This document shows, piece by piece, positions 1-34,956 of a stretch of DNA of 34,956 nucleotides. The notes beneath the pieces were generated by a model. The model worked only from the letters and a program-made list of their open reading frames with translations. It did no database searches and had not been told where the DNA came from. The position numbers and the translations under genes are program-made. This DNA comes from an uncultured Desulfosporosinus sp. (GTDB taxonomy: Bacteria > Bacillota > Desulfitobacteriia > Desulfitobacteriales > Desulfitobacteriaceae). The DNA is taken from contig CAKMJS010000136.1 of assembly GCA_927405585.1 (NCBI GenBank), positions 1-34,956 of the forward strand, in the 5' to 3' direction. Within the stretch, counting starts at the first letter, position 1. The number at the start of each line of letters is the position of its first letter.

Positions 1-138
1 TTCCCAGCAAATTCGCCATCCTTGGCTCAGTTGCTGGCTTCGCACGTCCTGTGCTCAGCCCCGTATCTGGGGTCGCTTACACGGAAGTTTGCTATTCTGC
101 TTACGTAAAGACGTCGCGCTCGTGTCACACTGCGTCCC
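1..138. repeat. Copy 1 of a long inverted repeat (cut by window edge)
   Basis: The reverse complement of this stretch recurs at 6486-6689, starting base for base at 1 versus 6689 and ending at 138 versus 6486. The main difference is about 66 extra bases in the second copy, between the segments matching GCTTCGCAC and GTCCTGTGCTC. The stretch includes a GCC-ATCCTT-GGC hairpin at 15-26, which reads as GCC-AAGGAT-GGC on the minus strand. An open frame crosses it, but it has no ribosome site and no recognisable protein features, so I treat the region as non-coding. The repeat may continue to the left of the window. Confidence 0.85.
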
Positions 139-295
139 TAGCTGGGGTCGAAGAACAAATAGCGCAAAAGAAGGCGCCTCTGAGTCATAAAACTCAGAAA
201 CGCCATAGCCTCTTATTCATATCTATTCCTATTCCTCATCACTCTAGCCAGAGGGGCGGCGATCACACGCTCCGACGCCTATGCGTGAGTCGTAG

Positions 296-440
296 CCAAA
301 CTCGGCTTTAAGCCCTATCATCGGCAGGGCGGGAAACAAGGATGTTTCCCGCCGGCACTGTGACAAGGATGTCACATCTGCCACGAAACACATGTGTTTC
401 GCCCAACCTCTTACATCGAAGGCTTAAAGCCCTAGTTTGG
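296..440. repeat. Multi-branched structured element with three internal hairpins
   Basis: Bases 296-314 and 421-440 are inverted repeats: 7 bp (CCAAACT/AGTTTGG), a small bulge, then 11 bp (GGCTTTAAGCC/GGCTTAAAGCC). They enclose three hairpins. The first is a perfect 10-bp stem at 328-337/344-353 with loop AAGGAT. The second is a 6-bp stem at 359-364/371-376 with the same loop AAGGAT. The third is an 18-bp perfect palindrome at 384-401. The overall fold would be a closing stem with three arms. I recognise no known RNA family. It could be a transcribed RNA or a mobile palindromic repeat. Confidence 0.6.
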
Positions 441-450
441 TAGACGAACG

Positions 451-563
451 CATGGCTGAGGACGTGTCTCGCAGACCCTCCCTAGTTGGGCACGATGAAA
501 TGGCCGAGGACGTGTGATCGCGGACCTCCGAGGACGTGTCTCGTGGTCCCTCCCTACTTGAGC
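451..563. repeat. Three degenerate direct repeats built on GAGGACGTGT
   Basis: GAGGACGTGT occurs at 458-467, 506-515 and 530-539. The first and third are followed by related tails (CTCCCTAGTTGGGCAC at 478-493 and CTCCCTACTTGAGCAC at 548-563). The third tail runs into the 3' end of the SGNH-like gene, so its last codons (Val-Leu-Lys-stop) lie inside a repeat unit. With the structured element to the left, this makes 1-553 an almost purely repetitive, GC-rich region without a supportable gene. Confidence 0.6.
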
Positions 564-1240
564 ACTTGTGCAGCATAATCCCCCATCGTTACGTACCCTT
601 TGGCAGTTGGATACTTCCCATCGGCTGATAAACCGCTTATGTATTTCCCATTGGAATCAAACAACACCGTAGAAAAATCCAAAATCAAAATCTTTTCAGT
701 CTTGGCGTATTCGATCTCCCACTCTCGTGTATCTTTAATGCTTTGTTGGACTCCAGGGTAGCCGATCGGTAATGCTAGGATTGGAATAATATGATTGGCT
801 TTTGCCTTTCCCACCATGGCAATAATATTTGTTTTGACCTCTTCGAGAGGCACTTCCTGAATGGCATCTCCGATCCCTGCGAAGATAATGACTCGACCCG
901 GTTTCTCTGCCACCACATCCGCATCGAAGCGGTTAAGAAGGTCTTTCGCGGTCTGCCGTATTGTCCCCTTATTAACCACGGAAACCTCCAAAATGTCCGC
1001 CATCCGCTTAGTCCAGGAATGTGCCGCGTCCAGCGGATATCCTAAAGTAAATGAATCTCCCAAAGCGACAATCTTTGTATTGCTTAAGGTCTGAGTTGTT
1101 TTTAATCCTGGGGTTGGTGTCTCCACTACAGGTTTTTTCTCACCCTGCCCCCATAATCCAAAAAAACCAGCGATTAGCACGATAATAGCAAGCGCAGTAG
1201 CAGCTTGTATCAAGCGAATTTCCAATCGATATGTACGCAT
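554..1240 (-). CDS. Membrane-anchored SGNH/GDSL-hydrolase-like protein
   Basis: This 228-residue protein has an N-terminal membrane segment at about 12-30, so the rest is likely extracytoplasmic. The fold is that of SGNH/GDSL esterases: block I is LGDSFTLGY with the nucleophile position Ser63, and block II is NKG at 90-92. Two catalytic positions look altered. Block III, normally GxND, reads GIGD at 122-125. Block V, normally DGxHP, reads DGKYP at 207-211, with Tyr where the catalytic His is expected. It may be inactive, bind rather than cleave, or use another residue. ATG follows a GGAGGAG site. It is divergent from the YlbF operon, and its stop codon lies in repeat DNA. Fold confidence is good; substrate unknown. 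Confidence 0.8.
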   Translation of the reverse strand: MRTYRLEIRLIQAATALAIIVLIAGFFGLWGQGEKKPVVETPTPGLKTTQTLSNTKIVALGDSFTLGYPLDAAHSWTKRMADILEVSVVNKGTIRQTAKDLLNRFDADVVAEKPGRVIIFAGIGDAIQEVPLEEVKTNIIAMVGKAKANHIIPILALPIGYPGVQQSIKDTREWEIEYAKTEKILILDFSTVLFDSNGKYISGLSADGKYPTAKGYVTMGDYAAQVLK

Positions 1241-1406
1241 ATAACTCCTCCATTTTTAAAATAAAGCTTGTACTATTAAGGTTCTACATCATTCCCCACA
1301 ATCCTTCTTCATATCGACTTCAATCTTATTTTCACATGCCTGAAGCATCATACACCAGTACGCCCCTCAGAGCATATTTTGTATAAGGAAAAAAGGAGGT
1401 GCCCCT

Positions 1407-1889
1407 ATGAGTTACATCGACAAGGCCCGGGAATTGGGAGAGGCCCTGTCTCAAACCCCTGAAATTATAGGCTTGAAAGCTGCGGAAGCTTCTATTATGG
1501 CCGATCCTCTAAGCCAGGAAGCCTTTATCCAGTACCAGGAAAAAGAGCGTGGCTTAGTAACCACTCAAATGCTTAGTAAAGTCGTTCCTGAAAAAGAATC
1601 TCTAGCTCTAATCGATCTGAAGATCCGTCTTATGAATAAACATCCCCTGATTAAAGCGTACTTTGTTCAGCAACAGAAATTCGAAAAAATGATGGCCATG
1701 GTAAATCTAACTCTTACGACCTCAATGCATGGCATGCCCTCCGCCAATGATCTTCCCATACCGGAAGAATTAAAAGGCATGGCTCAGCAAATTCTTGACA
1801 AAATCGGTGGCGGAGAGATCGAGAAGATGCAAATTTCACCGGAAATGTTAAAAGGACTTAAACTCCCGCCTGGATTTACTCAGAAATAG
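1407..1889 (+). CDS. YlbF/YmcA-family protein
   Basis: This 160-residue, mostly helical cytoplasmic protein has the YlbF/YmcA (former DUF964) pattern: an N-terminal YIDKARELGEALSQTPE stretch, then a region around 35-50 with QEAFIQYQEKE, then long amphipathic helices. In Bacillus the family includes YlbF and YmcA, which act with YaaT on competence, biofilm formation and sporulation and on RNA maturation. Whether this copy does the same is unknown. The start is fixed by AAAAGGAGGTG eight bases before ATG. It heads a tight set of small genes ending at 2967 and may share their transcript. Confidence 0.8.
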   Translation: MSYIDKARELGEALSQTPEIIGLKAAEASIMADPLSQEAFIQYQEKERGLVTTQMLSKVVPEKESLALIDLKIRLMNKHPLIKAYFVQQQKFEKMMAMVNLTLTTSMHGMPSANDLPIPEELKGMAQQILDKIGGGEIEKMQISPEMLKGLKLPPGFTQK

Positions 1890-1911
1890 TTAAAGGAAGT
1901 GTTATTCCAAA

Positions 1912-2034
1912 GTGCGAGTCAACGGCTATCAAGGACCTTACCTCGTGAATGATATAACGCATCCCGTGACGTTCATCGCGTTCTTAATTGTCATGATCTT
2001 AGGGGTTTGGGTAATGCTTCGCACTTGGTTTTGA
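1912..2034 (+). CDS. Small single-span membrane protein (40 residues)
   Basis: GTG at 1912 follows AAAGGAAGTG (1892-1901) and opens a frame ending with TGA at 2032-2034. The product begins with a polar stretch (RVNGYQGPYLVNDITHPV) followed by one hydrophobic helix (about 19-36) and a short RTWF tail. It sits 22 bases after the YlbF gene and 29 bases before the next SD-backed start, as expected of an operon member. I recognise no family. Small membrane proteins of this shape are common among sporulation proteins, but that is only a guess here. Confidence 0.55.
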   Translation: MRVNGYQGPYLVNDITHPVTFIAFLIVMILGVWVMLRTWF

Positions 2035-2063
2035 TGGGTATATTTTGTGAAAGGAGGTCCGCC

Positions 2064-2687
2064 GTGATCAATCAATATGTTTGTGCCCTTCCGATGCCGG
2101 CGTCTCCTTTCACTTTTTCCATCTTAGTGACAAGTCCTATTCGGCGCGACCTGACCTTTAGCCCTGTCGGTGCGATGATCTTCCCTTTGGCATCGATTAA
2201 ACTTCACTTTGCCTCAATGATTATCGTTGGTCTGGACGTACTGATGGCGTTTCTCTTTAAAAGATCCTTAGCACATCCACCAACGTCCACCGCGCCCTCC
2301 TCTCTTTACCCTGTAACCCTGACCTTGGAACAACTGAATCAGCTTGTTCAATCAGCCCTCAAAGGGCAAGTCCCTATGCCCTCACCTATTTCATCTGTTT
2401 CGACTGTTCCTGGGCAAGGCTCAGGGCCCGTTGGTCCGGACCAACCGCTTTTTCCCGATAATTTGAGCGTCTCTTTATTTGTTTCAGCCCCGTTTGCTCC
2501 CTTTGACGGAAGCCCGGATACTTCGTTTACTGTCCCACTATTTGAGGTCCCGGGATCACCTGGCAACCTTATCATCGCTCTTGGTTTAATGATTGCGCAG
2601 TTCTTAGTTGAACAAGCCGGCGTAGGAACTCCGAATGGTACAGGGAATGGAGGGATCAATAATGCCATTTCTAGCTCGACCACGTAA
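2064..2687 (+). CDS. Hypothetical protein, Pro/Ser-rich centre
   Basis: I start this at GTG 2064, which follows AAAGGAGG (2050-2056); the frame is open further upstream, but no other start has a ribosome site. The 207-residue product has an N-terminal part with a hydrophobic stretch at about 45-66, a Pro/Ser/Gly-rich linker, and a C-terminal region with another hydrophobic stretch (NLIIALGLMIAQFLVEQ) and a Gly/Asn-rich tail. No family recognised. Its 3' end overlaps the next gene by 26 bases, implying coupled translation. Its place after a YlbF-family gene and before a 101-residue membrane protein suggests a surface or envelope role, by inference only. Confidence 0.6.
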   Translation: MINQYVCALPMPASPFTFSILVTSPIRRDLTFSPVGAMIFPLASIKLHFASMIIVGLDVLMAFLFKRSLAHPPTSTAPSSLYPVTLTLEQLNQLVQSALKGQVPMPSPISSVSTVPGQGSGPVGPDQPLFPDNLSVSLFVSAPFAPFDGSPDTSFTVPLFEVPGSPGNLIIALGLMIAQFLVEQAGVGTPNGTGNGGINNAISSSTT

Positions 2688-2967
2688 TCCAGCCTTTCCT
2701 ACGGGTATACCGCAGAGTCCACCGCCACATGGAGGTTCGGAACCTGAGACACCGGATCCTTTGGATTATGGGTTTAAGCGCCTTGTACCTCTTCTAAGGT
2801 CCCCACCCTTTGGAGCGGGTTTTTTGGCGTTAACCGTGTTCTTTTTTATAGCCTTTTTTTCGAATATACTCTTAGCTCCAGTAACTTTTGCGACACTTGG
2901 CATTACTGTCACGATAGGCACGTTAGGAATCCTTGCGCTAATTATACTGATCCAGTTTCTTTTCTAG
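2662..2967 (+). CDS. Hypothetical two-helix membrane protein
   Basis: ATG at 2662 follows GGAGGG (2649-2654) and gives 101 residues. The first 45 are Pro-rich and polar, followed by two hydrophobic helices separated by a short turn (about 52-74 and 77-100), with the chain ending right at the second helix. An in-frame ATG lies 27 bases upstream but has no matching ribosome site. It overlaps the preceding gene by 26 bases and is the last gene of the run starting at 1407. The downstream 3' region carries several hairpins and then a strong terminator at 3184-3235. No family recognised. Confidence 0.55.
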   Translation: MPFLARPRNPAFPTGIPQSPPPHGGSEPETPDPLDYGFKRLVPLLRSPPFGAGFLALTVFFFIAFFSNILLAPVTFATLGITVTIGTLGILALIILIQFLF

Positions 2968-3110
2968 GCGCTGGCCAAGACTCGAACAAGGATGTTCGAA
3001 ATTAGAGCATCGCCATGGAAGGCTAGATGCCGTGATGGCTGTAGCCATGGATGGCGAGAAGGGACCGCTGGTCAAGACTCAAACACGATGTTCGAGATGA
3101 GTAGCTCTGC
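2968..3110. repeat. Degenerate tandem repeat (about 97-bp period) with GGA-loop hairpins
   Basis: The segment starting at 2968 (GCGCTGGCCAAGACTCGAAC) returns in altered form at 3065 (CCGCTGGTCAAGACTCAAAC). The first unit holds a 6-bp hairpin at 2982-2999 with loop AAGGAT, then GCC/GGC hairpins with hexaloops ATGGAA (3012-3023) and ATGGAT (3044-3055). The hairpin in the second unit is degenerate (loop ACGAT, one mismatch). All of this lies between the last codon of the 101-residue gene and its terminator, so it would be part of that mRNA's 3' end. Confidence 0.6.
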
Positions 3111-3183
3111 GAGGAGGCAAGGCGCTGTGCTGCCGTGTTGCCGTGATCGCATGATGTCGTGATCGCAGTAAATCCCCGACGGC

Positions 3184-3235
3184 CATAGAAATAGGTAGGT
3201 AATTCTTGCGATTGAATTACCTACCTATTTCTATG
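3184..3235. terminator. Perfect 22-bp hairpin between convergent genes
   Basis: Bases 3184-3205 and 3214-3235 are perfectly complementary around an 8-base loop (TTGCGATT). The hairpin sits between the plus-strand operon ending at 2967 and the minus-strand gene ending at 3300. It is AT-rich and lacks a clean T-run on either side, so it may act as a bidirectional terminator or as an mRNA 3' stabiliser. Confidence 0.65.
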
Positions 3236-3299
3236 ATTAATCTGTTTAGCAATTCACCCATAACCCTTCCTTGTACTTAACCTCTTCGTAGTTAACTAG

Positions 3300-4175
3300 T
3301 TACTGGTTCGGCGGCAAAGAAGTTGGAGGCACGGTGTTACCGGGGTCTACGCCCATCTGATTCAGAGATTGAAGAATTTCTGGACTTATTGGGGCGGCGG
3401 CTTCCGGACTGACCGCGGGTTTCTTTCTACTATTGATAAAGCCCGATACCTTTCCCCACACAGTCGTTGCAGTATTCTTCACCGGAGTGAGAAACGTCAT
3501 CATTCCCATTGGATCTTTGACTTTCAATATGATCGGACCCATCGGTGCCTGCCCCAGCTGGGCTGGATTTTCCACGGAGACTACGACCCGACTGTAATGA
3601 TGAAGAGGAACTTGGCTTTGAAAATGCGCTCGATAAACTCCATTCCCAACGGGCCTTAAGGCTCCAACTAAAAATCCCGTCTTTCCCTTGTCATCCACCA
3701 AATAAGTCGCGTACATCCCCGTTTGTCCATGTGCAAGGAACGTTTGTGGTGCTGGGAGATTGGCAATCAAAAGAAAAGTATTGTCTGGTGAGATGGTAGC
3801 TACACCATTACCGATAATCCCTTCTTGTGCAGCTTGAAGAATAAGTTGACGAGTTTGCGCTTGATAATAGCCTTGGTTTTTAATAAATCCCATACCTTGA
3901 TCATATCCCTCCTGATTATACCCTTGTCCTTGAGTGTACGTTAAATTTTGGTTGTATCCACTCTGTTGTTGAGGAACAAAACCTGTGCCTTGTGCAGGGG
4001 GAGGGGTCTGATATGGTATCCCTTGAAAAGGGGGTTGCTTCGCCCCGATAAACCCTCCTCGAGAGTTTTGGATTTGTCCATTTTTTTGGAAAAATCCACT
4101 TGCTTTAAGTCCAGCACCCAACGTATTGCGAATAGAACCTGGAGAGTATCGCTCATCCCCACCGAACTTCACCAT
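3300..4175 (-). CDS. Hypothetical protein with Q/G/Y-rich N-terminal half
   Basis: ATG at 4175 has GGAGGGG just upstream; an in-frame ATG at 4190 overlaps that ribosome site and is less likely. The 291-residue product has an N-terminal region of about 110 residues rich in Gln, Gly, Tyr, Asn and Pro (GQGYNQEGYDQGMGF), as in coat or matrix proteins. A compact domain follows at about 120-225 (FLLIANLPAP, MYATYLVDDKGKTGFLVGAL, VVVSVENP). That domain resembles in layout the extracytoplasmic domain of RskA-type anti-sigma factors, but I cannot confirm it. The tail is Pro-rich, and no signal peptide or membrane segment is visible. A spore or surface structural role is plausible. Confidence 0.65.
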   Translation of the reverse strand: MVKFGGDERYSPGSIRNTLGAGLKASGFFQKNGQIQNSRGGFIGAKQPPFQGIPYQTPPPAQGTGFVPQQQSGYNQNLTYTQGQGYNQEGYDQGMGFIKNQGYYQAQTRQLILQAAQEGIIGNGVATISPDNTFLLIANLPAPQTFLAHGQTGMYATYLVDDKGKTGFLVGALRPVGNGVYRAHFQSQVPLHHYSRVVVSVENPAQLGQAPMGPIILKVKDPMGMMTFLTPVKNTATTVWGKVSGFINSRKKPAVSPEAAAPISPEILQSLNQMGVDPGNTVPPTSLPPNQ

Positions 4176-4199
4176 GCTCCCCTCCTTCATTTAAATCAT

Positions 4200-4228
4200 T
4201 TCAATGTAACTTTATAACATGATATGAT
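4200..4228 (+). promoter_or_regulatory. Candidate sigma-A-like promoter of the metallophosphoesterase gene
   Basis: TTCAAT (4200-4205), a 17-base spacer and TATGAT (4223-4228) precede the plus-strand gene starting at 4291. The -35 match is poor and the -10 match fair, so this is only a candidate. The region is shared with the divergent gene starting at 4175. Confidence 0.3.
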
Positions 4229-4290
4229 AGTGTAAATGGAAGGGTTCTGATTCCCCACATGTGGGCAACCTAATAATCGAGGAGGCAACC

Positions 4291-5250
4291 ATGCCTGATA
4301 AACGCCCCCCATCACTAACGAACAACATATCCCGCCGCAACTTTTTCCGTGGTATCGGCGGTTTTATTGCAAATCATTGGTTACTCACTAGCCTACCTCT
4401 TGGGGGTGTCGGAATTCTTGGCTATGCAAGACACGAGACCTTAGCTCTCAAAGAAGAACATTGGGAACTTTTTTACCCCAATCTACCCGCCTCTTTAGAG
4501 GGAAAGACGATCTGCCAACTCAGTGATTTGCATCTAGAATCCTTACGCATTTCGCCTGAGACCATTGAAGAGATTGTGATCGCTCAAAAGCCAGATCTAC
4601 TCGTAATTACCGGGGATATCATTTCCACTCGTACAGATTTAGATAAACTAGAAAGCTATTTAGGACGGCTTACAGCCACCTACGGAAAATATGTTGTCAT
4701 GGGTAACAACGATTACAGAAACCTTTCTCACACCCTTTTCAAGAGATATCTTATGCAATTTCAACACTTAGGGTGGACTACTTTACTGAACGATGCTTAT
4801 TTTTTTTCTAGCCTCAATCTATGGATCATCGGAGTTGATGACCCGGCCACTGCTCATGACGATGTGGATCTGGCCTACCAAAAGGTTTTCTCGTCTTCGT
4901 CTTCGTCTTCGTCCTCGCTCTCTTCTCTCGATACTCCTCCCTTTCGCCTCGTCTTAGCGCATTCCACAGATTGCCTCGACGATGTGGCAAAAAACGGTGC
5001 CGAACTTCTTCTAGCAGGGCATACCCATGGTGGACAAGTCCGTTTACCGGGACTTCAACCTCTGATCACAAATACCTATTTAGGGGATCTTGGATTCTAC
5101 GAAGGGTATCATGTGGTCAACGGTATTCCACTTTACATTAACAGGGGCATTGGTGAAAGCCTTATTCCATTACGTTTTAACGTCCCCCCAGAAATTGCTT
5201 TTTTCACCTTACACAGAGGGGACTCTCTACCACGACACCAATCCAGCTAA
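4291..5250 (+). CDS. Tat-exported metallophosphoesterase (YkuE/YaeI type)
   Basis: ATG at 4291 follows GAGGAGG and gives 319 residues. A twin-arginine signal (SRRNFFRG, 14-21) with a hydrophobic stretch to about 46 implies export of the folded protein. The calcineurin-like motifs are in order: DLH (79-81), GDI (108-110), GNND (138-141), AHS (223-225) and GHTHGGQ (243-249). These supply the two-metal site. Relatives include Bacillus YkuE and E. coli YaeI; the substrate here is unknown. Odd feature: nine serines in a row at 201-209, encoded by a TCGTCT hexanucleotide repeat at about 4892-4918, in the loop between GNND and the AHS motif. A terminator-like hairpin follows at 5288-5337. Confidence 0.9.
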   Translation: MPDKRPPSLTNNISRRNFFRGIGGFIANHWLLTSLPLGGVGILGYARHETLALKEEHWELFYPNLPASLEGKTICQLSDLHLESLRISPETIEEIVIAQKPDLLVITGDIISTRTDLDKLESYLGRLTATYGKYVVMGNNDYRNLSHTLFKRYLMQFQHLGWTTLLNDAYFFSSLNLWIIGVDDPATAHDDVDLAYQKVFSSSSSSSSSLSSLDTPPFRLVLAHSTDCLDDVAKNGAELLLAGHTHGGQVRLPGLQPLITNTYLGDLGFYEGYHVVNGIPLYINRGIGESLIPLRFNVPPEIAFFTLHRGDSLPRHQSS

Positions 5251-5287
5251 GCAACATATTATTTTTCTCAAAAGAGGCGTAACGATT

Positions 5288-5337
5288 AAAGAAAAGCGAC
5301 CTGCCGACAGAAAAATGTTCAATCGGTCGTTTCTTTT
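5288..5337 (+). terminator. Terminator-like hairpin after the metallophosphoesterase gene
   Basis: AAAGAAAAGCGACC (5288-5301) pairs imperfectly with GGTCGTTTCTTTT (5325-5337), with a further CCGA/TCGG pairing inside. The right arm is T-rich. The position just after the gene supports termination. Confidence 0.5.
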
Positions 5338-5380
5338 ACTAATACATATGGTAATATATAGAAGTAAAGGAGGATGGTAT

Positions 5381-5760
5381 ATGTTTGAAGGAACGGTAGA
5401 ATGGATTAGACAAGCAGACTATGATAACACGGCAGAAGCTATGTTTCAATCCGGGCGGTATATCTATCGATATTCATGATACATTTGGCTATAGAAAAAT
5501 CTCTTAAAGCTGTGTTAGTCGAAAATAGCCACGAAACGCCTCCCAAAATACATAATTTAGTGCTACTATTAAAACAGACAAACGTTCAATTGCCGGAACC
5601 ATTGAATAAGTTTATTATGCGCTTGAGTATGGCAGGTGTGTCTCTTAGATATCCAGAAGAACTAAGTAAGACTCTTGAAAAATACCCAAAATCGATAGCT
5701 CAAGAATATTTAAAGACGGCAAGAGAGGTGCTAGAATGCTTGAAACAAAAAGTGATATAA
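5381..5760 (+). pseudogene. Frameshifted HEPN-domain toxin gene
   Basis: An AAAGGAGG-backed ATG at 5381 opens a frame that stops at 5477-5479 after 32 residues (FEGTVEWIRQADYDNTAEAM, then GRYIYRYS). The rest of the domain continues in another frame: IFMIHLAIEKSLKA, then PPKIHNLVLLLKQTN, then a C-terminal helix ending ECLKQKVI. Adding one base near 5468 restores a continuous HEPN (PF05168-like) protein of about 127 residues. The upstream piece ends and the downstream piece begins in mid-motif. The gene overlaps the nucleotidyltransferase gene by 25 bases, the usual arrangement of HEPN/MNT toxin-antitoxin pairs. The shift could be real inactivation or a sequencing error. Confidence 0.8.
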
Positions 5761-6077
5761 AAGCAATAATACAATCATATCTTAATGCGTTAAACAAAAA
5801 AGGGTTGTCATCTGATAAATTATATCTGTTTGGTTCTCATTCCAAAGGCACAGCTACCCCCGAAAGCGATATAGATCTCATTATGGTTTCGTCAGGTTTT
5901 TCAGGAATGCCATTATGGCAACGGTGGGAAATACTCGGAGATGCATTGACAGAAGTAATGGAACCGATTGAAATTCTTGCTTATTCCCCAGAGGAGTTTG
6001 AACTTGAGCGTAATAAACAGTCTGGATTGTTAAATCATATTTTAAGACAAGCCGAAACAGCAGAAATACAGTTTTAA
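5736..6077 (+). CDS. MNT-type nucleotidyltransferase antitoxin
   Basis: This 113-residue protein has the minimal nucleotidyltransferase signature GSX10DXD: Gly33-Ser34, then Asp45 and Asp47 (GSHSKG, then SDIDL), with a likely third acidic residue at Glu79 (EPIEILAY). In characterised HEPN/MNT pairs the MNT protein neutralises the HEPN RNase by transferring AMP to it. The start follows AGAGGTG and overlaps the HEPN gene by 25 bases, so the two are translationally coupled. Unlike its partner, this gene is intact. No promoter of its own is visible. Confidence 0.85.
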   Translation: MLETKSDIKAIIQSYLNALNKKGLSSDKLYLFGSHSKGTATPESDIDLIMVSSGFSGMPLWQRWEILGDALTEVMEPIEILAYSPEEFELERNKQSGLLNHILRQAETAEIQF

Positions 6078-6299
6078 GAGACAAAAGCTTTGAACCGCCT
6101 GACTGTTCAATTAAGATTTTAAGTTTTCCAATATGGTCCTTATTTACACCCTCTATTTACTAATATGCTATCATTAGAAACATCTACTGCGTATTTGTTA
6201 AACATTAGTTATTAAATTTACCTGAATGGCAAGGAACGGCTCACAAGCACAGAATGCAAATCGACCGTCCCTGATTCTTAAAACTATAAGAGTTTTCAG

Positions 6300-6339
6300 G
6301 CAAAAATCCCGCAACATCAATTGATTGCGGGATTTTTGC
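6300..6339. terminator. Strong 15-bp hairpin with flanking A and T runs
   Basis: GCAAAAATCCCGCAA (6300-6314) and TTGCGGGATTTTTGC (6325-6339) are perfectly complementary around a 10-base loop, and the right arm is followed by TTTTT. It lies 220 bases after the MNT gene, with no gene between. It may end that transcript or belong to a separate short RNA. A small open frame on the minus strand spans the hairpin and looks spurious. Confidence 0.6.
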
Positions 6340-6400
6340 TTTTTGCGGCTTGCTTGCATAAGACGGTGCACATGAAATGTGCCGTACTCCGACACCCTGA

Positions 6401-6471
6401 TATTCGTTATTAGTTATTCGTTATTCGTTATTCTTTATTCGTTATTCTTTATTCGTTATTCTTTATCCGTT
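6401..6471. repeat. Heptanucleotide tandem repeat (TTATTCG/TTATTCT)
   Basis: About eight copies of a 7-base unit alternate between TTATTCG and TTATTCT from 6414 to 6471, with a degenerate lead-in from 6401. Length variation by slippage is likely. It sits at the edge of the GC-rich repeat at 6486. No gene lies nearby in a position to be phase-switched; the closest is the SleB-type gene, whose 3' end is at 6768. Confidence 0.85.
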
Positions 6472-6485
6472 CCCTGCCCAGGCCC

Positions 6486-6768
6486 GGGACGCAGTGTCAC
6501 ACGAGCGCGACGTCTTTACGTAAGCAGTTAGCAAACTTCCGTGTAAGCGACCCCAGACACGGGGCTGAGCACAGGACCTTCTGCGCGAAAGTATTCGTTA
6601 AGGGTTGTGCGCTTTCGGCGAAACCCTCCACCGGAGGCTTTCGTGTGCGAAGCCGGCAACTGAGCCAAGGATGGCGAATTTGCCGGGAACCCCGCTCCTG
6701 CCCTAGGAGCTTACACGGTTAGTTTGCTCTGCGTCGTAAGCACCGAGCGCTGTGTCACACAAGTCCCC
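6486..6768. repeat. MITE-like palindromic element; contains inverted copy 2 of bases 1-138
   Basis: 6486-6689 is the inverted counterpart of 1-138 and carries about 66 extra bases. Those bases can form a hairpin of CGAAAGCCTCC paired with GGAGGGTTTCG, read on the minus strand. A third, partial copy in the opposite orientation lies at 6709-6768: GCTTACACGG, then GTTTGCTCTGCG, ending GTGTCACAC. The unit from 6486 to 6768 is thus bounded by imperfect inverted ends of roughly 60 bases containing GTGTCACAC. The right edge coincides with the stop codon of the next gene. It holds a GCC-AAGGAT-GGC hairpin at 6664-6675. No transposase is present, so any mobility would be passive. Confidence 0.65.
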
Positions 6769-7793
6769 TATATACTAAACGTATGGTTGCCAATACGTTT
6801 GACGACGGGGCGGGTCTTGATCCAACCATCGGTAGCGAGATGTGGATTAAAGTAAAATAATGCTCCATTCGACGGGTCCAGTCCAGACAGTGCCGCTTCG
6901 GCAGCTTTGTAGGACTCATCGTTAGGGTTCAGATGAATCTGTTTGTCATTGACGGCTGTAAAAGCACCTGATTGGTAAACCACCGAATGTATCGTCTTAG
7001 GAAAACGGGGATCTTTCAAACGATTAAGCACAACGGCTCCTACGGCGACTTGCCCCTCAAAATTTTCGCCTCGTGCTTCACCATGGATGACACGGGTTAA
7101 TAGTTCTACTTCCTCTGTAGAGACCAAACGGCCCAAACTGCGAGAAAGAATCTGGTTCCCTCCCCCCTTCGACGCCGTTTTTAACACTGCTTCTTTTTGA
7201 ACGGTGTCAATGTCATTAGGAAGCGTCTTTATTGAGGGGGGCTCTGAAATATCTGGGGTTTCAGGATCTGGATTTTTTGGGTTGACGAAGATTTCATAGG
7301 TTATAATCTTTTGTTCCTGAGGTTGGATGGTACTCGGACGAAGAGAACTGCTTCCAACTTGGACAGCGTTTCCGCGTAAAGCATTTACCCACCACGATGA
7401 ATTGACCGTTTTATTTACAGCTTCTTTTTCCGTTAACATGCTTCCCGAGTAGTCTGACATGATAGTATCTTCAATTTTTTTAGGTTTCTCCTCTACCACT
7501 CGGTTCGGTACCCATAAAGATTCACCTTCTCTGATGTGGTCAGGACGTTTTACCTTGTTTAGCTTTACAATTTCATCCACCGTCGTTTGATGGATTTGGG
7601 CTAGACCCCAAAGGGTTTCTCCACGTTTTACCACAATTTTGACATTCCCAATTCGATCCTCGGAAGCATTGTCGCTTCCTTGTCCCAGCGCAGGATAGAA
7701 ACTGGCTTGACCCAGAAACAAGCACATCATCCCACACAGGAACATTGCCATGAATTTCCGACCGCGTCGGTCCGGTAATAAAATATAAATCAC
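6768..7793 (-). CDS. LysM plus SleB-type cell wall (spore cortex) hydrolase
   Basis: A signal peptide or anchor (about 15-38) leads into a LysM domain at about 52-96 (VVKRGETLWGLAQ, then GESLWVP), a low-complexity linker, and a C-terminal Hydrolase_2 (SleB/CwlJ-like) domain at about 228-341. That domain has the RVIHGEARGE motif, whose Glu239 matches the expected catalytic acid, then GQVAVGAVVLNRL and an NPHLATDGWIK segment. Such enzymes cut peptidoglycan, in SleB itself the muramic-lactam cortex at germination. The start is uncertain: GTG at 7793 lies inside the GAGGTGAT ribosome site, ATG at 7751 has no good site, and an ATT at 7784 has good spacing. The stop codon abuts a repeat element. 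Confidence 0.85.
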   Translation of the reverse strand: MIYILLPDRRGRKFMAMFLCGMMCLFLGQASFYPALGQGSDNASEDRIGNVKIVVKRGETLWGLAQIHQTTVDEIVKLNKVKRPDHIREGESLWVPNRVVEEKPKKIEDTIMSDYSGSMLTEKEAVNKTVNSSWWVNALRGNAVQVGSSSLRPSTIQPQEQKIITYEIFVNPKNPDPETPDISEPPSIKTLPNDIDTVQKEAVLKTASKGGGNQILSRSLGRLVSTEEVELLTRVIHGEARGENFEGQVAVGAVVLNRLKDPRFPKTIHSVVYQSGAFTAVNDKQIHLNPNDESYKAAEAALSGLDPSNGALFYFNPHLATDGWIKTRPVVKRIGNHTFSI

Positions 7794-7844
7794 CTCTTAA
7801 GTTTTAGACTATTACTAGTCTTTCCCATTTGAGGTGATTTTTAT
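7785..7844 (-). promoter_or_regulatory. Nested hairpin that would bury the ribosome site of the SleB-type gene
   Basis: In the minus-strand leader, ATCACCTC (complement of 7831-7838) can pair with the SD GAGGTGAT (complement of 7789-7796), with AT-rich extensions. Inside lies a second hairpin with 6-bp arms (7806-7811 and 7816-7821) and loop TTAC. In this fold the start region is paired, which would reduce translation until the structure opens. No ligand-binding domain is recognisable upstream. Confidence 0.45.
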
Positions 7845-8026
7845 AACAGCACCATAATCTAGCGCTGAAATACTCTATTTATCATGAAAGTTTATTAAGC
7901 TTCAAAGGTCATATCTCAGAGGACAATCACATATAGTGTACTGACAAAACAAAGAAAATTTTGACTAGCGCTTAGCGTTGTCAACGAAGAACACCCATAT
8001 GATTTAGTGAGGTGAGTCTGATTTCC

Positions 8027-8347
8027 ATGAAAACTATCGTTAATAAATTCTTAGCAGCTGTTACTTCCATAGAACGACCGCAGCTCAGTGAAGCGGAATA
8101 CTTAATCTCGGAAATCGAAGAAGCAAAAGACAAGATAAACTATGCCTGGAACCGCTTTAATCACGCAGCTCCGGAGTATGTTGAACTTGCTGTGCTTGAA
8201 TTGCTCTTAGCGGAAACTCATTATAGCCTCCTCAATAAGCGTTACCGTCTTATGCTCGGGATTTACAAACCTCCTTATTCATTAGAGGGACACCTTCATA
8301 ATCATGTCTTTTATGGCTCACTCTTTAACATCGCTGCGGGAAATTAA
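8027..8347 (+). CDS. DUF2508 (YaaL-like) family protein
   Basis: This 106-residue helical protein has the DUF2508 pattern: AEYLISEIEEAKDKINYAWNRF, then PEYVELAVLELLLAETHYSLL, then KRYRLML. It is longer than Bacillus YaaL because of an N-terminal extension and a short C-terminal tail. Function is unknown for the family, which in many Firmicutes lies beside bofA; bofA is not seen here. ATG at 8027 lies 11 bases after GAGGTGA; a GTG at 8012 lies within that ribosome site and is less likely. Its 3' end faces the zinc-ribbon gene across only 10 bases. Confidence 0.75.
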   Translation: MKTIVNKFLAAVTSIERPQLSEAEYLISEIEEAKDKINYAWNRFNHAAPEYVELAVLELLLAETHYSLLNKRYRLMLGIYKPPYSLEGHLHNHVFYGSLFNIAAGN

Positions 8348-8357
8348 TAAGAAGACA

Positions 8358-8570
8358 TTAGTCACCATGCTTTTCTCTTTCTGACTTCCCGCCATTAATT
8401 CCATACAGTTTATTGGAGAGTGTTTCATTATGCCGGGAATCTCTCGAAATATTACTAGGTTCGTTAGGAACGTTACCCAAGTCTTTTCCACAATAAGGGC
8501 AATCCCAGTTTGATCCACTGTAGGAAGAGTATGATCTCCCTCCACAGATGGGGCAGGTTCTTCTATTCAC
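8358..8570 (-). CDS. Small zinc-ribbon protein
   Basis: GTG at 8570 follows GGGAGG with seven-base spacing and gives 70 residues. Two Cys pairs, CPICGG (6-11) and CPYCGK (24-29), form a classic zinc ribbon. A polar, likely disordered tail rich in Ser, Asn and charged residues follows. Proteins like this can bind nucleic acid or act as adaptors; nothing here decides. It is convergent with the DUF2508 gene and separated from the efflux operon by 361 bases. Confidence 0.7.
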   Translation of the reverse strand: MNRRTCPICGGRSYSSYSGSNWDCPYCGKDLGNVPNEPSNISRDSRHNETLSNKLYGINGGKSEREKHGD

Positions 8571-8792
8571 AAGTCAACCTCCCTCGAATATCTTCTAATA
8601 TCTTCTCACTACCAATAGTTTATTCCATTAAATTGGAAATAATCCTTTACCAAAATATACCTATTATTCTTCAGATTAATACATCGTTAGCGAGCATGAG
8701 TTAATGATATCTCAAATTCTTACGATTTAAGCTCTACTAGTTATACAAAAACTTCCGCAATGAATAAACTCTGTTAAAATTCGACGTGAAAG

Positions 8793-8915
8793 TATAATAT
8801 ATAATCGTCAATTCGTTCAACTAGAGTTGAACGTCGAGTCGTTGGTGAGGAACCTACCAACCTAAAAAAAGCCCCTAAAGATAGCTCACTAAACTGCTAT
8901 TTTAGGGGTTAAGTC
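8793..8915 (+). other. Possible small RNA region in a 361-base gap
   Basis: The stretch 8571-8931 has no gene. On the plus strand it holds TATAAT (8793-8798, no clear -35), an interrupted palindrome GTTCAACT-AG-AGTTGAAC (8815-8832), a second dyad GTTGGT/ACCAAC (8841-8846/8856-8861), then the terminator hairpin at 8872-8908. Read together, these could be a promoter, structured body and end of a short RNA. The terminator is better suited to the minus-strand operon, so this remains a weak suggestion. Confidence 0.2.
8865..8908 (-). terminator. Rho-independent terminator of the efflux operon
   Basis: CCCCTAAAGATAGC (8872-8885) pairs with GCTATTTTAGGGG (8896-8908) with one bulged base. On the minus strand the stem is followed by GCTTTTTTTAGG. 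It lies 24 bases past the end of the tetR-type gene, as expected for the end of the operon running from 13921. Confidence 0.85.
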
Positions 8916-8931
8916 TTATTCAAATTTGGGT

Positions 8932-9507
8932 CTATCTCAGTCCCTTCAATAACACATCGACGATGGCCTGATGATCAATTTCCTCTAGAGGACGAGGATC
9001 ACAAAAGACTCGTTGCTTGCAGAACTGATCGAGTGTTCCGATAATACAATAGGTGGCTAATTCTTCCTCGAGGTCGGGTCTAAACTCGCCCTTTTCTTTA
9101 GCTACTTTGACCATCTCTGTGTAAAGTTTATGAATAGCAGCTTGAGCAGCATGGTGAAAAACACGAATATCTTTGGATAGCATTTTAACCTTCATGGCTA
9201 AATGAACAATATCCATATGGTTGGTCAGAAATTCTGCATTATAGCGAGAGCAGTTGAGGAGCTTTCTCTCGATGGTTTCCCCCTGATCCATGCTTTCCTT
9301 TAACCCAAGGCGAAATTGCTCGACACTGAATTTTAGTATTTCTTCAAATAACTGTTCTTTACTTTCGAAGTACTCATAAACTGTGCCTTTACCGATACCG
9401 GCTACTTTAGCAATATGCTCCATCTTCGCGCCGTCAAAGCCATGTTCAGAAAATACCTGGATTGCTGCTTTAATGATCTCTGTCTGTTTTTCTTCTCGCG
9501 ACGCCAT
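8932..9507 (-). CDS. TetR-family repressor, last gene of the RND efflux operon
   Basis: This 191-residue protein has an N-terminal TetR DNA-binding domain (about 8-54): IIKAAIQVFSEHGFDG, then HIAKVAGIGKGTVYEYFESK, the typical helix-turn-helix with its YxYF end. The rest is the helical ligand and dimer domain. ATG follows GGGAGATGG. It lies 74 bases after the pump gene on the same strand and before a terminator, so it likely represses its own operon. Candidate operators are the TGAC-N6-GTCGG sites at 13958-13972 and 20564-20578. The inducer is unknown. Confidence 0.9.
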   Translation of the reverse strand: MASREEKQTEIIKAAIQVFSEHGFDGAKMEHIAKVAGIGKGTVYEYFESKEQLFEEILKFSVEQFRLGLKESMDQGETIERKLLNCSRYNAEFLTNHMDIVHLAMKVKMLSKDIRVFHHAAQAAIHKLYTEMVKVAKEKGEFRPDLEEELATYCIIGTLDQFCKQRVFCDPRPLEEIDHQAIVDVLLKGLR

Positions 9508-9581
9508 AGGTCCATCTCCCTAAACTATCCGCTTTTTATCCATTCAAGGCTCTCTCGAGCCTCGAGCCTCGAACTTTGCCA

Positions 9582-12500
9582 TTACACAGAGTGACTGACA
9601 ATCGGTTTAATCCGTTTCATTTCCCTTTTCCGCTTTCTAGAATCTCTGATATCTTCGAAGATCGTATAAATAACAGGTACTAGTAACAGGGTTGAAACGG
9701 TTGAGAACATGAGTCCAAAAATAACCACGATCGCCATCGGTGCCATGGTTTCTGAGCCTTCCCCGATTCCTAAAGCCATCGGCATAAGCGCAAGAGCAGT
9801 TGAAAGTGTGGTCATCAGAATGGGTCGCAAGCGGATCGGCCCGGCATTTTCGATCGCCTCTTCCCGTTCCTCTCCCCGTTCTCTGCGTTTGATAATGTAA
9901 TCGACTAAGACGATGGCATTACTCACGGCAATACCCACTAATAGAATCAAGCCGATAAACGAGGGCACGCTTAAGGTTGTTCGGGTGATGAAGAGGCCAA
10001 ACATCCCACCGGAAAAGCCCATGGGCAAGGATAAAATAATCGTAAACGGGTGTAATAAGGATTCGAATTGGGAGGCAAGGATCATGTAGACAAGCAGGAT
10101 CGCTAGGATTAAGGCGAGACCCAAATCTGCAAATGATTCCATAAGCTCTTCATTCTCACCTAATACTTCATACGTATACCCATCAGGTATCGGATACTCT
10201 ATCAACTTATCTTTAATATCTGTTGTAATACTCATTAAATCTCGGTCGATGATCTGACTCGTGACATGGACTAAGCGAGTCTGTCCTGAGCGCTCAATTA
10301 TCACAGGACCGCGCCCCATCTCAACTTCAGCTACTTGACTTAAGGGAATAGTAATCCCTGACAATGTAGGAATCGGAGTCTGACCCAAATTCTCAAGACT
10401 CGTCTTAAAGGTCTCATCTCCACTAAGTACGACATCGATTTCCGTTCCTTCATAACGATAGCGTGTTGCGGTTGTTCCGGAAATGGTCCCCTTAACAGCC
10501 TGGGAAATCTGAGCAGCCGATAAACCATATTGTGAGGCGTTCGACCGATTTACTTTCACCACTACTTCTGGGACCCCTTCTGTCATACTCGTTTTGACTT
10601 CACGGGTTCCTTCGACTGACGCAACGACACTTTGTATCTCCATACCTATCTTTTTCAGTTGATCAAGTTCTTCTCCTTTGATCACAATGTCAACAGGGGC
10701 TGTCGCTCCACCCATTTGCATATTATCTGTGACCGTAACCTTAATCTCGGCACCAGGAATATCTTTGGTCAACGAACGGATCTCATCGCTCACTTGTTCG
10801 ATACTCCGTGTTCGGGCGTCCAAAGGCAACAGTTGGATACTGATTGCACTAATATTTGAAGTGTCTCCCCCCAGAGAAAATCCCCCTCGGGACCCAATTT
10901 GAGTAAAGACAGTTTCTATCTCTGGAATTTCCTCTAGCTTCTTTTCGATTTTCAAAACTGTCTCTTCTGTGTCCTGAAGTTTTGCCCCATCGGGAAGGGT
11001 TGTATTAATGGTCAATTGCCCAATATCGGCCACAGGCATAAATTCTGCCCCTAAGCTGAGAGCGGATGCACCCGAGATAACAAAAACCAAGGTTGCTGTC
11101 ACCATGACTGTCTTGCGATGATGCAAGCCATAGTGTAAAAACTTCCTATATACCGCTTCAACTCGTGCAAAGTTCTTGTCAAACCAACGACTAAAACGGT
11201 CAAAAACCCCTTTTAGGCCGGAACGGCTCTCTTGAACAACTTCTGCCTTCATAAGCATGGCGGAAAGCGTCGGAACTAAGGTCAGCGATACGACGAGCGA
11301 TGCCATCAATGATACGGCAAACGTCAGGGCCAATTCTCTGAATATCGTGGCCACGATTCCTTGGACAAAGACAATCGGGAGAAAGACCGCGACCGTAGTC
11401 AAGGTGGAGGCAAAAATAGCCATCCCGACCTCTGACACCCCTTTAATAGCTGCATCAACCTTAGAGTATCCTTCTAAGCGATGTCGATGGATATTTTCCA
11501 AGGCTACGATATTATCATCCACCAAGCGTCCCATTGCTAGAGTCAGTCCGCCTAAGGTCATCATATTAATCGTGATTCCCATGAAATAAAGGATTGTAAA
11601 CGTCGCCATCATAGCAATAGGAATTGCCGTCGCGGTGATAAAGGTGGTACGAATATTATGAAAGAACATGAAAACCACAATAACAGCTAAGATCCCACCT
11701 AAAATTGCTTCATTTTCAACAGTTTCAATCGATTTCTTAATATCAACCGACTGATCCATGACAATATTAATTTTCAGATCAGGGTATTCTTTGGCAAAGG
11801 CTTCGACTGCTTCATGGACCTCATCGGCCACTTTGACCGTATTCGTCCCCGATTGTTTTTGAATCGCTATACTGACACTTTTTTCACCATTTGCTTTGGC
11901 AATCGAAGTGATGTCTTTATGTTCAATGCCGACATCCGCAATGTCCTTTAATCGGATCTGCCCTCCACTAGGGAGCGGAATCAAAAGCTCCTTCATATCC
12001 TTCAACGATTTAAACTCACCCGTTGTCCGAATCGTGAGTTCCTGGGCTCCCTTTTGAACCTGCCCCCCCGGAGCGCTAAGATTTTCCGCGCCAATGAGTT
12101 GAGCTAAGTAACTGATGGTCAGGCCGTAGCCATTCATTTTCTCCAGATGAGTCTTGATTGCCACCTGATCTTGATACCCTCCGACAATCGAAACAGAAGC
12201 AGCTCCGTCTACGCGCTCGAGCTGGGGTTTCAATTTATCTTCAGCAATTGACTGCAGCTTAGCGAGGTCCGCATCATGCCCACTAAGGGTCAGTATAACC
12301 ACCGGCATGGCATCTAAGTCAAGCTTCATGACCATCGGCTCCCCAGCCCCCGAAGGCAAAAAGCTCTTAATCTGATCAACCTTCTCCCGCATTTGAAGGG
12401 TCGCGAAGTCCATGTCCGTCCCATTCTTAAACTGGGCGATGACGATTGAGCTCCCCTCTGTAGAGTTAGAAGTCACCGTATCAATATTTTCCACGGTGGA

Positions 12501-12713
12501 AACAGCGCCTTCTAAAGGACTGGTGATCAGTTTCTCAATCTCTTGAGGACCTACCCCCGAATACTGCGACACCACGATCGAAACAGGAATTTCAATGTTC
12601 GGTAAAAGATCAATCGGTAGGCGGGTCAGAGAAATAGTACCCAAAAGCATGACAATGAGCATGGCCATGATGATGGTGACTGGGCGCTTAACCGAAACTT
12701 CCGCTAGCTTCAA
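9582..12713 (-). CDS. RND (HAE1-like) efflux pump, inner-membrane subunit
   Basis: This 1043-residue protein has the full RND layout: membrane segment 1 (about 10-30), a large external loop, a group of membrane segments (about 335-490), a second external loop and a second group (about 860-1020). The proton-relay pair Asp399-Asp400 is present in GRLVDDNIVALENI, and the C-half repeat has GIAVSNAIVLVDYI. It would use the proton gradient to export drugs, lipids or other hydrophobic substrates. ATG overlaps the end of the adaptor gene by four bases (ATGA), so the two are translated together. Its length is typical of the family. Confidence 0.95.
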   Translation of the reverse strand: MKLAEVSVKRPVTIIMAMLIVMLLGTISLTRLPIDLLPNIEIPVSIVVSQYSGVGPQEIEKLITSPLEGAVSTVENIDTVTSNSTEGSSIVIAQFKNGTDMDFATLQMREKVDQIKSFLPSGAGEPMVMKLDLDAMPVVILTLSGHDADLAKLQSIAEDKLKPQLERVDGAASVSIVGGYQDQVAIKTHLEKMNGYGLTISYLAQLIGAENLSAPGGQVQKGAQELTIRTTGEFKSLKDMKELLIPLPSGGQIRLKDIADVGIEHKDITSIAKANGEKSVSIAIQKQSGTNTVKVADEVHEAVEAFAKEYPDLKINIVMDQSVDIKKSIETVENEAILGGILAVIVVFMFFHNIRTTFITATAIPIAMMATFTILYFMGITINMMTLGGLTLAMGRLVDDNIVALENIHRHRLEGYSKVDAAIKGVSEVGMAIFASTLTTVAVFLPIVFVQGIVATIFRELALTFAVSLMASLVVSLTLVPTLSAMLMKAEVVQESRSGLKGVFDRFSRWFDKNFARVEAVYRKFLHYGLHHRKTVMVTATLVFVISGASALSLGAEFMPVADIGQLTINTTLPDGAKLQDTEETVLKIEKKLEEIPEIETVFTQIGSRGGFSLGGDTSNISAISIQLLPLDARTRSIEQVSDEIRSLTKDIPGAEIKVTVTDNMQMGGATAPVDIVIKGEELDQLKKIGMEIQSVVASVEGTREVKTSMTEGVPEVVVKVNRSNASQYGLSAAQISQAVKGTISGTTATRYRYEGTEIDVVLSGDETFKTSLENLGQTPIPTLSGITIPLSQVAEVEMGRGPVIIERSGQTRLVHVTSQIIDRDLMSITTDIKDKLIEYPIPDGYTYEVLGENEELMESFADLGLALILAILLVYMILASQFESLLHPFTIILSLPMGFSGGMFGLFITRTTLSVPSFIGLILLVGIAVSNAIVLVDYIIKRRERGEEREEAIENAGPIRLRPILMTTLSTALALMPMALGIGEGSETMAPMAIVVIFGLMFSTVSTLLLVPVIYTIFEDIRDSRKRKREMKRIKPIVSHSV

Positions 12714-13921
12714 GACGTCTCCCCTCCCACAACTACCTTCACCTTGTGGCCCTCGTCAACTAACGTCTGCCCTTTAATGATCACCTGATCACCCTGATTT
12801 AACCCCTTCAGGACTTCTATATCCACTCCGGTATCGAGGCCTGTAACGACCTCTTTAGCGACTGCTTTGTCCCCTTCAACGACATACACTATGGTCTTAT
12901 CGTTTTTAAGGATGACGGCCTCACTGTAAATGGCCAATACATCTGCTTTTTCCTCGATTTTAAGTTCCACCTTGGCAAACATACCGGGCTTGATTAAGCC
13001 ACTGGAATTCTCAAGGGAGATTTTAATCGGATAAAGCTGGGTTCGCGGATCCGAAGACGGACTGATATGATCAATCGTGCCGATCACACTATCCTCAGAC
13101 ACCGAAGAAACCGTGACCTTCACAGCGTTACCCTTCGTGAGACGGTTCACCAGATTCTCCGCAACACTCAGAGAGCTGTAGATGCTCTTTGGATTCGTCA
13201 GGCTGAGCGCTGGTTGCGCGTTTGAGGCCATATTTCCGACAGCGACATTTACCTGTGAGACAATCCCGTCTACAGGTGCAGTAATGACCGCATTATCTAA
13301 AGCGTCTCGGGCTTGGGTGAGTTGGAGTTGGTTAAGCTTGAGACTACTGTCTGAAGCCTGCACGGTCAGCTGCTCAATCTGACTGGCATAGTTGGCTTCT
13401 AATTCCTTGACCCCAAGCTCAGTTTGGTCAAGCTCAACCTTCGATACTGCACCGACTTCAAAAAGGGCCTTCGTATTAGCCAAGTTCTGCCTGGCCTTAG
13501 CGAGTTTATCTGAAGCAAGGGCCTTGGTACGATCCAGTGACGTATTGGCTGAATCCCAAAGTTCTTTGCTATTCTGATACCGAGCCTCTGCCATCGCATA
13601 AGTATCCCTCATATCTGAGGTGTCGAGTGTGAAAAGAACCGCACCCTTATTGACAAGGTCTCCTACTTTCACACTGACGGACTCCACCTTACCAGGGATC
13701 TTCGGGAATACAGTGACATCGGTATCCGACGATACTTTCCCACTCAACATTGCCGTATTAATCAGCGTCTTTTTCCCTGCTACTTCCACTTCGACCGGAA
13801 TATATCTTTCTTCTACGACCGTGGCAGACTTAGTTGCACTACATCCTATTGATAGTCCAACGACTATCAACACAGCGAACAAGCTCACGATCTTTCGAGT
13901 TACCCCCGTTCGGTTTTTCAA
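12710..13921 (-). CDS. RND adaptor (membrane fusion) lipoprotein
   Basis: This 403-residue protein starts at TTG (13919-13921) after GAGGGAAA. The leader ends in a lipobox (LSIGC, Cys27), so the mature protein is a lipoprotein. The domains follow the HlyD/AcrA plan: lipoyl half 1 (about 73-100, KIPGKVESVSVKVGD), a helical hairpin (about 105-205), lipoyl half 2 (about 210-230, VITAPVDGIVSQVNVAVGN), then a beta barrel and membrane-proximal domain. It is the first gene of the operon. The promoter at 13980-14008 and the dyad at 13957-13970 lie just upstream. In a single-membrane cell such adaptors anchor the external part of the pump; a TolC-like partner is encoded at 19109-20527. Confidence 0.93.
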   Translation of the reverse strand: MKNRTGVTRKIVSLFAVLIVVGLSIGCSATKSATVVEERYIPVEVEVAGKKTLINTAMLSGKVSSDTDVTVFPKIPGKVESVSVKVGDLVNKGAVLFTLDTSDMRDTYAMAEARYQNSKELWDSANTSLDRTKALASDKLAKARQNLANTKALFEVGAVSKVELDQTELGVKELEANYASQIEQLTVQASDSSLKLNQLQLTQARDALDNAVITAPVDGIVSQVNVAVGNMASNAQPALSLTNPKSIYSSLSVAENLVNRLTKGNAVKVTVSSVSEDSVIGTIDHISPSSDPRTQLYPIKISLENSSGLIKPGMFAKVELKIEEKADVLAIYSEAVILKNDKTIVYVVEGDKAVAKEVVTGLDTGVDIEVLKGLNQGDQVIIKGQTLVDEGHKVKVVVGGETS

Positions 13922-13956
13922 TGCTCTTTTCCCTCACTTAATTCATATTTTTGAGA

Positions 13957-13972
13957 ACCGACTGTTCGGTCA
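13957..13972 (-). promoter_or_regulatory. Candidate TetR operator of the efflux operon
   Basis: ACCGA-CTGT-TCGGT (13957-13970) is a dyad with 5-bp arms. Read on the minus strand the extended site is TGACCGAACAGTCGG, i.e. TGAC-N6-GTCGG. It begins a few bases after the -10 box of the operon promoter, where a bound repressor would block transcription. The same TGAC-N6-GTCGG core lies in the TolC-like gene promoter at 20564-20578. Confidence 0.65.
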
Positions 13973-13979
13973 CCTTTTA

Positions 13980-14008
13980 GTTATACATGAAATAACCTCG
14001 TAAATCAA
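13980..14008 (-). promoter_or_regulatory. Promoter of the efflux operon
   Basis: On the minus strand TTGATT (14003-14008), a 17-base spacer and TATAAC (13980-13985) form a good sigma-A-type promoter about 60 bases ahead of the TTG start of the adaptor gene. The candidate TetR operator lies immediately downstream. Confidence 0.65.
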
Positions 14009-14103
14009 TCCCTTTCTCTGCTACTTTAAATAATATCATTCGAGCATTTTCTACAGGATAAATCGTTCTTAATCACTCCTAGAATTCCTAACTCTTCGCC
14101 CTT

Positions 14104-14131
14104 TTGATATCAATATGATAGAATAGATAAT
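14104..14131 (+). promoter_or_regulatory. Promoter of the YtxH-family gene
   Basis: TTGATA (14104-14109), a 16-base spacer and GATAAT (14126-14131) precede the gene starting at 14169. Both boxes are close to the sigma-A consensus. Confidence 0.5.
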
Positions 14132-14168
14132 AACCGTTGCGTTAAGAAAGAAAGAAAGGAATGATTGT

Positions 14169-14582
14169 ATGCTAAGAATGCACAAAGCGGAACAGAACTC
14201 GAATCTCAGTACCGTCGCTGTGGCGGCACTTGTTGGAGGCCTAGCTGGAGCAGTAGTTGGCCTAATGCTTGCACCCAAGAGCGGGAGAGAATTACGTCAA
14301 GGGATATATAGAAAAGCCGACGACGCCATAGAACGCGTAGAGGACGTCACCTCCCATCATGCCGGAGCGCTGAGACAGCAAGGTACCGATCTGGTCGGTA
14401 AAGGAAAACAATTAGCTGAAGATCTCCAAACCTTTATTCAAGAATCTCTGAAATTAAAAAAAGCTGGCTATATTCCCATTAATATCGCCTCGGATACACA
14501 AACAGCAGAGTCTTCCTCAACTAAACCTGAAATAAATCCTCAAATACTTATTAAAACTGATATTCCACTTCAAGAAGAGTAA
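14169..14582 (+). CDS. YtxH-domain protein
   Basis: ATG at 14169 follows AAAGGA with eight-base spacing and gives 137 residues. A Gly/Ala-rich hydrophobic segment (about 14-37, VAVAALVGGLAGAVVGLMLAPKSG) followed by GRELRQGI is the YtxH signature. A helical part, then a polar Ser/Thr-rich tail, complete it. YtxH proteins are small membrane-associated proteins of general-stress type; their molecular role is unknown. The minus-strand DUF948 gene faces it, a pairing reminiscent of the ytxG/ytxH locus of Bacillus, although here they are convergent. Confidence 0.85.
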   Translation: MLRMHKAEQNSNLSTVAVAALVGGLAGAVVGLMLAPKSGRELRQGIYRKADDAIERVEDVTSHHAGALRQQGTDLVGKGKQLAEDLQTFIQESLKLKKAGYIPINIASDTQTAESSSTKPEINPQILIKTDIPLQEE

Positions 14583-14593
14583 AACAATGTACC

Positions 14594-14621
14594 GTAGGGG
14601 CAATTCATGAATTGCCCCTAC
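14594..14621. repeat. Perfect 28-bp palindrome, REP-like
   Basis: Two 14-base arms, GTAGGGGCAATTCA and TGAATTGCCCCTAC, meet without a spacer 11 bases after the YtxH stop codon. From general knowledge, palindromes beginning GTAGGGGC recur between genes in diverse bacteria and behave like REP or MITE-type repeats. It could also help end the transcript, but it has no T-run. Confidence 0.75.
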
Positions 14622-14680
14622 AAGGACCTAGCCACAGCACCTTGTTATCTATTACTTTGACTGTGCCTTCAGAATAGAAG

Positions 14681-14721
14681 GGAAGCCTTAGACCGCTTAG
14701 CGGTCCTGGGCTTCCTTTTTT
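14681..14721 (+). terminator. Terminator of the YtxH gene, overlapping the end of the DUF948 gene
   Basis: An outer stem GGAAGCC/GGCTTCC (14681-14687/14709-14715) encloses an inner stem GACCGC/GCGGTC (14691-14696/14700-14705), followed by TTTTTT (14716-14721). It lies inside the last codons of the minus-strand gene. Confidence 0.8.
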
Positions 14722-15047
14722 CGTCCTCGAATTTCATTCCAAAGCTCGATCACTTGTTTCGCCGCCAACAAGAAGACTGTCACGAAGTGCAACGGATTCT
14801 TTCTCAGCTCCTCAAGACTAACCGCTACCTCATTGACAGTACCACCTACATGCTCAGTGGTTTGTCTGACGAGGGATGTCAATGCTTGCACATCGTCTAG
14901 CATACTTGGCAGGTGAGTATTAACATTTTGAATGGTTTGCCTTGCCTCATCCGTGAGTTTGCGAATTGAGCGTACCCACAGCACCAATTCAATACCCAAC
15001 ACTCCTAAAACGATCGTTCCTACGAGTATACATACTTCATAAATCAT
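14697..15047 (-). CDS. DUF948-family membrane protein (YtxG-like)
   Basis: This 116-residue protein has one N-terminal membrane helix (about 4-25), then a coiled-coil-like region with the DUF948 pattern: SIRKLTDEARQTIQNVNTHL, then ALTSLVRQTTEHVGG. A basic tail ends in GRKKEAQDR. ATG follows GGAGG with seven-base spacing. Molecular function is unknown; relatives occur with YtxH proteins. It is 54 bases downstream of the S41 protease gene on the same strand, so they may share a transcript. Confidence 0.8.
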   Translation of the reverse strand: MIYEVCILVGTIVLGVLGIELVLWVRSIRKLTDEARQTIQNVNTHLPSMLDDVQALTSLVRQTTEHVGGTVNEVAVSLEELRKNPLHFVTVFLLAAKQVIELWNEIRGRKKEAQDR

Positions 15048-15101
15048 TTGCGTTCCTCCAATTCACCCAATTTATCTAATTAACCCAACTTAGTTAAGAT
15101 A

Positions 15102-16760
15102 TTATTTTGTGACTTTCCCTCGATCCCATAGAGCCAAACCATAATCAGGATCTCGTGGTCCCACTAATTTCTCTCCACGAACTTGATCTATAAGTCCAAA
15201 GGACTTAATCTCCACTGTACCTTCAGCAGCAACCACTGCGTTTGTATGCGCCACTGCCAAGGCTCCTTCCTTCAGCACTTGTCCTGATACATCGTGGACC
15301 AAAGGATGGATGATCAGCCAGTAGGTTGAATCGGCGCTTAAAGCCGTCTGTGGGATTACTCGCACATCGGAGAGTCCAAGGGGTTCAAAGGTCGAAAGTG
15401 TTCTCTCACCGGTCTTACTGTTAATCAGCTCGATGCTAGTGTTGTTCACGCTTTGCCAATCGATCACTCCAGCAAAATGGATTGTAAATTTCTTGTCGGG
15501 TGGAATCTCTGACAATTCGCTGACTTTTCGATAATTTGGGTAATAAAGGGAATAAGGCTCTGAGGTTTCATTCTTTGCCTCATTATTGAGAACCTCTCCC
15601 CAGGCTTCCCAATAATCTGGAGTTCTGCCCTTTGCAAGAGCTACCGTCGGCGCCTCTAACATCAGCTCCGCTGCTCTGAGAGAATCCGCATGTTGAATTG
15701 TCACATCCGGGCTGACCCCGACTTTATCGATTTCATGCCCAAGTGGGGAATAAAATCGATTAACTGTCATTTTAAGTACCCCGCCATTCGAGAGGGAAAA
15801 CAGACTCTGTACCGTTCCCTTACCATAGGTCGTTGTCCCTACAGTTAGCGCCTTTTGATGATCCTTTACAGCAGCAGCTAAAATCTCGGAGGCACTAGCG
15901 CTGTTTTCATTGGTTAAGAAAATTACCTCTTGACTCAACGTTATACCGGGATCCGGTGACATATACGGGCTGAAGACACCCGCTCGATCCTTGACTCGCA
16001 CTGCTACATCTGGACCAATAAAAAAGCCAGCAAGATCGATGGCCGAACTCAAGTATCCCCCGCCATTATCCCTCAAATCTACGATCCATGAATCAACCTT
16101 TTGGCTTTTTAAGAGATTAACCAACCTTTTAAATTCCTCTGCTGTATCACCGCCAAACGAATTCAGCTGAAGATAACCGATATGCCCGCTAAGCACTTCT
16201 CCTGTCACCGTGGGTACATGAATAGCCCTGCGTGTAATACTCAGGTCTCTCGTCTCAGTTCCTTGCTTGACGCTGATCTGCACCGCAGTCCCTTCGATAC
16301 CCCTAAGCAGGGTGACTGCCTCTTCTACAGAAAGTCCAATCAGCGATTGCCCATCAGCACGGATCATCACATCGCCTGATTTTAAGCCGGCCTCCTCAGC
16401 CGGTGAACCCGAAATGACGGAAACCACCTTAACCCCTTCAGGTACCATTTCAATAATTGTCCCGATCCCCGAAAAGCGCATGTCTATGCTATCGAGAAAA
16501 TTTTGATATTGTTCGCTGGATAAATACTTTGTATTAGGATCTCCGAGCAGCTCCAATGCCTTACCGACAGTTGGTGCATTGAGCACCTCCGTTGACACCG
16601 GATCAACATACTGATTCTGAAGCAGTGTACGAATTTCCGGCAAGACAGCATCACCTGAAGCCATAACAGTCATTGAGGTACTTAAAACCAATATAATAAC
16701 GATAATAACGTTTAAGAGTACGCGACTCCCTGTTTTTTTATTAAGAATTCTTGCCAACAT
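15102..16760 (-). CDS. S41 carboxyl-terminal processing protease with C-terminal Ig-like domain
   Basis: This 552-residue protein has a signal anchor at about 13-35, a PDZ domain at about 95-170 (SGIGTIIE, then GSPAEEAGLKSGDVMIRADG) and an S41 catalytic core at about 185-360. The Ser-Lys dyad is visible: Ser289 in NENSASASEI and Lys314 in TTYGKGTVQ, 25 residues apart as in the D1 processing protease. The family trims or degrades exported proteins. Unusually, the C-terminus adds about 190 residues including a Big_5/SbsA-type Ig-like domain (about 415-510; FTIHFAGVIDWQSVNNTSI, then DSTYWLIIHP). The same domain type is found in the S-layer protein at 21744-24980. ATG follows GGAGGG. Confidence 0.93.
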   Translation of the reverse strand: MLARILNKKTGSRVLLNVIIVIILVLSTSMTVMASGDAVLPEIRTLLQNQYVDPVSTEVLNAPTVGKALELLGDPNTKYLSSEQYQNFLDSIDMRFSGIGTIIEMVPEGVKVVSVISGSPAEEAGLKSGDVMIRADGQSLIGLSVEEAVTLLRGIEGTAVQISVKQGTETRDLSITRRAIHVPTVTGEVLSGHIGYLQLNSFGGDTAEEFKRLVNLLKSQKVDSWIVDLRDNGGGYLSSAIDLAGFFIGPDVAVRVKDRAGVFSPYMSPDPGITLSQEVIFLTNENSASASEILAAAVKDHQKALTVGTTTYGKGTVQSLFSLSNGGVLKMTVNRFYSPLGHEIDKVGVSPDVTIQHADSLRAAELMLEAPTVALAKGRTPDYWEAWGEVLNNEAKNETSEPYSLYYPNYRKVSELSEIPPDKKFTIHFAGVIDWQSVNNTSIELINSKTGERTLSTFEPLGLSDVRVIPQTALSADSTYWLIIHPLVHDVSGQVLKEGALAVAHTNAVVAAEGTVEIKSFGLIDQVRGEKLVGPRDPDYGLALWDRGKVTK

Positions 16761-16859
16761 TCCTATCTCCCTCCAAAGTCGTGCAACACTTTAGATTAAA
16801 GATTCGACACGTTCCTGCATTTATCCTTCGCAACATCCCGAAAAGTTCACTTCAAGCAA

Positions 16860-16894
16860 ATAAGAATGCCCTTCTTAAAGAAAGGCATTCTTAT
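16860..16894 (-). terminator. Terminator-like hairpin after the small coiled-coil gene
   Basis: ATAAGAATGCC (16860-16870) and GGCATTCTTAT (16884-16894) are perfect 11-bp arms around a 13-base loop. It lies between the gene ending at 16914 and the S41 gene starting at 16760, so these are probably separate transcripts. Confidence 0.6.
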
Positions 16895-16913
16895 AATTGA
16901 TAGTTACGCTTCA

Positions 16914-17150
16914 TTATATCGCCTTCCGTGTTGTAATTACATTACCCACGGCATTAATCGTCCCCTCGATATGGCTTACCTTAAACTTGAGATTATCTAT
17001 TTCCGCCCCATGCACTAGATTATTATGTTCTATCGCCTTTACAACCAAGAATATTTCATCTTGTCTCAACTCGAATCCATCCATTTTTGACTCTAATCCG
17101 TCAAGTTTAGTTAGGATGCGCCCGAGCATATCTTTAAGCTCTTTCTCCAT
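16914..17150 (-). CDS. Small coiled-coil protein
   Basis: This 78-residue protein has a heptad-like pattern across most of its length: LKDMLGRILTKLDGLESKMDGFEL, then IDNLKFKVSHIEGTIN. ATG follows AAGGTGGTGA. Similar short, coiled-coil proteins of unknown function are common in clostridia and sometimes resemble phage or chromosome-segregation accessory proteins, but I cannot assign this one. It lies between the helicase terminator and its own terminator, so it is probably transcribed alone. Confidence 0.65.
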   Translation of the reverse strand: MEKELKDMLGRILTKLDGLESKMDGFELRQDEIFLVVKAIEHNNLVHGAEIDNLKFKVSHIEGTINAVGNVITTRKAI

Positions 17151-17229
17151 CGGTTCACCACCTTACTCTTTCTAAATTATACCATCTCCAGTTTGACCCA
17201 TCAAGACAAATCGCACCTTAATAAATAAA

Positions 17230-17257
17230 GAAAAAGGTGAACACAATCACCTTTTTC
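17230..17257 (-). terminator. Terminator of the DEAD-box helicase gene
   Basis: GAAAAAGGTGA (17230-17240) and TCACCTTTTTC (17247-17257) are perfect 11-bp arms with a 6-base loop, just past the helicase stop codon. Flanking A and T runs allow use on both strands. Confidence 0.8.
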
Positions 17258-17271
17258 CTCTGAATTTGTCT

Positions 17272-18750
17272 CTATCCGTTTCTCTTATTATCCCGACGTT
17301 GTGCTCCTGAGGCGGCGCCTCCCCGAACATCGTTGCCTTTTCGTCTGGCCCAAGTGTCCGTTTTCTGTCCAAATCCGTCTCGGTTATAACCGCCTTGCTG
17401 AGGCCGAACATTATTCCCCATGCTTCTTCCGCGCATAGGCGCAGATTCCGTCAAACGAACTTCGACAGCTTCAGGCTCCTTAGTTATTATTTTTAAGGCA
17501 GCGGATAACACGGTTACTGAGTCGTTTTCTGCCAACAAATCTTGGGCTACCCCTTTATATTTCTCAATGTTTTCTTCAGCGATTACTCGTAGAATTTCAT
17601 TCATGGTCAGACGTTGCTGACCCTCAACCGCTTCAATGACGGTTGGGATAGGCTTACGGACTATTCTGCGCTTAATTACTGATTCAATCAGTCTGAGCAT
17701 ACCCATCTCACGAGGTGTGACTAACGTGATAGCTAAGCCAGATTTTCCAGCACGACCCGTTCGTCCGACCCGGTGTACATAACTTTCTGGATCTTGTGGG
17801 ATATCAAAGTTGAAGACATGCGTTACTCCGCTGATATCAAGTCCTCGAGCAGCCACATCCGTCGCGACTAAAACTTCAATCGTTCCATCTTTAAATTGAC
17901 GCAAGACACTGTCTCTCTTGCTCTGGGTCAAGTCGCCGTGAATTCCTTCGGCAGAATATCCACGCTTGCTCAAGGCCTCTGAAAGCTCATCGACTCGACG
18001 CTTGGTTCGTGCGAAGACAATTGCTAAGTCCGGTGATTGGATGTCTAGGATACGTGATAGGACATCGAATTTTAGTCGTTCAGAGACTTCTACATAATGT
18101 TGCTCGGTATCGGAGACTGTGACTCCCATAGCTTTAATGCTAATCAGTTCTGGTTCTTTCATAAACCGCTGGGCAATATTTTGAATCTGTCTCGGCATGG
18201 TTGCCGAGAAGAGTAAGGTTTGACGTTCCACTGGAATTTCCTTGAGGATCGTTTCGATATCTTCCAAAAAGCCCATATTCAACATTTCATCGGCCTCGTC
18301 CAAAACAAGGATTTTTATATCGTTAAGACGAATGGTCTTTCTCCTCATGTGGTCCATTAATCTCCCTGGAGTCGCTACAATGATGTGAGGGCGTTTCTTC
18401 AGCGCCCTTATTTGCCAGTCAATCCCTTGTCCACCATAAATGGGTAAAGCATGAATCCTCTTGTACTGCCCGATCTTATTCAATTCCTCAGCGACCTGCA
18501 CAGCGAGTTCCCGCGTAGGAGCCAAAACAATCCCTTGAACAAGTTCTGCCTGTTCCATGATTCTCTCTACAAGGGGTATCCCATAAGCTGCTGTTTTACC
18601 TGTTCCGGTTTGGGCCTGTCCAATTAAATCCTTACCCTGCATTGCAGCGGGAATCGTCATTTCCTGAATAGGCGTTGTCTCTTCAAACCCCATGTTAATA
18701 ATTGATCGAATTACTAATTCACTTAATCCCAGATCTGTAAATGTTGCCAA
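17272..18750 (-). CDS. DEAD-box RNA helicase (CshA/DeaD-like)
   Basis: Both RecA-like domains are present, with the Q motif (GFEETTPIQ), motif I (AQTGTGKT), Ia (APTRELA), Ib (TPGRLMDH), II (DEAD), III (SAT), V ([10 protein letters not shown]) and VI ([10 protein letters not shown]). An Arg/Gly-rich tail (MRGRSMG to the end) replaces a structured RNA-binding domain, as in CshA-type enzymes for mRNA turnover, ribosome assembly and cold growth. I place the start at TTG 18750, nine bases beyond AAGGAGA. The ATG at 18759 is one base from that ribosome site, too close. A leader of about 160 bases precedes it, with a promoter at 18917-18922. Confidence 0.93.
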
Positions 18751-18922
18751 TACTTTCATTCTCCTTTTTATAATGTTATATCATTAAGTTTTCCAAATGC
18801 GTCTCTATCTATAACTGCGCAGAAAAAGTTTCTATCACCTGCGGAAACAGACTATGTCGCGATCGCGCGTGAGGTTCGCCAACGGGGCAGAAGACGCTTG
18901 TGGCACTCAACTATATATTATA
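18751..18922 (-). promoter_or_regulatory. Helicase promoter and long 5' leader
   Basis: On the minus strand TGGTATAAT (TATAAT at 18917-18922) is an extended -10 box, with a weak TTTAAA 17 bases upstream. Transcription from about 18910 would give a leader of about 160 bases before the TTG start, including GC-rich segments around 18855-18905. Long leaders are known for cold-shock helicase genes, where they control mRNA stability and translation. No riboswitch class is recognised here. Confidence 0.5.
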
Positions 18923-18963
18923 CCACACATTTTGGTAACTTTAAACTTATTTATGTGCATATG

Positions 18964-18998
18964 CAAAAAGCCTCTCGCCTACTTAAAGACGAAAGACT
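18964..18998 (-). terminator. Terminator of the TolC-like gene
   Basis: On the minus strand AGTCTTTCGTC (complement of 18988-18998) pairs over 11 positions, with several G-U pairs, to GGCGAGAGGCT (complement of 18969-18979), followed by TTTTTGCAT. It lies about 110 bases past the stop codon at 19109. The intervening bases carry no gene. Confidence 0.6.
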
Positions 18999-19108
18999 CT
19001 TGTACTATGTTATCAAAATAGTTTCACTGATGGCAAAAGTGTGGAATGTAATATTAATAACCAATATTTAAAGACAAACCCTAGGAAAAATCGAATACAA
19101 GAGAGACA

Positions 19109-20527
19109 TCAGGAAAGATCAGTCCCCTGTATAAGCCACTGATAAATAGTATAAGCTTTGACTAGATCATTCTGAGCATTGGAAACCTTCAGCTTCTGGT
19201 TTTCACAAGGCACCTTAGCAGCCTCCAAAGCAATATTTGAGAGCATTCCAAGATTATAGGAAAGTTGTACCTGTTCTAATTTCTCTTGTTCAATTACGAG
19301 CTTTGATTGCTCGTTCTTTAGTGCCTGGAGCTTATTATTTAAACCCTGATAAGACTTGTCAAAGTTTAATCTTGTTTTAAGTTTTAGATTCTGAATATCA
19401 TCTACTACTGAATCTGGAATAATACTGGACTCAGATTTAACTTTTAAGAGGATTTCTTTACTCCATGTAACTGCTTTATCGAGGTCGGCGTCATAATTCA
19501 CGGTATTGACATCGGACTCACTTACAGCCGGGTTAGCTGCAATCGTCAAATTGGTGTCAAAGTCTTGGCCAAGCATCGTGTTGAGACTACCTTTAATCCA
19601 GTTCCGATTTTCATTCAGTGTTTTAAATCCAATGGCCAAGTCTCCGACTTTTGCTTCCGTCGTTTTAACTTCCGTACTTGTCGTCATTCCAAGCTGAAAT
19701 CGCAGCTTGACTATGGTTAATTGACTTTGAAGAAGCATTAATTGTTTCATGAGGTTATCAACCTGGGCTGAAAGATCATTATAAGTAAGATAAAGTTGTT
19801 GCGCCCCCCAAACAATTCTATCATTAACTATAGATTGTTGAACACTTGCTACTCCGTTATCATCTGTCTGAGAGATCAAGGATTGAATTTGAGATTCTAC
19901 AGACATTAGTTGGGATTGGTACATATTTAGTAAATTGAAATTTAGATAATCAAGTGTCAGGGATAGTTGGTTATTAATAAGAGAAGTATCAACATAATCA
20001 GGCAAACCTGGTGTGACAGCCAAAGTTGGACTTAAAGAGGATGGATTAGGACTTGGGAATGCAACTGGAGTTTGAATCCATAAGAAGCCCCCATTATTGT
20101 TTTTGGCGCTGGTCAAAGCATACTTCGTAAGACCATCTTGAGAAACTAACATAAGACCCGGATCCGGCAGTTTGCTTTGATCAATCGGCAACCCAGCAAG
20201 TGAGGCTATTAAATCGCTTTTCGTAGCGCTAATGGCTTTTACCCCCGTTGCTTTGCCCGTAAAGTAAGCTATGATTCCCGCACATCTCGCATCTAATGGT
20301 GCCTGCATTTGCCTTAATCCGATAACTCCACTACTAATCTTATTTTCTCCTTCGTCAATCCGATTAGCGGTAGATTGTATGGTTAGATTCCTGTCAAGAA
20401 CCTCCTCTTTTAGATGTTCAAAACTAATAGCATTCAGAACCCCAGCACTCTGACTATCTGCCGCCATTACTGCGACTGGATGTAATAATAAAGCACCTGC
20501 CAAAATCATGCTAATTATCTTTTTCAT
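19109..20527 (-). CDS. TolC-like (outer membrane efflux protein family) exported protein
   Basis: This 472-residue protein starts at ATG after GGAGGG and has a signal peptide (about 1-22, ending VMAADS). It is almost entirely long alpha-helices with the two-fold TolC/OEP pattern. The first half holds LYLTYNDLSAQVDNL and RFQLGMTTSTEVKTTEAKV; the second holds LSYNLGMLSNIALEAAKV and ends YTIYQWLIQG. Both copies of the R/NLGM(T/L)S turn are clear. In Gram-negatives this family forms the exit duct of RND pumps, whereas the other proteins here look Gram-positive. Two promoters lie upstream, one overlapping a site like the efflux operator. The last codons are inside a short motif shared with intergenic DNA. 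Confidence 0.8.
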   Translation of the reverse strand: MKKIISMILAGALLLHPVAVMAADSQSAGVLNAISFEHLKEEVLDRNLTIQSTANRIDEGENKISSGVIGLRQMQAPLDARCAGIIAYFTGKATGVKAISATKSDLIASLAGLPIDQSKLPDPGLMLVSQDGLTKYALTSAKNNNGGFLWIQTPVAFPSPNPSSLSPTLAVTPGLPDYVDTSLINNQLSLTLDYLNFNLLNMYQSQLMSVESQIQSLISQTDDNGVASVQQSIVNDRIVWGAQQLYLTYNDLSAQVDNLMKQLMLLQSQLTIVKLRFQLGMTTSTEVKTTEAKVGDLAIGFKTLNENRNWIKGSLNTMLGQDFDTNLTIAANPAVSESDVNTVNYDADLDKAVTWSKEILLKVKSESSIIPDSVVDDIQNLKLKTRLNFDKSYQGLNNKLQALKNEQSKLVIEQEKLEQVQLSYNLGMLSNIALEAAKVPCENQKLKVSNAQNDLVKAYTIYQWLIQGTDLS

Positions 20528-20551
20528 TAATGAGCCCTCCTTGTTGTATGT

Positions 20552-20579
20552 ACAATAGATAATCCGACCAGTGAGTCAA
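20552..20579 (-). promoter_or_regulatory. Proximal promoter of the TolC-like gene with TetR-type site
   Basis: On the minus strand TTGACT (20574-20579), a 16-base spacer and TATTGT (20552-20557) lie just before the gene. The sequence TGACTCACTGGTCGG (20564-20578) runs from the -35 box into the spacer and has the same TGAC-N6-GTCGG form as the site at the efflux operon. Confidence 0.5.
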
Positions 20580-20592
20580 TTATTTCAATATA

Positions 20593-20621
20593 ACATTAAA
20601 GTATGCAGGCGCACCTGTCAA
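20593..20621 (-). promoter_or_regulatory. Distal promoter of the TolC-like gene
   Basis: On the minus strand a perfect TTGACA (20616-20621), a 17-base spacer and TAATGT (20593-20598) form a second candidate promoter. The spacer holds a short dyad, CAGGTGCGCCTG. Confidence 0.4.
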
Positions 20622-20786
20622 TAGTAATTTGGTCTTCGATGGGTCTCCAGTGTTTAAAATGACAAATATAGTCCACTTACGTAAGGAGCGGGGAATAAAA
20701 CTTTTATGTTCGAAATAACGAATTATACTAAATTCTGGATTATATATAGTTAATGCTTACATAAAACTCCACTTGCTGTAATACTC

Positions 20787-20833
20787 AATAAACGGGTCCA
20801 TGGTTAGAACAGGTGACCATGCACTCGTTTATT
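20787..20833. repeat. Imperfect 18-bp hairpin in a 650-base gene-free stretch
   Basis: ATAAACGGGTCCATGGTT (20788-20805) pairs with GACCATGCACTCGTTTAT (20815-20832) at 15 of 18 positions around a short loop. On the plus strand it is followed by TTAACC, so it could be a terminator, but no transcript to end is obvious. The rest of 20622-21177 holds no supportable gene on either strand; a 106-codon open frame there lacks a ribosome site and shows no protein-like pattern. Confidence 0.45.
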
Positions 20834-21177
20834 TAACCGCATACTGATTTTCGAGACTACTGCCGCAACATGCTCCTATTAATTTGCAAAAGCTGGACAT
20901 TTCCATTGTCGCACCGGCTTCTGATATTCCGTACACTCTTTTATTCAGCCCTTACACTTAACTATCCAACCCGAATTTGCCTTACTACCCGTGAACAGCG
21001 AAATTCATATCACATTAGAAGAGAGCCTTCGTTTACTTTAAATTTAAACTTTAGTAACAAAAGGCACCTAAAAGTTTGTAATATTTTCATGTGTATGAAA
21101 CCTGGGAGACGTAGCCGTTTGTTGCTACTTATGATCAAAGCCTTTTGGAAAAGTCGACCTAATGGGAGTGCTTATTT

Positions 21178-21523
21178 TCAAGGATTATAGTCTAGACTTA
21201 TATTCTGACCATCGAACACGGCCTGCAAGTTAATCTTATTTCCAGGGTATTGGGACTTAATTTCTTCTAAATATTTTTGGGCATAATAATAAATATCAAA
21301 TCTTGGTCTCATATAGCTGTCCTCCAAGTACACCCTTTTCGGACGTAAGTTTCTTAGTTAAATCAGCATTAACTTTATCGAGTCTGCTTTCGGTGTGGTA
21401 ATATCTTATACACCTTGCGTCTGCTACGGAGGTGATGTGGTACAGTTTTTTGCTTTGCGCAACCTGTTCCTATCCCATTACTACAGCAATTGCTAATGCG
21501 ACAATGATTTTGTTACAATTCAA
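21178..21523 (-). pseudogene. Decayed small lipoprotein gene
   Basis: A strong ribosome site (GAGGAGGTAT) precedes TTG at 21523, which opens NCNKIIVALAIAVVMG and then hits TAG. One added base there gives a classic lipobox continuation, GxGTGCAKQKT. A second shift near 21440 leads into YYHTESRLDKVNADLTKKL, then SEKGVLGGQLYETKI. A third frame carries RPRFDIYYYAQKYLEEIKSQ and ends at the stop 21178-21180. This last part is a 44-residue open frame with its own ATG at 21312 and a GGAGG eight bases before it, so it might still be made as a short protein. I recognise no family. Confidence 0.5.
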
Positions 21524-21626
21524 AAGATACCTCCTCTAACGGATTAAGCGCTTACTGCTTACCTTGATTTTTATTATAGTTATCCCTAAGTCTAGTTCTA
21601 GGCAACTATTTTGGGCGAGAAATAAT

Positions 21627-21664
21627 AAGAGAGCCGACCACTTATAAAAGCAATCGGCTCTCTT
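21627..21664 (-). terminator. Terminator of the S-layer gene
   Basis: AAGAGAGCCGA (21627-21637) and TCGGCTCTCTT (21654-21664) are perfect 11-bp arms; on the minus strand ATTATTTCTC follows. It lies about 80 bases past the S-layer stop codon. Confidence 0.75.
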
Positions 21665-21743
21665 GGTGACGATTTCCAATTAGTGTGACCGACAGAGGGA
21701 ACTTCCAATGAAAGTTCTCCCTAAGCCATGGTTACCTAGACTA

Positions 21744-24700
21744 TTATGCTCCTGTGACTACTGTATAGCCATTTGTATCTGTCGTACTTGGAACATATAG
21801 AGTCTGAACTCCGTTAGGATCTTCTAGAGTCTTAACACTGATTTTAGCTGGAACAGCTTTAACTGTGATTGAGTCTGCTAAAGCAACATCTGCAGCTGCG
21901 AAAGTATAAGTTAATACATTACCTGCTGCATTATTTGATACAGCAGAAATAACTTTACCTTGAGTATTGTTCATAAATGTGAAGTCATCAGCGTAAAGTC
22001 CTGCAATTGTAGAATCTACAGGAGAATCGAAAGTAAGAGTAACAGTGTTAGCCCCATCTGATGCCACTACAGGAGCAGAAATAAGTTTTGGAGCTAGTGT
22101 ATTACTATAAACTGTTGTTGCAGCAATTGCTTTAACCAAGACACCTGCGACATTTGTGGAAGCTGGAGCAGCAGCTGTAATAGTATTAGCAATACCAAAT
22201 GCTTTGATAGTAGTTACTTTTGCTCCTGTGAAAGTCAAGATGACTTTTTTACCTGTCAGATATCCGCTATCAGCAGTCACGCCACCTACAACAAAATCAG
22301 CTAGAACAAGTGTACTTAATGCTTGGTCAAACTCTACTTCAGCCGTGAGATTAGAACCTGTATTATAGAGCTTGAATGAATTTGCAACTAAGGTCGGTCC
22401 GTAAGCTGCTGAAGCAGCTGCGGTTTGTACAGCGTTAGTTGTAGAGATTGCAGTCAGAATATTTCCTGCAACATCTTTCACATTAGCAACACGAATGGCA
22501 ACGATGTTTAAGGCAGTTGCACCAGCAGCTGTTGTATAGTTCGTTGGGAATACAATTTCTGCCGATTTATTGCCTTCGCCCATGTTTAATGTTGTGCCAG
22601 CTGGTAATGCTTTAACTTCAGCAAGTCCATTGGTGAAAGCATAATTTGCAACGTTGCTAATTGTCGATATATCCATAGCTTCGTTGAAATATGCAACCAC
22701 TTTATAAACTGAACCGGTTGAAGCAACAGCAACACTAAACACTGGTCCTGTTGTATCGGAACCACTTATTGTTGTTGTGAACTCATTCATTGCATTAGGA
22801 GTATATGCAGTGTCGACTACATTCTTAATAGTCAGAGAGTAATTCGAACCTTCTAAACCAGGTGTTAAAGTAATATCAAAAGTATCTGAGTTAGTGTTAA
22901 CTGTTGGCTTAGCTACTATACCTGTCATTCTAGCAGAAATATTAGTACCCGCAGAATCTTTTAGTTTAAAGTTTGCTAAGTTTTGTGCATAAAGATAATT
23001 TACAGTTTCGGAGAACTTAACACGAATAACTGTGCTAGAAGTAAGCGTAACTGTTGTAACAGTAGGTTTAACTGTGTCTTCAGTGGCTACATAGCTTACT
23101 CTTACATCATTTGTTCCGTCAATTTCATTGCCATAAGTGTCTACCATATCTTTGTCGAGAACTAATATGTTTCCACCCAGAACTACTTTACCTGACGCAA
23201 ATGTAAGCTTAACTACTGTATTACTAGTACCGCTTTTAAAAGAAGCCGCTGTAGGATTTGTTGCCCCGTCGCCAATATCATAATTCGATAAATTGAGGGC
23301 ACCATCAGTTGCAGCAGAATCCTTCATTGCCCGATCAAAGGTTACATAAACCGTTCCATTGTTCATCCCAGTAATGCCTGTTACTTTCGGAGCATTAGTT
23401 ACAGTATCAACATTAAAGTTCATCGTTGTTTTTGTTACCATGAAGCCAGCAGCATCAACAAGGCTTGCTCCTGAGCCAGCAGGTACAGTCAACGTGTTTG
23501 CTCCAACAGGAAGAGTTGTCCCGAAGGTAAGTTCAATTCCGTCAGCATAATTACCCAAAGTAGCATTCTTTAAAGCTGCAGAAATATAACCATAGTTAAC
23601 TACACTCTGGTCATTAATCTTGAAGTTTGATGCATCAGCACCAGCAGCAAGAAGTTTTAGCGGTTCTGAGAATTTAACCGTTACTTTTGTATTACCAGAT
23701 GCTGTTACCGATGCAACTGTTGGAACAGTTGTATCCGTGAATACTACTTCTTGCTCAATTTTAGGAGCTGTTTGTAACAAATCAGCAGTTAGAATCGCTT
23801 TATTAACTGTAACCCAAGTTTTTGCATACTGTGCTTGAGGAGCATTTAATGTAATCAATACAGTTTGTTTATCAGCCTGCAACACTGCTATATCAGTACC
23901 TGAAACTAAGGCTGACCCGCCAACTAAATAGTTAGCTTCATTTTCTGCTGTATCTTTATCTACTACAACATTGAACATAACTTTAATTTGATTTAGGTTA
24001 ATAGCGCTTACACTACTAACAGACGGCGTAGCCGGCACAGAACCGACAACTTTTGCTACAGATGCGTCACTAACAACTGTAGTTCCACCAAGTGCAGTTA
24101 CTACAGCATTAGCAGCAAGTTTCATACCGACGCTAGCAAGAGCAGCATCCCCACCATTTTCAGTGTCAGTCAGAACGATCGGAGCGCCTGACTTAGCAGC
24201 TAAGGAGGAAGCAGAGAGTGAGTCAACTAAGTGTGCTTGCGTTCCGTTAGCAACATAGACGTTGTTATAGGAGTAGCCAAGGGTATCAAGCACTACTTTA
24301 TTAGTAGCGAAACGATCCGCACCAGCAAGGCGAGTTGCGCCAGCGATGTCAGATACGAGGGTAGGTCCACCGACGAGATATGTTTTAGAACCAACAATGC
24401 TGGAAGCCATTGGAAGGGTTCCATTAACATTAGCTACTACGATAGCGTAGTTGTTAGCAGCTGCAAAGGAAGCTACTGACAAAGCATCAGCCAAAGCATA
24501 GTAACCAACTACAAAGGTACCTACAGGACTAACCAGTTGTTCGTTAATTTTTGCTGCAGTAGCGATACGATCATCGCCTTTGAGAACTACAGCTGTAACA
24601 CCAGGGATTGCGTTGACTTGATCAACGACTGCTTGTTTCAGTGCTCCAACGACATAAACTTTCGTGACTTTGAGTTTAATCAGTTCATTCTTAGTAGCTT

Positions 24701-24980
24701 CAGTCAGAGAGTCGTTGTCTGACAATAAAATAGGAGAAGTTTTTCCAGCTAATGGTGCTGCTGCGAGAGCATCCACCAAGTTAGCATCTGCTGCTGGAGC
24801 TAGAACCGCAGTAGTGGCAGATACGAATTTTTCTGCTACTGCAATAGCAGTTCCGAATCTGTCAGCTCCGGAAAGCCGATCTGTTGTTACCCCTGTTGCT
24901 GCGAAAGCATTCATCGGGGCCATAGTCGCAACCATTGCCACTAGGGCTAGGGAGGCTATGAATTTTTTAGTTTTCTTCAT
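21744..24980 (-). CDS. S-layer protein: three CWB2 repeats plus Ig-like (SbsA/Big_5) domains
   Basis: This 1078-residue protein has a signal peptide cut near AFA-ATG (27/28). Three CWB2 (PF04122) cell-wall repeats follow at about 34-125, 126-215 and 218-315, recognised by DRLSGADRFGTA, GDDRIATA and TRLAGADRFATN. CWB2 triplets bind a secondary wall polymer. About seven Ig-like repeats follow to the C-terminus, each with a pattern like KVTVKFSEPL or IRVKFSETV. Thr, Ala, Val and Asn are abundant and Cys is absent, as in S-layer subunits. No SLH domain is present. ATG follows AGGAG at a rather long 12-base spacing, with a structured leader upstream. It is the probable main surface-lattice protein, although I cannot measure abundance. 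Confidence 0.9.
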   Translation of the reverse strand: MKKTKKFIASLALVAMVATMAPMNAFAATGVTTDRLSGADRFGTAIAVAEKFVSATTAVLAPAADANLVDALAAAPLAGKTSPILLSDNDSLTEATKNELIKLKVTKVYVVGALKQAVVDQVNAIPGVTAVVLKGDDRIATAAKINEQLVSPVGTFVVGYYALADALSVASFAAANNYAIVVANVNGTLPMASSIVGSKTYLVGGPTLVSDIAGATRLAGADRFATNKVVLDTLGYSYNNVYVANGTQAHLVDSLSASSLAAKSGAPIVLTDTENGGDAALASVGMKLAANAVVTALGGTTVVSDASVAKVVGSVPATPSVSSVSAINLNQIKVMFNVVVDKDTAENEANYLVGGSALVSGTDIAVLQADKQTVLITLNAPQAQYAKTWVTVNKAILTADLLQTAPKIEQEVVFTDTTVPTVASVTASGNTKVTVKFSEPLKLLAAGADASNFKINDQSVVNYGYISAALKNATLGNYADGIELTFGTTLPVGANTLTVPAGSGASLVDAAGFMVTKTTMNFNVDTVTNAPKVTGITGMNNGTVYVTFDRAMKDSAATDGALNLSNYDIGDGATNPTAASFKSGTSNTVVKLTFASGKVVLGGNILVLDKDMVDTYGNEIDGTNDVRVSYVATEDTVKPTVTTVTLTSSTVIRVKFSETVNYLYAQNLANFKLKDSAGTNISARMTGIVAKPTVNTNSDTFDITLTPGLEGSNYSLTIKNVVDTAYTPNAMNEFTTTISGSDTTGPVFSVAVASTGSVYKVVAYFNEAMDISTISNVANYAFTNGLAEVKALPAGTTLNMGEGNKSAEIVFPTNYTTAAGATALNIVAIRVANVKDVAGNILTAISTTNAVQTAAASAAYGPTLVANSFKLYNTGSNLTAEVEFDQALSTLVLADFVVGGVTADSGYLTGKKVILTFTGAKVTTIKAFGIANTITAAAPASTNVAGVLVKAIAATTVYSNTLAPKLISAPVVASDGANTVTLTFDSPVDSTIAGLYADDFTFMNNTQGKVISAVSNNAAGNVLTYTFAAADVALADSITVKAVPAKISVKTLEDPNGVQTLYVPSTTDTNGYTVVTGA

Positions 24981-25200
24981 CTAGTAAATTTCTCCTCTCG
25001 TCTTTTGGATATCTTCTTCTGTCTAGTGTCTTGTGGAAAAACCAATATACCTTTCTCCACCCCAAGGACGTCTTTTAGTCGTCCCTCACCTCCTTAAAAG
25101 TTGTAGCACAATCTTCTTTAGACATTGCGCAATATCTAAAAGCATTCCACGGAATGAGCGGGAGCGTCCCCCCTAAAGATGAAAATTGGTGTTCATCTCT
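24981..25200 (-). promoter_or_regulatory. S-layer gene leader with a strong SD-like site not followed by a gene
   Basis: On the minus strand AAGGAGGTGAGG (SD core at 25087-25095) lies about 107 bases ahead of the S-layer ATG, with only a four-codon frame (GTG AGG GAC GAC stop). A GGACG/CGTCC hairpin follows. TGCTACAAC, an extended -10-like box, sits just upstream, so the SD-like site would be close to the mRNA 5' end. This resembles the STAB-SD arrangement known from Bacillus cry3 genes. The rest of the gap to 25468 shows only short dyads (CATTCC/GGAATG near 25144-25157). Confidence 0.35.
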
Positions 25201-25468
25201 CCCGTGTCGTACCCTTTAGAACCGCAGGAGAATGGGAAAACCACAAACAGGGTCTCCACTCGCTATATGTATTCTTCATAAAAGCGAATATTCCTGCTTG
25301 CAGATCAACTTATTTATGGGCATTTTGTGAAGATTTTACCCACAGACAAGTTTTCATAGGACTCTCGATTAGTTTACACCAAAACCTAGTAGTTTTCCAC
25401 TCTTTTCTTAAAAATATACTCCAAAAGTTCGTATTTTATTATTAAATTTAGCTAATATTTCCTTTTTA

Positions 25469-27838
25469 TTATGGTAAAACGCTCACCACACCGGTCCCAC
25501 CCACTGCAATTTTCTGGGTGGGAGGAGTCTGCAAGGAAAGGATAAATTGTGCTGTGGCGGTGGGTACAGCGGTTTTGAGCACCGGTAGCAAGGGGGAACC
25601 TGTGCGTGCGGCCAGAACAGCGATACTGAGAGCATCTGAAAATTGTTCTCCATTGGTAATAAAGTACTGGCCGTCGGTCGACGCGCCCATGAGCTGCTCA
25701 TTGACGAGTGCCGCAGTGGCGTAGCGGTCACTCCCACCATACCTTTGAGCGTTTTTCAAGGTTCGCAGGAGAGCCTCAGAAATCACGCCCTGTCCCCCGA
25801 TGGCATAGGTCTTTTGAAGGCGCAAGGCAGAGTAGGCTTTTTGGGTCTCAAGCGGTAAGCTATTCGGGTCGGTCAGCAGTATGGGGATCCCCTGACGAGC
25901 TGCGAACGGTGCGACAGCAAGGGCATCCGCGAAGTCTAACCCGCTGACTAAGACAGCCTGTCCACTCGTGCTTTTGAGACGCTCAGCCATAAGGGCTGCA
26001 GTCTCATAGCGGTTCTGACCGCCAATACGTTCGAGGGTTGCTTCTGGAAGGAGTTGCTGAAGGGTTTGAACGAGTGAATCTTTTATGACTCCGTTTCCTC
26101 CTAGGACTACGATGCGGGAGGGCTGAAGATCCAAGAGCGCTGTTCCTAAGCGGGGGTCTAGCAAATCATTGTAGGTGAGGAGCACCGGGGCATTGGCCTG
26201 ATAAGCTAAGGGAATTGAGGCTAGGGCATCGGGCCAGCCGTCATACCCGGCTAAAAAAACCGTATCCGCACCGTTCGGCCAGCCCTGCCGGGCTATGTCG
26301 AGCGAGGTTGCAATTCGATCCTCTCCTGCTAGGCGATCTGGGAGGGGTTCGGTTTCCAGCTGGAAGGTCCAGGCGTAGGAGCGTGCCTTCCCGGAAAGGT
26401 CCTGGTAGGTAAGCTCGATGGAATGAATGCCGGAGGTTAACGCCGCGATTTGGGAAGCGGTCACTTCATTTTGGGTCATGGTGGTGGGCAGGAGCGTACC
26501 ATCGAGGGTGAGTTGGACACTTCCCGCTTGAACCATCGAAATACTATCGAAATGAGCTTTGATCTCACTTAGATTCTGAACATAGGAGTTCGGCAGTGGG
26601 GAGTCCGCTTGGATGGTGGGGAGTACCCCCTTCAAGGCATTGACCATACCAAAGCCCTGGGTCTCAGTCCAGCCCTTCTGATGAATATCTGTGGCACTGG
26701 CCAGAAGTTTACTGGTAACTTGTGTACTGGTCCAAGTCGGATTGGCAGACCAGATCAGTGCCGCGACGGCCGAGACCATAGGGGCGGCCATGGAGGTTCC
26801 CCCCAAGTAGACATAGCCGTTCGAAAGGGCTCGTGGGTAGGTACTGAGGATATGATTGCCTGGTGCTGTAAGACTTAAGGGGAGACCGTAATTGGAGAAA
26901 TCGGTTAATTCATTCTTGGAAGTGGTTGCTGCTACGGAGAGCACTCCGGGCAAGGCTGCTGGATAACTTATCGTGCCCACACCATCATTTCCGACGGCAG
27001 CGACCACTAGGATGCCCTTACTCTGAGCATAGTCAACCGCCTCAGTAATGTGAACGGAGTTGTCCAAGGTGCCGGAGCCTGTAGGCTTAATGCCTTCCCC
27101 AATGCTCAGGTTAATAATATGTGCCCCGTGATCCGCGGCCCAGCGGATTCCTGCGGCAACGTCCATGTCATCCCCTTCGCCCTTGCTATCCAACGCTTTG
27201 ATAGGCATGATGATGCTGGAGGGGGCGATCCCCGCAATCCCGAGCTTATTATTCCTGGTGGCTGAGATGATTCCGCTGACATGGGTGCCATGCCCATGAT
27301 CGTCCTGTGGAGGGCTTGAAGGACTCTGTTCGTTGTAGCCCTCCACCCATTGTCCTTGAAGGTCCGGATGCTTAAGGTCTAAGCCTGTATCGATCACGGC
27401 TACGACGATGGCTTGTCCTTGAGTTAAGTCCCAGGCTTCATTCGCTTGAATCTGTGGTAAATACCATTGATAGCCTTCCTGCTCCCAAAAGCTTGCCCTT
27501 CCATAGAGAGGATCATTAGGCGTTGAAAGGGCATAGTAGGGAACGGGTTCACTCCATTTGACAATATCCGGCCAAGTACTGATTTTCTGCTCTACGTCTG
27601 GGCGGGATTGTCCTGGTGGTAAGGTTAAGCGCACGAGCTCTCCCCTTGCTTCGACGTTCCCCAAAGCGCTCAGTTGAATTAAGAGTTGGTCAGAATAGCG
27701 GACGTGCAAAAGCAGGGTTCGATCATTGGTTGGTAGTAAGGTTGCTTGGCCCATGGTAAGGGGTGTGGACCCCAACAAAAGCGCAAAAACTAGTATGACC
27801 CCTAGGAGTCTCAGCGTTGCTTTCTTAATTCTGCTCAC
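25469..27838 (-). CDS. Subtilisin-like (S8) protease with three C-terminal CWB2 repeats
   Basis: This 789-residue exported protein has a signal peptide (about 1-32), a propeptide-like region (about 40-105) and an S8 catalytic domain (about 125-400). The complete triad is Asp150 (AVIDTGLD), His183 (HGTHVSG) and Ser349 (GGTSMAAP), with oxyanion Asn284. A linker domain (about 405-495) precedes CWB2 repeats from about 500 to the end (DRLAGEDRIAT, RIGGQNRYETA, RYGGSDRYATA). It likely matures or sheds surface proteins while bound to the wall, the S-layer protein next door being an obvious candidate. The GTG start directly abuts AAGGAG; an ATT codon nine bases downstream has better spacing, so the true start is unclear. 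Confidence 0.93.
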   Translation of the reverse strand: MSRIKKATLRLLGVILVFALLLGSTPLTMGQATLLPTNDRTLLLHVRYSDQLLIQLSALGNVEARGELVRLTLPPGQSRPDVEQKISTWPDIVKWSEPVPYYALSTPNDPLYGRASFWEQEGYQWYLPQIQANEAWDLTQGQAIVVAVIDTGLDLKHPDLQGQWVEGYNEQSPSSPPQDDHGHGTHVSGIISATRNNKLGIAGIAPSSIIMPIKALDSKGEGDDMDVAAGIRWAADHGAHIINLSIGEGIKPTGSGTLDNSVHITEAVDYAQSKGILVVAAVGNDGVGTISYPAALPGVLSVAATTSKNELTDFSNYGLPLSLTAPGNHILSTYPRALSNGYVYLGGTSMAAPMVSAVAALIWSANPTWTSTQVTSKLLASATDIHQKGWTETQGFGMVNALKGVLPTIQADSPLPNSYVQNLSEIKAHFDSISMVQAGSVQLTLDGTLLPTTMTQNEVTASQIAALTSGIHSIELTYQDLSGKARSYAWTFQLETEPLPDRLAGEDRIATSLDIARQGWPNGADTVFLAGYDGWPDALASIPLAYQANAPVLLTYNDLLDPRLGTALLDLQPSRIVVLGGNGVIKDSLVQTLQQLLPEATLERIGGQNRYETAALMAERLKSTSGQAVLVSGLDFADALAVAPFAARQGIPILLTDPNSLPLETQKAYSALRLQKTYAIGGQGVISEALLRTLKNAQRYGGSDRYATAALVNEQLMGASTDGQYFITNGEQFSDALSIAVLAARTGSPLLPVLKTAVPTATAQFILSLQTPPTQKIAVGGTGVVSVLP

Positions 27839-27896
27839 TCCTTAAGGCACATTCAAGTAAATAACCAGTCAGTATGCCAGTCTAAACACGGAAGTC

Positions 27897-27953
27897 AGAG
27901 GTCAGAAGCCGGATGTATCAGATCGTTGTATTCCTTTCCGATCTCTGGCCTCT
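27897..27953 (-). terminator. Large imperfect hairpin after the transglycosylase gene
   Basis: AGAGGTCAGAAGCCGGA (27897-27913) pairs with TCCGATCTCTGGCCTCT (27937-27953) at 15 of 17 positions, counting G-U, around a 23-base loop. It lies between the gene ending at 28034 and the protease gene starting at 27838. No T-run follows, so it may act as an mRNA end or be a mobile palindromic repeat. Confidence 0.45.
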
Positions 27954-28033
27954 GTTATCAGACCTCTGGAGTGGCATCTTTGACTTGTTATTTTCTTTCA
28001 TATGCCTAATACTTCATATGACCTGGGAGATTC

Positions 28034-30079
28034 TTAGGGGAGCAGATTCGCCGTTAAGTCTGAATCTAAGGAGAGCACGCCTGAGCCTCCGAGCTGGTAG
28101 AAGCGTCCGACGGTTCCTGTGTCTTGGGTAAAGGTGGCATAGCCCCTGACTTGTTGAACGTAATCCTGAGTGACGTTACCTAAGGTCTGATTTCCCGTCA
28201 GAAGGAGCGTACCTCCTAATTTAGCCACCAAGGGTCCGCCTGCCAGAGCATCGGCAAAGACGTTCCCTGAGCCATTCGTGAAGAAGAGGTTGGGCAGGGA
28301 CGGTCGAAAACCGTCGAGAATGGCTTGCATGGTCAGAAAACGATCGGTTCCTCCATACCTTTTGAACGGAAGCGACGCAGGGAGGATTTTCGTGGGTATG
28401 ACCCCTGTTCCTCCGACAACGTTCAGAGCCTGAACGGCATTAGCTTTGAGAAAGGCGTTCACACTGGCAGGGATTCCTGTTGGAGGAGTCAGTAAGATCG
28501 GTTGCTGTAATTGAGCAGCGATAGGGGCGACGGTAAGGGCATCCGGGGCTGCTTCCCCGGTAGCTAGAAAGACTGTTTTGTCCGGTCCGAGACCTAGGGC
28601 CTCAGCGACTTTGACAGAGGTTTCGTAGCGGTCTGGGCCGGATAAACGCTGCACGGTATAGGTTTTCTCTAAGGTCTTTTGAATGGCTGGACTAATCCAG
28701 CCTCCGACGATTACGATCGTGTGAGCTTTAAGTTTGGTCAGTTCTGCCGAGACTTGAGGTAGAAGTTCTTTACTTGGTGTGATCAATAAGGGGGCATCAT
28801 ATTTCTTGGCAAGCGGGGTGCTAGTCAGGGCATCCGGCCAAGCAGCATCTTCCGAGGCGGAGAGGATCACGGTGCCTGCCCCTTGGGGCCAGCCTTCTTC
28901 AGCAATGGCAATTGCTGTATCCTCGCGTCCGGTTCCTCCTAGGCGGCGAAAGGTTTTTTGTAGGGCTTGAGTGTAGCCGTCCTGGGCTTGTTGCCAGGTT
29001 GTCGGGTCGAGATTGGGGAGTGCGAGCACCGCCCAAAACCATTTGCGGGCGGCTTGAATATCGTCCAAGTTCTTAGCACTATTTAAACGACTGGTGGCAT
29101 AGGCTGTGATCACTTTAGAGGCCGAGATTAACTTGGCCGCAAAGGTAGCCTTGTCTGTCCCCGTTGTGGCATTATAACCCGTGACATAATAGCCTAAGGA
29201 ATAAATGGATGTCGGGGTTGCAGGCTGATCAATGTGTAATTTTAGCCAATAATCTCCATTGGCTTGTTCGCTTCCTGATCCTCCTCCGCTCAGGAGGAGA
29301 GTAGGGTTAATCTCTAAATCTCCAAGATGATAGGGAGTTGGAGTGCTCCAAGTGCTGAGATAACTGGGTGACCATATCGGAGTTGGGCTATCGCACAGAG
29401 GTGCTTGGGGTAAGGTTGAAGGAGCCGGTATCGTGGTCGGATAGGTTTGGGTAATGGTTGAGTTATATTTCAGACCCATCAAGGCGAAGACATTATTCTG
29501 GTAGGGTACAGTTTTTTGGCTTGCGGCATAGTTGGGATTGTTCTTATTACTCCAGCCGTTATACGCCCAAACTGCAAAGTACCAGTTCTCTAATTTGTTG
29601 CGGTCTCCATCCCCTATTTTCGGGACCGTGCGCCACTTCTGGTTCAGAACCCGGGCTCCCTCGGAGATGTTGTAGTCATATTCCGTTTTGAGTCTTTCAA
29701 TTTTTGGCAATTGAGCCGGATCACTCGCATTATAGTTCGAGATTTGCATGATGCCGATCCCCACGCCATCTCTCCCCATTAAGGGAGTGAGAGGGTTGCC
29801 GTCTTTGAATTGGACCCAGCCGGATTCTTGCCAAGCGACCGCTTTTAAGACCACGGGAGGGATATTGTATTGGTTAGCCCATTTAGTAATGCTGGCCGAT
29901 ACTTCGGCTTGGGTTGGCACTGTAAGTGTACTGACTCCCTCGGTAAGGGGGGGTAACGTTTCTGCATAAGCCTCACTCGGTAGACCCACGACAAGAGACG
30001 TACTCATTAGAAGAAAAAGAATTAAGAGTTTGGATATCCTTTTTTTCACATTTGACTCGGATCCACCGGATTTACGCAC
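28034..30079 (-). CDS. Lytic transglycosylase (SLT) with three C-terminal CWB2 repeats
   Basis: GTG at 30079 follows GGAGG with suitable spacing, giving 681 residues. A signal peptide (about 12-39, ending EAYA) leads to a goose-lysozyme-like SLT domain (about 55-205). Its motifs are VAWQESGW with likely catalytic Glu85, GIGIMQIS at 107-114 and VWAYNGW near 170-176. Such enzymes cleave the glycan strand to 1,6-anhydro ends. A middle region (about 210-385) has no family I recognise. Three CWB2 repeats fill the C-terminus (RLGGTGREDTA, RLSGPDRYETS, RYGGTDRFLTM). A TATAAT lies at 30103-30108 upstream. The enzyme probably remodels wall near the S-layer anchor. Confidence 0.9.
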   Translation of the reverse strand: MRKSGGSESNVKKRISKLLILFLLMSTSLVVGLPSEAYAETLPPLTEGVSTLTVPTQAEVSASITKWANQYNIPPVVLKAVAWQESGWVQFKDGNPLTPLMGRDGVGIGIMQISNYNASDPAQLPKIERLKTEYDYNISEGARVLNQKWRTVPKIGDGDRNKLENWYFAVWAYNGWSNKNNPNYAASQKTVPYQNNVFALMGLKYNSTITQTYPTTIPAPSTLPQAPLCDSPTPIWSPSYLSTWSTPTPYHLGDLEINPTLLLSGGGSGSEQANGDYWLKLHIDQPATPTSIYSLGYYVTGYNATTGTDKATFAAKLISASKVITAYATSRLNSAKNLDDIQAARKWFWAVLALPNLDPTTWQQAQDGYTQALQKTFRRLGGTGREDTAIAIAEEGWPQGAGTVILSASEDAAWPDALTSTPLAKKYDAPLLITPSKELLPQVSAELTKLKAHTIVIVGGWISPAIQKTLEKTYTVQRLSGPDRYETSVKVAEALGLGPDKTVFLATGEAAPDALTVAPIAAQLQQPILLTPPTGIPASVNAFLKANAVQALNVVGGTGVIPTKILPASLPFKRYGGTDRFLTMQAILDGFRPSLPNLFFTNGSGNVFADALAGGPLVAKLGGTLLLTGNQTLGNVTQDYVQQVRGYATFTQDTGTVGRFYQLGGSGVLSLDSDLTANLLP

Positions 30080-30176
30080 TTGGAGTCCTCCCTATTTTAC
30101 AAATTATAAGATCTACACTACGATTAGTTTCTATAAAGTGGGGGTTCTTTGATGTTCGCTTAAGCTGACGAGTTCT

Positions 30177-31763
30177 TTAGATGAAATAGTATACGATTCC
30201 ATTCACGATGGCACGTGACGCTGTTGCTCGATAGGTGGGATTTAAGAGTTGTTGCTCCCCATTAGGATTGGAGATGAATTGTACTTCTACGAGAATTGCG
30301 GGTATGGTACTGTTTTTACCCGTGACATAAAGACTCGCATCCTTAACCCTCCTGTCAATGTTCAGTCCATCGTTATACGGTTCTAGGGCGTTGATAAGAG
30401 CGGTATGGACGGCAGTCGCTAACTCGCGGCTTTCAGCAGCGTGAGGGGTGTAGCCGCTATACAAGGTTTCAGTGCCTTGGACACTAGGGTTTGAAAAGGC
30501 GTTATTATGGATGCTGACGAAAATGTCAGCGTCGGAACTGTTGGCGATTGCTACGCGACTCTCAAGGTCAGATAACACTCCACCCGTTCCCAGAAGGACA
30601 TCGGTGGTTCTGGTTAAGATCACATAAGCTCCTTCAGTACGCAGGAAATCGGCGACCTGCAAACCAATCATCAGGTTAATGTCTTTTTCCTTCGTGCCTG
30701 CTGGTCCGGTCGCTCCAGGATCTACACCGCCATGACCTGGGTCGATCACAATCGTTCTCCCGGCCAAGAGATAGCCCGCAGGAGGTTTTCCGGCTAGGGT
30801 TTCTACGACGACCGAGGAAACAACGCTTGTCCCACCCAGGATATAGATTGTCTCCACGGGAGTGGTTTGCTTAGCCGCGGAGCTTAAAGCTGAATAGATA
30901 GTAATAGGGACTGAGTTTCTTTTCGTGATAAAGAGCGGGGAGCTAGTTTTGGCAGCCAAGGCTGCTCCAACCATGGCGTCGGCATACCCCTCCCCGGACG
31001 CGATATAAGCTGTTGGAGACGAATAGGTTGCCTGAGTATAGCTATAGATCTGGGCGGCTGTATCATAGCGGTCAACCCCGCCGATGCGGGTCTCAACGGG
31101 TATATTGGTCAGGGTGCTGGGGGGTACAACACCCGTCCCTCCGATGACGAGAACATGCGACGGGTCCAATTTAAGGTAGGCTTGACGAATCGCCGTGGGC
31201 ATTTCTTCAGCTTTAGTTAAGAGGAGCGGAATTTGTTTGATCCCTGCATATGGAGCGCTTACCAAGGCATCCGGAAAATTTTCACCATTGACAAAGATCA
31301 CGGTGTCGCTGGGGATCCTCTGGGCAATCAGGGCGGAGGTTTCATAGCGATCCTTTCCTCCGATGCGTTCCCAATCGAGACCGATTTTATCTAAGCCGGC
31401 AGTTAATTTGTTCGTCACAAGACCTTCCCCACCCAAAATGACGATCTGGGTCGCTCTCAAGCGTTCTAGTTCTGCGCTAACCCGTGGGTCTAAGGAATTC
31501 CCATCGGTCAGGAGGATCGGGGCATTAAGTTGTTTGGCCAAAGGGGTGGCAGATAAGGCATCTGGGTAGGCTTGCAGCTCACTAAGAATGACAGTGGTGG
31601 CTGATGTCCAACCTTGCTGGGAAGCAGCAATTGCTGTAGCAACCCGGTCCTGCCCCCAGATGCGGTCTGTGGAGAGGTTAAGCGGTGCTGCACTAGCGAT
31701 TGTCGCGTAACATCCACTAATAACCAACGTGACCAAGAGTAATTTGACGAACTTCGTTTTCAT
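30177..31763 (-). CDS. N-acetylmuramoyl-L-alanine amidase (Amidase_3) with three N-terminal CWB2 repeats
   Basis: ATG at 31763 follows AAGGAGGTC and gives 528 residues. The signal peptide ends near 26 (ASA). CWB2 repeats occupy about 33-325 (DRIWGQDRVATA, RIGGKDRYETS, RIGGVDRYDTA). The Amidase_3 domain (about 335-528) has zinc ligands His344 (DPGHGG), Glu359 (TKEKD) and His419 (SIHNN), and catalytic Glu493 (EVQFISNP). It cuts the bond between muramic acid and the stem peptide, acting in cell separation, wall turnover or spore formation. Domain order is opposite to the neighbouring protease and transglycosylase. It is divergent from the GH18 gene. Confidence 0.95.
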   Translation of the reverse strand: MKTKFVKLLLVTLVISGCYATIASAAPLNLSTDRIWGQDRVATAIAASQQGWTSATTVILSELQAYPDALSATPLAKQLNAPILLTDGNSLDPRVSAELERLRATQIVILGGEGLVTNKLTAGLDKIGLDWERIGGKDRYETSALIAQRIPSDTVIFVNGENFPDALVSAPYAGIKQIPLLLTKAEEMPTAIRQAYLKLDPSHVLVIGGTGVVPPSTLTNIPVETRIGGVDRYDTAAQIYSYTQATYSSPTAYIASGEGYADAMVGAALAAKTSSPLFITKRNSVPITIYSALSSAAKQTTPVETIYILGGTSVVSSVVVETLAGKPPAGYLLAGRTIVIDPGHGGVDPGATGPAGTKEKDINLMIGLQVADFLRTEGAYVILTRTTDVLLGTGGVLSDLESRVAIANSSDADIFVSIHNNAFSNPSVQGTETLYSGYTPHAAESRELATAVHTALINALEPYNDGLNIDRRVKDASLYVTGKNSTIPAILVEVQFISNPNGEQQLLNPTYRATASRAIVNGIVYYFI

Positions 31764-32141
31764 GGATGACCTCCTTAATCTTCATTTCAGCAAAGTATAA
31801 TCTTTGTTTCTTTTCAACAGTCAGTTTATGCTTGCTGCTAATTACAAAAAAAGATCAGTCCCTGTCGTCTACTCCTTTCGACAAATAAAGATGAAGTCCT
31901 GTCGTTAAAAAAATGAAATGCTCTATTTAAAACAATATGAGTCAATAGTCCTATCCTAAGACTTCGCTAGATGTGTTGTCTGAATTTTCTGCATTCCGTA
32001 GAACTTTTTTCTCTGATTACGTAGGATTTAGCTGATACTTGGCGAATTATATGTATAACACCAAAAGCTATATTTTTCACTTTTGAACTGGCAAAGTAAA
32101 ATCCATTAGAAAATTTATAAAACTCAAGGAGGAAAATCATC
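31764..32141. other. Divergent promoter region between amidase and GH18 genes
   Basis: This 378-base AT-rich gap must hold promoters for both CWB2 genes. I see TATACT-like and TATA-rich boxes, but none with a convincing -35 partner. A degenerate direct repeat lies at 31850-31867 (AAAGATCAGTCCCTGTCG) and 31888-31905 (AAAGATGAAGTCCTGTCG). The first copy matches 15 bases of the sequence at the end of the TolC-like gene apart from one extra C. A long minus-strand frame here lacks a ribosome site and is not accepted as a gene. Confidence 0.4.
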
Positions 32142-34178
32142 GTGCTAAGAAAGAAAGTTACATTTCTAATGCTTGTTCTTCTTTTAATTAACTTAGTAAG
32201 TCTTTCGTTCCTACAGTTGCCTACCTTAGCAGATACGATTAGCAAACCCTTGCGCATAGCAGGTTTGACCCGCTTTGATACGGCTATTCAGATCTCTCAG
32301 GCCACTTGGTCCAGTGCGAATTCCGTTGTTCTAACCCGTGGAGACAATTTTCCGGATGCATTAACCGGCGCTGTTTTGGCAAAAAGTTCAAGGGTAAACG
32401 GTCCCCTGCTCTTAACGGACTCCCAGCAACTCCTTCCGGAAGTATTGACGGAAATTCTGCGCCTCCAGGCGCAACACGTCTACATTCTTGGAGGTACTGG
32501 AGCTGTCTCTGTGGAGGTACAAAATTCCCTAACTCAGAATAACCTAACAGTACATCGGATTGAGGGGCAGGATCGTTTCGAAACGTCAGCCAATATTGCT
32601 TTAGAAGCGGTTACTAACTCTTCTCAAGCGTTCATTGCCTCAGGATACTCTTTTGCGGATGCCCTAAGTGTCTCGTCTTACGCGGCTGCTCATGGCATTC
32701 CACTTCTACTCACGGACTTAGACACCATCCCCGCGGTGACACTCCAAGCGCTGCAGGCCTTAGACGTTCGTTCAATTACCATGATTGGAGGGGAGGGGGT
32801 TATTTCCGCCTCTGTTAAAAATCAGTTAGAAAGCTTGGGATTTTCTGTTGATCGTTTAGCTGGGGCTGATCGCTATTTAACCAATATTTCGGTCCTCAAT
32901 AAATTGGACTATAACACGAACACGGTCTATGTGGCTACAGGCAATGATTTCCCAGACGCCCTCTCGGGTTCCATCCTCGCTGCTAAAGAGAATAATCCCA
33001 TCATGCTTGTTCCTTCTGACAATCTTAATTCTTCAACGCTAGCTTATCTTAATGCTCGTCGTACTCAAGGATCCCTATTTACCCTCTTCGGAGGATTTGG
33101 AGTGATCAAGTATGGGATAGAGGACATCATTCGAACCGGCTCTGTGCATCCCCGTATTTCCTTACAATATCAGCAGGCATATGGTACTAATGTTTTAAAT
33201 GACTATCTTGCTCAGCTCACCCTGCTTCCCGTTAAAGCAACCGACTCTGTCGATATCCTCTCCCCCAATCTCTTCTCGCTTGACATCTTAACGGCTGGTC
33301 AGACAGTGGCGAACGGTACTTTCACTGGACCGTGGAGCCTATCCGACAATAGCTATGCGCAACTTGTCACCGCCGCCCACGGAAGAGGGCTTAAACTCAT
33401 GCCGCTGATTGGCGCCGCTTGGAACGCTGAGGGTAAGGCCGTGGTGGACTTAACCTTAACCCAGGAGGCCTCACGCACCAAGCTGGTCAATAACCTTGTA
33501 ACCATGGTGCAGAATACCGGTGCCGACGGAGTGGTGATTGATTTTGAGTATATGAGTGATTCGACGGGCCCCTACCTTACCCAATTTATGAAAGAGCTTT
33601 ACGGGAAACTTCATGCTCAGAATAAACTGCTGATCCAAGCCGTCCCAGCTCGCACCTCTTCAACTGACTGGAACACTGAATATAATTATCGTGACTTGGC
33701 TCAGTATGTTGATTATCTTAATATCATGACCTATGACTACAGCCACTCAGCCCCCGGTGCAATTGCTCCGATATCTTGGATGAAAAAGGTTATGGATTAT
33801 GCCGAGAGCCAAATCCCTGATATGAACAAAGTCCTGCTCGGCATCCCTTACTACGGACGGGACTGGACAAAGACCGGAGATACGTATACCCGTAAATCTG
33901 TAGAACTAACCGGCGCGACAAGCACAGCAGCCAGCAACTATGCTCAAATCAAGCGGGATACCTCGAATGGCGATACAGTCGGAATCCCCTACTACACTTA
34001 TACAGATAAAGCCCTCAATCAACACACGGTCTATTTCGATGACCTTCTAAGTTGGAAGGCAAAACTAAGCCTCCTCGACACCTATGGACTCGGCGGTATC
34101 GGTTCCTGGTCCCTCTACTGGGTATACAAAGAAACTGCCCCTTCCCTCTACTCTCTACTCAAAGAACACCTCCGCTAA
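32142..34178 (+). CDS. GH18 glycosidase with three N-terminal CWB2 repeats
   Basis: GTG at 32142 follows AAGGAGG with ten-base spacing and gives 678 residues. The signal peptide ends near 30 (TLA). Three CWB2 repeats occupy about 35-330 (RIAGLTRFDTA, RIEGQDRFETS, RLAGADRYLTN). The GH18 barrel fills about 340-678: the active-site strand is DGVVIDFE (462-469) with catalytic acid Glu469. It also has YLNIMTYDYS and a GIGSWSLYW segment near the end. Bacterial relatives of this type act as N-acetylglucosaminidases on peptidoglycan or cortex (SleL/YdhD-like) rather than on chitin. It is the only plus-strand gene of the CWB2 group and ends before a clear terminator. Confidence 0.93.
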   Translation: MLRKKVTFLMLVLLLINLVSLSFLQLPTLADTISKPLRIAGLTRFDTAIQISQATWSSANSVVLTRGDNFPDALTGAVLAKSSRVNGPLLLTDSQQLLPEVLTEILRLQAQHVYILGGTGAVSVEVQNSLTQNNLTVHRIEGQDRFETSANIALEAVTNSSQAFIASGYSFADALSVSSYAAAHGIPLLLTDLDTIPAVTLQALQALDVRSITMIGGEGVISASVKNQLESLGFSVDRLAGADRYLTNISVLNKLDYNTNTVYVATGNDFPDALSGSILAAKENNPIMLVPSDNLNSSTLAYLNARRTQGSLFTLFGGFGVIKYGIEDIIRTGSVHPRISLQYQQAYGTNVLNDYLAQLTLLPVKATDSVDILSPNLFSLDILTAGQTVANGTFTGPWSLSDNSYAQLVTAAHGRGLKLMPLIGAAWNAEGKAVVDLTLTQEASRTKLVNNLVTMVQNTGADGVVIDFEYMSDSTGPYLTQFMKELYGKLHAQNKLLIQAVPARTSSTDWNTEYNYRDLAQYVDYLNIMTYDYSHSAPGAIAPISWMKKVMDYAESQIPDMNKVLLGIPYYGRDWTKTGDTYTRKSVELTGATSTAASNYAQIKRDTSNGDTVGIPYYTYTDKALNQHTVYFDDLLSWKAKLSLLDTYGLGGIGSWSLYWVYKETAPSLYSLLKEHLR

Positions 34179-34232
34179 GCGAGGGAGGAGGGACGGTTCT
34201 TTGACTTGCATTCGTAGGAGCGTGAAGACGCG

Positions 34233-34273
34233 GGGAAGGTTCTTCATCCTAAGACAGAAGAACCTTCCCTTTT
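34233..34273 (+). terminator. Terminator of the GH18 gene
   Basis: GGGAAGGTTCTT (34233-34244) and AAGAACCTTCCC (34258-34269) are perfect 12-bp arms with a 13-base loop, followed by TTTT. It lies 55 bases after the stop codon. The remaining bases to 34479 are AT-rich and hold only the likely promoter of the HicB-like gene. Confidence 0.85.
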
Positions 34274-34479
34274 ACTGCGTTATCGCTATAATAGGTTCAC
34301 CTTTGCTTTGTCCACCCGACATTGTATAATATTTCCTATATATACCTGTCACTTTGAATATTTTTAGAATGCATATATGGGATATAATGGTATTTGGTGT
34401 TTATCTTTAGTATAATATATTTAATTATGAGATGAGTGAATTTACCTGCTCGAGTCATAAATTGGAAGGGGGTTAACTG

Positions 34480-34833
34480 GTGAAAAAATATAATTTCACG
34501 GTACTTATTGAAAAAGACGAAGAAGGAGGATATATTGCAACGGTGCCAGAATTGAAAGGCTGCCATACACAAGGAGATACGATCGCTGAAATAATGGCGA
34601 ATGTTGAAGAAGCCATTAAATTATGTTTAGAAGTTCATGTAAAAGACGGAATCAAAGTTTTTAATCCGAATTTTATAGAATCCAATCAATTTTTAAACGC
34701 GTCGATTGATAAATCTACGTTGTCTCAACTTGGTGTGAGCATGTGCTCAGGCAGCCTTAGGGTCATGGACGAAGATACCTGTATGGTAGATACGGCTAGA
34801 AAGCTGATGCTTGTGCATGTATTCAAGGACTGA
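34480..34833 (+). CDS. HicB-like antitoxin without a visible HicA
   Basis: GTG at 34480 follows a GGAAGGGGG stretch and gives 117 residues. The first 60 or so match HicB: KKYNFTVLIEKDEEGGYIATVPELKGCHTQGDT, then a helix IAEIMANVEEAIKLCLEV. This is the partial RNase H-like fold that blocks HicA toxins. After about residue 70 the sequence (FLNASIDKSTLSQLGV to the end) no longer resembles the usual short HicB tail or an obvious DNA-binding domain, so it may be a fusion or a shifted frame. No hicA is found upstream, and only 123 bases remain downstream. It is probably an orphan, or the partner lies beyond the window. Confidence 0.7.
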   Translation: MKKYNFTVLIEKDEEGGYIATVPELKGCHTQGDTIAEIMANVEEAIKLCLEVHVKDGIKVFNPNFIESNQFLNASIDKSTLSQLGVSMCSGSLRVMDEDTCMVDTARKLMLVHVFKD

Positions 34834-34956
34834 GCGCTTGTAGGTCGCACTGTACCGCTGGCCTGGTTTGCGCAGGCTGAACTGAAGGAGCAGGAGCGAA
34901 GTCGGCCCAAAAAGCCCTGATCGTGTCGACGCTCAAGGACAGGTTTCCCTTGGGCG

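Follow-up and report, generated by a model that had tools for sequence, protein, structure and literature searches.

Results

The window, that is, the whole stretch of 34,956 nucleotides from an uncultured Desulfosporosinus sp. that was analysed, was subjected to profile searches. At 21744–34178, five consecutive ORFs were found to encode an S-layer-like protein, an S8 subtilase, an SLT transglycosylase, an Amidase_3 protein and a GH18 protein, each with three CWB2 domains. The five CWB2 proteins in a row of the original prediction are thus present and consecutive. The features are as follows.

9582..18759, minus strand: syntenic left flank with RND, MFP, DUF948-like, S41 peptidase and DEAD helicase genes
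19109..20527, minus strand: TolC-like (OEP) protein, encoded next to the S-layer gene on its left
21627..21664, minus strand: terminator-like stem of 17 pairs, 3' of the S-layer gene (consensus scan only)
21744..24980, minus strand: S-layer-like protein, 1078 aa, with a signal-peptide-like N-terminus, three CWB2 (35–307) and a chain of Ig-like domains
24981..25468, minus strand: 488-bp gap separating the S-layer gene from the subtilase gene upstream of it
25469..27838, minus strand: subtilase (S8), 789 aa, three CWB2 at the C-terminus
28034..30079, minus strand: lytic transglycosylase (SLT), 681 aa, three CWB2 at the C-terminus
30177..31763, minus strand: N-acetylmuramoyl-L-alanine amidase (Amidase_3), 528 aa, three CWB2 at the N-terminus
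32142..34178, plus strand: GH18 glycosidase, 678 aa, three CWB2 at the N-terminus, divergently transcribed
25469..31763, minus strand: subtilase-transglycosylase-amidase block, putatively replaced

CWB2 as a whole scored above the Pfam cut-off in 5 of 5 proteins, and the triplets lie at either chain end, as had been predicted: N-terminal in the S-layer-like protein, the amidase and the GH18 protein, and C-terminal in the other two. E-values for the catalytic families were 1.4e-64 (Peptidase_S8), 4.1e-8 (SLT), 1.1e-48 (Amidase_3) and 1.5e-34 (GH18). The P[ILV][ILV][LV] motif of PMC4973711 (M and I also allowed) occurs in 11 of the 15 CWB2 repeats and is absent from four. This genome contains 61 CWB2 matches on 16 contigs, corresponding to 20 genes that are intact and one broken piece, of which the cluster holds 15 domains and 5 genes. 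When 20 genes were placed at random on 4.48 Mb, none of 200,000 trials brought five within 12.4 kb; the clustering of the five CWB2 genes is beyond chance.

The locus was then compared across 45 genomes of the family. In at least 20 of them a single contig carries all four enzymes, in 8 it carries three and in 6 two, which gives 34 genomes with at least two of the four on one contig; the enzyme combination, first regarded as unusual, is therefore not unusual within the family. Cultured strains with this locus include D. acididurans (L126) and D. hippei (L135). Nor is it obligatory, since some family loci are devoid of subtilase or amidase. Of 35 named GH18 loci, 23 include a CWB2 protein with an N-terminal anchor and a length of 700 aa or more, and in 10 of the remaining 12 the contig edge was reached first. 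Conserved synteny, which the original prediction had proposed to look for, was evident: the four catalytic types are found together time and again in the family, next to an S-layer-like gene, and the cluster recurs whereas the other CWB2 genes are scattered over this genome, which is not the even scatter without synteny that would have spoken against a dedicated locus. CWB2 fusions elsewhere in the genome involve many unrelated domains (RCC1, PKD, LRR, CAP, VanW, RTX), in line with an alternative in which the clustering is a by-product of CWB2 shuffling and duplication and the genes have unrelated jobs. The joint recurrence of the same four catalytic types beside an S-layer-like gene makes this alternative improbable.

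The order of the left flank is identical in G018, G035 and G014 (L097–L099), and G035 and G018 have weak relatives of the TolC-like protein at the corresponding position. A short ORF lies inside this flank (14169–14582, plus strand), and a putative lipoprotein remnant at 21205–21370 gave a weak match (E 0.018). The Rfam scan of the window gave nothing above the gathering score, the tRNA scan of the window found none, and a sigma-70-type scan found 27 promoter-like sites against 20.1 expected. The terminator consensus scan gave 4 sites against 14.1 expected in shuffles. For the last 310 nt of the gap upstream of the S-layer gene, 2 of 100 shuffles folded at least as well (z −2.4).

Polysaccharide-synthesis genes adjoin the locus in three annotated relatives, G018, G007 and G034. 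In this genome the polymer genes found are on a separate contig, C22, with DltD, AMP-binding and MBOAT genes. C22 was considered as a continuation of the window, but the two showed no end overlap and shared no 14-mers in the 400 end bases. The expected adjacency of polymer genes is thus seen in those relatives, whereas in this genome no link between them and the window was detected. SecA2, also expected next to the locus, was not found: the SecA family gave one match in 43 of the 45 family genomes and none in G037, and this genome has one full SecA copy plus a broken piece. The notion of an S-layer locus with its own wall enzymes is thus upheld by the single anchor type, the synteny and the polymer genes of three relatives, but not in its SecA2 part.

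The S-layer-like protein contains no Cys and has a pI of 4.9. Its gene has the most ribosomal-like codon usage (CAI 0.828) of 165 sampled ORFs of this genome, against a reference of 15 ribosomal and EF genes with values of 0.72–0.83; taken as a proxy, this suggests an abundant product. In the predicted model (pLDDT 70.5, pTM 0.38), the anchor superposes on Cwp8, Cwp6 and SlpA with Z of 31.7–35, and residues 317–415 match SbsB with Z 13.1 and an rmsd of 1.8 over 90 residues; matches to SbsC, EA1 and Sap had large rmsd. The top Foldseek match was a Chlamydomonas flagellar glycoprotein (TM 0.12), many other Foldseek rows were unrelated Ig or FN3 chains, and a sequence search of solved structures returned only two collagenase domains (E 0.006–0.01); the fold reading rests on the low-rmsd rows of the structure comparison. 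In the model, a C. difficile SlpA/Cwp-type anchor is joined to SbsB/SbsC-like domains. Combined with the codon usage, this model makes the predicted identity of the product as an S-layer subunit well supported. The lattice part is very variable, with matches in only 3 of the 45 family genomes.

Residues conserved in alignments with relatives were D150, H183, N284 and S349 of the subtilase, E85-S86 and IGIMQ of the transglycosylase, H344, E359, H419 and E493 of the amidase, and the DGVVIDFE motif (462–469) of the GH18 protein, all of them residues with expected catalytic roles. The linker between the catalytic domain and CWB2 of the subtilase measures 104 aa, versus 147–216 in nine relatives, and the catalytic part of the transglycosylase was modelled poorly (mean pLDDT 60.9). 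No match to the catalytic part of the subtilase at E≤1e-10 was found in 12 of the 45 family genomes, including G003, G004 and G005, which are 99–100% complete and whose loci retain an S-layer-like gene; the subtilase is therefore not a general S-layer maturase.

Searched against the PDB, the GH18 protein matched first 4wiw, a GH18 protein of unnamed function (E 3e-72), and then others including YdhD and cortex-lytic enzymes. It is probably a glucosaminidase, and its target would be peptidoglycan, although another glycan is possible because it also matches GH85 (6e-9). The kinship to YdhD and SleL/YaaH, together with a LysM plus Hydrolase_2 protein encoded at 6768–7793, could fit a locus for germination or mother-cell lysis. 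This is very unlikely, given that the ribosomal-like codon usage of the adjacent S-layer gene suggests strong vegetative expression.

Phylogenetic comparison set three of the enzymes apart, a peculiarity of this genome that was absent from the original prediction. The amidase, the subtilase and the transglycosylase are lone divergent branches with end branches of 1.77, 3.5 and 2.48, respectively, whereas the GH18 protein (0.2) and the S-layer anchor (0.4; 64% to L151) are on ordinary branches. Best identities to their own sets were 48% for the amidase, 38% for the subtilase and 42% for the transglycosylase, in each case the lowest (of 20, 25 and 19, respectively), although by median identity six rows are lower than the transglycosylase; the GH18 protein reached 76% (to L118), rank 10 of 37. 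Among 165 sampled ORFs of this genome the GC content of the amidase, the subtilase and the transglycosylase ranks 4, 1 and 5, counted from the highest, a modest shift (z 1.9–2.7) that is also seen in other own genes, such as those for AMP-binding and MBOAT proteins on C22. The order of the three also differs from that in relatives. Divergent branches, raised GC and changed order together suggest that the block has been replaced in this genome, as judged from sequence. Long branches can also reflect fast evolution. The S-layer anchor and the GH18 protein group outside the main Desulfosporosinus clade, and the L118 contig stops short of its S-layer gene; the ordinary branches are therefore no proof of vertical descent.

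Two other origins of the block were weighed. The three enzymes could be native, fast-evolving and reshuffled in place, without foreign DNA. Surface proteins do evolve fast, this lineage has L118 as its sole close relative in the GH18 tree, and no close donor of the subtilase was found (only its own match at 1e-70 in 82 class genomes, and a best other match of 39% in 398 phylum genomes); relatives of the amidase and the transglycosylase were compared within the family. Yet the L118 amidase and transglycosylase are on ordinary branches (0.44 and 0.16), with those of the window only 46% and 40% identical to them, the flanking GH18 gene and S-layer anchor are not accelerated, and GC is raised in all three enzymes, which leaves native evolution rather unlikely. 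Paralogues located elsewhere in this genome, or in a related one, could instead have been swapped in, which would fit the second transglycosylases (frames of 611–665 aa) of 12 of 45 genomes and the second subtilases (frames of 880–898 aa) of G009, G017 and G023. The probability of such a swap is low: the window transglycosylase is mostly 49–55% identical to first copies of the genus (G022 44%) and 46–49% to second copies, a small difference, and this genome has only one match at E≤1e-10.

Discussion

This is probably an S-layer biogenesis locus of the family in which a block of three wall enzymes has been replaced; what the analysis establishes directly is the set of genes, their anchors, catalytic residues that are intact, the synteny and, in relatives, the polymer genes beside the locus. 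A highly expressed CWB2-anchored S-layer subunit would be encoded together with wall hydrolases carrying the same anchor, which should place every one of these proteins on a common secondary wall polymer immediately beneath the lattice. As cells grow and daughters separate, the transglycosylase, the amidase and the GH18 enzyme may cut into the wall and trim it, letting new lattice be inserted, and the subtilase may trim or turn over surface proteins. The subtilase-transglycosylase-amidase block would have supplanted an ancestral amidase-subtilase pair and a distal transglycosylase, while the GH18 and S-layer genes on either side are of the type usual in the family.

The literature search, confined to open-licence papers mostly judged by title, returned no title on this locus. 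The closest known system is the slpA/cwp plus polymer locus of C. difficile, which, according to PMC4973711, comprises a CWB2-anchored S-layer protein, a surface protease, more CWB2 proteins and an adjacent anionic polymer (AP) locus. The first three are likewise clustered here, and polymer genes are adjacent in relatives. Unlike the C. difficile locus, no SecA2 was found, the protease at the locus itself is a Peptidase_S8 subtilase and not a cysteine protease of the Cwp84 type, wall hydrolases form the core of the cluster, and the lattice part resembles SbsB/SbsC.

Individual enzymes also have counterparts. In B. subtilis, LytC combines CWB2 with an N-acetylmuramoyl-L-alanine amidase; LytC and, by its entry name, C. 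difficile Cwp6 resemble the window amidase, which, unlike either, lies in an S-layer cluster. C. difficile Cwp19, as described in PMC6016235, is a lytic transglycosylase with three CWB2 at its C-terminus and a GHL10 domain; the transglycosylase found here has the same CWB2 arrangement but an SLT catalytic domain. Lactobacillus has S-layer-associated autolysins such as AcmB (PMC5007774), which differ from the present enzymes in both anchor domain and catalytic family.

Differences in the S-layer cassette between C. difficile strains were reportedly described by Dingle in 2013. In C. difficile slpA lies inside a cassette that varies between strains, according to PMC8809339. Neighbouring surface genes likewise vary sharply among the relatives studied here, within conserved flanks, but what stands out is the three enzymes and not the S-layer anchor, whose branch is ordinary. 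That ordinary branch speaks against switching of the C. difficile type, as far as the anchor region goes; the lattice part is too variable to be placed, and the contig of the sister L118 does not reach this gene. The reverse is conceivable, if somewhat less than an even bet: hydrolases and surface protease might form an exchangeable "autolysin cassette" within a conserved S-layer locus, with the S-layer anchor and GH18 staying in place.

A candidate S-layer locus is now defined for Desulfosporosinus and its relatives, whose candidate subunit would pair a clostridial-type anchor with bacillus-type lattice domains. The recurring set of S-layer protein, amidase, subtilase, GH18 enzyme, transglycosylase and polymer genes makes coupling between wall and lattice growth testable, and the block swap, if true, raises the question of why a set of wall enzymes should change hands in one piece.

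Five adjoining CWB2 genes and their clustering

The genome analyzed comprises 4.48 Mb in 181 contigs, and the window spans one complete contig, C136, of 34,956 bases. Five adjoining open reading frames, originally predicted to form an S-layer locus, were confirmed to encode CWB2 proteins, each with three CWB2 domains:

21744–24980, minus strand, S-layer-like protein, 1078 aa, three CWB2 domains
25469–27838, minus strand, subtilase, 789 aa, three CWB2 domains
28034–30079, minus strand, SLT transglycosylase, 681 aa, three CWB2 domains
30177–31763, minus strand, Amidase_3, 528 aa, three CWB2 domains
32142–34178, plus strand (divergent from the other four), GH18, 678 aa, three CWB2 domains

Comparison with relatives indicated that the catalytic residues of the enzymes are kept. 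The genome has 61 CWB2 matches, with 20 intact CWB2 genes and one broken piece, and the 12.4-kb cluster holds 15 of these 61 domains. When the 20 genes were placed at random, five fell within such a span in 0 of 200,000 trials. The other 15 intact CWB2 genes, all of them scanned, include one Amidase_3, one NlpC/P60, two CAP and one VanW, further partners being RCC1, LRR, RTX, PKD and others; none of the 15 is fused to S8, SLT or GH18. The same locus holds 21 of 72 CWB2 domains within 23 kb in the single-contig relative G014 (0/200,000 trials), and 15 of 63 within 34 kb in G007, also one contig (235/200,000).

Recurrence and synteny in the family

The catalytic parts of the four enzymes were used as queries against 45 genomes of the Desulfitobacteriaceae. 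All four were found on one contig in at least 20 genomes, three in at least 8 and two in at least 6, the shared-contig sets extending over 2.4 to 33 kb. Fewer than two occurred together in 11 of the 45 among the matches listed; several of these genomes are fragmentary, yet G001, a single contig, is also without enzyme pairing. In G018, G035 and G014, the genes of the window's left flank (RND, MFP, DUF948-like, S41 peptidase and DEAD helicase) follow one another next to the locus as they do here, and the helicase is 86–87% identical. The other CWB2 genes are scattered, but the recurrence of this cluster across the family is at odds with CWB2 genes equally scattered and without synteny.

A GH18 of the window's kind (>250 bits) is present in at least 39 of the 45 genomes. 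Thirty-five named loci carry it, 19 labelled Desulfosporosinus and the others Peptococcaceae, Desulfitobacteriaceae, Gracilibacter and similar. Desulfosporosinus sp. MAG_BO167 (L118) has the closest one, with 76% identity. On the amidase/subtilase side, 23 of the 35 loci encode a CWB2 protein that has an N-terminal anchor and a length of 700 aa or more; of the remaining 12, ten stop at a contig edge before this point, L129 encodes one of 572 aa and L140 has other genes there. In some Desulfosporosinus loci (L079, L125, L127, L135), the S-layer-like CWB2 genes near GH18 number two or three and may represent alternative S-layers. Two GH18-CWB2 genes each, spaced about 2.6 and 4.4 kb, were seen in L124 and L141, the latter also with a second CWB2 subtilase.

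A divergent block of three enzymes

The usual order in relatives is S-layer-like, amidase, subtilase, GH18 (divergent), further genes and transglycosylase, from which the window's order (S-layer, subtilase, transglycosylase, amidase, GH18) differs. The best identities of the window amidase (48%), subtilase (38%) and transglycosylase (42%) are the lowest of each set, although the transglycosylase loses this rank when median identity is used; that of GH18 is 76%. End branches measured 1.77, 3.5 and 2.48, respectively, versus 0.2 (GH18) and 0.4 (S-layer anchor); quick trees were used for the transglycosylase and the S-layer anchor. The amidase and transglycosylase of L118 have ordinary branches, and the window's S-layer anchor and GH18 fall outside the main Desulfosporosinus clade. 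By GC content, amidase, subtilase and transglycosylase rank 4, 1 and 5 among 165 own ORFs (≥200 aa, from sampled stretches of the genome, many picked around CWB2 genes). The subtilase stretch between catalytic domain and CWB2 is 104 aa, versus 147–216 in nine relatives.

The simplest reading is that the three-enzyme block took the place of ancestral wall enzymes. A search of 82 genomes of the class and 398 of the phylum yielded no donor for the subtilase, and therefore the three enzymes may instead have diverged by fast evolution in place, or may have been exchanged by paralogues.

Polymer genes and SecA

Polymer synthesis genes and SecA2 had been suggested as genes to look for beside the locus. 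The former adjoin the locus in the three relatives annotated there: Wzx- and Wzy-type proteins, glycosyltransferases, a sugar transferase, DegT aminotransferase and 2-epimerase in G018; Polysacc_synt_2, a Wzy-type protein, C5-epimerase, AMP-binding and DltD in G007; glycosyltransferases, DegT, DltD, AMP-binding and MBOAT in G034. In the present genome, sugar transferase, DltD, AMP-binding and MBOAT genes form one cluster on contig C22 (L087, 2039–9544) with a beta-helix CWB2 protein, where L118 carries the transglycosylase. Synteny would predict that they are linked to the window, but the 400 end bases showed no overlap and no shared 14-mers. This Dlt-like set may modify the CWB2 ligand. DltD is not universal, being found in 26 of 45 genomes and absent from G018 in the family search; among the matches listed it lies within the locus's contig neighborhood in 11 of 45, with a fragment in a twelfth.

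SecA2, by contrast, was not supported: no second full SecA was found in any of the 45 genomes. Because 43 have a single SecA match, one has none and the present genome has a single full copy and a broken piece, SecA2 is, as far as the search shows, no part of the system. The broken SecA-like piece, which contains an internal stop, lies at C13:16413–16820; a CWB2-CAP gene is about 8 kb away.

The S-layer-like protein and other genes of the window

The S-layer-like protein is cysteine-free, has a pI of 4.9 and showed no Pfam match other than CWB2 (E up to 0.01). Its codon usage is the closest to ribosomal in the same 165-ORF sample. In a structure predicted from 9 sequences (pLDDT 70.5, pTM 0.38), the CWB2 triplet superposes on C. 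difficile Cwp8, Cwp6 and SlpA (Z 31.7–35), and Ig-like domains are present, residues 317–415 matching SbsB (Z 13.1, rmsd 1.8 over 90). Over longer stretches the model also matches SbsC, EA1 and Sap, but with large rmsd values that point only to a chain of similar domains. A terminator-like stem lies 3' of the gene, and the folding of the gene's leader is somewhat stronger than that of shuffled sequences. The long gap at 20528–21743 has no clear gene; within it, two short stretches (21205–21370) resemble a small protein that relatives carry there (E 0.018), possibly a decayed copy.

An AcrB-type RND pump and membrane fusion protein (9582–13921) and a TolC-like OEP protein (19109–20527), whose gene adjoins the S-layer gene, occur in this presumed single-membrane bacterium. 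G018, G035 and G014 likewise have RND and MFP genes at this position. After the flank, weak TolC-like relatives were found in G035 (26%) and G018 (24%, E 5e-9), and G014 has an ORF of similar size with a sub-threshold OEP match only. The window also carries a LysM plus Hydrolase_2 (SleB-type) wall hydrolase (6768–7793) and, close to the contig end, a HicB-like antitoxin ORF (34480–34833).

Proposed working of the locus

In C. difficile, proteins are described as being held by three CWB2 domains on a wall polymer, and the genes for making that polymer lie next to the S-layer locus (PMC4973711). By analogy we infer the same anchor-polymer arrangement here: the CWB2 triplets would hold the S-layer protein and the enzymes on the polymer, and enzymes cutting glycan and the stem-peptide link would serve wall growth and cell separation beneath the lattice. 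GH18 is likely a glucosaminidase, since its nearest PDB entries are 4wiw, then YdhD, a probable chitinase and cortex-lytic enzymes. A possible role of the subtilase is to trim proteins of the cell surface, in the way that Cwp84 trims SlpA. To judge from sequence searches it is not a general maturase, because in 12 of the 45 genomes nothing matched its catalytic part at E≤1e-10, and some of these genomes retain the S-layer-like gene.

No title on this locus appeared among the literature matches listed. S-layer-associated autolysins are reported in Lactobacillus (PMC5007774), and Cwp19 is described as a CWB2 transglycosylase, as here, but with a different catalytic domain (PMC6016235). The locus would work like the C. 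difficile S-layer and polymer locus, yet is distinct from it: here no SecA2 was found, the protease is another one, and hydrolases form the core.
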